Shown piece after piece: positions 1 to 57,783 of a stretch of 57,783 nucleotides of DNA. Origin of the DNA: Candidatus Brocadia sp. WS118 (GTDB lineage: Bacteria; Planctomycetota; Brocadiia; Brocadiales; Brocadiaceae). Made by a program: the position numbers and the translations under genes. Each line of letters opens with the position of its first letter. Within the stretch, counting starts at the first letter, position 1. The DNA is taken from the NCBI GenBank assembly GCA_007618135.1, contig PHFX01000011.1, positions 1 through 57,783 of the forward strand, read 5' to 3'. Under the pieces are notes generated by a model that worked only from the letters and a program-made list of their open reading frames with translations, was not told the origin of the DNA and searched no databases.

Positions 1-1
1 A

Positions 2-367
2 ATAGTGGAAGAAGGTGCCCCGAATCCACAAACTGGCAAAAACATTTTCAATTTTACATTAACACCAACTTGCAACGCAACCAATCTGGATGCCAAACCA
101 GAACCGCTGAAACTCCTGAGAGAAGGGAGTGCTGGCGAGACGGTAACGGTAACATGCGGGAATGGCGAACCAAAGGCCGGAATACTGGTAACTGCTACCG
201 TTAGGAATGGTAAGAAACGCGTATCGGTCTCGCCGTCAAACGCTGTAACAGATACCAACGGTCAGGCAATGTTCACAATCACAGCCAGGAAGACCGGTAA
301 TGCAAAGGTCAGATTCCAAGCTGCAGATGGTTTGAGAGATAACGTGTCCGTAAAGGTGAGTGAGTAA
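2..367 (+). CDS. C-terminal end of an Ig-like (Big-1 type) surface protein, cut by the window edge
   Basis: The reading frame is open to the first base, so only the last ~120 residues of a longer protein are seen. GTG at position 5 is an internal codon as likely as a start. The sequence ends in a beta-rich module with the pattern GxPxxGxxVTATV, then VTDTNGQAMFTITA and a closing VSVKV strand. This is the usual form of invasin/Big-1 Ig-like domains found in long extracellular adhesins. It is probably secreted or surface-bound, but the signal peptide would lie outside the window. No neighbour on this side can be read. Function beyond an extracellular structural role is not known. Confidence 0.6.
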   Translation: MVEEGAPNPQTGKNIFNFTLTPTCNATNLDAKPEPLKLLREGSAGETVTVTCGNGEPKAGILVTATVRNGKKRVSVSPSNAVTDTNGQAMFTITARKTGNAKVRFQAADGLRDNVSVKVSE

Positions 368-941
368 GACAGGGGGGCATTCCCGATTTTTGTAAATCGG
401 GTTAACCGGGTAGGGTGGGCATCGCCCGCCAAACATCACGCACTCGCTCACATTACCTATTTTTTGGTGGGCGAGGCACGCCCTACTACTTGATGTTTAG
501 GAATTTCAAAGTTTTGTAAGTCCCATCTAAAAAGAGGGGATTAAGAGGTGTGTACATAATGTCATAACACACCCCCGGCCCCTCTTTTTAGAGGGGAGAT
601 ATAAAGTAGCTGCCGAAGGCCTAATTTATAATCTTTATACACAAATAGTAAATTTTTCATAACAAATTTTCATGTTCACTATTTCTAATGAATATGATGT
701 CTTTTGTCCAGAAATATCTGTTTGAAGCAACGTGAAGCATCAATTTCGTTTTTTGAAAAATCGCAGTTATCGTGACATATCTGGCAAAACCCTTATGTCG
801 TGACCATCTGAGTACAGTTAAGAGATTCTTCGGCCTATCGGCCTCAGAATGACATGTATACACTGTCATTCTGAATGAAGCGAAGCGGAATGAAGAATCT
901 ATACGGGTTTTACCAAATATGCATTTCAAAAAGCTAACGTA
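368..941. repeat. Intergenic stretch made of palindromic repeats
   Basis: No gene is supported here. A GC-rich inverted element lies at about 405-475 (GGGTGGGC and its complement). A long hairpin lies at about 528-593, where CTAAAAAGAGGGG is matched by CCCCTCTTTTTAG. A third inverted element lies at about 820-900 (GATTCTTC, CAGAATGACA and complements). Open frames across it are only translations of these palindromes. Confidence 0.6.
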
Positions 942-1045
942 GTACAAAATTATACCGGCGTTACGCTGACGTTTTCGGCAACTGACAATGTCGGGGTAAG
1001 CTCAGACGAACGCTCAGTCGACCGATTCGGCGCAAAAAACAGCTC
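942..1045 (+). pseudogene. Relic of a surface-protein domain
   Basis: One plus-strand frame here reads like part of a bacterial Ig-like domain, with the pattern GVTLTFSATDNVGVSSDERS. It resembles the SATDNTGV segment of the fibronectin-repeat protein at 36-37.7 kb. It has no start and runs into the 3' end of dprA on the opposite strand. It is best explained as a leftover of a surface-protein gene, but it is short and the call is tentative. Confidence 0.3.
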
Positions 1046-2146
1046 TTATGCCTTAACAAATCTTTTGCCTGAGAGTTGTTTTGCCAGCTTCTTTATTTCA
1101 AGAATCAGTAAGGTGCTGGTCACAACGGAGGTGGGAAGTTGTGTAATACGGATAATTTCATCGATGTCTCTCGGGCTGCTGGAGAGGAGCGAAAAGATCT
1201 TTTTTTCCTGGGAGTTTAACAAAAGATTCCTTGGGTCGTCTGCCACAGATGCCTCGCCGTCACTCAGGGTTTCCGCAAGCGGCCCTAACTCCTGAATAAT
1301 ATCGGAAATCTCCTCAACAAGCTTGGCTCCTTCCTTAATCAACTTGTGGGTGCCACGACTGTATATGTTGTCAATATTCCCCGGAATGGCAAAGACCTCT
1401 TTTCCCTGTTCGAGCGCCCACTGTGCCGTTATCAGGGAACCGCTTTTCAAGGACGATTCGACCACCAGCACCCCCAGTGACAAACCGCTGATCAGCCGGT
1501 TTCTCGGCGGGAAATTACGGAAATCGGGCGGGGTCTTCATGGGGAATTCGGATACGATAGCGCCGTGTTGAACGATCTGTTCTGCCAGTTCAATATTTTC
1601 CCGGGGGTAAATGACTCCAAGGCCACAGCCGAGCACCGCTATAGTGCGTCCTTTGGAGCCAATGGCGCCCCGATGTGCAGCAGCATCTATGCCGCGCGCC
1701 ATGCCGCTGATAATGCAAAGTCCCTTCTGCGCAAGGAGCCGGGCAAAACGTTCCGCCTGCGACAACCCGTAATAGGTGCAGCGTCTCGCTCCCACAATAG
1801 CAAGGGCAAGGATATCGGTTTCCAGGATGTTGCCCCTGACATAGAGGACGAGCGGCGGATCATAGATGGTTTTGAGATGTTTCGGATATTGCTCGCTGGT
1901 ATATGGCAGGATTTGAACCCCCTTCTCCCTGGCCAAATCAATTTCTGCTCCGATATCGATAGTTCTTGACTCCTCAACAACGGCGCTTGCGAGCTTCGGG
2001 CCAATGCCCGGCACTGCCTCTAATTCTGTCCTTGAGGCGTCAAAAATTGCCTCTGAAGAACCGAATCTTTCGACAAGTGTTTTATATGTCCTTATCCCGA
2101 TCCCCTTCGTCATATTCAGGCGCAAGAGGGCTTCAAATTCCGTCAC
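1046..2146 (-). CDS. dprA: DNA-processing protein DprA (Smf)
   Basis: This 366-residue protein binds incoming single-stranded DNA and loads RecA during natural transformation. It acts in the cytoplasm. A helix-hairpin-helix near residues 42-52 (VPGIGPKLASAV) comes first, followed by the Rossmann-like DprA core. The core contains AIVGARRCTYYG, IISGMARGIDAAAHRGAI and a VLGCGLGVIYPREN segment, and also GSLITAQWALEQGKEVFAIPG in its C-terminal half. A winged-helix (DML1-like) tail follows to the stop. The length is normal for the family. It stands alone, with repeats on both sides, so an operon is not indicated. Confidence 0.95.
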   Translation of the reverse strand: MTEFEALLRLNMTKGIGIRTYKTLVERFGSSEAIFDASRTELEAVPGIGPKLASAVVEESRTIDIGAEIDLAREKGVQILPYTSEQYPKHLKTIYDPPLVLYVRGNILETDILALAIVGARRCTYYGLSQAERFARLLAQKGLCIISGMARGIDAAAHRGAIGSKGRTIAVLGCGLGVIYPRENIELAEQIVQHGAIVSEFPMKTPPDFRNFPPRNRLISGLSLGVLVVESSLKSGSLITAQWALEQGKEVFAIPGNIDNIYSRGTHKLIKEGAKLVEEISDIIQELGPLAETLSDGEASVADDPRNLLLNSQEKKIFSLLSSSPRDIDEIIRITQLPTSVVTSTLLILEIKKLAKQLSGKRFVKA

Positions 2147-2262
2147 GGTTATTTCCTCTCAAAGGTAAAACGCGGATACAGCAGCATGACATGGCCACAA
2201 CCAGGGAAACCTCCCCTCAATCCCCTCTTTGCGAAGAAGGGGATTGAGGGGAGGTAAAATTA
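2147..2262. repeat. Intergenic hairpin upstream of dprA
   Basis: A near-perfect hairpin occupies 2210-2254. CCTCCCCTCAATCCCC pairs with its complement across a loop of about a dozen bases. It belongs to the pyrimidine-rich palindromes seen throughout the window. No gene is seen. Confidence 0.6.
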
Positions 2263-2419
2263 CAAAAAAGGTAATACTTTAGCTTTTTGAAAAATACGTA
2301 CCTTTATAAGTAATTCACATGAAACGGAAAACGTAGCGCGGGTGGTTTATCCCCCTCACAAGCCGACCACAAGGGATCGGCGCTACATTTTTCAAAATAC
2401 TAAAGTGTTACCAAAAAAG
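2263..2419. mobile_element. MITE copy M1 with perfect 8-bp target duplication
   Basis: The element is 2271-2411. It starts GTAATACTTTAGCTTTTTG and ends with the inverted counterpart CAAAATACTAAAGTGTTAC. The direct repeat CAAAAAAG flanks it at 2263-2270 and 2412-2419. The core carries the cgcgggtggttta / ccgaccacaaggg palindrome. No transposase frame is present, so it must depend on an enzyme encoded elsewhere. Confidence 0.8.
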
Positions 2420-2420
2420 C

Positions 2421-2567
2421 AGGTTAAAAACCTTTTGAAAATCTTCAATAATAGCAATGTTTGCCGCGCAGTGTAGGGGCGAAGCATTTGCTCTAATTGG
2501 CATAAATGCATTCATAATCCATACGAGCAAATGCTTCGCCCCTACTTTTAAAAACTAAATTGTTATT
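2421..2567. mobile_element. MITE copy M2, alternative core, degenerate 5' end
   Basis: The right end (AAAAACTAAATTGTTAT) matches the MITE inverted repeat. The left end has decayed. The core is the second type, a long inverted repeat built from GTAGGGGCGAAGCATTTGC and its complement. Confidence 0.55.
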
Positions 2568-2607
2568 AAATTTGTAATACCGACATATCCAAACAATCTG
2601 CTGTTCG

Positions 2608-3687
2608 CTAAAGAGGTTTGCTTAATACGCGGTATAAAATCTCCTCAGTCACCTGATCAGATATAATGACCTCGCCAATGTTCGTCGGAAGGATAAACCG
2701 GAGTTTACCGGAAATAACCTTTTTGTCGGTGTAGAGGGTTCTTACAATATCCTCGGCTTTTAATCCGGTATGAAGCGGCAGCCCCAGTCTCTTAATTAAA
2801 GAAAGTTGCCGTTCCAGCACCGTGGTATCGGTTAACCCCATTTCAAGGGCAATTCTGGTGGCATACAGCATCCCTATGGCTACTGCTTCCCCATGCCGGT
2901 ATTGTGTGTAATTGGTTATGGTCTCAATGGCATGCCCTATGGTATGCCCATAGTTTAGTATAGCCCGCAGGTGTGTTTCTTTTTCATCCTCTTCTACGAC
3001 GTTTGCCTTGATTCTGCAGGAGGTGGCAATAATGTTCCTGAGGGCATTATGATTCAATTGCAAGATGTCATACAGGGAATTTTCCAGAAAGGCAAACAAT
3101 TCAGCATCCCGGATGACGCCGTATTTGATGACCTCCACCAGTCCCGCCACCAGTTCAACGGCCGGCAAGGTTGACAGGGTGTCCGTATCAATAAACACCG
3201 CCCTGGGCTGATAAAAACTTCCAATCATATTTTTCCCTCTTGGATGGTTCACGGCCACCTTGCCGCCGATACTGCTGTCGACCTGGGCAAGGAGTGAAGT
3301 GGGCACCTGAATAAAGGGAATGCCCCGCATGAAGGTTGCGGCAACGAAACCACTGATATCACCTACGACACCTCCGCCTAACGCAACGATCAGGGAATTT
3401 CTATCCAGCTTATGATCAAAGCATGCATCATACAGCATCAAGGCCGTATCCAGGGTCTTCTGATCTTCTCCCGGTTTTAATGCTATAAGCCTGACATCAA
3501 ACTTCTTTCGGGAAAGACTTTCAGATACAACATTACCGTAAACCCGTTCGATGTTTTTATCCGTTATCAGGAGCGTCTTGCAGGGGCTCTTTTCCTGCAC
3601 CAGGATATCCCCGATTTCCGGGAGGAGCCCCTTGTCTATCGAGATGTTGTAACTATTTGAGGATAGATTGACACGTATGGTTTTCAT
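2608..3687 (-). CDS. aroB: 3-dehydroquinate synthase
   Basis: This is the second enzyme of the shikimate pathway. It turns DAHP into 3-dehydroquinate in the cytoplasm using NAD+ and a divalent metal. The 359-residue product has the nucleotide-binding run GGGVVGDISGF near residues 104-114. It also has the substrate motif DSSIGGKVAVNHPRGKN at about 137-153 and the metal-binding segment NYGHTIGHAIE in the C-terminal half. A longer frame reaches 3819, but its extra 44 residues are a translation of MITE copy M3. The ATG at 3685-3687 follows an AAAAGG ribosome-binding site and fits the family N-terminus, so it was chosen. Confidence 0.95.
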   Translation of the reverse strand: MKTIRVNLSSNSYNISIDKGLLPEIGDILVQEKSPCKTLLITDKNIERVYGNVVSESLSRKKFDVRLIALKPGEDQKTLDTALMLYDACFDHKLDRNSLIVALGGGVVGDISGFVAATFMRGIPFIQVPTSLLAQVDSSIGGKVAVNHPRGKNMIGSFYQPRAVFIDTDTLSTLPAVELVAGLVEVIKYGVIRDAELFAFLENSLYDILQLNHNALRNIIATSCRIKANVVEEDEKETHLRAILNYGHTIGHAIETITNYTQYRHGEAVAIGMLYATRIALEMGLTDTTVLERQLSLIKRLGLPLHTGLKAEDIVRTLYTDKKVISGKLRFILPTNIGEVIISDQVTEEILYRVLSKPL

Positions 3688-3706
3688 ATGCCTTTTATGA
3701 GTTACC

Positions 3707-3857
3707 GGATAACAATTTAGTTTTTTGAAAAATTCCAATAATAACGATATTTGCCACACCGTGTAGGGGCGAAGCATTTGCCAGTTTGGGTATGAATGCA
3801 TGTATGCCAATGATAGCAAATGCTTCGCCCCTACTTTTTCAAAAAACTAAATTTTTA
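3707..3857. mobile_element. MITE copy M3, alternative core, upstream of aroB
   Basis: The ends ATAACAATTTAGTTTTTTG and CAAAAAACTAAATTTTTAC are inverted copies of each other. The core is the GTAGGGGCGAAGCATTTGC inverted repeat rather than the cgcgggtgg type. No clear target duplication is visible. It lies 20 bases from the aroB start, so it may affect aroB expression. Confidence 0.65.
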
Positions 3858-3968
3858 CTCTCACGGAGAAATCCGGAATCAGCTTTCGGATAAATATGTA
3901 CCATAGATTCAGCTCATTTTACAGAAAAAATTCTCAGCACAGCCACGCCGTAGCCAAATCCCCTTACC

Positions 3969-4025
3969 GGTAGGACAAGCGTCCCCGCTTGTCATGATGA
4001 TGTCAACCAGGACGGTTGACCTGCC
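3969..4025 (-). repeat. R1 palindrome (two-hairpin type), reverse orientation
   Basis: The outer ends are GGTAGG/CCTGCC and enclose two hairpins built from GACAAGCG/CGCTTGTC and GTCAACC/GGTTGAC. The same element occurs about eight times in the window. Confidence 0.75.
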
Positions 4026-4125
4026 TCAGCGGTGAAGGGGGTTGTAAAAAACTTTCTAAAAAGAGAAGATTTTACAAGATAATGCGATGCACCTTATTTC
4101 GCCGCTAGTACCTGAATATGGTTGC

Positions 4126-4920
4126 TTATTTTGGCGCTAAGGCCCAGATACGGCACTGTCCTCCTGATCCCCCCTCAATCTTAATGGGCGCCACAATAAG
4201 GGTAAATCCTCTGGGCGGCAACTTGTCAAGATTGGCCACATTTTCAAGGATAAATTTTCCCGCACGATTTATCGCGTGATGCACCTGGAATGCCGAGCAG
4301 TTTCCGCAATCACCACTCAGGGTATCAATGCCGATACCCCTGACATGCCGCTTTTCTATGAGAAAGACGGCAGTCTCCTTCGAATAACCAGGAAAATGCA
4401 TACATCCCTGAATGTCTTTGTTTTTATACTCCTCAAAATTATGCCACCGCTTACTCCAGCCGGTATGTAATAATACCATCGACCCGTCAGGTATCTGCCC
4501 GTGCACCTTTTCCCACTGTTCAATATCAGACAACGAAAGCACATAATCATGATCTTGCTCAACCTTGTCGGTTATATCAATCATAACAGCCGGTCCAACC
4601 AGTTGTTCGAAAGGAATTTGATCCACCGAAGGCTGATTCAGTTCAAAATGGTTGGGGGCATCGATATGAGTTCCCAGATGCTCGGGGGTACTGTACCTGC
4701 CGGAAAATACCATGTCCTTTTTTATATTCGCAATGACCTCATATCGGAATGGGGTATAGTTTCCCACCGGCCAGTAGGGATTTTTTTCATTCAGGGGATA
4801 GGTCAGGTCAACAACCCTGGCCTTGCCTTCCATAACATCTTCAAGGATACCGGCCTGCCGGCGCTGTTCCCCTAAAATCAACAGTATCCCTATCGCAACT
4901 GTTCTCAGAAAATTTTTCAT
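4126..4920 (-). CDS. Cyclase-family (kynurenine formamidase-like) metal hydrolase with signal peptide
   Basis: The core motif HLGTHIDAPNHF matches the HxGTHxDxPxHF metal-binding signature of the cyclase/KynB family. These enzymes hydrolyse N-formyl kynurenine, isatin and similar amides or lactones. GIDTLSGDC, HHAI and the closing APIKIEGGSGGQCRIWA segment also fit. The N-terminus KNFLRTVAIGILLIL looks like a signal peptide or membrane anchor, so the enzyme may act outside the cytoplasm. The ATG at 4918-4920 follows AAGGAG by eight bases and was preferred to the ATG nine codons upstream. The substrate cannot be named from sequence. No kynurenine pathway genes are nearby. Confidence 0.85.
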   Translation of the reverse strand: MKNFLRTVAIGILLILGEQRRQAGILEDVMEGKARVVDLTYPLNEKNPYWPVGNYTPFRYEVIANIKKDMVFSGRYSTPEHLGTHIDAPNHFELNQPSVDQIPFEQLVGPAVMIDITDKVEQDHDYVLSLSDIEQWEKVHGQIPDGSMVLLHTGWSKRWHNFEEYKNKDIQGCMHFPGYSKETAVFLIEKRHVRGIGIDTLSGDCGNCSAFQVHHAINRAGKFILENVANLDKLPPRGFTLIVAPIKIEGGSGGQCRIWALAPK

Positions 4921-5337
4921 CTCACGATCTCCTTGCCAATGTTTCAAAGCTCATGTTTACCATTACCTTATCGACGTAATTACCTTCAAGGAATGCGTTT
5001 GAAATAAGAATCACCTAAATATTCTGAAAGTCTTTTGATACAGGGAAGTTTGCCTCCTTTTGTTTCGGCGTTTATCTTGGAAAATTAAATACGTTAATAT
5101 GTACCTCTGATTTAAAAATGTCCGTTTTGTACGTGGTATTATAAGTATCTCCGGTAATAATGCGCGGTTCTAGCTTCGGCTGGTTATCCTTGCCTATCCA
5201 AATGAGTTTTAATCGCATGTTTTAGACATTAACAATGTCACAGCATCTACTTATAATACTCCTCAGTAAGCTGTGGGTTTGTTTTTTCCTGATATCGCCC
5301 CAGACCAAAAACACCCGACTGGCATGCAGGCTACGGG
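4921..5337. other. Gap with one possible 48-codon minus-strand frame
   Basis: A small frame runs from an ATG at 5216-5218 to a TAA at 5072-5074 on the minus strand. It encodes a basic 48-residue peptide beginning MRLKLIWIGKD. It has no recognised domain and no strong ribosome-binding site, so it could be real or a gene remnant. The rest shows no feature. Confidence 0.25.
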
Positions 5338-5727
5338 TTAGCACCATTTCGCCAAATATCGGATCAGGTCAGTACTCGTAATAATCCCCACGAGATGCCT
5401 GTCCTTGTTAATTACCGGAAGGGAATGAAATATTCCATCGCTGAGAAGCTGTGCAGCCTTGCGCACGGTGTCATGTATCTCTATGGTAACGAGGCTCTTT
5501 TTCATGACCTGTTCAATTGACCATTCGTCTGCATTGGATACGGTGATGCTCTGCCGGATAATATCGGTCGCGCTGATCATACCCGCAAGATTTTTGCCAT
5601 CTACTACCGGGACATGATGGATCTGATTTTCCGACAATATCCGGAGTACCTCGCTCATTTTTTGGCTTATCTGCACGGTCTTTACGTTGGTAGTCATAAC
5701 ATGAGATATTGGATCAAGGTGTTTCAT
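5338..5727 (-). CDS. CBS-domain pair protein
   Basis: This 129-residue protein consists almost wholly of two CBS motifs, roughly residues 8-60 and 72-127. Both contain the usual VVDGKNLAGMISATDI and VINKDRHLVGIITSTDL signatures. Stand-alone CBS pairs bind adenosine nucleotides and sense energy charge or regulate partner proteins. Its partner is not evident here. The stop of the upstream msrA is only about 20 bases away on the same strand, so the two are probably co-transcribed. A link between redox repair and nucleotide sensing would be inference. Confidence 0.9.
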   Translation of the reverse strand: MKHLDPISHVMTTNVKTVQISQKMSEVLRILSENQIHHVPVVDGKNLAGMISATDIIRQSITVSNADEWSIEQVMKKSLVTIEIHDTVRKAAQLLSDGIFHSLPVINKDRHLVGIITSTDLIRYLAKWC

Positions 5728-5747
5728 AATCCCTGCCTTTCATTAGT

Positions 5748-6398
5748 CTATTTTCTCTTGAGCTTTTTCCGGAAGTGTTCGCGGAATTTCTCCATCTTCG
5801 GCGCAATTACGACACGGCAGTACCCCTGCCCAGGATTCTGTTTATAATATTCCTGATGATAGTCCTCTGCCTTATAGAAGGCCTTAAACGGCGCTATCTC
5901 GGTCACGATGGGCGCCTCCCACACCTGTGCCTTTTCAATTTCCCGGACAACCTCTTCGGCGATAGCCTTTTGCTCCGGGCTTCGGTAAAAAATAACTGAA
6001 CGATACTGCGTACCTGCATCCGCCCCCTGCCGGTTCAGGGTCGTGGGGTCGTGCATCGTAAAGAAGACCTCTAAAATTTCCCTGAAAGAGATGACCTTAG
6101 GATCGAACGTGATTTGTACTACCTCCGCATGCCCGGTAGTTCCTGTGCAGACCTGCTGATAGGTTGGATTCTCAATCCAGCCTCCTGAATAACCGGACTC
6201 TACCCGTTCCACGCCTTCCAGTTCGTCAAAAAACGCCCCAATACACCAGAAACAACCGCCTCCAAGCGTCACAACATCCTTGCCTTGAGCCGGAATAACC
6301 GGTTGGTTCTTCGCCTGGCTCACAACAAGGGTGCCTGACAACGTTAAACTGCCCAGCAATAAGCTTTTCAAAAGTACCTGGGTAATTATCATTTCCAT
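5748..6398 (-). CDS. msrA: Peptide-methionine (S)-S-oxide reductase MsrA, exported form
   Basis: MsrA reduces methionine-S-sulfoxide in oxidised proteins. The catalytic motif GGGCFWC lies at about residues 46-52, with the active cysteine at 49 and a second cysteine at 52 where many homologues have glycine. It is followed by GYSGGWIENPTYQQVCTGTTGHAE, FFTMHDPTTLNRQGADAGTQYRS and a late GYC that can act as the resolving cysteine. An N-terminal hydrophobic segment (VLLKSLLLGSLTLSGTLVV) looks like a signal peptide, which places the enzyme in the periplasm-like compartment. The length of 216 residues is normal with this leader. It lies upstream of the CBS-pair gene in a likely two-gene unit. Confidence 0.95.
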   Translation of the reverse strand: MEMIITQVLLKSLLLGSLTLSGTLVVSQAKNQPVIPAQGKDVVTLGGGCFWCIGAFFDELEGVERVESGYSGGWIENPTYQQVCTGTTGHAEVVQITFDPKVISFREILEVFFTMHDPTTLNRQGADAGTQYRSVIFYRSPEQKAIAEEVVREIEKAQVWEAPIVTEIAPFKAFYKAEDYHQEYYKQNPGQGYCRVVIAPKMEKFREHFRKKLKRK

Positions 6399-6805
6399 AC
6401 CTCATGTTTTCTCCACACAAAAGATATATTTGTAAAAATCATACATCGTGTGTTTCATTACAACCCCCTTCGCCCCTGCGGTAGGTCAACCGGTCCCGGT
6501 TGATATCATAATGACAAGCGGGGACGCTTGTCCTACCAATAAGGGGGATTTGGTTATAGCGTAGCCGCGATAGGAGATACCATCTGTTCACGGCAACCCA
6601 CCCTTTTAGCATTAATCTTATCATGGTTTGATGTCATAATTCAAAAAGTTTTTCAGGGAAACCCAGGATATACGAGATGAAGATTGGAGACATTATAAAG
6701 CCCTGTCCATGCTCTAATCTTTGCACCTGGCACGCCGGAGCAACTGCGAGCCCTCATCAAGCTTGCACAATGATGATCCAGGAACACCGCAATGGCAAAA
6801 GGTCT
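6399..6805. other. Gap containing one R1 repeat
   Basis: An R1 palindrome occupies 6480-6537. It has outer GGTAGG/CCTACC ends, an AACCCCCTT/AAGGGGG outer arm and the two inner hairpins. The remaining sequence to 6805 shows no gene or further structure. Confidence 0.6.
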
Positions 6806-8389
6806 TCATTTTAAGCGGAAGACCTTAAATCCCTGAAGACTAAGTTCGTTATCTAATGTTGTTAAAGGGAAATACCCTTGCTTGGAGAAATGGTCCAGAT
6901 AATCCGCGTCATTATCATAAAAAACAAAAAGCGTTGATGGGGGCATGGGACCATGATAGCTAAATCTCCGGTAAAGCCCTTGCTTTTCCGGAGTGCTTCC
7001 CATACCACCTTGCTCTAAAGGCCACAGCAACTTTATCCGGTGCCGTTGCTCTTCCGGCATTAAATAATAGATCGTAAATACATTGATATTCGAAATGAAT
7101 ATATACTCCTCCTTCGTCTGCTCAAGTTTTTTAACAATCTCACGGTGATCATAATAATCCCACGTGTTGTCGTATTTACCTCCAACGTAGACCGAAGGGC
7201 TGATTACACCGTTTGAATGGCTGTTTGGTATATAGTAATTTACCATCAGTAATATGATATTGACTGAAATGATTACGCTGCCCAGCATACGCCACTTCCC
7301 TGTTTGAAGGTTTGCTATCCATACCCCGAACAACAACGGGAATACCCATGCAGGGATCAACCACAGGCGCGAACCCATGGAACCAAAAGGGGTAATCCGC
7401 CAAATTCCTATAAAGTTAAGGATGAGAAAAACCCATATTCCCCAAAATACCTTCTTTTCATTTTTATTATGCCTTGACAACCAAAAGGTAACGCAAACGA
7501 CCATCACGCTTCCAGGAATTCCCCATGCAAAGGGGACAACGCTTCCACCGGAAAAACGTGCATACATCCCATCACCTGACAGGGTATACCAAAAATTTAA
7601 CAGCGCAGATGCCAACGAAGACGGAGGAATCGCCGGCCTTTTTTGGAAAAAGACATTTCCGAAAATCCAAGCTGAAATACCTCGGGGCACTAAGCCTATC
7701 AGAAAACCGAGCGAACAGAAGGTTCCGTTGACGAAAAACTGCCGGAAACCAGGCCACAGGAAGAGCGTATAACATATAATGAGGGATATGGCGCTGGGCA
7801 GGAATATGATGTGGTTCCATACCCCGAGCGACAGCAGAAAACCCGCAAGAAGGAATCCTATCCTGCGGATATATCGCTTCCGGCTCCGGCACATCCTTAC
7901 GTACACCCAGATCGTTCCGAAGAAGAGGAAAGGATTTAAGACAAATACTTCACCGCAGAGTCGCGAAAAGATTACGATCGGAGGAAACGTTATCAAAAAG
8001 CAGGCAATCCATCGCGCACGGACGGCAGAAAACTGCCGTACCACATCGAAAATCGCGATTATGGTTATCAGGGTAAAAACCGGCCCTAAACACCGCAAAC
8101 TCCAGATGGAATCCCCGAATATCTTTATAACGATAGCCAGTAAATACGCATGAACCGGGGACGTATAGTAATTGAAAATACCGTATAACGGCCTCGCGCC
8201 ATTCTTGATCATTTCGGCAAACAGGCCAAATACCGCTTCATCCCGATGGAGTCCGACAATATCCGCTAATTTCCAAAACAAAATCATCATGCCTGCAAAC
8301 AACCAGGCCACATACCGCCATCTGTCTCTTATCTCGTTCACCATCATACCTTCGCCATCGCCCGCCCCATTTCGCCCTACCATCGTCAA
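6806..8389 (-). CDS. Membrane glycosyltransferase, ArnT/PMT (GT39/83) type
   Basis: This 527-residue integral membrane protein has about ten hydrophobic helices. Near residue 48 it has HRDEAVFGLF, the acidic DE pair in the first loop that is catalytic in lipid-phosphate-sugar glycosyltransferases such as ArnT and PMT. The following HAYLLAIVIKIFGDSIWSLR segment fits the same fold. The C-terminal ~100 residues form a soluble domain. Such enzymes move a sugar from a polyprenyl-phosphate carrier to lipid or protein on the outer face of the membrane. The donor and acceptor are unknown. Two start codons (8389 and the ATG-ATG 14-15 codons in) are possible, and neither has a clear ribosome-binding site. 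Confidence 0.8.
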   Translation of the reverse strand: MTMVGRNGAGDGEGMMVNEIRDRWRYVAWLFAGMMILFWKLADIVGLHRDEAVFGLFAEMIKNGARPLYGIFNYYTSPVHAYLLAIVIKIFGDSIWSLRCLGPVFTLITIIAIFDVVRQFSAVRARWIACFLITFPPIVIFSRLCGEVFVLNPFLFFGTIWVYVRMCRSRKRYIRRIGFLLAGFLLSLGVWNHIIFLPSAISLIICYTLFLWPGFRQFFVNGTFCSLGFLIGLVPRGISAWIFGNVFFQKRPAIPPSSLASALLNFWYTLSGDGMYARFSGGSVVPFAWGIPGSVMVVCVTFWLSRHNKNEKKVFWGIWVFLILNFIGIWRITPFGSMGSRLWLIPAWVFPLLFGVWIANLQTGKWRMLGSVIISVNIILLMVNYYIPNSHSNGVISPSVYVGGKYDNTWDYYDHREIVKKLEQTKEEYIFISNINVFTIYYLMPEEQRHRIKLLWPLEQGGMGSTPEKQGLYRRFSYHGPMPPSTLFVFYDNDADYLDHFSKQGYFPLTTLDNELSLQGFKVFRLK

Positions 8390-8424
8390 ATTAACTTGAT
8401 GTACAGGATTTTCAATTACCCACC

Positions 8425-8462
8425 ATAATCCCCCCGTTTACGGGAGGAAACAGGGGGGAAAG
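8425..8462. repeat. Short purine/pyrimidine palindrome
   Basis: The CCCCCCGTTTACGGGAGG-type hairpin recurs near 35930, 37905 and 42740. It lies between two minus-strand genes and could act as a processing or termination hairpin. Confidence 0.45.
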
Positions 8463-8487
8463 TTGCCGAAGGCCTAATTAAAAGATC

Positions 8488-9057
8488 TTATTTTTTCAGT
8501 TTGGTAAATTTCGAGCCTTCCAGCGTTAGATTGTACATCAGACCTTTCTGGCCAAAAACGAACCCGACGATCGGCTCCTTGATTTTCGTCGTGTCGATAG
8601 AAGCTGCCGCCCCAAGATTTACCAGGGCGACTGATCCGTCAACCCCTGCCTTCCAGCCAGAGCTTTCACGGAACTTCTTCATGGCCTCGTCCTGCATAAA
8701 GACGAGGATAACGTCTTTTTTTTGGCCCCCGATTTGGAATCCGTATGAGCCGGCAACGATACTGTAATAATCAACGGTCTTTCCGTGAATTCTCAGCGCT
8801 CCCTCGCCATATTCACCGCCAATGACAAATCCTCCTTTGATGACCCCTGGCAATACCAGCACGCCCTTTGCACTCGCAAGAAATTCTTCTGCACCCTTTA
8901 CTTCCTTACGGAAACGGTCCAGTGAAGTATCCACAATGACATCGATCTCCTTCGCTGTTTTCGCATGGGAGGCGTTGCCTGAAAAAAATCCAGAGACAGC
9001 AAAAATACCTACGGTTAACAAAAAGGCTTTTATAAGGTGTGATTTCATATTGTGCAT
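8488..9057 (-). CDS. SYLF (YSC84-type) lipid-binding domain protein, exported
   Basis: The 189-residue product starts with a signal peptide (KAFLLTVGIFAVSGFFSGNASHA). A SYLF domain follows, recognised by the pattern FLASAKGVLVLPGVIKGGFV, GEGALR, YSIVAGSYGFQIGGQ and VGVD-like repeats ending in LYNLTLEGSKF. SYLF domains bind phosphoinositides in eukaryotes. In bacteria they occur in exported proteins of unknown role. The ATG at 9055-9057 is preceded by AAGGAGG with good spacing, so this start is firm. It is transcribed away from the prophage region and its neighbours do not suggest a pathway. Confidence 0.9.
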   Translation of the reverse strand: MHNMKSHLIKAFLLTVGIFAVSGFFSGNASHAKTAKEIDVIVDTSLDRFRKEVKGAEEFLASAKGVLVLPGVIKGGFVIGGEYGEGALRIHGKTVDYYSIVAGSYGFQIGGQKKDVILVFMQDEAMKKFRESSGWKAGVDGSVALVNLGAAASIDTTKIKEPIVGFVFGQKGLMYNLTLEGSKFTKLKK

Positions 9058-9246
9058 ATTTGACCTCCTTTAGTATGTTTATTTATTTCAAATATTTCTT
9101 GTGTTTCCGTGTGAAACGAGGCCTTACCCACCCCCGAATCCCTTTCCAGGAGGGGAATAATTTGTACCATGATAAAATATGTGGATTTAAGTTAAACACG
9201 GACAACCGAAGTTTGTCCGTGTCTCCCCAAAAACCATTTAAATAAA

Positions 9247-9561
9247 ATGAAAATTCCTAACCTCAAATACCCTGTTAATTTTTTTTCATTTTATTGTACC
9301 AGTAACGATTTATCAACGGGATTCCAGTTTTTCTCAATCTCTGAAAGTAAAACCCTAAAAAAGTGCAGAGAGGTCATATCGGTTTGTGGTAATCCAGTAT
9401 ATCTTGTCATCGATGCGACAACCAATAACTCGCACTTATTTCTCCGTCTGGTTAACGCCGGGAGTGCCAAGCAATACCATGGCATCGTAAAAAACGATTT
9501 TGATGGAATCAGCATTCAGACAATCGGTCAGCGAATACTGCAAGGGGAAAGACGTGGATGA
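9247..9561 (+). CDS. Hypothetical reading frame at the edge of the prophage remnant
   Basis: This 104-codon frame has no recognised domain. Its last part overlaps the block that is repeated at 29.74-30.10 kb. There the conserved reading is a different frame, which gives a short peptide ending SEYCKGKDVDECKKYWREL at a TAG near 9590. The counterpart at 29.75 kb reads EYCKGKDLAECRNYW. The true coding content is therefore probably the second frame, and the listed one may be incidental. Confidence 0.25.
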   Translation: MKIPNLKYPVNFFSFYCTSNDLSTGFQFFSISESKTLKKCREVISVCGNPVYLVIDATTNNSHLFLRLVNAGSAKQYHGIVKNDFDGISIQTIGQRILQGERRG

Positions 9562-9592
9562 ATGTAAAAAGTATTGGAGAGAGCTTTAGGGC
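9490..9592 (+). pseudogene. Short phage-type peptide, conserved in the copy at 29.75 kb
   Basis: This frame ends in EYCKGKDVDECKKYWREL. The block at 29.75-29.82 kb carries EYCKGKDLAECRNYW at the matching place, but its frame is broken upstream. Conservation of cysteines, charge and WYx-type residues suggests a former coding sequence. An ATG 28 codons from the stop exists (MESAFRQS), so the intact protein was probably short or has lost its front. Confidence 0.4.
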
Positions 9593-9614
9593 GGATATGT
9601 GCAACCTGTCCCAA

Positions 9615-9827
9615 TTAACAAAAGAAATGCGCGAAAAGCATAAGGATTATAATGACAATAAGCCCTAACCAGGAAGATTCCTGGCCAGCAAGCGTATATA
9701 ACGGCTTTTGGTAGATAATCTGCACCTTAGGTTGATCCAGATAAGAACACCTATCAAATGCCCGCTTGCACGCGTAATGCGATCGCAATGCACAAACAAT
9801 GACGATAAGAAATAAAATAGCTTCCAT
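9615..9827 (-). CDS. Small two-TM membrane protein (copy A), apparently leaderless
   Basis: This 70-residue protein starts MEAILFLIVIVCAL (first membrane helix). A cysteine-containing loop follows with SHYACKRAFDRCSYLDQPK, then a second helix GLIVIIILMLFAHFF. A paralogue at 29832-30050 keeps the order, with SHLQCKRAFGKCALLD in the loop. On the minus strand a TTGATT box (9858-9863), a 17-base spacer and TATAGT (9835-9840) precede the ATG by only seven bases, so transcription should begin at the start codon itself. A longer frame starting at 9863 would lie upstream of that site. The role is unknown. Both copies sit in phage-derived DNA, so a lysogenic-conversion or exclusion function is a guess. 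Confidence 0.7.
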   Translation of the reverse strand: MEAILFLIVIVCALRSHYACKRAFDRCSYLDQPKVQIIYQKPLYTLAGQESSWLGLIVIIILMLFAHFFC

Positions 9828-9834
9828 GCTCAAC

Positions 9835-9863
9835 ACTATAACAGAAAGATACCGATGAATCAA
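9835..9863 (-). promoter_or_regulatory. Promoter of small TM gene A
   Basis: TTGATT and TATAGT are separated by 17 bases and read on the minus strand. The 24-base block 9855-9878 around the -35 box is conserved (one mismatch) at 30077-30100. Confidence 0.7.
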
Positions 9864-10447
9864 CGAGTAGAATTAATCTTTAGAAGAGAGAGGGTGGGCA
9901 ATGCCCACCCTACCAGAAACTACAAGGCAGCCCGTGAGTTATTCGACATCGACTTTAAACAGCAATTCGGCGGGATATTGGAAGAGGAAGAAAAGGCAAA
10001 GTGGCTCAGGGTATTCCACTCGTACATCATCGACAAGAAGATGGAACCCCTGGATGCTGTGGAGAAGATCAGGAAGGATTACGAGATAGCAGGGCAGGAA
10101 GAACCCCACCCTAACCCTCCCCGTAAACAGGGAGGGGAATCTCTCTCCCCCGTAAACGGGGGAGACAAAGAGGGGGTTGTAACCCGTGGTGAGCAGGGCA
10201 GAACCATCGATCCCACCGACAGCCTCTTTGCTGGCATCGGTAAATCCATCGTCCAGGGCACGACCTCATTTCCCAGGACATTCTGGGGTACTGGCGCCAT
10301 GCTGGAGGACATCACAAAGAGCATACCGCAGGCCATCCCCCTGGCCGCCTTCACCCAGATCATCTCTGAAGACTTTTTCAAGCGCCGGTACAAAGATGTG
10401 AAAGGCATAGAGGAACGCTTCCAGGCCAAAGGTGAAGGGTATAAGAA
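9855..10447 (+). pseudogene. Broken duplicate of the middle of the 1437-aa virion protein
   Basis: The frame from the ATG at 9855 encodes NYKAARELFDIDFKQQFGG and continues through KAKWLRVFHSYIIDKKMEPLD, DPTDSLFAGIGKS and FPRTFWGTGAM to GEGYKKY. This matches residues ~372-574 of the large protein encoded at 10911-15224. It lacks that protein's beginning and end. The first 20 codons come from the conserved block at 9855-9878 and a GGGTGGGCA palindrome (9892-9910). Near 10098-10200 the linker is a translation of intergenic palindromes. After 10447 it runs into the next gene out of frame. It is a duplication fragment and not a functional protein. Confidence 0.8.
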
Positions 10448-10908
10448 ATACAGCAATCGGCAGAGGCGCATCAATAGCAGGCACAGCCACATCAATCTTT
10501 GGCAATCTCCTGGCAGGCAGCCAGCAGGCAGCCGCTGCGCATACACAGGCCAAGCTCTCCAAACTTCAGGCAGAGGTTGAGGACGAAAGGGCAAGCGCCG
10601 AGGCCGGCGTCATCAGGCGCAAGGCCAGGGAACTCTTTTCCACCCAGAGGGCAGCTTACGCCGCATCGGGTGTGAGGCTTGAAGGCACCCCGCTTTTGGT
10701 GATGGCGGAGACGATCCGCGAGAGTGAAAGGGATATCTTGAATGTTTACAAGCAGGCAGACGCCAGGAAGCTTGGCTTCATGATGCAGGCAGGCATGTTT
10801 GAAAGCGCCGGCAAAGCAGCCAGGACAGCATCGTATTGGAACGCAGGCAGCACACTACTGACCGGCATTGGCAGTGGTATTGCCACGTGGGATAAATCTA
10901 AAACATAA
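10432..10908 (+). CDS. Truncated phage internal virion protein (T7 gp14-like type)
   Basis: The frame reads GTATSIFGNLLAGSQQAAAA, then a helical region with RRKARELFSTQRAAYAASGV, GTPLLVMAETIRESERDIL and a glycine/alanine-rich tail GSTLLTGIGSGIA. Alanine-rich sequence of this form, with AQRAAYAASGV-like and TLLTG-like motifs, is typical of small internal core proteins of podovirus-like phages. These travel inside the head and help DNA ejection. The 5' end has been replaced by the duplicate fragment at 9855-10447, so the listed GTG start is only the first usable codon. It ends two bases before the ATG of the large virion gene, as expected of a phage operon. Confidence 0.6.
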   Translation: MKGIRNTAIGRGASIAGTATSIFGNLLAGSQQAAAAHTQAKLSKLQAEVEDERASAEAGVIRRKARELFSTQRAAYAASGVRLEGTPLLVMAETIRESERDILNVYKQADARKLGFMMQAGMFESAGKAARTASYWNAGSTLLTGIGSGIATWDKSKT

Positions 10909-10910
10909 CT

Positions 10911-13900
10911 ATGGCCAAAATACCCCAATATCAACAATCGACATTGCCTCCCGGCGGCGAAGATTTCCCCGGCGGCAGCTTCGCCCCTATCTACTTCGCC
11001 GACGAGGTCGGCAACAGCATCAGACGTGCAGGCAATAGCCTTGCCAACCTCGGCAACACCCTTTCGGACGTATCGATCAGACAGCAAAAAGCGCAGGAGG
11101 CCATTGACATCAGCAATGCACTGGCCGATCTCCAGACAAGAATGGACGAGGCATACCAGAAACATAAACTTGAAGAACAAGACCCCGTTCTATTTGAATC
11201 TAAATTCAGAGAAAGCGCCAATGCCATTAACGAAGACGTGCTTGGCAGGCAGACAAAAAACGCAGCTCGTGGCCTCCAGCCATATATCAAAGAATTGTCT
11301 GTCAAATATCAGATGCGCGCAAAGGCGGACGCGATTGGCAAACAGGTAGATATCGGCCATGCCCAGCGGATCAGTTCAGCAGAACTTCTCAGTAATACTG
11401 CCCTGGAAGGGTATAAGCGGGGAGATTTTGAAGCAGGCTACGATGCCATCCAGAAATATGATGCCCTCCTGGAGCGGCAGAAACACACCGGCCTTATCGG
11501 TCTGAATGACGCCGCAGCCGAATCCCTCCGGTTCAGAAAACAGATTACCCGTGACGGCTACCTTCTGGCCATTCAGAATGACCCTGAGGGCGTTATGCAA
11601 AAGCTCCAGGACAGCCCAGGCCCCTTCCTTGACCCGCTGACACAATCAGAGCTTATTGGAACGGCCAGCAAGGCCATCAGGCAATTCAATGAGGCACAGC
11701 AAAAGGTTGAAAAGGACGCCTACACCAATTTCATGGAAACATCCGTACAGGATGCCTTTGGTGGTCGGCTTGGCATCGATGTGATAAATTCTCCTGACTT
11801 CAAGAGTAATTTCAAAGACCCGGCAGATTATGATAAGGTGGTTCGCGCCCTAAGCCAGCCCAAGATTGTTGATCCCGACCGATTCAATAATCTCATGTTT
11901 CGTATCAATGCTGATCCATATAGTCTTAGTGAGAGCGATATCGTTTCCGCAGAAGGCATATCCGTTTCAGACAAGACCAGGGCGCTGGAAGAACTCCAGC
12001 GCAATCAGGAGATCGCTAACAGGCCAAACTATAAACCAGCCCGTGAGTTATTTGACGTCGATTTCAAGCAGCAATTCGGAGATGATCTATCGGTTGATCC
12101 TGCGGAAGAAAAAGCGAAGTGGCTCAGGGTGTTCCACTCCTACATCATTGACAAGAAGATGGAGCCGCTTGACGCGGCTGAGAAGATTAAGAAGGATTAT
12201 GGGCTGCAGGAAAACCCACCCCCTGCCCCCTCCCAGGAGGGGAATGTTATGGAACCCACTCCGGAGGGGGACAATAGAAATCCCCTCCAGGAAGGGGGAG
12301 GGGTGGGTAAATCCGAAGCGCAAAATTCAAAATCCGAAACTGGAAACTCGAAACACGAAACTCGAAACACGAAACCCAACGTCGATCCCACCGACAGCCT
12401 CTTTGCAGGCATAGGCAAATCGGTAGTGCAAGGCACGACTGCATTCCCCAGGACATTCTGGGGCGCAGGAGCTATGGCGGAAGATATTATAAAAAGCGTA
12501 CCGCAGGCCATTCCCCTGGCAGCCTTCACCCAGATCGTCCCCGAAGACTTCTTTAAACGTAGGTATGAAGACGTAAAGGGCATAGAGGAAAGATTCCAGG
12601 CAAAGGGCGAAGGGTATAAAAAATATATCAATGGCGCCATCCGTACCATGTCTGAAATGTTGAGCCAGTACGCAGGCACGACAGGACTTGGCACACTGCC
12701 CTCTATGTCCGCCGGTGCGGGCATTGATAAATATCTGGGAGTCAGGAAAGAAGGCTACAGCATACCCCGTTCATTCGCGGCAGGCGGAATTACAACAGCT
12801 ACGGAATACGTCACAGAAAAGACCCCATTGGAAATCCTCGGACGTCCTGGTTTAAAATTCGTTGACCGGCTCATGAAGGGATTGGTAGCAGATATACCTG
12901 GCGAGGTCGAGGCCACCCTGGTGGAAATGACCACAGTAGATCAGGCTATATTGGGGAAGACTCATACACGGCAGGAGTATTTAGGTGCATTACTCGACAC
13001 GGCAGCCACAGCAGCTCTTACCACACTCGGCGCAACGGGGGTTGTTCAGCCTTTTGTCGCAGGGATACGGAGTGATGTGCAGCAAACAGAGCAAATAAAA
13101 CAAACGCCAGAGGCCCCTGCAGACCAGCAAACACAACAGACACCGGAAATAAAACAGCCGGCCAAGGAGGAGGTGCCGGGAGTAAAACCAGAAGAATATG
13201 CAACTGCCCCACAGTCTCAAATAGGAACCCAACAAACCACACCAACGAAAGAAGTTTATAAAGACTATAACGACTTTTTAGTAAAAAGAGAAGAGCAGGG
13301 CGAGTTGGCGAAAACAACGAAGCAGCAGAGAGAACAATTAATTACCGCATACAATGAGTTCCCTACCGGAAAAGAGTTTATTACCGATTTAGGAGAAAAG
13401 ATCTCGTTTGCTCTACCTGAAGGCAAAAGTAAAGAAGAGTATATTCATCATTTTTTAACCAAATTTAGTCCAGACAAAAAGAAGGAATTTTATTCAGGGA
13501 GATATCTGGAATTGGTTAGAGAGATTCCAGATACAATAAAAAATTATGACGAGAGAATCCTTGGTGAGATTAATGGGCAAGATAGAATATATTATACCAG
13601 GGAGTTTCCGGGTACTTCCAAAACACCCCATCATGTACTAGTTGTATCTGTTGATGCCAATGGAAAATTTGTAGGATGGACACACTTTGAGGCAAAAGAA
13701 AATTACAAACAAAAATTACTCAAAACAGAAAAAGAAGTTGTAAGCAAAAGGGGTTTGGTTGACTCAAAAGGGAATAAAGCAGATATAAGTTATGATGAAT
13801 ATGAAGGGAAAAAACGGAGTGCATTGTTCTACCTGGGGAACAATGCTTTGTCCGGACTTCGGCAATCCCAGGGATCTCCATCCAGACTAGAGAAAATTAT

Positions 13901-15224
13901 ACCACCATCTTCTGAGATTGTCAAGTCTGAATCTGTCAAGCCTGTTCCGGCAACACTTACCCCTGAGCAGTTCTCCCTCGTTAGCAATATGGAAGAGGAA
14001 CTGGCTATGGGCGAAGCACCCCAGCTACTCAAAAAAGAAACAGACGAAGCCATTGAGTACAAAAGGACGCAATCAACAAACCCCCAATACTTTGTCAAGC
14101 TGCATGATTACTACAAGGGCATATCCAAGGCTTATGTCAGGAACATTTTTAAGAAGGCAAAAAGCAACGAAACCCTCACCCCAAAACAAACGGAAGTCCT
14201 CCAAAGTTTACTTAATGCAAAAACGGAAGCAATAGAATCACAGAAATACTACGTAAGGGAACAACTGCCCAAGGTGACCGTCGGCGAATTAGACCTCAAC
14301 GTCGGCGACAAATTCAAAATCAATGGTGAAGAATTCCTGGTGTCGGAAATCGATAAAGAGGGAAACTACACCATTAAAGATGGCATTGCCTACGAGGTCG
14401 ATGTCTTTGACAAGATACCACAGCCAGACGAAGGCAGCATAGAAAGAGTTGGCGCGCCAACGGTCATGCCAGTCCTGCAAGGCCTCGTGGATACCGGCAA
14501 GCTATCATTAGAAGACGCATTGGAGATTGATGGCGTGGCAAAGCAAAACAATTGGTCAGAGGATACCGTAAAACAATTCTACAAAAGCGCCATAGGAGGC
14601 GTCGGCATCCAGAATAAAGACACGGCGTCCATAGAACAGATGCTCGTTACCGCAAAGGTTAAGGAGGCTGTTTATAAACAGAACGCAGAACAGTACAAAC
14701 AGGAACTTGCCGAGACTGAGGCACAAATTGAACGTCTTTACAAGCTTATCAAGATCGAAGGCGGCGCCCCGGGTAAGTATGAAACCGCCGCCAGCGACTT
14801 TATCAGGAACCTCGGTGATCTTAAAAAGCTTACGCCAGAAGAGATTATCCTCAAGGCGCAGGAAGAACTTGCCCTGAACCTCAACCGGCTTGATACCGGT
14901 ATGGATGTTAAGACGCTCATAGCGGCTACGGTGAAGACGATCAATGAGGCTGAGGGTATTTCGAAGGAAGTCGTCTCCCATGAGCAAACCGTTCAGGAGG
15001 CATTGAAAGAATTACCCGGCATATACAGCAAAGTTATAGGAATGAAACGAGGCAAGACACTTACAAGACCACAGCAACTGGCAGCCCGTATGCTGGGCAC
15101 GTCGCTCTTTGATGCGTTCAACAGGACAAAGCTCCAGGGCATGGCAAACCCTACGGACCAGAAACTCTACCAGCAGGCACAGGCTGTGTTCTATGAGATT
15201 GATGACGATTTGCATAATTATTGA
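10911..15224 (+). CDS. Large phage virion polyprotein with probable BECR-type nuclease domain
   Basis: This 1437-residue protein has an N-terminal helical virion-like part (residues 1-370, rich in coiled coil). Next is a segment duplicated upstream (about 372-574). Residues 435-490 form a linker that translates intergenic repeats in frame. A glutamine/threonine-rich linker follows at about 725-780. At about 860-935, YLELVREIPDTIKNYDERIL, GQDRIYYTREF, HHVLVVSVDANGKFVGWTHF resembles the phage Barnase-EndoU-ColicinE5/D-RelE (PBECR) nuclease family. This family is found in virion polyproteins that inject a nuclease with the DNA. Long helical segments close the protein. The C-terminus ends abruptly at repetitive DNA and may be truncated. 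No capsid, portal or terminase genes are nearby, so this is a prophage remnant. Confidence 0.65.
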   Translation: MAKIPQYQQSTLPPGGEDFPGGSFAPIYFADEVGNSIRRAGNSLANLGNTLSDVSIRQQKAQEAIDISNALADLQTRMDEAYQKHKLEEQDPVLFESKFRESANAINEDVLGRQTKNAARGLQPYIKELSVKYQMRAKADAIGKQVDIGHAQRISSAELLSNTALEGYKRGDFEAGYDAIQKYDALLERQKHTGLIGLNDAAAESLRFRKQITRDGYLLAIQNDPEGVMQKLQDSPGPFLDPLTQSELIGTASKAIRQFNEAQQKVEKDAYTNFMETSVQDAFGGRLGIDVINSPDFKSNFKDPADYDKVVRALSQPKIVDPDRFNNLMFRINADPYSLSESDIVSAEGISVSDKTRALEELQRNQEIANRPNYKPARELFDVDFKQQFGDDLSVDPAEEKAKWLRVFHSYIIDKKMEPLDAAEKIKKDYGLQENPPPAPSQEGNVMEPTPEGDNRNPLQEGGGVGKSEAQNSKSETGNSKHETRNTKPNVDPTDSLFAGIGKSVVQGTTAFPRTFWGAGAMAEDIIKSVPQAIPLAAFTQIVPEDFFKRRYEDVKGIEERFQAKGEGYKKYINGAIRTMSEMLSQYAGTTGLGTLPSMSAGAGIDKYLGVRKEGYSIPRSFAAGGITTATEYVTEKTPLEILGRPGLKFVDRLMKGLVADIPGEVEATLVEMTTVDQAILGKTHTRQEYLGALLDTAATAALTTLGATGVVQPFVAGIRSDVQQTEQIKQTPEAPADQQTQQTPEIKQPAKEEVPGVKPEEYATAPQSQIGTQQTTPTKEVYKDYNDFLVKREEQGELAKTTKQQREQLITAYNEFPTGKEFITDLGEKISFALPEGKSKEEYIHHFLTKFSPDKKKEFYSGRYLELVREIPDTIKNYDERILGEINGQDRIYYTREFPGTSKTPHHVLVVSVDANGKFVGWTHFEAKENYKQKLLKTEKEVVSKRGLVDSKGNKADISYDEYEGKKRSALFYLGNNALSGLRQSQGSPSRLEKIIPPSSEIVKSESVKPVPATLTPEQFSLVSNMEEELAMGEAPQLLKKETDEAIEYKRTQSTNPQYFVKLHDYYKGISKAYVRNIFKKAKSNETLTPKQTEVLQSLLNAKTEAIESQKYYVREQLPKVTVGELDLNVGDKFKINGEEFLVSEIDKEGNYTIKDGIAYEVDVFDKIPQPDEGSIERVGAPTVMPVLQGLVDTGKLSLEDALEIDGVAKQNNWSEDTVKQFYKSAIGGVGIQNKDTASIEQMLVTAKVKEAVYKQNAEQYKQELAETEAQIERLYKLIKIEGGAPGKYETAASDFIRNLGDLKKLTPEEIILKAQEELALNLNRLDTGMDVKTLIAATVKTINEAEGISKEVVSHEQTVQEALKELPGIYSKVIGMKRGKTLTRPQQLAARMLGTSLFDAFNRTKLQGMANPTDQKLYQQAQAVFYEIDDDLHNY

Positions 15225-15443
15225 GTTAAAGAGTTTGAGAGTTAAGGAGTTGAAGAGTTATGGAGATAGTTCATAAAACCTTGTATCATTTAGGAACTCC
15301 TTTTCAGTGTCTTTTCATAGGTTATCCATATTTCTGTCTTTTCATGTATCATAAAATAAGTGTCAGTAATCAGTGTCGATGTCAGTGTCCTCCGGCAGGT
15401 GACAGTTGCCGGTTGAGAGTGGCTAACGGGTTTTCCTTAAAAA
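15225..15443. repeat. R3 repeat copy a, with short tandem GAGTTAAAGAGTTT-like run
   Basis: Directly after the virion gene is a degenerate run of GAGTTnnAGAG units (15223-15260). R3 copy a covers about 15325-15425. It has a TCTGTCTTTTCA-AT-rich part, then GTCAGTGTC direct repeats and a CCGGCA/TGCCGG hairpin. It lies 3' of the minus-strand nucleotidyltransferase gene. Confidence 0.6.
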
Positions 15444-16019
15444 TTATTTTTCTTCCTCCATCAGTTGTTTCCATGGCGCCTCAAATCTCTCCTTAATTTC
15501 AGGAGTCTCTAACATGGCAGAGAATTTATTAAGCCGTATTCTGATATAATTTATATCAAGCCTTCGCCCCTGTCTTAAGATTATTCCCTCTATGTCACCA
15601 AGGTCCTGATGCCTTCCGGCAACCGCTTTGTATATGATCAGATCCTCTGCTGAACATATTTTTACTACATATCCCTTTTCTAACTTACATCCAACTGCCC
15701 GTTTTATAACTTCTTCCTCGTAACCAGGGATACCAAGGGAAATATCTATTTCATAGCCATCTTTAGTTTTCACTAAACATATCCTGTTCTTAAGGGCAAA
15801 TTCAAGGACGTCTGTAATACGCGGTGAGAAACAAGTCAGCATCTTTTTTATAACCTTCTCCTCATCTCTTGAATTTACAAGGATAGTGACATCAACGTCA
15901 CGCGTAAATCTTGGTTCCCCCCACCACTGAAGGGCGATTCCGCCTATAAGAACATACGGTATACCTTCTCGTGTGAGAAACTCATGAATCTCCATTATGG
16001 CTTTTACCTGAGGAGTCAT
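15444..16019 (-). CDS. Nucleotidyltransferase-fold protein (MNT/AbiEii-like), possible TA toxin component
   Basis: The 191-residue product has VLIGGIALQWWGEPRFTRDVDVTILV at residues ~22-47, which holds the GG, the following helix and the DxD pair of the polymerase-beta-like nucleotidyltransferase fold. EIDISLGIPGYEEEV supplies the third acidic residue, and SAEDLIIYKAVAGRHQDLGDI is usual in AbiEii-related proteins. It overlaps its 80-codon partner by four bases (ATGA), so the two are translationally coupled like a toxin-antitoxin pair. Members of this fold modify tRNA or proteins by nucleotide transfer, but the target here is unknown. R3 repeats lie on the downstream side. Confidence 0.75.
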   Translation of the reverse strand: MTPQVKAIMEIHEFLTREGIPYVLIGGIALQWWGEPRFTRDVDVTILVNSRDEEKVIKKMLTCFSPRITDVLEFALKNRICLVKTKDGYEIDISLGIPGYEEEVIKRAVGCKLEKGYVVKICSAEDLIIYKAVAGRHQDLGDIEGIILRQGRRLDINYIRIRLNKFSAMLETPEIKERFEAPWKQLMEEEK

Positions 16020-16258
16020 CTTTTAACCCCATCAAGAAGATTCCTTCTTTTCAGCAGGAATTCTATCTTCTTTTTCTGTAGCTTTTCAATGTCTTCACTT
16101 TTTACACCCTCTTCAGCTAATTCGCAAAGTGCGATGTATTCGCGCAGCGAATCTTTTGTTGTTAAATGTGCAAGTCGCCTTTTCTTTTCCTCAGCTATCA
16201 GCTCATTTGCCTTTCTGTAACCTTTAAGAAGACTTACCAGGGCATTCTTCTGTATCAT
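16016..16258 (-). CDS. Small basic helical partner of the nucleotidyltransferase
   Basis: The 80-residue, lysine/arginine/glutamate-rich protein is probably all alpha-helical. It has no recognised domain. The ATG at 16256-16258 is preceded by GGAGG with four-base spacing. Its stop overlaps the start of the downstream nucleotidyltransferase gene. Position, size and coupling suggest an antitoxin or accessory subunit, but it is not the HEPN protein usually paired with MNT toxins: no RxxxxH motif is present. Confidence 0.6.
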   Translation of the reverse strand: MIQKNALVSLLKGYRKANELIAEEKKRRLAHLTTKDSLREYIALCELAEEGVKSEDIEKLQKKKIEFLLKRRNLLDGVKR

Positions 16259-16295
16259 TTTACCTCCATCACCCTATGTCCGGTGGTATAACTTT

Positions 16296-16440
16296 TCATC
16301 CTTTACTTTCTCTCAGTTTTACAAATGCTTGCATGCCGCTGTTCCTTCGAACAGCTTGATTTAAAACCCTTGTCTCAACACCGTAAAGCTCTGCCAATCC
16401 TCTATCTAGAGGGAGATATTTACTATGCCGTCCTTTTTTT
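16296..16440 (-). pseudogene. ORF6N-domain relic with internal deletion
   Basis: The minus strand encodes LDRGLAELYGVETRVLNQAV, the hallmark N-terminus of ORF6N (KilA-N-related phage antirepressor) domains. It then passes directly to MQAFVKLRESKG and a stop. In intact proteins MRAFVKLRE occurs some tens of residues later, so the middle has been deleted. There is no start codon. It marks former phage or mobile DNA in the toxin-antitoxin region. Confidence 0.6.
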
Positions 16441-16502
16441 TATGTGCCAAATTGGTACCTTAAAAGCCCAATGTATTCTTTTTCGTTAATTGAAACATAA
16501 AG

Positions 16503-16660
16503 TCATCTATAGTCTTTCCACACGTTACCCATAGCTCTGTCTTTTCAATTATCATAAATTAGTGTCGGTGTCAGTGAACAGTGTTGATTGCCTCCGGCAG
16601 TTGACAGTTGCCGGTTGACAGTGTCAGTAGTCAGTGTCAGTTATCCGTTGTCAGATGTCA
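16503..16660. repeat. R3 repeat copy b
   Basis: The ATAGTCTTTCCACACGTTAC segment begins it and TCTGTCTTTTCAATTATC follows. GTCAGTG direct repeats and the CCGGCAGTTGACAGTTGCCGG hairpin region (about 16590-16617) complete it. It lies 3' of vapC. Confidence 0.7.
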
Positions 16661-16738
16661 GCAGCCAGAAAATTTCTGTCATCGGGTATCTGTTGTCAGT
16701 CTTCTATGCCTCCCTAACTCTTTCACTCTACAACTCAG

Positions 16739-17146
16739 TTACGGTTCTTCTCTTTTTATACCTTCAACTGAATCAAAATCTCTGTCATAAGAATATATCT
16801 CGTTATAATCATAATGTTTCATGCAAACTGCATTATAGGCATCGATATAATCTATATTTCTCCTACCGTAAAGGACAAGGGCGTCTGCAATAATGTCTTT
16901 GTCGGGAATATACAGGTTTTCAGTATTAACTATAATAGAAACCATTCCAACAACATCGGCTTTTGGTACCTTGTAATAGGAGAGAAGCGTCCATATTAAT
17001 TCGGCAATTACCATTCCAGAGGTGGCAAGGGCTATTTTGCCTTCCATTGCCATTCTAAAGATGTCTTTACAATTCGCATACTTTGACGGGTCATCTTTGG
17101 TTAAATATCTGAGGAATATATTGGTATCAACAAACTTTTTCATCAT
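16739..17146 (-). CDS. vapC: PIN-domain ribonuclease toxin (VapC family)
   Basis: The 135-residue PIN domain starts KKFVDTNIFLRYLTKDDP, where the first aspartate and asparagine of the active site lie. It has ELIWTLLSYY with the conserved glutamate at about 49. IDYIDAYNAV supplies the next aspartate and YSYDRDFDSV the last acidic cluster. All four acidic positions of the Mg2+-dependent RNase site are therefore present, so the toxin looks functional. The upstream gene at 17151-17408 is its AbrB-type antitoxin, four bases away and co-transcribed. VapC enzymes cut tRNA or rRNA, but the target cannot be read from sequence. R3 copy b follows its stop. Confidence 0.9.
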   Translation of the reverse strand: MMKKFVDTNIFLRYLTKDDPSKYANCKDIFRMAMEGKIALATSGMVIAELIWTLLSYYKVPKADVVGMVSIIVNTENLYIPDKDIIADALVLYGRRNIDYIDAYNAVCMKHYDYNEIYSYDRDFDSVEGIKREEP

Positions 17147-17150
17147 CAGC

Positions 17151-17408
17151 CTACTTCCCCGTAGCTATCTTTTTGGCAACCCTTTTTTTAACATCTTCTC
17201 TGAGTTTTTTGAAATCTATTGGTTTTTCTTTATCGGCTATTCGCACAGCGCCGCCAATATCAAGGATGTTGCCCCTGAGAGGTTTGATAACAGCATGGTC
17301 ACCCTCAACAACGATAATAACCTTTTCAGAAGGCTTCAGGTTTAAGGCATTCCTTACCTCCTTTGGTATTGTCATCTGTCCTTTTGATGTTAGTATTGCA
17401 ATTGGCAT
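17151..17408 (-). CDS. vapB: AbrB/SpoVT-type antitoxin (VapB family)
   Basis: The 85-residue protein begins MPIAILTSKGQMTIPKEVRN, the swapped-hairpin AbrB DNA-binding fold, with LNLKPSEKVIIVVEGDHAVI completing it. The C-terminal tail (KEKPIDFKKLREDVKKRVAK) is expected to wrap around the VapC toxin. The start has a good AGGAGG ribosome-binding site. Antitoxins of this type bind their own promoter with the toxin and repress the pair. Confidence 0.9.
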   Translation of the reverse strand: MPIAILTSKGQMTIPKEVRNALNLKPSEKVIIVVEGDHAVIKPLRGNILDIGGAVRIADKEKPIDFKKLREDVKKRVAKKIATGK

Positions 17409-17557
17409 ATTTTCCTCCTATTAATGTTTTTTCTTACATTATAACAATATTATTACTTATCTACAAATTTATGAATTAGAAAACAGAGTTTTTAAAAAAC
17501 ACCAACCATAATTGTAACCGGTGATACGCCCAGCGCACGCAATGCTGAGTCGTCACC
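17409..17557. other. Intergenic sequence upstream of vapBC
   Basis: This is the AT-rich promoter region of vapBC, followed by an unassigned 17490-17560 stretch. The latter reads GDDSALRALGVSPVTIM on the minus strand and may be the tail of a lost gene. No firm feature is present. Confidence 0.3.
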
Positions 17558-17697
17558 ATTTATAGTCTTTCCACACGTTACCCATATCTCTGTCTTTTCA
17601 ATTATCGTAAAATTAGTGTCAGTAATTAGTGTCGGTGTCAGTGAACAGTGTCGGTTGCCTCCGGCAGTTGAGAGTTGCTGGTTGACAGTGTCAGTGA
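17558..17697. repeat. R3 repeat copy c
   Basis: It has the same order of parts as copy b, including TAGTCTTTCCACACGTTACC, TCTGTCTTTTCAATTATC and the CCGGCA hairpin. It lies 3' of the truncated PIN gene. Confidence 0.7.
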
Positions 17698-17746
17698 AGT
17701 CCACAAGTCACGCAGCTTTCTGTCTTTTCGACTCCTATGCCATCAG

Positions 17747-17958
17747 TCAATCTCTCTGTGAAACAAAAGAGACCTTGAAATCAAAAACATCATGTATTGC
17801 CTGAAAATCCTTTTTGTTTTGAGTATACAGTACTCCCCCAATACTTCTAACAGATGCAGCAATCAAACAATCATTGGTTATCGAAGCGGATTTTCTTATG
17901 TCATAGCCTTTTATATTCCTGAGTCTGAAGAGAATTTCCCCTGCCTGCGCATAATATC
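17747..17958 (-). pseudogene. C-terminal part of a PIN (VapC-type) toxin
   Basis: The minus-strand frame encodes YYAQAGEILFRLRNIKGYD, IRKSASITNDCLIAASVRSI, GGVLYTQNKKDFQAIHDVF and a terminal FVSQRD. This is the second half of a type II toxin PIN domain with the late aspartate-bearing SITNDCLIAA motif. The first half, including the start and the first aspartate, is missing. The fragment begins almost at the stop of the upstream antitoxin-like gene, so a deletion has removed about 70 codons. Confidence 0.7.
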
Positions 17959-17961
17959 TTT

Positions 17962-18159
17962 TTAGTCATAGACCTTTTTAATTTTTAAGCCTTTATGCTT
18001 TTCAAAAAACTTTTTGATCTCCAAATTTCCTGCAACAGCATCAATTGCAATTTGTATGGCTTCTCTGTTCTCCTTTACGTCAAAAGCCTTTTTAATCATG
18101 TTGATGCTTTTCTTTTTCACCTCAAGGTGTTCTATTGTTACAATGTTTGCCTTTGTCAT
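17962..18159 (-). CDS. Orphaned antitoxin-like protein of a broken PIN module
   Basis: The 65-residue protein begins MTKANIVTIEHLEVKKKSIN and continues as a helical, charged sequence ending in KGLKIKKVYD. It resembles the ribbon-helix type antitoxins that accompany PIN toxins, with the N-terminal TIEHLEV strand. Its toxin gene immediately downstream is truncated, so it would be an antitoxin without its active partner. The ATG has GGAGG upstream. It may still protect against related toxins. Confidence 0.6.
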   Translation of the reverse strand: MTKANIVTIEHLEVKKKSINMIKKAFDVKENREAIQIAIDAVAGNLEIKKFFEKHKGLKIKKVYD

Positions 18160-18465
18160 TTTTTACCTCCAAATGATTATTTTTTACTTTAACTTTTTTA
18201 TATGGAAAAACTACAAAATTATATATCTTTTCTTATACAAATTCCCTAAAAATCCCCTCACTGTTCTGCCGTCAAAAGAGGTGTCAGTGAACAGTGTCAG
18301 TGGCCTCTGGTAGTTGACAGTTGCCTGTTGACAGTGTCAGCGAACTCTCACACGTTATCCCTATTCTCGTCTTTTAATTTTCATATAAAAGTTCTCAGCT
18401 TTCGTATTTTCTTCTGAACCCTATTTTTCCCTTCTTCGTCTCTTGAGGAGATTCTCCTATTCCTT
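18160..18465. repeat. R3 repeat copy d and flanks
   Basis: Copy d is at about 18281-18385, with GTCAGTGAACAGTGTCAG, TTGACAGTTGCCTGTTGACA and a trailing CACACGTTATCCCTATTC. The order of the parts differs from copies b and c. It lies 3' of the 213-codon minus-strand gene. No gene is seen in this gap. Confidence 0.55.
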
Positions 18466-19107
18466 TTATTCCCCGCTGCCACCTTCCAGATCATACGTCC
18501 AGGAATAATCATGTGTGGCGTCGAAAATCACCTTTAGGTATCCAATATTTTTAAGGGCGGGGAGAAGACCCGTGCCATTCACTACCCGATATACGAGGGG
18601 GCGCGACCAGAAGATATATTCCAATCGTAAAATCGTCTCCTCTTCCCCCTCTAATTTCACAGCAACGTACATCTCCTTATCCATAAAATACTTTTCCAGT
18701 TTCCCTGCAACTTCTTCACGCCGTTTTTTCAAACAGATTTGGGTTAAGACCTCCGATACCCTTCCCATTTCTGCCTCTCTCTGTTTTACTTCATCCATCA
18801 ACCTTTGTGCTTCGGCATATTCCGGAGAATCGTTTTGAACCGCCCCTAAATGTATCCTTGCATCATAAACTCTTCCCCACGAAGTTTTCAATTGGTCTTC
18901 GCCCGGTTTGTATCCGTCAGCTAATGCCTTCCTGGCTTCCGTAAGGTGCTCAAAGGGAGTTAATTCCCCTGGCTTAATTTCATGAACCGGTGCCGTTTGC
19001 CGGGCGTTTTTTGTATTCCATGTAACCATGACAAAAAGGATGCTTACGCCGGTCGCAAACGAGCCGATGATAAACCATTCTTTGTTTCGGAGTTTTGATG
19101 GATACAT
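18466..19107 (-). CDS. Single-pass membrane protein of unknown function
   Basis: The 213-residue product has one N-terminal membrane helix (EWFIIGSFATGVSILFVMVTW, residues ~10-30). An alpha-helical, charged domain follows with a tetratricopeptide-like spacing (HLTEARKALADGY, YAEAQRLMDEVKQREAEMG). A beta-rich end (MYVAVKLEGEEETILRLEYI, LKVIFDATHDYSW) closes it. It is probably anchored with the bulk outside the cytoplasm. No family was recognised. R3 copy d follows it, as for the toxin-type genes. The next gene upstream on the same strand is a multi-spanning membrane protein about 210 bases away. Confidence 0.55.
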   Translation of the reverse strand: MYPSKLRNKEWFIIGSFATGVSILFVMVTWNTKNARQTAPVHEIKPGELTPFEHLTEARKALADGYKPGEDQLKTSWGRVYDARIHLGAVQNDSPEYAEAQRLMDEVKQREAEMGRVSEVLTQICLKKRREEVAGKLEKYFMDKEMYVAVKLEGEEETILRLEYIFWSRPLVYRVVNGTGLLPALKNIGYLKVIFDATHDYSWTYDLEGGSGE

Positions 19108-19317
19108 ATGTTTCCTCCGTTTTATAAGGCGTTGGGCGACTTTTTTGTAATCACCCGTGAGGGAGAAACATGTGCTGATCTTCGTTCGTATGTACTCTTA
19201 TACTCTGAATAGCATATGCTTTGCTCCTCCAACAAACATGATAATTCCTCGTCGTCCAGTTTTATCCACAACACCCTTTCGTATTGAAATTCTCAGGCAT
19301 GTACCTGGTATTCATTG

Positions 19318-20175
19318 TTACGCCTGCGGTTTCCGCCCCGCGAGTTTGCAGAAATGGTAAAAGCAAAAGTATTCCCATGCGAAAGGACCGAATCCCAGGA
19401 ATCCAGCTACGGGCATCTCAAAGATTTTTACATCCTCCATAAAAGGGGCGGTATACACCCATTTTGATGCAGCCCAGTAATTCCAGAATTCCCACAGAAA
19501 ACCGCAGATATAACCGGATGTGAAGAGGCTTAGTATCCGCGAAAGTCTGCCTTCCTCTAAATCCTTCAGCAATGAATCCCCTTTACTACAATATACAATA
19601 GGATCGAAAATCATCACATATCCCGTCCATACCAGTCCGAAGAGATAGCGGGCATAGTCCCTGCTCACGAGCAACGGCGCCATGATAAAAAAGAAACCCA
19701 GGACAATACTGCTATAGATAATCCTGTTGGAAACCCGCAGATGAGCAATCCGAAAACGATCAAATACTTGCAGGGTTTCAAGGAGTTCTGTGGTTTGAAA
19801 CATCCCCGGCATGATCATGGCAAAAGCCAATCCCATTCCGATACAGAGTTCTATCTTGTTTTCAGGCAGTCCGTGATATTCCCAATTTATCAGGTGGAGG
19901 TTGTAGAATTCAAATAACAGCCAGAAGGCAATGGAGAGTGGCATCTGGAGGTAAAATTCCCGCCTCCGGTTACACAGGAGCGAATTTCCTTTCAGCCGGT
20001 AAATAACCGCATCTAAAAGCATCACATAACCTAGCCAACACAAAGGTGTTGCCCAGACGCTGACCTTATAGGCAAAGGAAATACGGTACTGGATGAACAG
20101 ACAGAGTTCAACAAAACAGATGAATCCAATACCCAGCCAACCATGATATTTAAAATCGAAGGATGTGTTTTTCAT
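19318..20175 (-). CDS. Multi-pass membrane protein with an internal duplication
   Basis: The 285-residue protein has about eight hydrophobic helices. Two halves share a motif. The first has LGYVMLLDAVIYRLKGNSLL and later LLFEFYN with a W-Y pair. The second has TGYVMIFDPIVYCSKGDSLL and later FLWEFWNYW with a WVY pair. This shows a tandem duplication of a three- to four-helix unit. The conserved D, KGxSLL and EFxN positions are probably functional. No family name was recognised and neighbours give no clue. Its start at 20173-20175 lacks a strong ribosome-binding site. Confidence 0.6.
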   Translation of the reverse strand: MKNTSFDFKYHGWLGIGFICFVELCLFIQYRISFAYKVSVWATPLCWLGYVMLLDAVIYRLKGNSLLCNRRREFYLQMPLSIAFWLLFEFYNLHLINWEYHGLPENKIELCIGMGLAFAMIMPGMFQTTELLETLQVFDRFRIAHLRVSNRIIYSSIVLGFFFIMAPLLVSRDYARYLFGLVWTGYVMIFDPIVYCSKGDSLLKDLEEGRLSRILSLFTSGYICGFLWEFWNYWAASKWVYTAPFMEDVKIFEMPVAGFLGFGPFAWEYFCFYHFCKLAGRKPQA

Positions 20176-20193
20176 GGAATACCTGGCATCGTA

Positions 20194-20415
20194 TTACCCG
20201 GTAAAACTTTTTAGCACAAGGGCTACCTTCCCTTTGTCGTTCAAACATGCATACGTCTGAAATTCCGTTTGATCCAGGCTGAGAGCCCATGGCAAAGACT
20301 CACGATGAAGTTCCCTCCTTGCAAAGAAAGGAAGCAAGGAATGGTCAATTTTATTGCGGCTACCCTGTACGATGAAATGATAAAAGATCATACCCGAATG
20401 AAAATACTGATTCAA
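20194..20415 (-). CDS. Doubtful small reading frame
   Basis: This 73-codon frame has no recognised domain. Part of it reads PWALSLDQTEFQTYACLNDK. It lies 18 bases upstream of the membrane-protein gene and might be a small partner or the relic of a longer gene. There is no clear ribosome-binding site. It is listed only because the region would otherwise be empty. Confidence 0.25.
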   Translation of the reverse strand: MNQYFHSGMIFYHFIVQGSRNKIDHSLLPFFARRELHRESLPWALSLDQTEFQTYACLNDKGKVALVLKSFTG

Positions 20416-20424
20416 GATATTTTA

Positions 20425-20581
20425 GATTTTCCGTAACAAATTAGTTTTTTGAAAAATCCGTACATTTATATGTAATCCACACGAAACGGAATGCGTAGCG
20501 CGGGTGGTTTATCCCCCGCACAAGCCGACCACAAGGGATCGGCGCTACCTTTTTCAAAAAACTAAATTGTTACGATTTTTC
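20425..20581. mobile_element. MITE copy M4 with near-perfect target duplication
   Basis: The element is 20433-20573. The ends GTAACAAATTAGTTTTTTG and CAAAAAACTAAATTGTTAC are inverted copies, and the core is of the cgcgggtggttta type. The flanks are GATTTTCC and GATTTTTC (7 of 8 equal). It is nearly identical in its core to copy M6. Confidence 0.75.
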
Positions 20582-20834
20582 TTATTCCTGCCAGGAACTT
20601 GAGCAAAACAAATTACTTGAAACCAAAGCAAAAACCAGCTACACTATGTCAGTATATGAAGCGGATTTCCTTGTAAGGGCTCGCAATTCAATGCTTCTTG
20701 CATGCGAAAATAATGTGAATTGTAAACTCACGAGGAAAATTATGAAAATCAGATTGCGTGAAACTTTTCTTTGATATGGTTTGTTGAGTATGGTATAAAT
20801 TTGATATGCAAAACCCTTCTTAAGGAGTGCAGCG

Positions 20835-21098
20835 ATGTCAGAACATTTTTCAAATAAAGAAATCGGAGAAAAGTATAGAGCCGTGATCTCCTCGACCAAA
20901 TGTCCAAATTGTGATGGAGAAGCTGTTTCAGTCACGGTAAAAACGCTAAAAGTGCCCTGGATGGTTAGGTGTTTCAGCTGCGGATACAGTGATGTAATAA
21001 TGTGGATTGAGAAGCAGGTAATGGATGCATTAAAAAATGTAACCGTGTTCAATCAAATATGGAAGGATGGCCAATCGATTGAAATAATTCTGAAATAA
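20835..21098 (+). CDS. Small zinc-ribbon protein
   Basis: The 87-residue protein has CPNCDGEA near residue 23 and CFSCGYSD near 46, a pair of CxxC knuckles that should hold one zinc ion. The remaining sequence is alpha-beta without further motif. The start has AAGGAG eight bases upstream. It is the only plus-strand gene between the prophage region and the CRISPR locus. A nucleic-acid-binding or protein-scaffold role is common for such ribbons but cannot be shown. Confidence 0.7.
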   Translation: MSEHFSNKEIGEKYRAVISSTKCPNCDGEAVSVTVKTLKVPWMVRCFSCGYSDVIMWIEKQVMDALKNVTVFNQIWKDGQSIEIILK

Positions 21099-21159
21099 TT
21101 GCACCCTGTATCTTTGATCTTTCCGGTTTTGGGAAAAACCAGATGGCCGGAAGTGTTTC

Positions 21160-21675
21160 TCAGTATTTTATGACCGAAAATATAGTGTAGGGGTTGAGGT
21201 TTTTTTTGCCATTGAGAAATGTTAGCTCAATCAAAAAAGCACAGCCTACAATGTTCCCGCCAAGAGATTCAACCATTTTACAGCAGGCTGACATGGTTCC
21301 TCCGGTAGCTAATAAGTCATCCACCATAAGGACGTTTTGTCCTTTTCTGATCCCATCCTTGTGGATTTCAAGCACGTCTGTGCCATATTCGAGTGCGTAA
21401 TTCATACTTATCTTTTCGCAAGGAAGTTTGCCCGGTTTTCTGATCGGAGTGAATCCTGCGCCCAGGTTAAAAGCAACGGTAGGCGCCAAAATAAAACCAC
21501 GGGCTTCAGTGCCAACGACAATGTCAATCTTCTTATTTTTATAATAGTCAGAAATTATTTCAACGGCAGTCCTTAATCCCTTTGGATTTTGCAAGAGAGG
21601 GGTGATGTCTCTAAAGATAATGCCTTTTTTAGGGAAATCAGGCACATCGCGCACCAAATTTTTTAAATCATTCAT
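21160..21675 (-). CDS. apt: Adenine phosphoribosyltransferase
   Basis: This purine-salvage enzyme makes AMP from adenine and PRPP in the cytoplasm. The 171-residue product has PKKGIIFRDITPLLQNP at the N-terminus, VVGTEARGFILAP, and the PRPP-binding loop VLMVDDLLATGGTM at about residues 115-128. The length is standard. It starts three bases after the end of the sigma-factor gene and is almost certainly co-transcribed with it and the S1 gene. Confidence 0.95.
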   Translation of the reverse strand: MNDLKNLVRDVPDFPKKGIIFRDITPLLQNPKGLRTAVEIISDYYKNKKIDIVVGTEARGFILAPTVAFNLGAGFTPIRKPGKLPCEKISMNYALEYGTDVLEIHKDGIRKGQNVLMVDDLLATGGTMSACCKMVESLGGNIVGCAFLIELTFLNGKKNLNPYTIFSVIKY

Positions 21676-21678
21676 ACA

Positions 21679-22525
21679 TCATTTCTCTTTTGTCAAAATA
21701 TAGTGTAATTTTTGGATAGTTTCTTTCTCTATTTGCCTGACACGTTCACGGCTTAAATGCAATAACGCCCCGACTTCTTCCAGGGTCTTTGGCTCACCAT
21801 CCACCAGTCCGTAACGCAGTTTTATTACCGTGGCTTCCCTTTTACCGATAATCTCGAGGAATTTTTCCAGGATTTCCCTTTCATACATTTCCTCGACTTC
21901 CTCTTCAGGCGCGGGTGTCCTTTCATCGGGCAAAACATTACTCAATGCCCAGATAAGATCTGAGCCGGTAACACCTGCTCTGTTGAGGGTCACGGTTGAG
22001 CGTGTTGCATGCTCGATTGATTCAACCTTTTTTGCAGTAATATCCATCTCTTCCGCAATCTCGTTATAGGTCGGCGTCCTTTCAAGTTTGTCGAACAAAT
22101 GCGTAGAAGTGGTTTTGAGCCGGGATATTTTTTCAGACATGTAGGAGGGTATGCGGATCATTTTTGCCTTATCGGTCAAAGCCCTTCGGATTGCCTGCTT
22201 AATCCACCATGTTGCATACGTGCTGAATTTATATCCCGTTGAAGGATCAAATCCCTGAACTGCGCGTATCAGCCCCAGGTTCCCCTCTTCAATCAGATCG
22301 AGGAAGGAAAGCCCCCGGTTGATATACTCTTTCGCAATACTAATAACCAGGCGCAGGTTAGAACGTATCAGTTTCTCCCGCGCCTTTTCATCTCCCTCTG
22401 CCACCCTTCTTGTTATTTCTTTTTCTTCTTCCGGAGACAATAACGGAATTTGGTTAATTTCTTTCAGGTATGTTTGTAAAGCAGACTCCGTAGGATGCCT
22501 CCTTCTTTTTCTCTGGTGATGTCAC
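21679..22525 (-). CDS. Sigma-70 family RNA polymerase sigma factor (SigA-like), frameshift near the start
   Basis: Regions 1.2 to 4 are present. SALQTYLKEINQIPLLSPEE is region 1.2, NLRLVISIAKEYINRGLSFL with DLIEEGNLGLIRAVQGFDP is region 2, and YATWWIKQAIRRAL is 2.3-2.4. ERTPTYNEIAEEM is region 3, and TLEEVGALLHLSRERVRQIE is 4.2. Region 1.1 is absent. The first start codon in the main frame is TTG at 22440, which would cut off most of region 1.2, although clear coding sequence continues upstream. A GTG at 22523-22525 overlaps the stop of the S1 gene (GTGA) but is one base out of frame. Removing one base from the A5 run (plus-strand T5, 22506-22510) joins the two into a ~281-residue protein. 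This may be a real mutation, programmed +1 shifting or an assembly error. Confidence 0.85.
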
Positions 22526-24276
22526 GAGATCTTTGCAGCGTCCGAATTCTGCTCCTCAGGAGCCGCAGCTTCACCATCTGACTGCCTTTGAGAATCTCCC
22601 TTTGAAGCCGCTGTCACGTCGCCTTTTCCTTCTGCATCAGACATTTTTTTCAGACTGAGCCCGATCTTTCTTGCCTCAGGTTCAATGCGGATGACCCTCA
22701 CTTCCAGGTCATCACCAATATTGACAATATCAGCGGGATTATTAACCTTTTCGCTAGACAATTCCGAGATATGCAACAACCCTTCGATCCCTTTCCCCAG
22801 CTCAAGAAACGCGCCAAAATTGGTGAGTTTCGTAACTTTGCCGGTGATAATGTCACCTACCTTGAATTTCTCAGGAATCTCTTTTACCCAGGGGTCATCG
22901 GAGAGTTGTTTCAGACCTAGCGCAACTCTCTTTTTTTCCCGGTCGACAGAAAGCACCACCGCTTCAATTTTGTCTCCCTTTTTAACAATTTCCGACGGAT
23001 GACCTACTTTCTTTGCCCATGACATGTCGGATATATGGAGCAATCCGTCCACCCCTTCTTCAATCTCAATGAATGCGCCATAATTGGTCAGATTACGAAC
23101 GCGACCCTTAATCTTTGTTCCTGCCGGATATTTTTCTTCAATAACCGTCCAGGGATTCACTTCCGTCTGTTTCATACTCAGGGAGATTTCCTCTTTCTCT
23201 TTGTCTATTTTGAGGACGATAATCTCAACCATATCTCCGATTGCCACCATTTCCGATGGATGATTAATGCGGCGGGTCCAGGACATTTCTGAAATATGCA
23301 CAAGGCCCTCGATGCCGGTTTCCAGTTTTACAAATGCGCCATACGACATGATATTAACGACCTGACCCTTTACCTTAGAGCCTACAGGATATTTTTCCTC
23401 AATGAGTAACCATGGATTTTGAGACTTTTGTTTCAATCCAAGAGCAACCTTTTCCTTTTCTTTATCAATGCCAAGGATCATCACCTCGATTTCATCGTCA
23501 ATGGCAAGCATTTCCGAGGGATGACTTATCCTTCCCCAACTCATATCGGTAATGTGGAGAAGTCCGTCCAGGCCACCCAAATCAATAAACGCACCAAAGT
23601 CAGCGATATTTTTTACCACTCCTTTTCTGATCTGCCCAACAACAATCTCCGACATCAAGCCTTGTTTCTTTTTGTCACGGTCTTCCTCGATAAGCTTTCT
23701 TCTGGAAACAACAATATTTTGTCGCGCTTCATCGATTTTCAGTATTCGGCAGGTAACTTCCTGCCCAATGTATTGAGAAATGTCTCCCGGCGGTTTTACA
23801 TCGATCTGGGATGCCGGTAAAAAGATCGGTACGCCCATATCTACGAGCAGCCCGCCTTTAATTTTTCTTGTAACCCGGCCGGTGATAATATCGCCCTCTT
23901 TATACTTTGCAATAACCCTTTCCCAGCCACGAATACGGTCTGCTTTCCGTTTGGATAATTTAATAAGTCCCGAATCGTCTTCTACCGCTTCTAATAAAAC
24001 CTCTACATCTTCACCTATCTTTATTTCAGATGGATCGTCAAATTCAAATTTGGGTATCATACCCTCGGATTTATATCCACAGTCTATGACAATATTATCA
24101 CCAAGAGCACTGAGGATGCGCCCCTTGAGAACCGAGCCTACCTCAAAATTCTGAATAGAATCATAGTAGGTGGATTCTATCTGTTTTTTGGTATCCTCGC
24201 TTCCAACGATTGCTTCGACCTCCCGCTCAATATCGGCTAAATTCACATTATACTCTTTTAAAATATCCCGATCCAT
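22522..24276 (-). CDS. rpsA: Ribosomal protein S1-like protein with six S1 domains
   Basis: The 584-residue protein carries six OB-fold S1 repeats. The first two are less typical (VGSVLKGRILSALGDNIVID and IITGRVTRKIKGGLLVDMGV). Four canonical repeats follow, each with GAFxxL/I, a GLxHIxxMSW-type end and a HPSE motif. This is the domain order of bacterial ribosomal protein S1, which binds mRNA during initiation. A low-complexity acidic tail closes it. Its stop overlaps a GTG that is the probable start of the sigma factor. With cmk upstream, the order cmk-rpsA is a familiar bacterial arrangement. Confidence 0.93.
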   Translation of the reverse strand: MDRDILKEYNVNLADIEREVEAIVGSEDTKKQIESTYYDSIQNFEVGSVLKGRILSALGDNIVIDCGYKSEGMIPKFEFDDPSEIKIGEDVEVLLEAVEDDSGLIKLSKRKADRIRGWERVIAKYKEGDIITGRVTRKIKGGLLVDMGVPIFLPASQIDVKPPGDISQYIGQEVTCRILKIDEARQNIVVSRRKLIEEDRDKKKQGLMSEIVVGQIRKGVVKNIADFGAFIDLGGLDGLLHITDMSWGRISHPSEMLAIDDEIEVMILGIDKEKEKVALGLKQKSQNPWLLIEEKYPVGSKVKGQVVNIMSYGAFVKLETGIEGLVHISEMSWTRRINHPSEMVAIGDMVEIIVLKIDKEKEEISLSMKQTEVNPWTVIEEKYPAGTKIKGRVRNLTNYGAFIEIEEGVDGLLHISDMSWAKKVGHPSEIVKKGDKIEAVVLSVDREKKRVALGLKQLSDDPWVKEIPEKFKVGDIITGKVTKLTNFGAFLELGKGIEGLLHISELSSEKVNNPADIVNIGDDLEVRVIRIEPEARKIGLSLKKMSDAEGKGDVTAASKGDSQRQSDGEAAAPEEQNSDAAKIS

Positions 24277-24357
24277 AATTTAACGATTTCTCCGAAATAA
24301 AAATGAAAAAAATAAAAGGTTTATAAAATAGATTACAGTTATACGCTTCTCACAAGC

Positions 24358-25023
24358 CTATTTTTTTATAACAGACTCAAGTTCTTTGAGTATCCGGCTG
24401 ATCACTTCTTCAACCAGCATTTTTGTCGTATTGAGGTAAATTGCGTCCTCGCTCTTCCTGAGGGGCGAATTATCCCTGGTCGTGTCCCGCTTATCGCGTA
24501 TTTCTATATCCTTTATGACATCGGTATAGGAAATTTCGTTCTCCGGCAAATTCATCTCACCATGCCGTCTTCTGGCGCGCTCTTCAATCTCAGCATCCAG
24601 GAAAAATTTCTTTTCTGCATGCGGGAAAACAACGGTGCCCATATCCCTTCCCTCTGCTATAATATTCCCTTCAGAGGCAAGTGTTCGCTGGAGTTTTACC
24701 ATGCGTTGCCTGACACTAGGTGTATTCGATATAAAATGAACGTTGTTTGTAACCGAGGGCAATCGGATCTTTTCCGTTACGTTAGCCCCATCGATACAGA
24801 TTTGCAAACCGTCGCCCGTGCTCCGGAGCTCGATAGCAGTTTGATCCATAAGCTGGCATAAGGCATTTGCGTCTTTCAGGTCTACTCCGTGCTGCAATGC
24901 TTTCCACGTGAGCGCCCGATACATAGCTCCTGTGTCGAGATATTTAAAGCCCAGCCGCTTTGCCAGCATCCTGGCAATGGTGCTTTTTCCGGAACCAGCG
25001 GGGCCGTCAATCGCTATTATCAA
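24358..25023 (-). CDS. cmk: Cytidylate kinase
   Basis: The 221-residue enzyme phosphorylates CMP and dCMP. The P-loop GPAGSGKST is at residues 6-14. It is followed by LGFKYLDTGAMYRALTWKAL, GRDMGTVVFPHAEKKFFLDA and a late RDKRDTTRDNSPLRKSEDA lid region, all typical of bacterial Cmk. It lies about 80 bases upstream of rpsA on the same strand and probably shares its transcript. Confidence 0.95.
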   Translation of the reverse strand: MIIAIDGPAGSGKSTIARMLAKRLGFKYLDTGAMYRALTWKALQHGVDLKDANALCQLMDQTAIELRSTGDGLQICIDGANVTEKIRLPSVTNNVHFISNTPSVRQRMVKLQRTLASEGNIIAEGRDMGTVVFPHAEKKFFLDAEIEERARRRHGEMNLPENEISYTDVIKDIEIRDKRDTTRDNSPLRKSEDAIYLNTTKMLVEEVISRILKELESVIKK

Positions 25024-25143
25024 ACAAAACCTCTTCGGTAAAAGGTAATAGCGTCCTGATATGGTATCGAATCGAAAAATATATATATACTACATTACAT
25101 CCTTTCTTGCAAGTGTTTTTTGCCTCAACAACGTTTTCTTGCC

Positions 25144-27435
25144 TCAACTTAATCCACTCCGTTTTCTTACCCACCATTCGACAGAAGCGATTGCCAGTAT
25201 TGCCATAAAGAGGTAACCATTATCCCACAAAGAAATTTGCCGTTTGCCGACAAGTTTTACAACCGCGGGATTTTCAATCGTTAATTTCTTCCCGATATTT
25301 TTTATGGGAAGTTCAAAATATTTTCCGCCAGAAACCTCGGCTATTCTGGCAAGGATATCCCTTCTGATAGAAGTATCTTTAAATTCCCTATTTTTTAACG
25401 CGATATTAAAAACGGCATAATCCTGCCCAACTTCGTCCTGTTCTTTCTTTCCTGCCACTTTAATAATATAGTAACCTTCCGTATTATCTTTGATGACAAA
25501 CCGATACTGACCATCAGCGCCCGTAACACCTTTTCCTGAGAATATACTTTTCCCGGAAAATTCGTTGGTGATGCTTATGTCTAATTGCACACCGTCCAGG
25601 GGTTGGTAATTACCGCCCACGGCATCGATTCTGATGGGCACTTCTTCATCCGGTAAAAACGTTTCCTTGTTTACGATAACATGGATGGGGTTTAAGGTGG
25701 GGTCTTTGATGAGCCACTTTATGGAATTCTGCCAAAATTTTATGTAATGTCTGTTGCTGCCGCCTCTTCCCATGGACACGAAATTCCATCGCCATAAAGA
25801 ATCAGTTGTTATAGCCATACATCTGCCCCGGCCGGTATCCCGGACGGAAACCAGCGGCGGGTTTCCCTTTGTCGGATAGATCGCCAGGGAGAGGGAATCC
25901 GGCTTCACTTCCGTGGTCACATTGCATCCATCCAGTTCCGGAAGGTCTTTCCAGATAGCGGTATTTCTGTCCGGATTGACATCAAGCGCAGTCACCGGAT
26001 GTTTCAGGCCATCAGGGGTCAGCATTGCCTTTAATCGTGCTGTGTCGATGGTGTCTTTCCCGCTGTTGAGGCTTACGGGAAGAATTTCATCAATAGGGGT
26101 ACCGTCATACCCTCCTTGTGAAAACGAGATATCACCGCCAATCATCATAAAACCACCGCCTTGTTCCGTCACAAATTTCCGGAGATTCGACAGGTAGTGT
26201 GAAAACCGGAAGACTGCCGCGTCATACGGCCGATAGTCAAAGTTCTGAAAGATAACCAGATCAAAACTATTGAGCTCCTGTGTAAATAACTCGTCTACAG
26301 GAAAAGGAATGAGGCTGAGCTCGTCATTCCTTGCCTCGGAGACATCCGTTGGTGTCCGCAGAATAAAGAAGGATATGAGATCGATATTGGGATCACTTTT
26401 CAATACCCGCCTCAAAAAGCGCTCATCCCACGATGGCCGCCCGCAGACATGCATAATCCGGATTTTATCGCGCACCACCTTTACGAGAAAACTGACCTGA
26501 TTGTTTTCGGTAATTGCTTCATGAGGCTGGGCGGGGAAAGAGACTGTATAGAGAAAGGTGCCTGTCGTAAGGGGTGTGAATGACAGGTCGACATGAAGTT
26601 CGCTTTCATTCCCCGCATCAAAGACCTTCGAGGAAATAATGTCATTGCCTTGTTTTAGGGTAACCGGGAGCTTGAGGTCTTTATATCCATGAACTTTGAT
26701 AACAACATCCGCCTTCCATGGACTTCGCACAAAAGTAAAACCGTCATAAGAAACTTTGCTGATGGCAATATCTCTGGCCTCCATATTGCCGGCCGGAGAA
26801 AAAGTAAAAAATGGAGATGACAGGTCTTTGGTAAGATTTGCAATGATTTCAATTTTATCCAGACTTGAAGGAAGTTCTACCGTGTCAGCGCCGTCAGAAA
26901 AAACGAAATATCCCTTGACCGATGTATCTTCATAGCGTTTTTTCAGGAGCTTCAGGGTTTGGACGATATCGGTGTTCGTACCATCAAGCGCAAAACCCTT
27001 TTCGACATCGTCATGCGAAACCTCTTTCAGGGCATCAGAAAAGGATAGGTAATCAACATCAAAATTATTCTCCAATTCTTCAATAAACGAGGCGTTGTCA
27101 TGAAAAAAATTATTGACGAGCTGAAACCGGGTAATCCCGGTATCTCCTCCTTTGAGCGTCATGCTCTCCGAATTGTCCAAGAGACACACGACCTTGTTCT
27201 TTAACTTCAGGACCTCCTTCTGCTCCAGTTGCGGCTGAAGCAGAAGCATAACAAAAAGCGCCATTGCCAGAAAACGGAGCGCAAAAAGCAATATCCGTTT
27301 ATTACGTGAAGGAATAGCCTTGATGCCGTGCCAGGAAAAGTACAGTGCCGTAATCGCCAGAAACAGGACCAGCGCACGCAACCAGACGTTTTCTATGCCA
27401 GCGAAACTGAGATGCCATTGGGTAAAATTTTCCAT
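25144..27435 (-). CDS. VWA/glutamine-amidotransferase-like membrane protein of planctomycete type
   Basis: The ~763-residue protein begins with two or three membrane helices (LRALVLFLAITALYFSWHGI and ILLFALRFLAMALFVMLLL). VVCLLDNSESM follows at about residue 83, with the DxSxS metal-site start of a von Willebrand A domain and a later FVFSDGAD. The middle contains a class I amidotransferase-like domain (FVTEQGGGFMMIGGDISFSQ, GYDGTPIDEILPV). This lacks an obvious catalytic Cys in the usual nucleophile elbow. Carboxypeptidase-like beta sandwiches follow, and one C-terminal helix closes it. Such proteins are frequent in planctomycetes and associate with MoxR/BatA clusters, but no such partners are adjacent. 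The start could be either the ATG at 27453 or this one six codons later. Confidence 0.75.
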   Translation of the reverse strand: MENFTQWHLSFAGIENVWLRALVLFLAITALYFSWHGIKAIPSRNKRILLFALRFLAMALFVMLLLQPQLEQKEVLKLKNKVVCLLDNSESMTLKGGDTGITRFQLVNNFFHDNASFIEELENNFDVDYLSFSDALKEVSHDDVEKGFALDGTNTDIVQTLKLLKKRYEDTSVKGYFVFSDGADTVELPSSLDKIEIIANLTKDLSSPFFTFSPAGNMEARDIAISKVSYDGFTFVRSPWKADVVIKVHGYKDLKLPVTLKQGNDIISSKVFDAGNESELHVDLSFTPLTTGTFLYTVSFPAQPHEAITENNQVSFLVKVVRDKIRIMHVCGRPSWDERFLRRVLKSDPNIDLISFFILRTPTDVSEARNDELSLIPFPVDELFTQELNSFDLVIFQNFDYRPYDAAVFRFSHYLSNLRKFVTEQGGGFMMIGGDISFSQGGYDGTPIDEILPVSLNSGKDTIDTARLKAMLTPDGLKHPVTALDVNPDRNTAIWKDLPELDGCNVTTEVKPDSLSLAIYPTKGNPPLVSVRDTGRGRCMAITTDSLWRWNFVSMGRGGSNRHYIKFWQNSIKWLIKDPTLNPIHVIVNKETFLPDEEVPIRIDAVGGNYQPLDGVQLDISITNEFSGKSIFSGKGVTGADGQYRFVIKDNTEGYYIIKVAGKKEQDEVGQDYAVFNIALKNREFKDTSIRRDILARIAEVSGGKYFELPIKNIGKKLTIENPAVVKLVGKRQISLWDNGYLFMAILAIASVEWWVRKRSGLS

Positions 27436-27477
27436 ATCATCACTTCGAAGCAAAGGCGCCTTTCATACCTAACCCGA

Positions 27478-27556
27478 ACGAGTCGGAATGCGTAGCGCGG
27501 GTGGTTTATCCCCCGCCACAGGCCGACCACAAGGGATCGGCGCTACGTTTTTTGCC
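27478..27556. repeat. MITE core without its terminal repeats
   Basis: The cgtagcgcgggtggttta / ccgaccacaagggatcgg palindrome of the MITE core is present. The TIR sequence is absent on both sides. It separates two minus-strand genes. Confidence 0.6.
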
Positions 27557-27585
27557 GAAAATGTAAAAATATATTTTGAAAGACA

Positions 27586-29037
27586 CTATTTGCTTTTCGG
27601 TTTTAGTCGCGCCCGTACTCTCTTCTTTTCCAGCGCAGCTAATCGCCGCAGGGTATTTGCCTCGCTCTGTATATCTACGTATTTCTTGAGCAAATTTGAC
27701 CACGAGAGATAAGTAAAGCCGTTGGGATTCATATGCGCCAGACCCTTTCTGACCAGAAAGGCATCGTTTTCCCACATATACAGGAAGTCCTTTTCAATCC
27801 TGCTTGGATTTCCGTTCTTCGCCCAAAACTCCCCGTAAAAACCGCCCAGGAGATCGGGATACTTTTCCGTAACGGAGGCAGGGGCTTTTGGCCTGTTTTC
27901 AGGCATAGGATAGAGTACGCCCTCTTCATAAAGAGATTTAATGGTGGCATAGGCATCGCTCACGTATTGGAAAACGGAATCCGAGGCATTATCCATAGAG
28001 GTAAGGTAATCACGGGAAAATCGCGGAGAATGACACTTTACACAGACTTCAATCCACGCCTCACGCCGTGCCATTAACTCCTTGCTGTTTTTGATATAAT
28101 CTGTTGGCTTGACCCCCTTCAAGACATTGTCATAAAACAAGACATCTCCCTCGCCCATAATGGCCTTCCTGACCATATTATGGGAATACTGCCCTTTATA
28201 ATACATATGGCAGGATTGACAGGTGGGAGAGATATAATTTGCGTCCTTGAGTTGTTTGCTCCAATCCCAGGTATGTCCTTCAATAAAATAGATCGAGCCG
28301 TGCTTGGAGTCCCGGTAATATTCAATATCAGGGTGGTCAGGTCCGTTATGACATGTTTGGCATGCCTCCGGCCTCCTAGCCTCTGAGGCCTTGAAGGCGT
28401 GCCGGGTATGACAGCTATCGCACTTGTGCTGGATGCTGTGGCACATATCGCAGCCCTGAACAATATTCTTATCTACCGCTGCCCAGACATCCACGTCCAG
28501 GTTGGCATCATAAGCCTTTGCATGGCTTTCTCTGCCTGGTTTCCAGTCAGGAATACCGTATTGCTTCTCTGATTCAAACTCCTGGTATTCTTGTTTATGA
28601 CATTCACCGCACATGGCGGAACTAGGCATAACGAGCTCTTTTCCATGATCCAGCTTCTCCGCTCCCACCTTGCCATGGCAATCGATACATCCCACCTTCG
28701 TGAGTTTCCTCCCCAGGGTTTTTTCTATTTCGGCCAATTTCTCTTTCTGGTAGTCCAGCAGCTTATCCAGATTCGCATGGCTGCTTTCTGCCCATGCCTT
28801 GACCAACCCCGGATTTAACGCCTTATGACAGAGTGTGCACTCATCCGCAGCATAGACCCCTTTTGGTTCTTCCGGCGGTGAATAAAAGTAGTCAGGCGCC
28901 CAGTACCGCTGGGTGGGGATTGGTTTCCAGAATTCCCCGTACGGGCCTACTCCTTTATCGAGTTTTTGAGCCTGTATTACACCACTAAAAACACCAAAGA
29001 GCATTGCCACTCCAACGAACGACAAAATTGCCTTCAT
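27586..29037 (-). CDS. Octaheme hydroxylamine oxidoreductase-like cytochrome c
   Basis: The 483-residue product begins with a Sec signal peptide (MKAILSFVGVAMLFGVFSGV, IQAQ). It has exactly eight CxxCH motifs: CTLCH (residue 67), CIDCH, CGECH, CDMCH, CDSCH, CQTCH, CQSCH and CVKCH. The SCHTRHAFKASEARRPEAC and NGPDHPDIEYYRDSKHGSIY segments are characteristic of the HAO family. It belongs in the periplasm or anammoxosome. The region that in hydroxylamine-oxidising enzymes carries the tyrosine cross-linked to the catalytic heme reads HMNPNGFTYLSW here. The usual PDY appears lost, which would favour a reductive or NO/nitrite-linked role. That alignment is from memory. The start was chosen at the ATG preceding the signal peptide, with GAGG just upstream. 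Confidence 0.9.
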   Translation of the reverse strand: MKAILSFVGVAMLFGVFSGVIQAQKLDKGVGPYGEFWKPIPTQRYWAPDYFYSPPEEPKGVYAADECTLCHKALNPGLVKAWAESSHANLDKLLDYQKEKLAEIEKTLGRKLTKVGCIDCHGKVGAEKLDHGKELVMPSSAMCGECHKQEYQEFESEKQYGIPDWKPGRESHAKAYDANLDVDVWAAVDKNIVQGCDMCHSIQHKCDSCHTRHAFKASEARRPEACQTCHNGPDHPDIEYYRDSKHGSIYFIEGHTWDWSKQLKDANYISPTCQSCHMYYKGQYSHNMVRKAIMGEGDVLFYDNVLKGVKPTDYIKNSKELMARREAWIEVCVKCHSPRFSRDYLTSMDNASDSVFQYVSDAYATIKSLYEEGVLYPMPENRPKAPASVTEKYPDLLGGFYGEFWAKNGNPSRIEKDFLYMWENDAFLVRKGLAHMNPNGFTYLSWSNLLKKYVDIQSEANTLRRLAALEKKRVRARLKPKSK

Positions 29038-29207
29038 GTGCCTCTTCCTCCCCATAAGTGCATGTTTAGCAGATAATTGTCCGGTACGTAAATGTCATTT
29101 ATTATACCATAGCGCAGCACAGTCTCAACCAAATTACCTGTAAGTCTTTACCATTTTTCCCGCAGACCGTTTGTATCTCCAGCACCTACATTCACAAACT
29201 CTTCTTT
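29038..29207. other. Upstream region of the HAO-like gene
   Basis: This is AT-rich sequence with no gene. It must hold the promoter of the HAO-like gene, but no confident -35/-10 pair was singled out. Confidence 0.4.
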
Positions 29208-29403
29208 GAAAACATGTAACAATTTAGCTTTTTGAAAAATCCTTCCATTGTAGGTGATCCACAAGAAACGGAATACGTAGCGCGGGTGGTTTATCCCCCG
29301 CCAATATTGCTAACGAATGGAGCCGACCACGCTTGTCCTCGAATAGTATCGGGGAAGGGATCGGCGCTACATTTTCCAAAATACTAAAATGTTGCGAAAA
29401 TAT
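29208..29403. mobile_element. MITE copy M5, expanded core
   Basis: The element is 29216-29395. The ends GTAACAATTTAGCTTTTTG and CAAAATACTAAAATGTTGC are inverted copies. The core has an extra ~30 bases compared with M4 and M6. The flanks are GAAAACAT and GAAAATAT (7 of 8 equal). It ends only 16 bases before the orphan CRISPR repeat. Confidence 0.75.
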
Positions 29404-29411
29404 TTATTTGG

Positions 29412-29447
29412 GTTGTGGCTTGCGGGCAGGCATTTGTGTGGTACAAT
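29412..29447 (+). CRISPR. Orphan CRISPR repeat, one mismatch to the array
   Basis: The 36-base unit equals the array repeat except for one A-to-G change in its middle (TGCGGGCAGG instead of TGCGGACAGG). It is 688 bases from the first array repeat, with a phage-like block between them. A single degenerate base is common in the terminal repeat of an array. Its promoter elements (TTGCGG, TACAAT) are intact. Confidence 0.9.
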
Positions 29448-29759
29448 CTCACTTTTGAGCGGACTGTCGGGGATCATGGGAAAACTGACGCCAAAACAGA
29501 AACCCGAACCACGGGACATGAAACCTGTGGAGATTGGATCGAAGATATGTGCGTCATCATCTCCCATGGAGACATCTCCAGACGGGACGCCATCCTCTGG
29601 GGATACACCCTTGCCGAATGCGAACCCTATCTCAGGGCTTGCATTCGTAACATAACGTTCCGTGAGGCCGTGCTGGCGTTTCTGGAGATTAGGGATCAGG
29701 GGTCAGGTGTCGGCAGGGTAGAGAATTTGAAATCCGAAATCGATCGGCGAATATTGTAA
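29448..29759 (+). pseudogene. 5'-truncated phage-type gene abutting the orphan repeat
   Basis: The frame is open from within the CRISPR repeat. It gives LTFERTVGDHGKTDAKTETR, then CGDWIEDMCVIISHGDISRR, DAILWGYTLAECEPYLRAC and NITFREAVLAFLEIRDQ. This is a compact, coding-like helical sequence of phage type, but no name can be given. It lacks its own start: the reading frame simply continues out of the repeat. After ~29690 the sequence is low quality (GSGVGRVENLKSE). The block's 3' part (29738-30100) is homologous to 9520-9878. Confidence 0.5.
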
Positions 29760-29831
29760 GGGGAAAGACCTGGCTGAGTGCAGAAACTATTGGAAAGGAG
29801 CTTTAGGGCGAGTATGCGCTACGTGCTCGAA

Positions 29832-30050
29832 TTAAGAAGTTGCAAAGAATTGAGTAAGGGTAATAAAAATTACCAGGACGATGAGCGCTATCACTGGCGG
29901 TTCTTTGTATAAATTTTTTGCGGAAAAGGATATATCAGGCTTTGGCTGTGGTTTGTGATCCAGCAAAGCACATTTGCCAAATGCGCGTTTGCATTGCAGG
30001 TGTGAATGAAGTGTCAGCAAAAAAGCAATAAAACCTAAAATGGCATCCAT
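29832..30050 (-). CDS. Small two-TM membrane protein (copy B), next to the CRISPR array
   Basis: The 72-residue protein begins MDAILGFIAFLLTL. A loop with SHLQCKRAFGKCALLDHKPQ follows, then a second helix (ALIVLVIFITLTQFF). It is a clear paralogue of 9615-9827, with the CKRAFxxC cysteine pair kept. The promoter is TTGACT (30080-30085), 17 bases, then TAAAAT (30057-30062). The ATG lies six bases after the -10 box, so the mRNA should have essentially no leader. It is divergent from the CRISPR array, which begins 86 bases upstream of its start codon. The function is unknown. Confidence 0.7.
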   Translation of the reverse strand: MDAILGFIAFLLTLHSHLQCKRAFGKCALLDHKPQPKPDISFSAKNLYKEPPVIALIVLVIFITLTQFFATS

Positions 30051-30056
30051 GCGAAA

Positions 30057-30085
30057 ATTTTAACACAAAAATATCCATGAGTCAA
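30057..30085 (-). promoter_or_regulatory. Promoter of small TM gene B
   Basis: TTGACT and TAAAAT are separated by 17 bases on the minus strand. Spacing and position match the promoter of copy A. Confidence 0.7.
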
Positions 30086-30135
30086 CGAGTAGAATTAATC
30101 ATTAAGTGTGTTAACGATACCCGCAAGACGCTTGA

Positions 30136-30637
30136 GTTGTGGCTTGCGGACAGGCATTTGTGTGGTACAATTCGTAACCCATGTGTTGCTGCAAGAAACT
30201 AGTTGTGGCTTGCGGACAGGCATTTGTGTGGTACAATTGTTCAGCCGCAACAATCGGGCTGATTCGGGGTTGTGGCTTGCGGACAGGCATTTGTGTGGTA
30301 CAATGAGAAGAACGGATTTACCTTGCGGCGAATGGTTGTGGCTTGCGGACAGGCATTTGTGTGGTACAATGTATTCCTGCTCTATACGACTCGTGCCTTT
30401 GGTTGTGGCTTGCGGACAGGCATTTGTGTGGTACAATTTTCGGCAAGTCTGGTATTTACCCACTTCTTGTTGTGGCTTGCGGACAGGCATTTGTGTGGTA
30501 CAATACTATAACTGATTTTGTGTCTGAGTCCGTAGGTTGTGGCTTGCGGACAGGCATTTGTGTGGTACAATTCGAGATCATTTGCAGCTACAGTATTTGA
30601 AGTTGTGGCTTGCGGACAGGCATTTGTGTGGTACAAT
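30136..30637 (+). CRISPR. Type II-C CRISPR array, 8 repeats, 7 spacers
   Basis: Eight identical 36-base repeats start at 30136, 30202, 30269, 30335, 30402, 30469, 30536 and 30602. Each begins GTTGTGGCTTGCGG and ends GTGTGGTACAAT. Spacers are 30 or 31 bases and all different. None was seen to match elsewhere in the window. The repeat has the form of the Neisseria II-C repeat (GTTGTAG start, TACAAT end). The sense strand for crRNA is plus, judged from pairing with the tracrRNA at 34986-35100. The array is therefore transcribed towards the cas genes, which are on the minus strand. Each repeat contains TTGCGG and TACAAT 16 bases apart, a possible promoter. Confidence 0.97.
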
Positions 30638-30683
30638 CCCTCTCCGTAACCTGTTGTATTTCCTTGTGATGTGCCCGAACGAT

Positions 30684-31013
30684 TCAGAAAAAACTGAGTT
30701 GTTTGGGCGCCTTTTCTGTTGCCTTTCGCGTTTTTCCATTGAAAACCTTCATACGTTCAAATTGCTTGTCTGTGATTTTTAACAGCCTTACTTCTCCGTC
30801 TTCCGGCAGAGATGCCTTTACCCGGTTTTCGTGAACCGCGGCATTTTCCTCGCTTGGGGTGTGGCGTGCGTAAACGGAAAATTGCAGCATAGTAAAACCG
30901 TCATTCAATAATTCCTCCCGAAATTCATGATAAGCCTTTCGCGCATGCTTCGTATCAGTGGGTAAATCGAACATGACGATTATCCACATACTCCGATAAC
31001 CTCCAAAGCTCAT
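30684..31013 (-). CDS. cas2: CRISPR-associated endonuclease Cas2
   Basis: The 109-residue protein has the Cas2 start YRSMWIIVMFDLPTDTKHAR, where the aspartate after MF is the conserved one. It also has FTMLQFSVYARH and GEVRLLKITDKQFERM. With Cas1 it forms the complex that inserts new spacers. Its start overlaps the end of cas1 by four bases. The array ends 46 bases beyond its stop. Translation might also begin at the internal MWIIVMF. Confidence 0.95.
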   Translation of the reverse strand: MSFGGYRSMWIIVMFDLPTDTKHARKAYHEFREELLNDGFTMLQFSVYARHTPSEENAAVHENRVKASLPEDGEVRLLKITDKQFERMKVFNGKTRKATEKAPKQLSFF

Positions 31014-31894
31014 AATCTAGGTATCTCCACACGCTTATGCTCGCCGCAGATTACCTTTCGCACACTTGCGGCGTAATGATGTAACGAGGTCATGAAAGGG
31101 AGCCGTTGGCCATTCATGACACAATCTGCGCTCAAGGTTTCTAACAACGCCCGTTTGTTTTCCGGTGTCAGCGCCGGTTCGCCCTGATGTCTTTTCCACA
31201 GTTCATATACCTTCATATCAACCGCAGGACGCAGCGGTTCAACCAGATCATCGGCAAGGCAAAAGCTGTTATACTGGTTGTGGTGGTGCAGTCCCAGGGA
31301 GGGATGAAGGCCCGTACTGACAATTGCGCGGGCAACTGACGCGCGTATCACTGCATACCCATAGTTAAGAAGACGATTAATGCCAGGCGCATCAAAGTCA
31401 CGGCGGAATGCCGGGCCATAGAGCCTTTGCCAGTAGATGCGGGATGCCTGAGCCTCAACATTTTCAGTGTCCCCGCTTTTGACCCTCTTGGCATAAGCCG
31501 GGAGTGGGTTGCCGTCACCTGTGGCCTTGAGCAATACCTTTGCCTGCTCACGAATCTTTGCCTGTACGATTGCCTGCCACAGACGCTTGCGGGTGGGTTC
31601 GGTAACCTGCGCCTGCTGCGCGATAGTCCTGCTGTGGAGGCTGTTTCCTTCCAGCGGTAAGAGGATAGCGCACGGCAGATGTTTCTCACTGCAGACTAAC
31701 AACGCGACATTATTTTCAGCACAAGCCGCAAGAAGCCCTTGGGTATGAGTGATCTGAGGATGGTCTAAAATAAGAACGCCCATATCCTCTACAGGAACTG
31801 TAGCTGAGTCAAACCCTTCGCGTTCAACCACCATTTGCCGATTTTTCAGGGAAAGCCGCGCAGGATTGCTGATTTCAACGATTCGTTTAATCAT
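31010..31894 (-). CDS. cas1: CRISPR-associated integrase Cas1
   Basis: The 294-residue type II Cas1 has ENVEAQASRIYWQRLYG, which supplies the first conserved glutamate, and STGLHPSLGLHHHNQYN with the catalytic histidine. FCLADDLVEPLRPAVDMKVY provides the second acidic pair. The length is normal. It overlaps cas9 by eight bases at its start and cas2 by four at its end, so the three genes form one coupled operon. It catalyses integration of spacers at the leader end of the array. Confidence 0.96.
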   Translation of the reverse strand: MIKRIVEISNPARLSLKNRQMVVEREGFDSATVPVEDMGVLILDHPQITHTQGLLAACAENNVALLVCSEKHLPCAILLPLEGNSLHSRTIAQQAQVTEPTRKRLWQAIVQAKIREQAKVLLKATGDGNPLPAYAKRVKSGDTENVEAQASRIYWQRLYGPAFRRDFDAPGINRLLNYGYAVIRASVARAIVSTGLHPSLGLHHHNQYNSFCLADDLVEPLRPAVDMKVYELWKRHQGEPALTPENKRALLETLSADCVMNGQRLPFMTSLHHYAASVRKVICGEHKRVEIPRL

Positions 31895-34800
31895 TTTTAC
31901 AGGCTATAATATTACCTAAAACATCAACTATTACTTTGCGGTATTCAAAAGCATTCGGCATTTTGCTGGTTGATTCATCAAGTGTAGCCGCGGCATGGCT
32001 TAAATAAAAAATCTGTGTATTTGAAGAAATTTTTTGCACCCTGAAATATTGTCTAATATTATCCTTGTCAAGCATCAACATGTCATTGATGGCAAGGCTC
32101 ATAACAAATTCCCAGCATTCATCAAATATTGTTCCTTCTTTTTCCCATGGGGGTAATTTTTGCACTATCGGAATTTTGTTGTTGCGGGCGCGTCGTGCAG
32201 CTTCTGCCGTTGTTACAACAATGCCGTCACGCTTTCCGGTTTTTGTATGCTTAATAATTTCTATGTGATGATTGTTTCCAAACGGATAGTATTTATATGC
32301 TTGTCCAGATTCATTTTTAACTGCAAGCATGTTGGATTTCAAAGTGTTATCCACAATTCTAACACTCTTAATGGGCGTTTTACCATTCTTATGCAACAAT
32401 GGATATTCTGAGTTGCCAAAGGCTTTTTTTATCAAGTCTTTTGCTTGTTTATCCGTAATTTTGTATCGCGACTTTTTAGGTATTGCTTCATCAATAGCCT
32501 TTCTAATTTCTGGCTCAAATTTCTCAAGTCGTGCGATAACAAGTTCTTTGACATACTTGTCACGAATTTTTAGTATTTGAGCTAAAGTTATATCCACACC
32601 CAAAGGCTTACGATACACAAAGCATTCTTCATGCTCACTAAACCCGTACGCAGTCCCTTCATGCAGAGCGCCACTTATCTTGTGGCTCGGCGCATGAGAT
32701 ACGATTATATGCCTGACTTTTTTATCCACGTCTTCATAGAACGATGACCATGGTTTCTCAAGATGAAAACCGCTTTCACTCAGGGCTACACCACTTTGTG
32801 CAGAGAGACTCGAAAGTTTCTGAAACAAGCTTGTGGACGTCAGGGCAATAATGATAGCGTCAATAGCGTGATGCCGGTGATCGGCGCGATTTTTCTCCAG
32901 GGAGCCATCCTCAGACAAAATCCTGCTAAGATTCCAACGGTGGCGCAGAGCGGCGGTTGCTTCACCTTTGCTGATCTCAATTCTCACACCGATTTGTTGT
33001 AAGTATTTTTTTACCTCAACACAGATATAACGCGTATCGTTTAATTGACGCTCGACAAATTTATCGGTGTCAATCTCTTTTTGCTCAAAGCGACGCCTCT
33101 TTGGCCAGGGAAGTGTTTTAATCCGCTGGAGAATGGCGGGGTACTTTTGTGCATCGGTATGGTAGGCTTCGTAAGGCGTTCTATTGTGTTTGGTGGCACG
33201 GTTTTCATATGCCATGCACAGCGTTTTGTTCATATACGAATCATCAAGCGAGCGGCTGTACGGCAGGATATGCTCAACGTCCACCTCCGGTGAAAACAAC
33301 TTTTCGCGATTGATAATAGCGCCGGTGTAAGGGCATGTCATGCTGCATTCTATCCACATATTATATTTCTGAATATCTGCCCTGGTTGGGTTTTGAATCT
33401 CAAACTCGTTTTGTAAAATATCCCTTGCTTTATCATTGATTTTTTCATTTTCCTTTTGCTTTTTTTGCCATTCTTCCTTTTGCCGCCGGGTCAGCTTCAT
33501 ATCTCGCGCCATTTCTATGCGAATGACTGTGGGTTTGCCGTAACGGTGGATAATTGCGTTGACGACCTTTCGTGTCTCATACAATGCCTTTTGCACCACC
33601 GGATTTCGCAGATAAGGCGGCGCTCCAAGTTTTTCTCCTGCGGCCTGCTTATTAAGCATGCTGTGGTTATAGCCTGCGGCATTGCACGCCTTATCATAAG
33701 GCATTCCTTGCTCAAGATGCGGAATGATTTTCCGTATGGCCTTGAGAGAGAGTCGTGCATAACCTGGCTCCAGTTCTGTTTTAGCCAGTTCCTCAGCAGT
33801 TTCTGAGTCGAAACCCCATTCGGACTTCATACGGTTTAGAAAGCCTCGCTCGTTATCAATGGTAAGCATGTCGGTAATAAGGTCGTTTTGCTTTGCCAGC
33901 TTCATTTCATCCCAATGTTTTTTCAATATGGAGCGCAATGCGAAAGCCGTACGACTGCCGATAAGTTCTTTCTTTTTTCCTTCTTCGAGATTAAAAATCT
34001 CTCCTTTGTGTAGTCTAAGCGCGGTGCGCGCCTTGTTCCAGCTTAAGGTCTTCTGTCTTTCCAATAGCTCCAGGAGTTTTCCCCGTTCATTGTTTGTGGG
34101 AATGCGGTATTCACGGGTAACTGGATTCTTGATAGTAAGATTATTCAGGTCCTGCAGTATTCTGAATCGTTGCACTTCAAGCAATGCCCGACTTGCTCTC
34201 TTTTTTAACGGCTCTAAGGTGCATTTGCCTACCAGATATTTTTGAACTTTGAGTGGACGTTGAAAGAAGATGGCCTTGTGAATGGATACCTTAAGTGTCT
34301 GATTTAGCAAATCGGGATAATGTTTTTGCTGTTCCTGCCAAACCAGTTCAAATTCTTCCTGATACATAGAGCGGTCTGTATAGCGGTTACGCTTGGTTGG
34401 CTGGCTTGCGAGGTATTCCCCCAGTGAGCGACAATCAGCATTCTTTATCTCCTGATGCAGAGAATTGATGGAGATTTTTACCTCACCATCGTCTTTGGAT
34501 GACACCTTTCTATTGCTTTGAAAACCACGCCTATGGGCAAGGTGATATAACACACGTCCAAATTCATAAGGTGTAAGCTTATTATACAGCGCCTTTTTCC
34601 TGAGCTGGTAAGGGTCGAAAGATTTATTGTCGGCGAATAATTTCTCCCGCTCGTCGACGTTGTTTGGAAGCAAGCCGGTTTTTAATAAAATATTGAGCAC
34701 ACTACTGAGCCTCATCTTACGCCTTACCACAAGCCTGCGTGCAGCACGTGCGGCGCGACGTGCCTGATTCTTTGGGATTCTTGACTTAGGATCTACGGCC

Positions 34801-34931
34801 TCCTGAAATATACGCGTGCCGCATGCAATCAAACCAGTTGGCTTTAAATTATCATCATGCCCAACTACCGCCCAACCGATGGAATTGGTTCCCATGTCAA
34901 TGCCAAGGGTATAATTAGGTATTTTCTCCAT
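31887..34931 (-). CDS. cas9: Compact type II-C Cas9
   Basis: This RNA-guided DNA endonuclease has 1014 residues with the start used here. RuvC-I is YTLGIDMGTNSIGWAVVG (Asp12). An arginine-rich bridge helix follows at about residues 51-75 (KNQARRAARAARRLVVRRKM). RuvC-II is VIRIEMARDMK (Glu473). The HNH domain has CPYTG at 533 and VDVEHILPYSRSLDDS with His554 and a following NRATKHN. RuvC-III is HRHHAIDAIIIALTS (687-692). All catalytic residues are present. The ATG at 34929-34931 follows GGAGG by five bases. An ATG seven codons upstream overlaps the tracrRNA -35 box and is less likely. Size and gene order cas9-cas1-cas2 without csn2 or cas4 assign subtype II-C. Confidence 0.97.
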   Translation of the reverse strand: MEKIPNYTLGIDMGTNSIGWAVVGHDDNLKPTGLIACGTRIFQEAVDPKSRIPKNQARRAARAARRLVVRRKMRLSSVLNILLKTGLLPNNVDEREKLFADNKSFDPYQLRKKALYNKLTPYEFGRVLYHLAHRRGFQSNRKVSSKDDGEVKISINSLHQEIKNADCRSLGEYLASQPTKRNRYTDRSMYQEEFELVWQEQQKHYPDLLNQTLKVSIHKAIFFQRPLKVQKYLVGKCTLEPLKKRASRALLEVQRFRILQDLNNLTIKNPVTREYRIPTNNERGKLLELLERQKTLSWNKARTALRLHKGEIFNLEEGKKKELIGSRTAFALRSILKKHWDEMKLAKQNDLITDMLTIDNERGFLNRMKSEWGFDSETAEELAKTELEPGYARLSLKAIRKIIPHLEQGMPYDKACNAAGYNHSMLNKQAAGEKLGAPPYLRNPVVQKALYETRKVVNAIIHRYGKPTVIRIEMARDMKLTRRQKEEWQKKQKENEKINDKARDILQNEFEIQNPTRADIQKYNMWIECSMTCPYTGAIINREKLFSPEVDVEHILPYSRSLDDSYMNKTLCMAYENRATKHNRTPYEAYHTDAQKYPAILQRIKTLPWPKRRRFEQKEIDTDKFVERQLNDTRYICVEVKKYLQQIGVRIEISKGEATAALRHRWNLSRILSEDGSLEKNRADHRHHAIDAIIIALTSTSLFQKLSSLSAQSGVALSESGFHLEKPWSSFYEDVDKKVRHIIVSHAPSHKISGALHEGTAYGFSEHEECFVYRKPLGVDITLAQILKIRDKYVKELVIARLEKFEPEIRKAIDEAIPKKSRYKITDKQAKDLIKKAFGNSEYPLLHKNGKTPIKSVRIVDNTLKSNMLAVKNESGQAYKYYPFGNNHHIEIIKHTKTGKRDGIVVTTAEAARRARNNKIPIVQKLPPWEKEGTIFDECWEFVMSLAINDMLMLDKDNIRQYFRVQKISSNTQIFYLSHAAATLDESTSKMPNAFEYRKVIVDVLGNIIACKND

Positions 34932-34951
34932 TATTTCCTCCCATTTTTCCA

Positions 34952-34979
34952 TTGACTTTTTCCTGGATTATGTTTTAAT
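34952..34979 (+). promoter_or_regulatory. Promoter of the tracrRNA
   Basis: TTGACT (34952-34957) and TTTAAT (34974-34979) lie 16 bases apart, with a TGn extension before the -10 box. Transcription would start near 34986, one base before the anti-repeat. Confidence 0.7.
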
Positions 34980-34985
34980 AGCAAA

Positions 34986-35100
34986 CATTGTACCACACAA
35001 ATGCCTGCGCTGCTTTCTACAATAAGAAGAAAACTTCGCAGGATAGCCCCTAAATAAGGGGTAAACCTACCAAGCCTCTCGGAAACGAGGGGCTTTTTTT
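34986..35100 (+). ncRNA. tracrRNA
   Basis: The anti-repeat starts at 34987. Its first 21 bases, ATTGTACCACAC to GCCTG, are perfectly complementary to the 3' part of the CRISPR repeat. After a bulge, CTACAAT (35018-35024) pairs with the repeat's 5' GTTGTGG using two wobbles. A short hairpin GAAG/CTTC (35026-35037) follows, then a CCCCT/AGGGG hairpin (about 35047-35060) and a rho-independent terminator. This is the architecture of the Neisseria II-C tracrRNA. It is divergent from cas9, with only 54 bases between the cas9 start and the anti-repeat. Confidence 0.92.
35073..35100 (+). terminator. Rho-independent terminator of the tracrRNA
   Basis: The stem AGCCTCTCG/CGAGGGGCT closes on a GAAA loop and is followed by seven or more T. 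Confidence 0.9.
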
Positions 35101-35396
35101 ATGATTATCATAGACTTTTTGGAGAAAATATCAATACTGTATTTCTTGGCAATAAAACAACCTAGCGCAGCGAAGCCGCAAACAATTCTCCGTTGTGAAA
35201 GCGGGAGATTGCTTCAGAAAAGACCCTCGCAATGACACTGGCCATGCCTTTGATGATATACTGTATGTTGTCATTGCGCGCAAAGCGAAGCAATCTTTCT
35301 CTCATAAACATACTGTACCTCCTGATAAGGGGTAAATAGGGTTGTGGAAAAACTTTCTAAAAAAAGAAGTTTTTACAGAGTAATACTATAAGGGAG
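35101..35396. repeat. Gap with decayed R4-type repeats
   Basis: GGGAGATTGCTTC, CTCGCAATGAC and TTGCGCGCAAAGCGAAGCAATC (about 35200-35300) are the R4 repeat in fragments. At 35341-35378 GTGGAAAAACTTTC and AAGTTTTTAC form an inverted pair, also seen at the edges of R1 elements. No gene is seen. Confidence 0.45.
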
Positions 35397-35402
35397 ATGG
35401 TA

Positions 35403-35891
35403 ATGACAAAAGAAGAACGGATGCAAAAAATCGAATCGTATGGCAAGGGGTACGTCCAGCTTACTGAGGCTTTAAAACAATTTCCCAGGGAGATGTGGTC
35501 ATTTAAACCTTTGCCTGACCGCTGGAGCATCCACGAAATTATCATTCATATTGCCGACAGCGAGGCGAATGCCTATGTCAAATGCAGAAAATTGATTGCT
35601 GAACCCGGGAAATCTATTGCAGCCTATGATCAGGACAAATGGTCTGCGGCATTTCATTATCAGGACCAAAGCACTGAGGCGGCATTGGAATTATTCAGGA
35701 GGCTTCGTCTGTCTTCGTACAACCTTATTAAGACGTTGCCTGAACCGGTTTGGTTAAAGTCGGTTGGTTCTCAGGAGAACAAAACCGTTACCCTGGATGA
35801 TTGGCTGGAAGTATACGAGCAGCATATACCGGGACATATCAATCAAATGAAGAAGAGATATGATGAGTGGAGGAAGAAGTCTCTGAAATAG
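35403..35891 (+). CDS. DinB-like (YfiT type) putative metal-dependent protein
   Basis: The 162-residue four-helix protein has WSIHEIIIHIADSEANAY with the first metal histidine. Late HIPGHINQMKKR provides the other two, so the three-histidine site of the DinB/YfiT fold is complete. Members include thiol-dependent S-transferases and many uncharacterised enzymes. The ATG at 35403 has GGGAG six bases upstream. The ATG at 35397 would be inside that site. It stands alone between repeats. Confidence 0.85.
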   Translation: MTKEERMQKIESYGKGYVQLTEALKQFPREMWSFKPLPDRWSIHEIIIHIADSEANAYVKCRKLIAEPGKSIAAYDQDKWSAAFHYQDQSTEAALELFRRLRLSSYNLIKTLPEPVWLKSVGSQENKTVTLDDWLEVYEQHIPGHINQMKKRYDEWRKKSLK

Positions 35892-35919
35892 GTGTGAATC
35901 AGGCATTCGGCGAACTTCC

Positions 35920-35957
35920 CCCCTCTTTCCCCCCGTAAACGGGAGGATTATGGGGGG
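35920..35957. repeat. Pyrimidine/purine palindrome
   Basis: CCCCCCTCTTTCCCCCCGTA and its complement form a hairpin between convergent genes. It may serve as a two-way terminator. Confidence 0.45.
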
Positions 35958-35978
35958 TAATTGAAATTCCTTAAACCG

Positions 35979-37727
35979 TTAGTTCGCCTTCTGTTGATCG
36001 GTTTTGGGAATGTTTGCATCTTCTTTGCCTTCATCTGTGCCTGGCAAGGCGATTTCAATCTTCTTTTCCTCGCCTTCTTTCAGTTCTACCGTCTGGGTAA
36101 CCGTCTTACAATCCGCTTTTGTTACGGTAATATCATACGTGTCTGCATCTAAATTATCACAGGTGAAAAGTCCGTGTGCATCAGAAAAAATCACATGAAA
36201 CCCCTTCTTCCGCGCCTTTATTCCTTTGAGCCGTAATTTCGCAGATTCTAGCGGTTCTCCCTTCTGAAGGCGTATGACTTTTCCAAAAATCCTGCCTTTC
36301 AGGGGTAGCGTTGTAAATGTCATTTCGCCTCCAGAAGCAGCCCCTGCACTGTTTTGAGCAACCAGGCGGTAATAATATGTCGTGCCTGCCTCCAATCCGC
36401 TTATGCGGTTACCTACCGGTTTATCATGATCGATCTCTTCCATATCCTGGACAGGCGACATGCTGCTGTAATGCCCACTGCTCGTACCATACTGGAACCA
36501 CGTCGTTGTCGCTAATCCCATGGCATGCACCGTTCCGCTCAAAGTAGCCAAATCCGTAGTTATACGCGCTGCAAATCCTGTTTTTACGACGGGCGCGTTG
36601 TTGCCCGTGGTATAGGTTATTGTTATCGTTGCTATTCCCGTATTGCCCATACGATCGGCAGCTTTTACGGTTATTACATTATCCCCCTTCACCAGTGCAA
36701 CATGAGGAATAACCCAGTTGACCACATTCCTTTCTGTGTTGCCCATTCCCCTGTTATTCGTCCACACGACGCTGCTTATTTCATTTATCTCGTCCGACGC
36801 ATTCCCGCCGATGCTCACGGTTTCGCTGGTAGTCGTATAGGTTTGATCAGCGGTTGGATCCTGAATCGTGATTACCGGGGGCGTTGTATCTACAACGATG
36901 GTGTCGCTGGCGGTATCCGATATGTTTCCGGAAGCGTCCTTATACCAGACATACATGGTGGTGTCGCCGTCGCCGTTATCTAAGGTGCATGAGACTTCAT
37001 CCAGATACTCCATGGTTGACGGTATTGACGTCCAGCCGGTGGAATATTGAGAAGGTGGCGTAGCGCTTGCCGAGAGATAATAACCCGTTACCCCGGTATT
37101 ATCAGTGGCAGAAAGGTTCACGGCAACCGTTAAGGAATTGGTGCAATGATCGCCATCGTTAATACTGATAGCGCCCATGGGTGGGGTTGTTTCTGCTGCA
37201 ATTGATGAATTGATGTCGACGGTTGTGAATGACATCTCCTTTCCATACGACGTGCCCGCGTCGTTCTTTCCCACGAGGCGATAATAATAGGTTGCGCCCG
37301 GAAGCAGTTCAATGATCCTGATGCTTATCTCGGTGCCGCTTGTTCCAATCACGGTTTGCGTTGCGCCGGTGCTCTTCGATGGGCCATTGACAATCCGGTA
37401 TTGAAGCCATACGGTCGTTGATAACCCCTGTGCATTTACCGTTCCCTGGATTGTTGCAGAATTATAGGTTATTTGTGAAGCCAGGCCGGTTACGACGATC
37501 GGTGCATCAGCAGCGGGTTGCGGATGGTTAACTTCGGCCTGGGAAAGATAAGGCACGGAACCCGTAGCCTGGCAGTATATCCTGTCTCCTGAAAAGAGTG
37601 GGGACGAACCGCAGGTAAAGCAGCCAAACGCCAAGACTCCAGGAAATACCACTACGATGAGACGGAAGAAGCGAGGCACAAATTCCAGCACCGTATCTGC
37701 AATGAAACTGCGTTGTATATTGCTCAT
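35979..37727 (-). CDS. Secreted fibronectin type III / Ig-like repeat protein with a carboxypeptidase-regulatory-like end
   Basis: The 582-residue protein starts with a hydrophobic export segment (RFFRLIVVVFPGVLAFGCFTC). Two FnIII-like modules have ATIQGTVNAQGLSTTVWLQY, GATYYYRLVGKNDAG and the related ATLSGTVHAMGLATTTWFQY, GTTYYYRLVAQNSAG. Between them are Ig-like modules with SATDNTGVTGYYLS and VTVKAADRMGN patterns. The C-terminal ~100 residues (GRIFGKVIRLQKGEPLESAK, DAHGLFTCDNLDADTYDITV) form a prealbumin-like domain of the carboxypeptidase D-regulatory type. It is likely an extracellular or surface protein. The exact role is unknown. Confidence 0.8.
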   Translation of the reverse strand: MSNIQRSFIADTVLEFVPRFFRLIVVVFPGVLAFGCFTCGSSPLFSGDRIYCQATGSVPYLSQAEVNHPQPAADAPIVVTGLASQITYNSATIQGTVNAQGLSTTVWLQYRIVNGPSKSTGATQTVIGTSGTEISIRIIELLPGATYYYRLVGKNDAGTSYGKEMSFTTVDINSSIAAETTPPMGAISINDGDHCTNSLTVAVNLSATDNTGVTGYYLSASATPPSQYSTGWTSIPSTMEYLDEVSCTLDNGDGDTTMYVWYKDASGNISDTASDTIVVDTTPPVITIQDPTADQTYTTTSETVSIGGNASDEINEISSVVWTNNRGMGNTERNVVNWVIPHVALVKGDNVITVKAADRMGNTGIATITITYTTGNNAPVVKTGFAARITTDLATLSGTVHAMGLATTTWFQYGTSSGHYSSMSPVQDMEEIDHDKPVGNRISGLEAGTTYYYRLVAQNSAGAASGGEMTFTTLPLKGRIFGKVIRLQKGEPLESAKLRLKGIKARKKGFHVIFSDAHGLFTCDNLDADTYDITVTKADCKTVTQTVELKEGEEKKIEIALPGTDEGKEDANIPKTDQQKAN

Positions 37728-38358
37728 AAACGTTCCTTCCTGAAAAATGGTTGGTAGATCATCTGCTGTGCTTATGGTGTCATCGTGCTGCTCTGATAAA
37801 TTATGTCTTTGGTAACTTTTTCAATGTAGAGCGACGAGCCTCGTCGCTCTACAACCGCAGCTTTGAAATTCCTAAACATTTAATTAGGCCTTCGGCTACT
37901 TTCCCCCCTGTTTCCCCCCGTAAACGGGGGGATTATGGGGGGGGTAATTGAAATTCCTGTACATTGAATTAGTCCGCCTTTGTCAGCGACTTTAATCTCC
38001 CCTCATTGGCAGGACAAGCGTCTCCGCTTGTCATTATGATGTCAACCGGGACGGTTGACCTACCATTGGGGCTTGGGGTGTGTTTCCTCTTTCTAAAGCG
38101 GAAACGGCAATTAAAATTCCCGTACTTCAAGGTACACCGTTTGAACACCAAATGCAACAGAGATTTTATAAAGCTCCTATACGGAACGATCCGACTCGCA
38201 TACAAGAAAGGCCGCTGGCTGTTGACGGGTATCTTTCGCATTTGACATCTTCACTCCTCTTCAAGGATACAATGCCTTTTCGACTTTATTTTTTGATTAT
38301 TCGTGACGGATATGATATTGTTCAAGAATACTATTTTCCACATATTTCAGGAGAATCC
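37728..38358. repeat. Gap with palindromes and one R1 copy
   Basis: GAGCGACGAGCCTCGTCGCTC lies near 37828, and a CCCCCCGTAAACGGGGGG hairpin near 37913-37930. An R1 copy in reverse orientation is at 38008-38064. An open frame across 38080-38358 (IPVLQGTPFEHQMQQRFYK) joins the next gene in frame, but it has no ribosome-binding site and is probably incidental or a relic. Confidence 0.5.
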
Positions 38359-39099
38359 ATGACGATTAAAGAAAACCTGGAACACGTACGGCGAAATATC
38401 GCTGCCTCAGCCTCAAAGGCAGGCAAAAACCCCAAAGATATTATCCTGGTAATGGCCACCAAGACGGTAGAGACGGAACGGATCCGTGAAGCCATCCATG
38501 CCGGAGGGCATATTATCGGGGAAAACAAGGTGCAGGAGGCATTAAAAAAATACGAAGTACTAAAAGGAGAAGGGGCGGAATGGCACTTTATCGGACACCT
38601 TCAGACGAACAAAGTCAAGGACGTCCTGAAATTTGCAGACATGATCCATTCCGTGGACCGGCTGTCTCTCGTTGAGAAATTGGACCAGCGACTCCAGCAG
38701 GAAGGCCGTTCCCTGGATATTTTGGTCCAGGTCAATACATCACACGAGGAAAGCAAATATGGCGTCGCACCGGAAGAAGCAATTCCTTTAATCAAACAGA
38801 CCGCCAAATATGATACGCTCAAGATCCTGGGGCTCATGACCATTGGTCTCTTTACCAAAGACGAGGTAAAAATTCGCAAATGCTTCAAGGTATTGAAGGA
38901 AATACACGACACGCTTATCAAAGAAGCCATCGATCGGGTACAGATGAAATACCTTTCCATGGGCATGTCAGGCGATTACCAGATTGCCATTGAAGAGGGC
39001 GCAAATATGGTGCGCATCGGCACAGCCATTTTCGGCGCCCGGAATACGCCGGACGCCTACTACTGGCCTTCAGAAAAGACCGACGCGGACCGGGGCTAA
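38359..39099 (+). CDS. yggS: YggS-family pyridoxal-phosphate homeostasis protein
   Basis: The 246-residue product has the single TIM-barrel domain of the alanine-racemase N-terminal family. ILVMATKTVETERIREAIHA places the PLP lysine at about residue 35. It also has GENKVQEALKKY, WHFIGHLQTNKVKDVL, LVQVNTSHEESKYGV, LKILGLMTIG and YLSMGMSGDYQIAIEEGAN. YggS binds PLP and controls its level, and is not itself a known enzyme. AGGAG lies six bases before the ATG at 38359. A longer open frame upstream was rejected for lack of such a site. Confidence 0.93.
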   Translation: MTIKENLEHVRRNIAASASKAGKNPKDIILVMATKTVETERIREAIHAGGHIIGENKVQEALKKYEVLKGEGAEWHFIGHLQTNKVKDVLKFADMIHSVDRLSLVEKLDQRLQQEGRSLDILVQVNTSHEESKYGVAPEEAIPLIKQTAKYDTLKILGLMTIGLFTKDEVKIRKCFKVLKEIHDTLIKEAIDRVQMKYLSMGMSGDYQIAIEEGANMVRIGTAIFGARNTPDAYYWPSEKTDADRG

Positions 39100-39135
39100 A
39101 CAATGGTGAGGCTAGGGGTTCGCAAGGAAAGACGC

Positions 39136-39448
39136 TCAGTCGGAACATTTTACATCCTTGTCTTTTTGCCCCATACGCTCTTTGGCAACACTGCAGGAAC
39201 CCGGAGGCGGTATAATCACATCATCGCCCGGCTGCCAGTCAGCAGGCGTAGCAACCTTGTTTGCGTCAGCAGTCTGCAGAGCGATCAAAAGCCGTTTGAT
39301 TTCCTGGAAGTTGCGCCCATTTGAAAGCGGATAGGATAGTAAATGAGCGCCCTGATCTTGCTATTTGGATCGATAAAGAACACCGCCCGAACTGCCTTCG
39401 TGCGCTGGCCGATGGTTGAAGCATGCCATATTTTTTTGTCACCTCCAT
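39136..39448 (-). pseudogene. Relic of a 1-Cys (Prx6-type) peroxiredoxin
   Basis: Three minus-strand frames in turn give KKYGMLQPSAS, then TKAVRAVFFIDPNSKIRALI YYP, then LSNGRNFQEIKRLLIALQTA, DANKVATPADWQPGDDVIIP and PPGSCSVAKERMGQKDKD. These are consecutive parts of the C-terminal half of Prx6-type peroxiredoxins. At least two frameshifts separate them. The N-terminal thioredoxin-fold half with the peroxidatic cysteine is absent. The relic starts directly after the ydcH stop. Confidence 0.8.
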
Positions 39449-39450
39449 TT

Positions 39451-39696
39451 TTAGTGCGTGTTCTGCCTTAGTATATGGTAAAGCTCGTCCTTTAAAGCAA
39501 GCCTGCGTTTTTTAAGGTCTTCCAGCTTTGTGTCTGAGGCGGGTTCAATATCATTTTCAACCCGGTAAATCTCCTTATCAAGTTTATGGTAATTGTCAAA
39601 GAGCCTTTTAAAGTGACTATTGGTCATCTTAAGAGTATGAATTTTTTCACGATATTCAGGGAATTCATGAACCAGGTCGTGATGTTCATATTGCAT
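39451..39696 (-). CDS. YdcH (DUF465) family small coiled-coil protein
   Basis: The 81-residue helical protein has EFPEYREKIHTLKMTNSHFK, LFDNYHKLDKEIYRVE and a terminal LEDLKKRRLALKDELYHILR. This matches the DUF465/YdcH family of short helical hairpin proteins. The function is not established. The start at 39694-39696 has GGAG upstream. The peroxiredoxin relic follows immediately. Confidence 0.85.
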   Translation of the reverse strand: MQYEHHDLVHEFPEYREKIHTLKMTNSHFKRLFDNYHKLDKEIYRVENDIEPASDTKLEDLKKRRLALKDELYHILRQNTH

Positions 39697-39924
39697 GGTA
39701 TCTCTCCTTCCTTCGTTGGTCTAAAGGTTATTATTCATTATTACGCTGTACGAATAAAAATGAAAACCGGCATTATACAAGTATTACTCGAATCTTCCAA
39801 ATATTTCCTTTCTGTACCCATCGGTATCACGCCCTGAATTCTTCCCGTGATGTCCCTCTTGCAACACGCGGCCGGGAATAACAGAATTGAACTCTCTTCA
39901 CAAAATGCAGGTTTTACGCACTTA
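39697..39924. other. Upstream region of ydcH
   Basis: AT-rich sequence with no gene is seen to 39924. Confidence 0.4.
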
Positions 39925-40074
39925 TATAGTAAACGCATGAAATAAGTTGACACGTACTGGTCATTGCGAGCACATTCGCTTTGCTCAGTGTAAACTCCGC
40001 GAAGCAATCCCACGATAGAGATTGCTTCGGGCCAGCGCCCTCGTAATGACAACTTTCCTTTTGCGTTTACTATA
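39925..40074. mobile_element. MITE-like element R4 with 13-base inverted ends
   Basis: TATAGTAAACGCA (39925-39937) and TGCGTTTACTATA (40062-40074) are perfect inverted repeats. The core has TCATTGCGAGC and GAAGCAATCCC with complements. A TA dinucleotide is found at each edge, as expected for IS630/mariner-type insertion, but this is only two bases. Fragments recur near 35200-35300. Confidence 0.6.
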
Positions 40075-40112
40075 GTATTACCCTGTAAAAACCTCTTTTT
40101 TTAGCAAGTTTT

Positions 40113-40212
40113 TTTACAACCCCCTTCGCCAATGAGGCAGGTCAACCGTCCCGGTTGACATCATAATGACAAGCGGGGACGCTTGTCCTACCAACAAGGG
40201 GGATTTAGTTGT
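40113..40212 (+). repeat. R1 palindrome with outer arms
   Basis: The core is 40136-40192 with two hairpins (GTCAACC/GGTTGAC and GACAAGC/GCTTGTC). The outer arms ACAACCCCCTT and AAGGGGGATTTAGTTGT extend the pairing. Confidence 0.7.
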
Positions 40213-40238
40213 GGTGGAGCCACGCAAGGGTATCATGA

Positions 40239-41165
40239 TCAGGGCTCAATCAGAGAAGACTGGAATCCTTGCCCGCTGACCAGGAAAAAGGGATTAACCA
40301 GATTGTTTTTATTATACTTCAATGGTCCTTTAGCGGGGATATCTACAACCCTCCCTCCTGATTGCTCGACTATTGCCTGTCCTGCCGCAGTATCCCACTC
40401 CATCGTTGGCCCAAATCTCGGATAGAAGTCTGCCTTGCCTTCTGCCACGAGGCAAAATTTCAAGGAACTCCCGGCAGAAATGAATTCTACCTCCCCGTAC
40501 GTTTCTTTTATTTTATCTACAAACTCTGACAGTTCCTGTGTTGCATGCGAACGGCTGCCAACAACGGTAAGTGAGGGTTGTTTCTTTGTGACGTTCTGGT
40601 TGTCATGCGAACCAGATTTTCTGGCACCGGCGTTTAACGGTAGTTTCTGTGAGGCATCAAGGAGTTTTTTTATCGTGAGGTCACCAGTCACGATCCTACT
40701 ATTTACGAGCACATAAGCGCCCAGGTTTACGGCAGCAAAGTAGAAAGTGTCTTGTACCGGTATAGAGATACAACCGAGGACGGGCTGATCTTTGTGGATG
40801 AGCGCAATGTTTACTGTGAACTCGCCGTTCCTCTTGATAAACTCCTTTGTCCCGTCAAGAGGGTCAACGAGCCAGAAATACTCCCACCTTTTTCGTTCGT
40901 CATAAGGAATAGCTTTTCCTTCTTCGCTGAGTACGGGTAGTAGCGGGTTATTCAGGGTGTTTTCTTTGTTATTTGCGGTTCGTGGTTGCTGCAGTTCGTT
41001 CAGGATAATTTCGTGGGAACGTTTATCTGCTAAGGTCAGGGGAGATTTGTCATCCTTATGCTCAACGGCAAAGTCTGAGTTATAAACCTCAAGGATGGCT
41101 TCACCGGCGCGTTTTGCGGCATGCAGGGCAATGAGAAGGGGTTGGATATATTGATTATGATTCAT
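40239..41165 (-). CDS. cysQ: 3'(2'),5'-bisphosphate nucleotidase (CysQ)
   Basis: This inositol-monophosphatase-fold enzyme hydrolyses PAP, the by-product of sulfate assimilation. The 308-residue product has SPLTLADKRSHEIILNEL, PVLSEEGKAIPYDERK and the Mg2+-site WLVDPLDGTKEFIKRNGEFT. The late PTMEWDTAAGQAIVEQSGG supplies the last aspartate. Between residues ~195 and 225 it has a polar insert (KSGSHDNQNVTKKQ) longer than usual. The ATG 14 codons into the open frame was chosen because the upstream part is not family-like, though its ribosome-binding site is weak. Confidence 0.92.
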   Translation of the reverse strand: MNHNQYIQPLLIALHAAKRAGEAILEVYNSDFAVEHKDDKSPLTLADKRSHEIILNELQQPRTANNKENTLNNPLLPVLSEEGKAIPYDERKRWEYFWLVDPLDGTKEFIKRNGEFTVNIALIHKDQPVLGCISIPVQDTFYFAAVNLGAYVLVNSRIVTGDLTIKKLLDASQKLPLNAGARKSGSHDNQNVTKKQPSLTVVGSRSHATQELSEFVDKIKETYGEVEFISAGSSLKFCLVAEGKADFYPRFGPTMEWDTAAGQAIVEQSGGRVVDIPAKGPLKYNKNNLVNPFFLVSGQGFQSSLIEP

Positions 41166-41207
41166 AGGTATTTCCGGTTCGGTTAACCAGGGCGATAGAG
41201 AACACAC

Positions 41208-41405
41208 CTCTTTTTAATTAAATGTACAGGAATTTCAAAGTTGTTGCAGAGCGAAGAGCTTCTTCGTTCTCCATTGAAAAGCAATACGCCAAATATCGAA
41301 TATCGAACAAGGAATGTTGAATGATGAAGTATTTTTACTTCACGATTCGATATTCCTTGTTCTGCGGTTCGATGTTCTCTTTAAATAAGTCGCCGAAGGC
41401 CTAAT
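41208..41405. repeat. Gap with an inverted element
   Basis: AATATCGAATATCG and the later CGATATTCCTTGTTCTGC with complements (about 41290-41375) form an imperfect hairpin. No gene is seen. Confidence 0.4.
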
Positions 41406-41870
41406 TTAATTCTGTTCAGACTTTTCAATGATTGTTATGCCTACTTTTGCAATTCCGCTTTCTATCAAATCCAAATCCATGCCGGCCCGGTACGAAACAT
41501 TTACAATCCGGTCTGTGATACCCTGAAAGCGGTCTATAACAATCACTTCTACCTTTTTTTTATTCCCCAGATTGGTAATAAATATCTTTGTTCCAAATGG
41601 CAACGACGGATGGGCAGCGGTCAGTTTGTTCCTGTCGTAACGAACCCCACTTGCAGTCATTTTCCCATCATATTCATCTGAAATGAATGAAGCCATGCCG
41701 GTTTCATAGTAAAGCTCGGGCTGATTGCCGGCAGTGTCTTTTGCGCCGGGTTTTTTGGTGTCGGTTAATTTGTTATCAATTTTTCTGACGTTAGTATTTC
41801 CACAGCCGATTACGCACATCATACCGATGAATAGGACACACACTTTGCTTGTTATGAAGTAGTGCTGCAT
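41406..41870 (-). CDS. rlpA: RlpA-like double-psi beta-barrel lipoprotein
   Basis: The 154-residue product has a lipoprotein signal with the lipobox VIGC and the modified cysteine at residue 23. The RlpA barrel follows: GMASFISDEYDGKMTASGVR, KLTAAHPSLPFGTKIFITNL and VIVIDRFQGITDRIVNVSYR. RlpA proteins bind denuded peptidoglycan and can be lytic transglycosylases. The acidic catalytic residue region (GxMTASG, with D in the DRF motif) is kept. No SPOR domain is present. It is 17 bases downstream of the DUF3047 gene and probably co-transcribed. Confidence 0.88.
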   Translation of the reverse strand: MQHYFITSKVCVLFIGMMCVIGCGNTNVRKIDNKLTDTKKPGAKDTAGNQPELYYETGMASFISDEYDGKMTASGVRYDRNKLTAAHPSLPFGTKIFITNLGNKKKVEVIVIDRFQGITDRIVNVSYRAGMDLDLIESGIAKVGITIIEKSEQN

Positions 41871-41887
41871 AATTACCCCTTTAGGTA

Positions 41888-42592
41888 TCAGTTTTTACTC
41901 AGGAGGATCTCTGAATACCATGCTTCTACCTTGCCGTGAGTACGGTCGGCGTTGGTCTGAATTCCCACATAAATAATTTCCGGTGGTTCCTGATTAAATT
42001 CGCGCACATAATCCTCATAATGGTTTACCTTAGAGGTAAGCCATTTACCGGTGTCTTTTTCGCCACTCTGCACGACAATCATTCTTGCCCTTGCCTCACA
42101 GGGATTTGAAAACCGCTCTCCGGCCGGCAGGTTGTTTCCGTATACGTAGATTAATATCCGGTACCGGTATGGTATGGAGAAAACCGTCTTGCCATAGACC
42201 ACACACACAGCGGCAGGGTAATCATCGCCGCCAATCTCTTTTTCCCTGCTCTCTGGCATAATGTTAGATACCTTCCAATGCCAGCTCAAAAAGGGATATT
42301 CTTTCGGATTACGATGCACGGGTTTGAAAAGAATTGCGCCGTTATCATGGGCATTTACATAAAGTGACTTTCTATTTTCTATTTCCACAATACGAGGAAT
42401 GATTCTGTGCCTGATCTCTCTGCAAATGCCTTTGTGGGTCTTCCATCCCACAGGTTCACCCTTAGCCAATTCATCCTCGCTAAAGTCGGTAATAGCGAAA
42501 AAATCCTGCGCATACAACCGGGAAGCAGATGTCCCGGCGCAGAAAAAGAAGATTGGTAGCATTACAAATCGCCTTAAAAATTCTTTCAACAA
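41888..42592 (-). CDS. DUF3047 family exported protein
   Basis: The 234-residue product starts with a signal peptide (VMLPIFFFCAGTSASRLYA). The beta-sandwich-like DUF3047 region has YPFLSWHWKVSNIMPE, DYPAAVCVVYGK and SNPCEARARMIVVQSG. It also has WLTSKVNHYEDYVREF and a terminal IYVGIQTNADRTHGKVEAWY. The family is found in proteobacteria and planctomycetes with unknown role. It is probably in the same transcript as the RlpA-like lipoprotein. Confidence 0.85.
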   Translation of the reverse strand: MLKEFLRRFVMLPIFFFCAGTSASRLYAQDFFAITDFSEDELAKGEPVGWKTHKGICREIRHRIIPRIVEIENRKSLYVNAHDNGAILFKPVHRNPKEYPFLSWHWKVSNIMPESREKEIGGDDYPAAVCVVYGKTVFSIPYRYRILIYVYGNNLPAGERFSNPCEARARMIVVQSGEKDTGKWLTSKVNHYEDYVREFNQEPPEIIYVGIQTNADRTHGKVEAWYSEILLSKN

Positions 42593-42677
42593 TTATTTCC
42601 CATCAATGCTCTTGAATTAGGCCGGGTTTTAAAAGACAAAAACCAACGACTTTTTTCTTTGAATTTATCTTTTGAGA

Positions 42678-42780
42678 CGTAGCGCCGATCCCTTGTGGTC
42701 GGCCAATTGCTGGGGATAAACCCCAGCGCTTCCCCCCTGTTTCCCCCCGTAAACGGGGGGATTATGGGGGAGGGGTAATT
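42678..42780. repeat. Partial MITE core (reverse) plus purine palindrome
   Basis: TAGCGCCGATCCCTTGTGG at 42682-42700 is the reversed MITE core without ends. CCCCCCGTAAACGGGGGG follows at about 42744-42761. Confidence 0.5.
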
Positions 42781-42880
42781 GAAATTCCTTGTACCTTAAA
42801 GCAGGGGCGAAGCATTTGCCATAATTGTCATAAACACGCTCACACCCAAAACGGGCGAACGATTCTTCCCTGCTGCAGGG

Positions 42881-43450
42881 TTACCCTTTCCATACGTCAA
42901 AAACCTTTGTAAGCGCCAGGAGCGCCAGTGAATGACGGAAATTGCCAGCCTGAATTTCGTACCGCACTTCATCGAGCGTTAGCGTGGCAACAACAATATC
43001 TTCACCCTCGTCGGGGTTCATTTCTCCTGTTTGAACGGCATCTTTTGCATGCCAGGAATGGCACACGTTATTCAAAATTGCCGGATTTGGTTCGACAGAA
43101 CCAAGATAAATCCAATTGACGCTGGTATAACCGGTTTCTTCCTTCAGTTCCCGGATTGCCGCAGCCCTGGAATCCTCACCGTGGTCAACCATGCCGCCGG
43201 GTATTTCGGTTGTTATTTTTTCGGTGCCAAACCGGTATTGCCGGACAACCACGATTTCATTATCTGGCGTAGTAGCGACAATGTTAACCCAGTCATTTGC
43301 TTCAAGCACCAGCCGTTTCATCTCTTTTTGACTTCCGGGGTGTTTCAGCCAATCGAAGCGCGCTTGCAAAATCTCAAGATGGGGTCCTTTCTCGATACGA
43401 TGCCGTTGCCACACCTCTGGTTTTTTATTTTTATCCTGCTTCTTATCCAT
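42881..43450 (-). CDS. Nudix hydrolase, ADP-ribose pyrophosphatase type
   Basis: The 189-residue protein has the Nudix box GGMVDHGEDSRAAAIRELKE followed by ETGY, which gives the full GX5EX7REUXEEXGU pattern. VVVRQYRFGTEKITTEIPGG before it and NVCHSWHAKDAVQTG after are typical of ADP-ribose/NADH-type Nudix enzymes. It would act in the cytoplasm on nucleoside diphosphate derivatives. It begins four bases after the end of a nitroreductase stub. Confidence 0.9.
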   Translation of the reverse strand: MDKKQDKNKKPEVWQRHRIEKGPHLEILQARFDWLKHPGSQKEMKRLVLEANDWVNIVATTPDNEIVVVRQYRFGTEKITTEIPGGMVDHGEDSRAAAIRELKEETGYTSVNWIYLGSVEPNPAILNNVCHSWHAKDAVQTGEMNPDEGEDIVVATLTLDEVRYEIQAGNFRHSLALLALTKVFDVWKG

Positions 43451-43454
43451 AGAT

Positions 43455-43655
43455 CTAAGACGGGTAATTTAGTATCGTGTGATCAGAATCGATTAGCAAT
43501 TCTTTGTCATCAACGAAAATAAACTCCCATGGGTTAATATTTCTTGATGACGGCGATCGCAATAGCGCCTCTTTTAAAATTTCAATTTTTTCCGGTTCTA
43601 TTTTCCTGTCTTCATAGACCCTGATACTTCGCCTTTTTCTTAACAACTCTATCAT
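43455..43655 (-). pseudogene. N-terminal stub of a nitroreductase
   Basis: The first ~52 residues (MIELLRKRRSIRVYEDRKIE, ALLRSPSSRNINPWEFIFVD) are the FMN-binding start of the nitroreductase family. The family is usually 165-200 residues long. After DDKELLI the frame diverges into a short tail and stops at codon 67. The rest of the gene was deleted, and the following Nudix gene starts four bases later. Confidence 0.75.
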
Positions 43656-44234
43656 GGCAGACTCTCTCTGGGTATCCCGATTGCATGATTTGGAAGCGGT
43701 AGTATTTGACCTCTATACTTTACCATGACAACAAACCAGAATACAATAAAGAACTAGAGATTCTAGAAAGCATTGTAGCTGCAACCAATGGCTCTTAATT
43801 TACAGTTTGGCCCTTCCCTGAATTTTACATGATTACGGAATAAGTAAATTATTTGACAGCCTGTTGTGATGTGACATACGAAAGTTTTTTAAACACGATA
43901 ATTTGTCATTATGACAATACGGGCGGATGAATAAGGTAAAATTATATGACAAGCGGGGACGCATGTCCTACCATAATGGTAGCGCACGCGTCTTGCTTGC
44001 GCGTAAGTAAGCATGAAGGTCATGGGTCATGGGGGGGCAGTCATGGGGTCAAACCTTGATTTGTGATTAAATGACGATGCCTTTCAGCCCCTGTTTTATG
44101 AATGGAACAGTTTCCATGTTGTTTGGATTTTATAAACCACTTTTTATCCCTCTAGTTCCCTGCCCTGCCGACAATTTAGAGGTTGAAAACAGGACTAAAT
44201 AATTGGACAATGAAGGCTATGTCAAAAAAATAAA
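43656..44234. other. Long gap with one partial R1 copy
   Basis: A half R1 element (ACAAGCGGGGACGCATGTCC) is at about 43948-43970. A GCGCACGCGTCTTGCTTGCG inverted element follows at 43981-44005. The remainder is AT-rich with no gene seen. Confidence 0.45.
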
Positions 44235-45063
44235 ATGCATAACTATGAAAGCGAACTTGAGGTATCCTTCGATGTTGTGTTAGATGAGGCAGATCGATTG
44301 TACGAGGGGCAGGGAAGGTTAAAAAGAACTTACGAACGACTAGCAAAACGCCTGGACAAATTAAACGTACCATACAGCCTCGCTGGAGGGTATGCTCTCA
44401 TCCTGCATGGTGTAAGGCGTTTTACTAAAGACATTGACCTTTTGGTATCAAATGAGGGTTTAGCAAAGCTACATGAGGGGTTGATAGGACGCGGCTATGT
44501 TCAAGCATCTCCGGGAAGTAGAAATCTGCGTGACGCAGAGACAGGCGTGCGGATCGAATTTGTAGTCACAGGCGAATTTCCAAATCGCGTTGCCGTGAAC
44601 GTCAAGTCGCAATTGGCACCATCCGAGCTTTTGTACCTGTTGGATTGTAGAAGATTTTCGTCACCCCCTCACGGTTGGCTTATCGGAACGGAGTCACGGA
44701 TTTTCCGAAATTCCGCGCCGTCCGGGAGGGATTGCGCTGGATTTCATTCGTGGCAACCTGTTTCATCGCACGCAGATGCGTCCTCTGCCGTATAGCGTGC
44801 CAGGCCCGGACAACGATCTCAACGAAAAGCTCGATGCCTACGTCCAACGCTCGATTGCCGACAAGAATAAGCGCAGGACTATTCTTGCCTCTCAGGAGCT
44901 GAGTCCCGGTGCAACTGCGGTTGTTATGCTATCCAGCGAAGGTGCGCAATTGTCCAATGACGGCGGCATTATTACGTTGCTCGATACGCAAGGACTCAAG
45001 ATCGACGGCGTTTCTTACAAGAGAGAACAGGTAGCACGGCAGGGTTGGACGATAGTCTTTTAG
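44235..45063 (+). pseudogene. Chimera: nucleotidyltransferase joined to a decayed DUF2278/lamin-tail protein
   Basis: Residues 1 to ~118 form a nucleotidyltransferase-like domain (YSLAGGYALILHGVRRFTKD, IDLLVSNEG). The frame then passes directly into RVAVNVKSQLAPSELLYLLD, a core segment of DUF2278 (YukJ-type) proteins. Near 44645 the frame breaks. The next frame reads VEDFRHPLTVGLSERSHGF, then RRPGGIALDFIRGNLFHRTQ and MRPLPYSVPGPDNDLNEKLD, all DUF2278. At about 44850 AYVQRS is joined to IADKNKRR. The rest (GAQLSNDGGIITLLDTQGLK, ending QGWTIVF) is the lamin-tail-like C-terminus these proteins carry. A fusion, a frameshift and a deletion are therefore visible in one locus. Confidence 0.75.
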
Positions 45064-45331
45064 ATTCGTGATGGTCGGATAACGCAGTGAGCATGTTTAG
45101 CAAGTTGCGTGACAAGTAACGGGTGATCTTTTGAGGATGTATAGGGGGGAAGATAGGTAGTGAACCTACGCCTAAATCCCTGAGGTAGGTCAACCGTCCC
45201 CGGTTGACATCATAATGACAAGCGGGGACGCTTGTCCTACCGGTAGTGGGGACTTGGTTGCGGCTTTGCAGCACTATGATGTGGATGTTATAATTCCGTT
45301 GAACTTCCGTGCATCGGTGCCCGGATTTTAC
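45064..45331. repeat. Gap with R1 copy
   Basis: The R1 copy is 45184-45241 (outer GGTAGG/CCTACC, both hairpins intact). No gene is seen. Confidence 0.6.
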
Positions 45332-47113
45332 TCAGGACTTGTCTTGAAAATTAATCATAGTCCGCGGGGCAGTCAGACCAAACACATACCCCCTGTTTCC
45401 TAGTTTCTCGGAAACCAGCGTCCGGTCTTTTGATAAACTGATTAAGTATTGGATAAGTGCGTCTAACTGGTTCTCGGTAAGCTTGTCAAAGCCAGGCATC
45501 TTATTCCTGGTGCCGTAGAATTTAGGATCGCCAGGATTCCTGATAAATTCTTTTAACCACGTCTCCGACAGATACTCCGTCAGGTTTGGTGCGATCTTTT
45601 TCAGGTCTTTGTTGCCAATGGGATGGCAAACGACGCAATTCCCTTTCAATACCAGTTCCTTTCCTCTCTCTACCCGTTCGGCATTTTGATGAATCAAACC
45701 CACTGACTGGCTTAACAGGAATTCAGCCATATCCAGGAGTGATTCATCCGGAAGTTTTATGGGAGGCATCGCCCCTGATCCTTTGAAATACTTTGCGTCC
45801 TTCGGGTTTTTCAACAGCCCGGCAATCCATTCTCTCGAACCAAAGTTAGTAAAATCAGGCCCATTATCACCGCCCTCTCCCCCTATTTTATGACAACCGA
45901 TACAGCTTTCCTTAAAGATCTTTTCTCCAAGGGCAATAGGATCATGAAGAAAGATCGATAGGGCTCCCGTGGGAGGAATGCCTTTTTCCGCTAATTTCAC
46001 CGCCCTGGCAGCCTGTTTCTCCGCCTCTTCACGCTGATGGATGATATGAATGTCCTTGCTGTCATGATGCATGGCGAGCACGGTCAAAACAACGGCCCCG
46101 GTCAATCCGGAAAATATCGCTCCAAAATATGGTATCCTCTTTGATGGATACCTTGAGGTATTTCTATCGATAAATGGCAGTACAAATAAAAAAGTCAAAG
46201 CAAGGGCAGGAATGATCACGGTTCCGACAATGAGATATTTCCCCTGACAATATTTTAAGAGTTCAAACAAGAACAGGAAATACCATTCAGGCCGTGCAAG
46301 GTAATTAGACGCAGGGTCTGCGGGCGCCTGCAATTCAGCGCCTCTTGTCCAAAAAACAACGCCGGCAAGGGCTGCATACATGCCCAGGGCGAATACTATA
46401 TCTTTAAATATCTGGTCCGGCCAAAAGGGGTCAACACGATCTCTCAGCACATCTTCTCTCATTTTCCAATACGGGGTCACGCCGTGTTTACGAAAAAGGG
46501 CTATATGGATAAAGAGGAAAAAGACGAGCGAAATGGGCAATAAAAATACATGCAGGGTGTAAAAACGGGTTATGGTAAAATTCCCATAGTCAGAGCCTCC
46601 CTGATGCAGTATCTTGATGTACTTTCCAATCACCGGGACCGTTCCCATGATATTGGTGGCAACCTGCGTGGCCCAGTATCCCTTTTGGTCCCAGGGCAGA
46701 AGATACCCGGTAAGACCAAAACCCGCCAGGAATAAAAGCAGGATAACTCCGGAAATCCAATTCAGTTCGCGGGGTCTTTTATACGCGCCAAAAATAAAGA
46801 CCTGAAACATATGCACCAGGGCCACGATCATCATGGCGCTCGAACCATAATGGTGTACGCCGCGCACAAACCATCCGAAAGAGGTCTTATGCTGAATGTA
46901 GTAAACACTTCCCCACGCTGTCGTCGAAGAAGGAGAATAGTAACTCGCCATAAGAATGCCGGTGACTGCCTGCAGGACGAAAAGGAACACAAGCCCGCTC
47001 CCAAAAATATATGACCATTTTGCCCCGCCATGCACAGGCTCATCCAACGCTGCTTTTAACAGTTTGCTTAGTCCAGTTCTGTCTTCTATCCATTCACAAA
47101 GCTTGTTTGCCAT
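45332..47113 (-). CDS. Cytochrome b fused to a diheme cytochrome c tail (bc1/b6f-type complex)
   Basis: The 593-residue protein has a full cytochrome b with eight or so helices. The heme histidines are at about 87-88 and 101 (VHHYGSSAMMIVALVHMFQV) and at 188 and 203 (LHVFLLPISLVFFLFIHIAL). The quinol-site RPEWYFLFLFELLKY is at 274-288. After the last helix a soluble part carries CIGCH at 404-408 and CVVCH near 486, two class I cytochrome c domains. The heme-bearing tail replaces a separate cytochrome c1 or f. It lies 35 bases after the Rieske gene in the same transcript. It would move electrons from quinol to soluble c-type cytochromes across the (anammoxosome) membrane. Confidence 0.93.
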   Translation of the reverse strand: MANKLCEWIEDRTGLSKLLKAALDEPVHGGAKWSYIFGSGLVFLFVLQAVTGILMASYYSPSSTTAWGSVYYIQHKTSFGWFVRGVHHYGSSAMMIVALVHMFQVFIFGAYKRPRELNWISGVILLLFLAGFGLTGYLLPWDQKGYWATQVATNIMGTVPVIGKYIKILHQGGSDYGNFTITRFYTLHVFLLPISLVFFLFIHIALFRKHGVTPYWKMREDVLRDRVDPFWPDQIFKDIVFALGMYAALAGVVFWTRGAELQAPADPASNYLARPEWYFLFLFELLKYCQGKYLIVGTVIIPALALTFLFVLPFIDRNTSRYPSKRIPYFGAIFSGLTGAVVLTVLAMHHDSKDIHIIHQREEAEKQAARAVKLAEKGIPPTGALSIFLHDPIALGEKIFKESCIGCHKIGGEGGDNGPDFTNFGSREWIAGLLKNPKDAKYFKGSGAMPPIKLPDESLLDMAEFLLSQSVGLIHQNAERVERGKELVLKGNCVVCHPIGNKDLKKIAPNLTEYLSETWLKEFIRNPGDPKFYGTRNKMPGFDKLTENQLDALIQYLISLSKDRTLVSEKLGNRGYVFGLTAPRTMINFQDKS

Positions 47114-47148
47114 AGATTATCTATCACCTTTTAACAATGTCTTTATCT

Positions 47149-47637
47149 TTATATCAATTTTTTATAATTTATCAGGACATTATTATTTTCAATCTTCGTT
47201 TCGTAGCTGTAAAGGCCACGTGGCGGAGGCCCCGACAGCACTTTTCCATTTAAGTCAAAAACACCTTCGTGGCAGGGACACAGAAATTGTTTTTCGTCTT
47301 CTCCCCAATTGATACCACAGCCAAGGTGTGGACAATTTACCGAAAACACACTCAAAGAATCATCTTCTTTCCGCAGCACCCAAACAGACCCCATAACCAA
47401 TCCCTCAAAGATATTCCACGCATCCATCTTGGAAGAAGTAACATTCATTTTTTTAGGCACACCGACGGGAAAATCTTCCAGTTTGCCAAGGTTAATAAAA
47501 TCTTCGGTTCCGTATACCGTTTCTTTCAGCCACGGGTGTATCCCTAAACCAACCAGTGGCGCTGCGATGCCTGCCGCCAAAACCCCTCCCAGGCTATGTG
47601 ACACAATTTTCAGGAATTTTCTTCTGTTGTTTTCCAC
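47149..47637 (-). CDS. Rieske iron-sulfur protein
   Basis: The 162-residue protein has an N-terminal membrane anchor preceded by NNRRKFLK, a twin-arginine-like signal. The cluster motifs are CPHLGC (residues 102-107) and CPCH (120-123), with the two cysteines and two histidines that hold the 2Fe-2S centre. GPPPRGL closes the fold. With the downstream cytochrome b-c fusion it forms a quinol:cytochrome c oxidoreductase. The two-gene form, with no further subunits, is complete here. Confidence 0.95.
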   Translation of the reverse strand: MENNRRKFLKIVSHSLGGVLAAGIAAPLVGLGIHPWLKETVYGTEDFINLGKLEDFPVGVPKKMNVTSSKMDAWNIFEGLVMGSVWVLRKEDDSLSVFSVNCPHLGCGINWGEDEKQFLCPCHEGVFDLNGKVLSGPPPRGLYSYETKIENNNVLINYKKLI

Positions 47638-47829
47638 CGTTTACCCCTATTCCGCTTCCGCTGAAACAATCATTAAAAACCGGCCACCGTCTAAACCGCT
47701 ATCCATCCTTATGGGGATTTCCTGCGTAGAATTAAAAAATGTGATTGTATAAATTTCTGTTCTAAAAATAAAGGTAATTTTTAAAAATCTGCCAAATTTA
47801 AAATGCCCGTGACCGGCTTGCGGTGATGC

Positions 47830-48390
47830 TTAACTTAACGATAGATCAAAGGCAATCTCTACCTCGTTTTTAACCTTGAGAGTTCCCAATAATGCCTTAT
47901 AGGGCTTTATTCCAAAGTCTTTTTGGGACAGGACAAGCTTTCCTTTGAGGTCTTTTCCTGTGGTAGTCCTTGCATGGATCTCTACAGGACGTGTGGTCCC
48001 ATGCAAGGTCAGCTCGCCTTTCACGTGGTAAGCGCCTTCTTTTTCCTGGATATCCGTGGAACGAAAACTAATGGCAGGATACTTGTCCGGATGGAGCACA
48101 TCCTTAAACGTGGCTTCTTCAATGTCTGCCTTGTCTTTTTCCTTCAGCAGATCATGCCGGTGCAGACCATCCTTCATGGCGCATATCACTTTCAGTGAAT
48201 TGGCCTGAATTTCCGCTTTCACCGTTGTTAAACTCATACCTGCGGCCGGTACATGTAATTCAACACGAAAATTGGTCACTTCAATCAACAGGTCATGAGC
48301 CACCGCACTTAGAAATCCCTCTTTATAAGTATAAACAGATAACTTCCCTGAACTTGCAGTTACATGATAGTCGCCTTCTTTTATCGCCAT
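47830..48390 (-). CDS. YceI-family lipid-binding protein, no signal peptide
   Basis: The 186-residue beta-barrel protein has GKLSVYTYKEGFLSAVAHDL, DVLHPDKYPAISFRSTDI, KGELTLHGTTRPVEIHARTT and LVLSQKDFGIKPYKALLGTL. All are usual in YceI proteins, which bind polyisoprenoid chains. Most family members are exported, but this one begins directly at the first strand, so it is probably cytoplasmic. It has a strong AGGAG-type upstream site. The next gene downstream on the strand is the Rieske gene, about 190 bases away. Confidence 0.88.
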   Translation of the reverse strand: MAIKEGDYHVTASSGKLSVYTYKEGFLSAVAHDLLIEVTNFRVELHVPAAGMSLTTVKAEIQANSLKVICAMKDGLHRHDLLKEKDKADIEEATFKDVLHPDKYPAISFRSTDIQEKEGAYHVKGELTLHGTTRPVEIHARTTTGKDLKGKLVLSQKDFGIKPYKALLGTLKVKNEVEIAFDLSLS

Positions 48391-49004
48391 ATTTTTCTCC
48401 TCATTCTCGCCAGATAATGATATCCCATGTTAGCCCTTTTAAAAATTTCAGATAGTATTCCAATTTTTCCTCACAATGTCAACCCACAAAAGTAACACAC
48501 ACAAAAAGTAACATTGATTGTATTATTTTCTGTCTAATAAATGTAACCTTATACAGCGACTTTAAGCTCCCCTTATTGTAAGGCGACCAGTCTGGTCGCT
48601 CTACATGGGCCGGATGGGTTGGGGGTGTGTAACCATGCCTCTCACACACCCCTTTATCCATAAGGTAGGTCAACCGTCCTCGGTTGACATCATAATGACA
48701 AGCGGGGACGCTTGTCCTACCAAAAGAGGGGAATTATAAAACATTGAAATTCCTATACCTTAAAAGATTATGGCATGTTTCGGGGAAGAATGGATATTCG
48801 CAAGGTGTTTTTTGGTTGATTGTCCCCATCTTTTTTGTTTCAATTTTTGCAAGTATTTTGCAACCCCCTAAAACCCCTGATGTGGGTCAACCGTCCCGGT
48901 TGACATCATAATGACAAGCGGGGACGCTTGTCCTACCGATAAGGGGAATTTGGTTGCGGCGTAACTGCGTTCGGAGCATCATCTTTACAATGCTTACTTA
49001 GCCT
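48391..49004. repeat. Gap with two R1 copies
   Basis: R1 copies are at 48664-48721 and 48882-48937, in the same direction and about 160 bases apart. An inverted element (GGCGACCAGTCTGGTCGC) lies at about 48582-48600. No gene is seen. Confidence 0.65.
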
Positions 49005-49751
49005 ATGCGGAACATACGGCTTCTTATAGAATATGAAGGCACACAATATGCGGGCTGGCAATGGCAGAAGAACGGGAAAACCGTTCAGGAAACCCTTTCA
49101 AAGGCGGTAGAGAGGGTCGTTCAGGAGCCGGTTAAAATGTATGGCGCCAGCCGGACCGATTCAGGGGTACACGCCCTGGGTCAGGTAGCGAATTTTAAAA
49201 CTACATCCTCTATTCCATCCGAACGGCTGATTCACGCCATAAATTTCTATCTCCCGCACGACATCACCGTAAAAGGAGCAGCAGATGTCACGGAATCCTT
49301 TCATGCCCAATATGATGCCCAATCAAAGATCTATCAATATACGCTTCTTAATGACTGGATAAGAACCTCGCTCAATCGCAATTTTTGTTATGTCTGCGGG
49401 TATCTGCTGAACGCAGATAAAATGCACGATGCCGCACAACACCTCATCGGTACTCACGACTTTACCTCCTTCACCACGAGTGCGCTTCAGGAAAAAAACC
49501 GGATACGCACGGTAAAAAAACTGGAGATAAAGAAAGAAGGAAAATATCTCTATTTTACTGTTGAGGCCGATGGTTTCCTGTATAACATGGTAAGGACCAT
49601 GGTAGGTACTCTTATCGAGGTGGGAAGGGGAAAAATCATGGTGGAACGTATGAAGGATATTTTAAGCGCAAAGAACAGGGAATTCGCAGGCCCAACGGCG
49701 CCCGCGAAGGGACTATGCCTCATAGAAGTGAAATATAACCATGACTCATAA
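49005..49751 (+). CDS. truA: tRNA pseudouridine synthase A
   Basis: This enzyme makes pseudouridine at positions 38-40 of the anticodon arm. The 248-residue product has RLLIEYEGTQYAGWQWQKNG at the start and GASRTDSGVHALGQVANF with the catalytic aspartate near residue 52. DFTSFTTSALQEKNRIRTV and YNMVRTMVGTLIEVGRG complete the family pattern. It is preceded by an R1 repeat and followed by a MITE, so it is likely a single-gene unit. Confidence 0.95.
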   Translation: MRNIRLLIEYEGTQYAGWQWQKNGKTVQETLSKAVERVVQEPVKMYGASRTDSGVHALGQVANFKTTSSIPSERLIHAINFYLPHDITVKGAADVTESFHAQYDAQSKIYQYTLLNDWIRTSLNRNFCYVCGYLLNADKMHDAAQHLIGTHDFTSFTTSALQEKNRIRTVKKLEIKKEGKYLYFTVEADGFLYNMVRTMVGTLIEVGRGKIMVERMKDILSAKNREFAGPTAPAKGLCLIEVKYNHDS

Positions 49752-49832
49752 AGGGTATCTCGCTTACCAATAGTGTTGAACAACCGGTAATACCCCGGAT
49801 TAATCCCCGGGGTGAAACGCTTGCCGGCATAA

Positions 49833-49989
49833 AATTTATCGTAACAATTTATCTTTTTGAAAAATCCGTACATTTATATGTAATCCACACGAAACGGAAT
49901 GCGTAGCGCGGGTGGTTTATCCCCCGCACAAGCCGACCACAAGGGATCGGCGCTACCTTTTTCAAAAAGCTAAATAGTTACAATTTATC
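49833..49989. mobile_element. MITE copy M6 with perfect 8-bp target duplication
   Basis: The element is 49841-49981. The ends GTAACAATTTATCTTTTTG and CAAAAAGCTAAATAGTTAC are inverted copies. AATTTATC flanks it at 49833-49840 and 49982-49989. The core is almost identical to M4. It sits inside what looks like the 5' coding end of the M28 peptidase. Confidence 0.85.
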
Positions 49990-50030
49990 TTGTTTACGTT
50001 ATTTCTGTTATTGCTCTTATTTTCAGCGGG

Positions 50031-50999
50031 GTGTGGTTCGTTATGTTTCGAATGCCAGGCAAAAGCTATCAGGGGCCAATGCCATCCCTGACAGAGGAAC
50101 AAAAATTATTGAGGGAAATTTTGCGGGAAGATGTGCACAAACTAGCTGGTGAGATTGGCGACCGCAATGTCCGGACGAATTACAAAAATCTCGGTGTTGC
50201 GGCAGATTTTATTGAGGCGTCGTTTCAACAAGCAGGCTTTAAGGTTTTCCATCAAGGCTACGAAGTTGATTTGGTCGGTTTGCAAGGGCGACCATGTTAT
50301 AATCTCGTAGTAGAGATCACCGGTTCGGAGAGACCCGGAGAAATTGTGATAATCGGGGGACACTACGACTCGCTTGAAGATACACCGGGGGCCAATGACA
50401 ATGCATCGGGAACGGCGGCCGTTCTGGCATTAGCACGCGCCTTTGCCGGTAAACAAACACAGCGAACGCTCCGTTTTGTGGCATTCGTCAATGAAGAACC
50501 GCCCTATTTTCAAAGTAAAGATATGGGCAGTTTGGTTTACGCAAAGCAGTGTCGTCACCGGCATGAAAACATCGTCGCTATGCTGAGCCTTGAGACCATC
50601 GGGTATTATTCAGAGGCAGAGGGGAGCCAGCACTACCCGGTAAGTCCACTTGGTTTAATATATCCGACAGCGGGAAATTTTATCGCGTTTGTAGGAAACA
50701 TCAAATCACGGAAGCTTGTGCGTGAGGTTGTGGAGTTGTTTCGCCGCCATGCTCAATTTCCATCCGAAGCCGCTGTATTACCTGAAATGCTTGTCGGCGT
50801 TGGCTGGTCAGATCAGTGGTCATTCTGGCAGGAAGGCTATCCGGGCGTCATGGTGACTGATACCGCCCCGTTTCGCTATCCCTGGTATCATACGCAGGAA
50901 GACACTCCTGAAAAAATTGTTTACGACCGGCTTGCGTACGTAGTGAGTATCCTGGAAAAAGTTGTGGCAGGCCTCGCAGGTTGCAAACAGGAAGGTTAA
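50031..50999 (+). CDS. M28-family zinc aminopeptidase, start probably lost to a MITE
   Basis: The 322 codons from the GTG at 50031 encode the M28 domain. VIIGGHYDSLEDTPGANDNA gives the first metal histidine and aspartate. FVNEEPPYFQSKDMGS has the catalytic/metal glutamates and LSLETIGYYS the next acidic residue. FRYPWYHTQEDTPEKI gives the final histidine. Upstream codons in the same frame read IYLVYVISVIALIFSGVWFV, a clean membrane or signal helix, but no start codon is found before the MITE right end at 49981. Before the insertion the sequence GTGAAACGCTTGCC at 49812 lies close to the right position. The peptidase is therefore probably 5'-damaged, and the GTG start may not be used. Confidence 0.8.
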   Translation: MWFVMFRMPGKSYQGPMPSLTEEQKLLREILREDVHKLAGEIGDRNVRTNYKNLGVAADFIEASFQQAGFKVFHQGYEVDLVGLQGRPCYNLVVEITGSERPGEIVIIGGHYDSLEDTPGANDNASGTAAVLALARAFAGKQTQRTLRFVAFVNEEPPYFQSKDMGSLVYAKQCRHRHENIVAMLSLETIGYYSEAEGSQHYPVSPLGLIYPTAGNFIAFVGNIKSRKLVREVVELFRRHAQFPSEAAVLPEMLVGVGWSDQWSFWQEGYPGVMVTDTAPFRYPWYHTQEDTPEKIVYDRLAYVVSILEKVVAGLAGCKQEG

Positions 51000-51006
51000 T
51001 AACCTT

Positions 51007-52350
51007 TTAACTTACCCCCACTTCACAGAGTTCACGTTGTGGAAGATTCGCGGCGGTTTTCCTTCCCCGTATCATCTCCAGAAAGCCTTCTATCCGTGTG
51101 GAAAATTGTCCCGGCATGTAATTGTGGTCATCGACACAATCGCCATCAAGGCTGAGGAGGGGGTAGCCGATCTTGTTCAATTCCCTTTTCAACGTGGGTA
51201 CAGCGGCGTTGTTTCTCCTGCAACCCCAGGATGAAAATACCACTACGCCATCAACCTGATATTCCCTGGCAAGTTTCCTGGTTATCTCAATACGGCGTTC
51301 CAGTGGGCCATTGTAATGGCTGGTAATAAGTTTCTTTGCGAGACTTTCATAGGGTTTTTGTGGATCAAGCTTGTCCCAGTAGACGTAATTGGTTTCCTCA
51401 AAAACAATCCTGACCCCTTGTTCCTGTTCCAATTTCGTCAGGAAATCAACCTTAAAATAAGGCTTTAACTCCAACCAGAGAATTTTGATCAAATCTTTTC
51501 GGGGAGTATGTTCTCCTTTCTTCTTGTTTTCTTCAATTTTCTCGCGTAATTCAGCAGCCAGCGCAGAGAAAAACTCCACGGATAGTTTCGAGCCAATTAA
51601 CAAATATGCCGGAAACATAAACCCTAACGCATTGCTGCCAGGAAGGGGACAAAACGGATCTTTTCTCAATTCATTGATTTCGAGCATCTTTTCCCGTGTT
51701 TGGTTAGCGTAATCAATTGCCTTTTCAAACGCGGCCTGCTCCATCTTCCTTCCCGTGATTTCCTCGAGCCGTCGAACAAAATCTTCAAGCTGTTTCGCAA
51801 GATATTGAACCGAATAATCATCTGCCTCATAGGGCACGTCAATGACGATGGTCTCTTTTCCCGTCATAGACTCGCATATCTTCATCGTCTTGGTGTTATT
51901 ATCACAGAGCGTTGTCGTGGCAGCCTGGAGGACGTTTTTGGGAAAGAGATCTCGGAAGGTATGCCCGATTGCAGACCGGTGAAAGGTGCAGATATCCGTG
52001 GGAACTCCATATGATTCCGCCTCCATAAGCCCCTGGGAGCTTTGCCCCAAGCCCGCAAAAAGCGCCGCGCCGATTTCCAGGCAAAAAGGATACAATCCCG
52101 TGGCAAACAAAATTTCTGACGGAACAAACATCGTCGTCCAAACGGTTCGTTTCGGGTTGGCATACACCTTGTAGAGATGCCTTACGCCGACACGGGTTTG
52201 GACGCGGAGGGAAACCAGTTCTTTCTTTTTATTTCCCCGGAAGAAAAAAGAATATATCCGCATAAACCGTAAAAGTTCACGAAATAACATCGGAGAAAAA
52301 CGACGACGGAGTGGTTTTATCCATTCCTTATATTTACGAATTGACGCCAT
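51007..52350 (-). CDS. 2-hydroxyacyl-CoA dehydratase subunit-like protein (HgdB/DCCP family)
   Basis: The 447-residue protein has the three-domain pattern of the 2-hydroxyglutaryl-CoA dehydratase D family. TTMFVPSEILFATGLYPFCL begins it, then FHRSAIGHTFRDLFPKNVLQ and LCDNNTKTMKICE. Late segments are VDGVVVFSSWGCRRNNAAVP and LLSLDGDCVDDHNYMPGQFS. Cysteines in the three blocks can hold an iron-sulfur cluster, as in DCCP (double-cubane) reductases. Its stop is seven bases from the end of the truncated-strand M28 gene on the opposite side. It lies seven bases downstream of the activase-fusion gene and is plainly its partner. Confidence 0.85.
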   Translation of the reverse strand: MASIRKYKEWIKPLRRRFSPMLFRELLRFMRIYSFFFRGNKKKELVSLRVQTRVGVRHLYKVYANPKRTVWTTMFVPSEILFATGLYPFCLEIGAALFAGLGQSSQGLMEAESYGVPTDICTFHRSAIGHTFRDLFPKNVLQAATTTLCDNNTKTMKICESMTGKETIVIDVPYEADDYSVQYLAKQLEDFVRRLEEITGRKMEQAAFEKAIDYANQTREKMLEINELRKDPFCPLPGSNALGFMFPAYLLIGSKLSVEFFSALAAELREKIEENKKKGEHTPRKDLIKILWLELKPYFKVDFLTKLEQEQGVRIVFEETNYVYWDKLDPQKPYESLAKKLITSHYNGPLERRIEITRKLAREYQVDGVVVFSSWGCRRNNAAVPTLKRELNKIGYPLLSLDGDCVDDHNYMPGQFSTRIEGFLEMIRGRKTAANLPQRELCEVGVS

Positions 52351-52357
52351 ATTTCAC

Positions 52358-54283
52358 TTACTCTTTCCTTGAAGTACTGGTTAATTGTTCAAGAAATGCT
52401 TCAACCCTTGTTTTGATTTGGCCTTCACTGCTCAGGGTATAATCACAATTGAGATGCAGGAGAGGAATATTTTTTTCGTGGAACGTCTTCTTTATCATAG
52501 GATAATCCAAGAGATTATGGTCGCAAAATTTGAGCGTGTGGTAAATCGCCCCATGAATTGATCTTTCCTGCATCGTAGTCAGCACTTTATTAATTCTGTC
52601 AAAGATGTTCACCATCCGGGAGCACGGAGATCGCAGGATATATCTCCTGGCAATGGACAGGATAGGGTCGTCGCTGACATGAACTTGGGCGTCAAAGTAA
52701 CGGCTGCCATTACATAAATCCTCTGCAATTACCTTGGAACCGGCGTCTTCTATAATCTTCATAATCTTTTCGTTTTCCATAATACTCCCCCAGACAAAGA
52801 GCCTGGGTATGTCCCGTGTATCACGTACGTCTTCCCTTTGTTTCATCAGATGGGTCAAATAGGACTGAAATTTCTCTGGCACGGCATTGGCGCCCTTTTT
52901 TAACAGGGAAAAAATCTCATACCCTGATTGACCGAGATGTCCATTCCAGTACTTTTGTAAAAACACCCGAACCTTTTCTCTCACGGTATTGTATATGGTA
53001 ATACTCTGGTTAATGTCATCCTTGTTGATCTTGAGCGTGAAAAATGTTTCCAGTTTTTCTTTGAAGTTTTTGAGCAAGTTCGCGTAATAAAAAACTGCGG
53101 CATCATCGGTATTTTTTGGAATATCCAGAATATAGTTAAACGACTTTTTCCCCTGGTCCAGTTTTATCCATGCATCATACAGCCGTCGCATCCCGTCACA
53201 TGAATTGACAAATACCATTCCTTTAAAATCTTCCAGCTGACCATTGATTTTTTGATCAACAACAGCCTTGATATAAGGGCAGATATTGCCGCAAAGCATT
53301 TCGTTGGCAGCGCTCGATTCCTGTTCTGAACCCTTAATTCTGACCGGATGGAACCCAGCGGCCCGAATAAGTTCTACCGGCGTGTAAGAACAAAAATACC
53401 CGATCTTCGGCAAGGTATGGTCGTCAACAGAGAAATCTGTCACGGAAACATCGTTCCGGTCGCTTCCAGAGACAGAAACGGACACCGATACCGTGGCGCT
53501 GGTCTTTGCCCGTGCCTTTTCCAGGGCAATCAATGCTGCCCCAAGCGCTCCATTGATTTGAGGTTCTTCTGCAATCTTGATTTTACAACCAAGATTTTTC
53601 TCTATCTCTGTTACGACGCCAATATTCTTTGCAACACCACCAGTCATGACAATCTCTTCTTCCAGCCCAATCCTCTTAAGCTGTGCGGTGATGCGTTTAG
53701 CGATTGAGATATGTAGTCCTCTGCAAATATCTGCTGTTCTGTGATCCGCGCCAATGAGAGACACCACCTCGGATTCCGCAAATACCGTACAAAGACTGCT
53801 TACGGAAACATTATCCTTTCCGTTCAGCGAAATCGGCCCCATTTCTTCCAGATCGATCTCCAGGGTTCTGGCCATAACCTCAAGAAACCGGCCCGTACCG
53901 GCGGCACATTTGTCATTCATAACAAAGTCAAGGACATTTCCATTCGCATCAACCTTAATGACCTTGCTGTCTTGTCCGCCAATGTCAATGATCGTTCTTG
54001 CCTTGGGAAAAAAATAGTTTGCTCCCTTTGCATGGCAGGTTATCTCTGTTACCACTTCATTGGCAAACGGCACCTTGATGCGTCCATATCCGGTAGCAAC
54101 AATGTAATCAATATCGTGTTCAGACAGTTTATGTTCGGTAAGTATTTGTTGAAAGGTTTTATCGGCAGCCTTTTTACTGCTGGCGCCGGTTGGTATAATG
54201 ATTGATGAAAGAATTTCCTTTTTCTCATTTATCAGAACTCCATTGGTCGACATAGAACCAATATCAATTCCTATTGTGTACAT
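52358..54283 (-). CDS. Fusion of dehydratase activase (HgdC-type ATPase) and dehydratase-like subunit
   Basis: Residues 1-258 are an ASKHA ATPase of the HgdC/BadF type. They contain YTIGIDIGSMSTNGVLI, a cluster cysteine at 126 (NDKCAAGTGRFLEVMA), a second at 165 (SSLCTVFAES) and VMTGGVAKNIGVV. The cysteines should hold the shared 4Fe-4S cluster of the activator dimer. Residues ~259-290 are a low-complexity linker (TVSVSVSVSGSDRNDVSV). Residues 291-641 are an HgdB-like subunit with GYFCSYTPVELIRAAGF, LCGNICPY and a VNSCDGMRRLYDAW motif. With the partner 447-aa subunit it should form an ATP-driven low-potential reductase of the DCCP/2-hydroxyacyl-CoA dehydratase type. The substrate is unknown. 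Confidence 0.88.
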   Translation of the reverse strand: MYTIGIDIGSMSTNGVLINEKKEILSSIIIPTGASSKKAADKTFQQILTEHKLSEHDIDYIVATGYGRIKVPFANEVVTEITCHAKGANYFFPKARTIIDIGGQDSKVIKVDANGNVLDFVMNDKCAAGTGRFLEVMARTLEIDLEEMGPISLNGKDNVSVSSLCTVFAESEVVSLIGADHRTADICRGLHISIAKRITAQLKRIGLEEEIVMTGGVAKNIGVVTEIEKNLGCKIKIAEEPQINGALGAALIALEKARAKTSATVSVSVSVSGSDRNDVSVTDFSVDDHTLPKIGYFCSYTPVELIRAAGFHPVRIKGSEQESSAANEMLCGNICPYIKAVVDQKINGQLEDFKGMVFVNSCDGMRRLYDAWIKLDQGKKSFNYILDIPKNTDDAAVFYYANLLKNFKEKLETFFTLKINKDDINQSITIYNTVREKVRVFLQKYWNGHLGQSGYEIFSLLKKGANAVPEKFQSYLTHLMKQREDVRDTRDIPRLFVWGSIMENEKIMKIIEDAGSKVIAEDLCNGSRYFDAQVHVSDDPILSIARRYILRSPCSRMVNIFDRINKVLTTMQERSIHGAIYHTLKFCDHNLLDYPMIKKTFHEKNIPLLHLNCDYTLSSEGQIKTRVEAFLEQLTSTSRKE

Positions 54284-54595
54284 TATCAGAAATCTCCTTT
54301 GGGTATTTTAACGAGGCACAGCCTCAAAACTATATAAAATTTTATCTCTATAAAAACCGCACAACGTTGAAAACTACTGATGGCTCAAACAAATACATAA
54401 TCTCATTAATTTTACAAAATATCCATAAATTTTTTTGAGCAATAATGAAATTTACAACAAAACGCAGGAAAGAGGGTTCAAATAGTATTAAACAATTTTA
54501 CGGTCTTAAAAACCGCTCCTCTGGTGTGACAAAATTGGTTGTCTATTACCATTGGCCAATGTTAATGTTATGGAAGATAATTGATCAGAGTTTGC
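54284..54595. other. AT-rich gap upstream of the activase fusion
   Basis: This is AT-rich sequence without an evident gene or repeat. It should include the promoter of the activase/dehydratase pair. Confidence 0.4.
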
Positions 54596-54985
54596 CTATT
54601 CAGGTTCAGGCTTAGGCGGTATCATGCTCATCCAGATATTAAACACAAACAACCCGACAGACACCACCAGCAAACCTGCAAAAATTTCTGCGAGTGGATG
54701 AATCGGCCGCAAACACACCAATCCTACCAGGCCAATGTTTGCAAGGTAGAACTGAAGGGTGCCTATTTTGGGGTAGGCAAGCGGTGTTCCTGAAAATCTC
54801 GGCAAGATGTGGTACCCAACGCCAAAAATCATCATTGACATCCACCCAAGAAGATTGAGATGGACATGGGTGAAGAGCAGTTGCGCAGGGTAGCTCTTCA
54901 TAGAAATCATGATGATACCAAGGATGGCTGCAATGAAAAAGTAAATCAGGCTTGCGCGCACAAAATTTTTAGAAAGAGGACTCAT
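54596..54985 (-). CDS. Four-TM protein related to heme-copper oxidase subunit I fragments
   Basis: The 129-residue protein has four membrane helices. LLFTHVHLNLLGWMSMMIFG and VGYHILPRFSGTPLAYPKIG carry histidines of the kind seen in CcoN/NorB-like subunits. Small 4-TM proteins of this type are known in nitrogen-cycle bacteria and are often annotated as cbb3-type subunit I-like. No other oxidase gene is adjacent. AAGGAG lies about eleven bases before the ATG at 54983-54985. A role in heme or nitric oxide binding is possible but not shown. Confidence 0.65.
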   Translation of the reverse strand: MSPLSKNFVRASLIYFFIAAILGIIMISMKSYPAQLLFTHVHLNLLGWMSMMIFGVGYHILPRFSGTPLAYPKIGTLQFYLANIGLVGLVCLRPIHPLAEIFAGLLVVSVGLFVFNIWMSMIPPKPEPE

Positions 54986-55406
54986 AGACTGGAAAACTCC
55001 TTAGCAAATGGAATCGTTTTACCAAAAAAAATCTCTATAAAACATTACAAAGCTAAGATATAGAAAAAATATAAATTGTCAAATAAAAAATTATCGCGGC
55101 AACGGGTGAGGTATTATCTCCTTCAGGTTTCAGGAATGCGGTTCTGGGTCCTGTGAGGGTAAGGCCTGCGGCAAGTACACACCCTCATGGCTGCTCTCTT
55201 GCCTATCAGGGTGCCAGGCAAATTTCAAGGATTTGTGTTGACTTGAAAGTTGATTATTTTGATAATATGCCTTCACTGAGATATCAAAAATCACGAACTG
55301 ATACAACGACGATGGGAACGAAAACGACAGCAAACCATACCGAAGCGTGTGAATGTCCTGTCGATTCGGTAACTTCATAAATTAATAATTATGCAAAGGA
55401 GCGCTT
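54986..55406. other. Gap between divergent genes
   Basis: Overlapping frames on both strands (about 55130-55380) have no domain and no ribosome-binding site. Divergent promoters for the 4-TM gene and the cyclic-nucleotide-binding gene should lie here. No repeat was recognised. Confidence 0.35.
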
Positions 55407-55994
55407 ATGGAACAGTTCATTAGCAGAACAGAGAAGATAAAGGATGGCAGTATTATTTTAGAAGAGGGTAGTTGGGCATATTACGCTTATGTTTTACAAT
55501 CCGGTAGGGCCAAGGTCTGGAAAAATATCAACAATAAACAGGTGCTTGTTGGCACCTTAAAGGAAGGCGATATTTTTGGGGAAATGAGTTTTTTCGGTAT
55601 GGCAAAAAGAACCGCCTCTGTGACAGCAGATGGCGATGTGGTCGTAGGAATGATCACCAAAGACACTTTTATGGAAGCCATCAATAAACTCTCTCCCGAT
55701 GCGCGCGTCAAACTCGACAAAATGACACAGGACTTCTTTTATCTTAGCGATGTCTATAGCCGTTTGACAAACTGTTTACATGAGATATTGACTATCAAAG
55801 GGCGGATGATTGACCCCAAGCTTTTTGAAAAAGAGGTTGAAAACATGCCGGATATCCTGCGCAAGGTCGTGGGCCTGATGATTGAGCGTTTTATTTCTGC
55901 TATGGACGGGAGTATAAAACTTGTGGCCCAACTGGAAGAAGCCGCCAGGCCTATCGATTCATTATCTACGACACTGATTCAAAAATGCAAATGA
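55407..55994 (+). CDS. Cyclic-nucleotide-binding domain protein
   Basis: The 195-residue protein starts with a CRP-like cNMP-binding fold. ILEEGSWAYYAYVLQSGRAK, VLVGTLKEGDIFGEMSFFGM (the phosphate-binding GEMSFFG element) and KRTASVTADGDVVVGMI are present. No helix-turn-helix follows. The C-terminal part is a helical domain of about 75 residues. It is therefore an effector rather than a transcription factor. An AAGGAG site precedes the ATG. A class III cyclase lies 260 bases downstream on the same strand, which suggests that the two form a second-messenger pair. Confidence 0.88.
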   Translation: MEQFISRTEKIKDGSIILEEGSWAYYAYVLQSGRAKVWKNINNKQVLVGTLKEGDIFGEMSFFGMAKRTASVTADGDVVVGMITKDTFMEAINKLSPDARVKLDKMTQDFFYLSDVYSRLTNCLHEILTIKGRMIDPKLFEKEVENMPDILRKVVGLMIERFISAMDGSIKLVAQLEEAARPIDSLSTTLIQKCK

Positions 55995-56024
55995 ACATGC
56001 AGGAAGGAAACGCAGGTTAAGAAT

Positions 56025-56108
56025 ATGATATTTGGCAATATCGTGGATGTTGTTAAAGGCAATACTATTGAAGCGGTACATTTAAACCTCAAAAACTTGA
56101 AGAAGTAA
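56025..56108 (+). CDS. Possible 27-residue peptide
   Basis: ATGATATTTGGC starts a 27-codon frame that encodes MIFGNIVDVVKGNTIEAVHL and ends NLKNLKK. It lies between the cyclic-nucleotide-binding gene and a terminator and has a loose AGG upstream. It may be a small protein or the tail of a deleted gene. Confidence 0.3.
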   Translation: MIFGNIVDVVKGNTIEAVHLNLKNLKK

Positions 56109-56114
56109 GCAATA

Positions 56115-56169
56115 CAGGCTGTCTGAGAATTCCATGTAAAACACGCATTCTTGGGCAGCCTGTTTTTTT
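56115..56169 (+). terminator. Rho-independent terminator
   Basis: CAGGCTGTC and GAGAAT pair with ATTCTTG and GCAGCCTG across a loop of about 18 bases. TTTTTTT follows. Confidence 0.75.
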
Positions 56170-56187
56170 CTATGCCATAAGAATTTA

Positions 56188-56240
56188 GGTAACACTTTGG
56201 TTTTTTTGAAAAAGGTAGCGCCGATCCCTTGTGGTCGGCT
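56188..56240. mobile_element. Truncated MITE copy M7
   Basis: GTAACACTTTGGTTTTTTTG and the reversed core TAGCGCCGATCCCTTGTGG are present. The other half is missing. It ends directly before the cyclase gene. Confidence 0.55.
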
Positions 56241-56257
56241 TAAAACAGGAAAAGAGA

Positions 56258-57115
56258 ATGGAACACTATACCGTTAAATATCCAAATGAAAAGGCGAAGC
56301 GGATTGTTATGTTCTGCGACCTCAGGGATTCAACAGATATCTTGATGGATTTTGAACAAGGTGTCTACCGTGGTATTGAAAGTTCAGGAGAAAAAGCCTT
56401 TACCTATGCAGATTTTATTATGGATGTTCATGAAACGTCCTATAAAGAACTCTATTTAGGGCATGAAAACACCTATGCGGAAATATATGGTGATGGTGTG
56501 ATGGGTATCTTCCCGGAAGACAATGCAAAGTATATTTTAGAAAATATCTACCGTCTGACAAAACGCATGCGCACCTATAATGATTCCCAGGGTGTGGGTG
56601 TCTTGAAACCCAGAATCGATATCGGCTTCGGTATTACGGTAGGAGAAGTTTCGTTTATCTATTATCCATTGGACAAACGCGATCATCCCGTAGGCCGGTG
56701 TATTCATGAGGCCGCCAGAATTGAAGGATTGTCTAAATTGTATGATGCCAGGGTCTTGATTTCTGACCGTTTTTTTAAATTTGCCGAAGGCTACATATCT
56801 ACCGATCAAAGGTTTTCGTATCGTTTTATTGACCGGATTATATTAAAGGGTTTTCGGGAACCTATCACCCTATTTGAAATCCTTATTGACAACGACCCCA
56901 GATTTGAGACGAAAAAAGACTCCCAGAAAGAATATTCTGAGGCATATTCGAGGTATTGCAGAAAAGAATGGGCAACGGCAGCGGAACTCTTTCAGAAAAT
57001 TTACCAGGAATATGGCTTAGGGATAGGGTCAGTAATGGCAAAACGATGTGAAATCCTCTCAAAGAGCCCCCCAAGTCCGGATTGGAATGGGATATGGAAG
57101 ATGAAAGATAAATAA
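56258..57115 (+). CDS. Class III adenylate/guanylate cyclase-like protein
   Basis: The 285-residue protein has the cyclase homology domain. RIVMFCDLRDSTDILMDFEQ carries the first metal aspartate (residue 21 or 24) and EIYGDGVMGIFPED the second (Asp79). RCIHEAARIEGLSKLYDARV and a closing LKGFREPITLFEI (the LKGxxEP signature) follow. The active site seems intact, but substrate choice between ATP and GTP cannot be read. A C-terminal ~70-residue helical, TPR-like end (AYSRYCRKEWATAAELFQKI) follows. The start at 56258 has AGGAAA upstream. The longer frame from 56231 is a translation of the MITE fragment. Confidence 0.85.
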   Translation: MEHYTVKYPNEKAKRIVMFCDLRDSTDILMDFEQGVYRGIESSGEKAFTYADFIMDVHETSYKELYLGHENTYAEIYGDGVMGIFPEDNAKYILENIYRLTKRMRTYNDSQGVGVLKPRIDIGFGITVGEVSFIYYPLDKRDHPVGRCIHEAARIEGLSKLYDARVLISDRFFKFAEGYISTDQRFSYRFIDRIILKGFREPITLFEILIDNDPRFETKKDSQKEYSEAYSRYCRKEWATAAELFQKIYQEYGLGIGSVMAKRCEILSKSPPSPDWNGIWKMKDK

Positions 57116-57344
57116 TTTCATTGCAGAGATGTTTTTAGAACCAGTATTGGATGAAATACTATGAACCAGTTGTGCCTAGCGTTTGCTTTATATAAGGAAG
57201 GAATCACCCGTCTTAAACAGGTTGATCTTCACTTTGAGCAGGGCAAATCAACAAAATAAAGAGTGTGTAACCTGGGAAGTACTTGGGGCCGCATCTTGAT
57301 TAGTGATCACTTATGCGTTTTGTATGGTAACCATATTTCATAAC
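57116..57344. other. Intergenic stretch
   Basis: A short frame at 57161-57265 (MNQLCLAFALYKEGITRLKQ start) has no domain or ribosome-binding site. Nothing else is seen. Confidence 0.3.
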
Positions 57345-57573
57345 GCCAAAAATTCTCTCTATACTACAAACCACACTATCCAACAGAGCCAGGCACCCAT
57401 CCTGTTCAAGAGTTACGAGATCAAGGAATCTTACTATATCGTGAATTAATTATATCGCCGTGGAGAGTCATTTACAGAATATCGGGAAAAGGCGTATACG
57501 TTTTATCGATATTAGATTCACGTCAAAATGTTGAAGATATACTCCTGGAAAGGCTTCTCAATTCAAAATTATG
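57345..57573 (+). pseudogene. C-terminal part of a ParE/RelE-type toxin
   Basis: The plus-strand frame encodes PGTHPVQELRDQGILLYREL, IISPWRVIYRISGKGVYVLS and ILDSRQNVEDILLERLLNSK, ending at TGA. This is the RelE/ParE fold's C-terminal half, with the R-x-I-Y-R and DSRxNVEDIL signatures. The first ~45 residues are missing and no antitoxin gene is next to it. Confidence 0.7.
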
Positions 57574-57783
57574 ATGCCATTAACAACCCCATAAAAACAT
57601 CCGATTATCATTGGGGCTTTGACCGTTGGTTATGTTACTTAGTGTCTGAACGGAAACACTAAATAGCCAGGTAAAACAAGACAAAGCAGGTGGAAATAGT
57701 TAATGAATCGTGTTGAGTATTTTTGCGAGATAGGGTAAAATGTGGCTTAAACAAAGGGATTTATGCATATTGATGGGGAAAAG
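57574..57783. other. Right edge of window
   Basis: A palindromic ACTTAGTGTC...ACACTAAATAG pair (about 57638-57665) is present. ATGCATATTGATGGGG near 57762 may begin a gene that leaves the window. Confidence 0.3.

What the first reader, a model, noticed from the sequence alone, without database searches (positions are those of the whole stretch)
29412..30135. A phage-like block lies between an orphan CRISPR repeat and the array
The 29412-29447 repeat differs from the array repeat by one base and is 688 bases away from it. The DNA between holds a 5'-cut phage-type frame that continues out of the repeat, and a small membrane gene. The array begins 35 bases after the block. This could be an array split by insertion, an aberrantly large acquired segment, or an array that arose at a phage attachment region. 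Repeats and coordinates are seen; the mechanism is inference.
Basis: partly seen in the sequence, partly recalled or inferred. Interest (0 to 1): 0.82.

Follow-up and report, generated by a model that had tools for sequence, protein, structure and literature searches.

The report
Phage DNA filling one CRISPR spacer slot
In an anammox bacterium, a 688-base piece of virus DNA sits exactly between two CRISPR repeats where a 30-base spacer belongs, and relatives carry other, even larger virus pieces in the same position, which suggests that CRISPR arrays can take in gene-sized virus fragments.

Summary
A repeat at 29412-29447 (R0; one base from the array repeat) lies 688 bases upstream of a type II-C array (eight repeats, cas9-cas1-cas2, tracrRNA). 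The block is contiguous siphophage DNA (end of the tail-assembly chaperone gene to the first 20 codons of the tape-measure gene). It is collinear with a prophage in a relative and with a catalogued virus, and it meets the repeats to within a base or two at both ends. R0 is no stray: it is the array's oldest, leader-distal repeat, keeps the ancestral base, and sits at the same site upstream of the same cytochrome gene in four congeners. Three of these carry different phage DNA next to R0: 3,625 bp ending exactly at the first array repeat in G005, and pieces of the same phage gene in G002 and G007. A type I-B array in G009 also holds long phage segments between repeats. So this is a recurrent 'giant spacer' arrangement, not a one-off insertion or an attachment site. 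Most likely mechanism (inferred): Cas1-Cas2 captured long phage fragments, with the PAM-side end chosen normally and the other end untrimmed. The main rival is recombination between spacers and phage DNA. No precedent was found; mechanism unproven.

The parts
29412..29447 (+). Orphan repeat R0: oldest, leader-distal repeat of the array, ancestral G at position 15; its 3' end TGGTACAAT matches an extended -10 promoter
   Evidence: conserved at the same site in G002, G005, G007, G010
29448..30135 (+). 688-bp phage segment (giant spacer) between R0 and R1
29448..29759 (+). 3' part of the siphophage tail-assembly chaperone region: overlapping G-like (29449-29655) and GT-like (29448-29759) frames
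   Evidence: matches G015 prophage L107:103-576 and the overlapping frame behind it
29746..29835 (+). Short conserved frame GEYCKGKDLAECRNYWKGALGRVCATCSN
   Evidence: same element in G009, G015, G022 and window 9522-9590
29832..30050 (-). Small membrane-protein ORF (72 aa)
   Evidence: sequence; related DNA in G009, G002 and window 9640-9829
30077..30135 (+). First 20 codons of the phage tape-measure gene, cut exactly at R1
   Evidence: full gene L107:967-2889 has tape-measure PHROG matches; alignments stop at R1
30136..30637 (+). CRISPR array R1-R8 with seven ordinary 30-31 bp spacers; all repeats carry A at position 15
30671..30710 (.). Hairpin between the last repeat and cas2, conserved in relatives (terminator; acquisition-side flank)
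30684..31013 (-). cas2
   Evidence: TIGR01573, PDLC02068
31010..31894 (-). cas1, type II (NMENI)
   Evidence: TIGR03639, 291.7 bits against cut-off 120
31887..34952 (-). cas9 (1021 aa; HNH and RuvC)
   Evidence: TIGR01865, Pfam HNH_4, RuvC_III
34984..35100 (+). Predicted tracrRNA: anti-repeat, stems and terminator; pairs better with the R0 form (-27.1) than with the array form (-21.9 kcal/mol)

Best explanation
R0 is the oldest (leader-distal) repeat of a type II-C array whose new spacers enter at the cas2 side. The 688-bp block is a giant spacer: one contiguous piece of siphophage late-gene DNA in the slot between R0 and R1. The anatomy is shown. The mechanism is inferred: Cas1-Cas2 joined a long phage fragment to the two edges of a repeat instead of a 30-bp prespacer. 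Its PAM-side (right, R1-side) end was chosen as usual, the other end was not trimmed to length, and repair completed the joint. In II-C only the last ~24 nt before a repeat form the guide, so the block's right end could still yield a working crRNA, which would explain why it is tolerated. The same happened with other phage DNA in G005 (3,625 bp) and probably in G002 and G007, and in a type I-B array of G009 (763 bp, bounded by repeats at both ends).
For: Exact borders: homology to phage relatives runs to the last base or so before R1 in G000 (4 homologues) and in G005 (2 homologues) and then stops, and reaches the 3' edge of R0 in G000, G005/G002 and G007. Right ends abut a common motif in the phage relatives: AGAAGTA/GGAAGTC/GGAAGTT/GGAAATT (G000) and GGAGAATG/GGAAAACG (G005), like AGAAAATT next to ordinary G005 spacer s8. 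Left ends share no such motif at position 31. The block is collinear with a siphophage prophage in G015 that has terminase, portal, tape-measure and tail genes, and matches a virus contig, IMGVR_UViG_2706794884_000001. G000 has no tape-measure gene elsewhere. In G005 the phage gene supplying its segment is also the target of one II-C and four type I-array ordinary spacers. R0 keeps the ancestral base that the tracr anti-repeat still matches. II-C arrays add spacers at the last repeat, so the first is the oldest (PMC12080349). One-ended Cas1-Cas2 integration that repair could complete is described in vitro (PMC8390005).
Against: No published case of Cas1-Cas2 capturing hundreds to thousands of bp was found in nine library searches, and Cas1-Cas2 normally measures length. 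The PAM rests on one good ordinary protospacer and was read after the fact. G002 and G005 share the same left phage coordinate although their phage copies are only 75-83% identical in the aligned parts, which random untrimmed ends do not predict. Long segments were seen only at the old end of arrays. G000 is a draft MAG, although G005 (3 contigs) and G002 (1 contig) show the same arrangement.
Confidence: 0.52

Rival explanations
1. Spacer-phage homologous recombination. The array once held two ordinary spacers from the same phage (R0-S1-R-S2-R1). A double crossover with phage DNA replaced the repeat between them by the phage stretch from S1 to S2, so both ends fall exactly on repeat edges.
For: Also gives exact borders at both ends. 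Arrays here do hold several spacers against one phage gene. G002 and G005 share a left coordinate with different phage variants, as if one spacer fixed it. In G000 the sequence after the first 30 bases is GGGAAAAC, similar to the right-end motif.
Against: 30-bp homology is short for RecA. The predicted PAM after the first 30 bases is absent in G005 (GCGACCCG) and G007 (GAAGCATT) if the PAM resembles RGARR. In G005 and G002 the first 30 bases differ as much as the rest, so no shared S1 is visible.
Confidence: 0.28
2. Ordinary insertion and decay: phage or prophage DNA entered next to R0 by illegitimate recombination, or the array was moved next to a prophage remnant, and the repeats at the edges are incidental.
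For: Fragments of these phages are scattered through anammox genomes, including window 9247-15224. G009's fourth long segment contains an IS-like element. In G001 a phage gene merely adjoins the end of an array.
Against: Exact repeat borders at both ends of three segments and at the left of two more. Lone repeats in G027 and G044 have no phage DNA recognised beside them.
Confidence: 0.15
3. Phage attachment site or phage-borne repeat: the repeat is a phage attachment site or a phage-encoded solitary repeat unit, and the array arose or was captured there.
For: Phages can carry solitary CRISPR repeats that act as RNA anti-CRISPRs (PMC10651486). R0 lies beside phage DNA in four genomes.
Against: No IMG/VR contig holds this repeat. 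R0 is orthologous in position in five genomes, including G010 where no phage DNA follows. The phage pieces are different structural genes with no integrase.
Confidence: 0.03
4. Assembly artefact joining phage reads to the array in a metagenome assembly.
For: G000 is a 299-contig draft and short repeats can mislead assemblers.
Against: The same arrangement with different phage DNA occurs in G005 (3 contigs), G002 (1 contig) and G007.
Confidence: 0.02

Closest known systems
Type II-C CRISPR-Cas (Neisseria/Campylobacter kind)
   Same: cas9-cas1-cas2 only, tracrRNA beside cas9, 36-nt repeats ending in TGnTACAAT, first repeat oldest
   Different: One 'spacer' is 688 bp (3,625 bp in G005) instead of 30 bp and holds several gene pieces
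Extraneous (first) repeat of II-C arrays
   Same: R0 is the first, oldest repeat and differs from the array consensus
   Different: R0 keeps the ancestral base and the array changed; phage DNA, not a spacer, follows it
One-ended Cas1-Cas2 integration intermediates
   Same: A half-integrated DNA could be completed by repair, giving a long insert with repeat duplication
   Different: Seen in vitro with short protospacers; no kb-sized product was found described
Solitary repeat units / RNA anti-CRISPRs (Racr)
   Same: Single repeat next to phage DNA
   Different: R0 is a host locus conserved without phage; no viral contig was found to carry the repeat
CRISPR arrays interrupted by insertion sequences
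   Same: Foreign DNA inside an array
   Different: No transposase or terminal repeats; DNA is phage structural genes with both ends on repeat edges

Membership tests
Type II-C CRISPR-Cas | Cas9 with HNH and RuvC domains | tested here: met
   Pfam HNH_4 and RuvC_III; TIGR01865 711 bits
Type II-C CRISPR-Cas | Type II Cas1 and Cas2, with no csn2 or cas4 in the operon | tested here: met
   TIGR03639 and PADLOC Cas2_II; neighbours are a DinB-family gene and a multihaem cytochrome gene
Type II-C CRISPR-Cas | tracrRNA with anti-repeat complementary to the repeat | tested here: met
   34984-35100; duplex -22 to -27 kcal/mol with the first 24 nt
Type II-C CRISPR-Cas | Promoter at the 3' end of each repeat | tested here: inconclusive
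   TGGTACAAT is read by eye; the sigma-70 scan needs a -35 and did not list it; no RNA data
Type II-C CRISPR-Cas | New spacers enter at the end away from the first repeat | tested here: inconclusive
   R0 has the ancestral G and R1-R8 share A, consistent with growth at the cas2 side; general rule from PMC12080349
CRISPR spacer (integrated protospacer) | Foreign DNA bounded exactly by two repeats | tested here: met
CRISPR spacer (integrated protospacer) | Fixed length of about 30 bp | tested here: not met
   688 bp here, 3,625 bp in G005, 763 bp in G009; hence 'giant spacer' describes it but it is not an ordinary spacer
CRISPR spacer (integrated protospacer) | Source sequence carries a PAM next to the spacer | tested here: inconclusive
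   RGARR-like motif after right ends and after spacer s8; PAM not independently known
Prophage or mobile-element insertion | Integrase or transposase, terminal repeats or target duplication | tested here: not met
   No mobility gene or inverted repeat within 29448-30135
Phage-encoded solitary repeat unit (Racr) | Repeat encoded in a viral genome | tested here: not met
   No exact match in 2.9 million viral contigs

The most novel reading that the evidence does not exclude
The CRISPR integrases of anammox bacteria (types II-C and I-B) capture gene-sized phage fragments, up to 3.6 kb, as single spacers with correct PAM-side ends. Arrays would then store long phage DNA as well as 30-bp tags, and this DNA could serve as guide source and as recombination substrate.
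Probability: 0.42. Interest if true: 0.86.

Novelty: new variant of a known kind. Interest (0 to 1): 0.72.

Why it matters
Spacer length is treated as fixed by the geometry of Cas1-Cas2. Recurrent, exactly bounded phage segments of 0.7-3.6 kb in two CRISPR types would show either that the integrase can accept gene-sized DNA in nature, or that spacers act as recombination sites for phage DNA. Either would be a route by which phage genes enter chromosomes through the immune system. Array-finding software that expects regular spacing would miss such segments and report 'orphan' repeats.

Tried and rejected
Block against 50,697 phage records: no match. Repeat against IMG/VR: none. Internal-virion protein against IMG/VR, single sequence and profile: none. 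Protospacers for 41 ordinary spacers across 33 family genomes: good matches only for G005 s8 and G025 s0, so the PAM stays weak. Looked for outlying type I repeats near G005's second copy of the internal-virion gene: none. Trailing end of G002's large type I array: no long gap. Checked window 8400-17500 around the phage remnant for flanking CRISPR repeats: none. Rejected: the 'continuing reading frame' as meaningful, an attachment-site origin, and a resident prophage as the source. One frame of the codon comparison (G005 N-terminal part) was misread, so only its C-terminal and G002-window values are used. Papers on anammox CRISPR arrays: none in the library.

Full report
Observation. The window (contig C114 of a 5.04-Mb, 299-contig genome, G000) holds a type II-C CRISPR-Cas locus: cas9 31887-34952, cas1 31010-31894 and cas2 30684-31013 on the minus strand, an array of eight identical 36-nt repeats 30136-30637, and a predicted tracrRNA from 34984. 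A ninth repeat, R0, lies at 29412-29447 and differs only at position 15 (G, array A). The distance to R1 is exactly 688 bases. A whole-genome search with up to three mismatches finds these nine copies and no other; the reversed control pattern finds none.

Which repeat is ancestral. Every array repeat in G005 carries G at position 15, as do the repeats of G025, G027 and G044, and the tracrRNA anti-repeat of G000 still matches the G form (22 nt perfect against 21; duplex -27.1 against -21.9 kcal/mol). So R0 keeps the old base and R1-R8 were copied from a repeat that had mutated. In II-C arrays spacers are added through the last repeat and the first is the oldest (PMC12080349), which agrees with R0 being the leader-distal end.

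What the block is. It is contiguous phage DNA. G015 has a prophage with terminase, portal, scaffold, decoration, tape-measure and tail genes, and the block aligns collinearly (66% over 594 of 688 nt, reaching the right border) with its tail-chaperone to tape-measure start region. The frames match: chaperone G-like and overlapping GT-like frames and the first 20 codons of the tape-measure gene. A related phage in G010 (terminase, portal, head protease, antirepressor) is catalogued as IMGVR_UViG_2706794884_000001. G000 has no tape-measure gene elsewhere; related patches occur only in a phage remnant at window 9522-9882.

Relatives. The same site, upstream of a multihaem cytochrome gene (window 27586-29055), holds R0 in G002, G005, G007 and G010. 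In G005, R0 is followed by 3,625 bp of one phage gene (related to 'internal virion protein', PHROG 6651, through the G002 copy) and then R1 of a 16-repeat array. In G002, R0 is followed by the same phage gene from the same starting codon, and in G007 by a different part of it; neither has an array nearby. G010 keeps a lone degenerate repeat with cas1 and tracr remnants. G009 and G001 have no CRISPR locus between the cytochrome and DinB genes (283 and 530 bp), and G008 has 1.84 kb there without recognisable repeats. G007 is a Candidatus Brocadia MAG and G025 a Candidatus Kuenenia MAG.

A second CRISPR type. In G009 a type I-B locus (Cas1b) has a 29-nt repeat with ordinary 35-37-nt spacers near the cas genes, but segments of about 0.5, 1.1, 0.76 and 2.0 kb between the older, partly degenerate repeats. 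The first and third are the same phage chaperone/tape-measure region as the G000 block, and the third is bounded by repeats at both ends. The fourth contains an IS-like element. In G001 a third repeat type ends in a truncated copy directly joined to the internal-virion gene. Because G009 was found through the block itself, other long segments from other phage regions may have been missed.

Borders. In G000 the homology continues at roughly 75-85% to the last base or so before R1 in G009 (twice), G010 and G015 and then stops. In G005 it stops at the last base before R1 against G002 and G001. On the left, homology reaches the R0 edge in G000 (against G010), in G005/G002 (against window 11840) and in G007 (against window 12954). 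The bases that follow the right end in the phage relatives share an RGARR-like start, as does the flank of the one good ordinary protospacer (G005 s8: AGAAAATT). The bases after the first 30 of the left ends do not agree with each other (GGGAAAAC, GCGACCCG, GAAGCATT). This points to one normally chosen, PAM-side end per segment, but the sample is small and the motif was read post hoc.

Mechanism. Shown: phage origin, contiguity, exact borders, recurrence at R0 with different phage DNA, and a second CRISPR type. Inferred: capture by Cas1-Cas2. One-ended integration that repair can complete is described in vitro (PMC8390005); a long fragment joined at one end and completed by repair would give a repeat on each side. 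In II-C the guide is the stretch just before the repeat (established knowledge), so the right end could still work as a guide. Autoimmunity is not expected because a repeat, not a PAM, follows it. The rival, double crossover through two spacers of the same phage, explains the borders equally well and better explains the shared left coordinate of G002 and G005, whose phage copies are 75-83% identical in aligned parts. An ancestral giant segment later converted by other phages would also explain it. This remains open.

Verdict. It is filed as a new variant of a known kind (oversized spacer), with the mechanism undecided between integrase capture and spacer-phage recombination.

Noticed in passing
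window 9247-15224: Phage remnant in the same contig: tape-measure start fragment joined to pieces of a large 'internal virion'-type gene (1437-aa ORF 10911-15224 with a weak PBECR2 nuclease-like match). Both phage kinds found at the array in G000 and G005 are represented here.
   Followed up: partly
L040 5357-10444 (G009): Type I-B array with four long segments (0.5, 1.1, 0.76, 2.0 kb) between its oldest repeats; two are phage, one holds an IS-like element, one encodes small secreted-type proteins.
   Followed up: partly
L037 2864-6703 against window 31887-34952: Cas9 of G005 is only about 30% identical to that of G000, while Cas1 (86%) and Cas2 (95%) at the same site are close: the effector gene has been swapped within a conserved adaptation module.
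   Followed up: no
L120/L121 (G005 type I array of about 136 repeats): Four ordinary spacers (s81, s104, s105, s110) match the internal-virion gene in G002 or G001, the same phage gene that supplies the giant II-C segment; none was found to match the resident segment.
   Followed up: partly
L070 1-4300 (G001): An array of a third repeat type ends in a truncated repeat directly joined to 3.8 kb of the internal-virion gene.
   Followed up: partly
window 27484-27551, 29269-29400, 2371-2416: Dispersed palindrome-like repeat (GTAGCGCGGGTGGTTTATCCCCCGCC ... GGGATCGGCGCTAC) flanking genes, one copy ending just before R0.
   Followed up: no
L038 8621-8667 and L037 12670-12721: In G002 and G005 a short reversed tape-measure start fragment sits 23-28 bp on the cytochrome side of R0, about 94% identical between them although the hosts' 4-fold sites are only 55% identical: possible recent exchange, or trace of another lost long segment.
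   Followed up: partly
L068 7402 and L067 695 (G002): The tracr-side remnant with DinB and the R0 side with the cytochrome gene lie 261 kb apart in G002: the CRISPR site has been split by a rearrangement.
   Followed up: no
L047 4439 and L048 2423-2458: Complete or partial II-C loci in two other Planctomycetes (G044, G027) with arrays collapsed to a single repeat beside cas2 and no phage DNA recognised next to it.
   Followed up: partly
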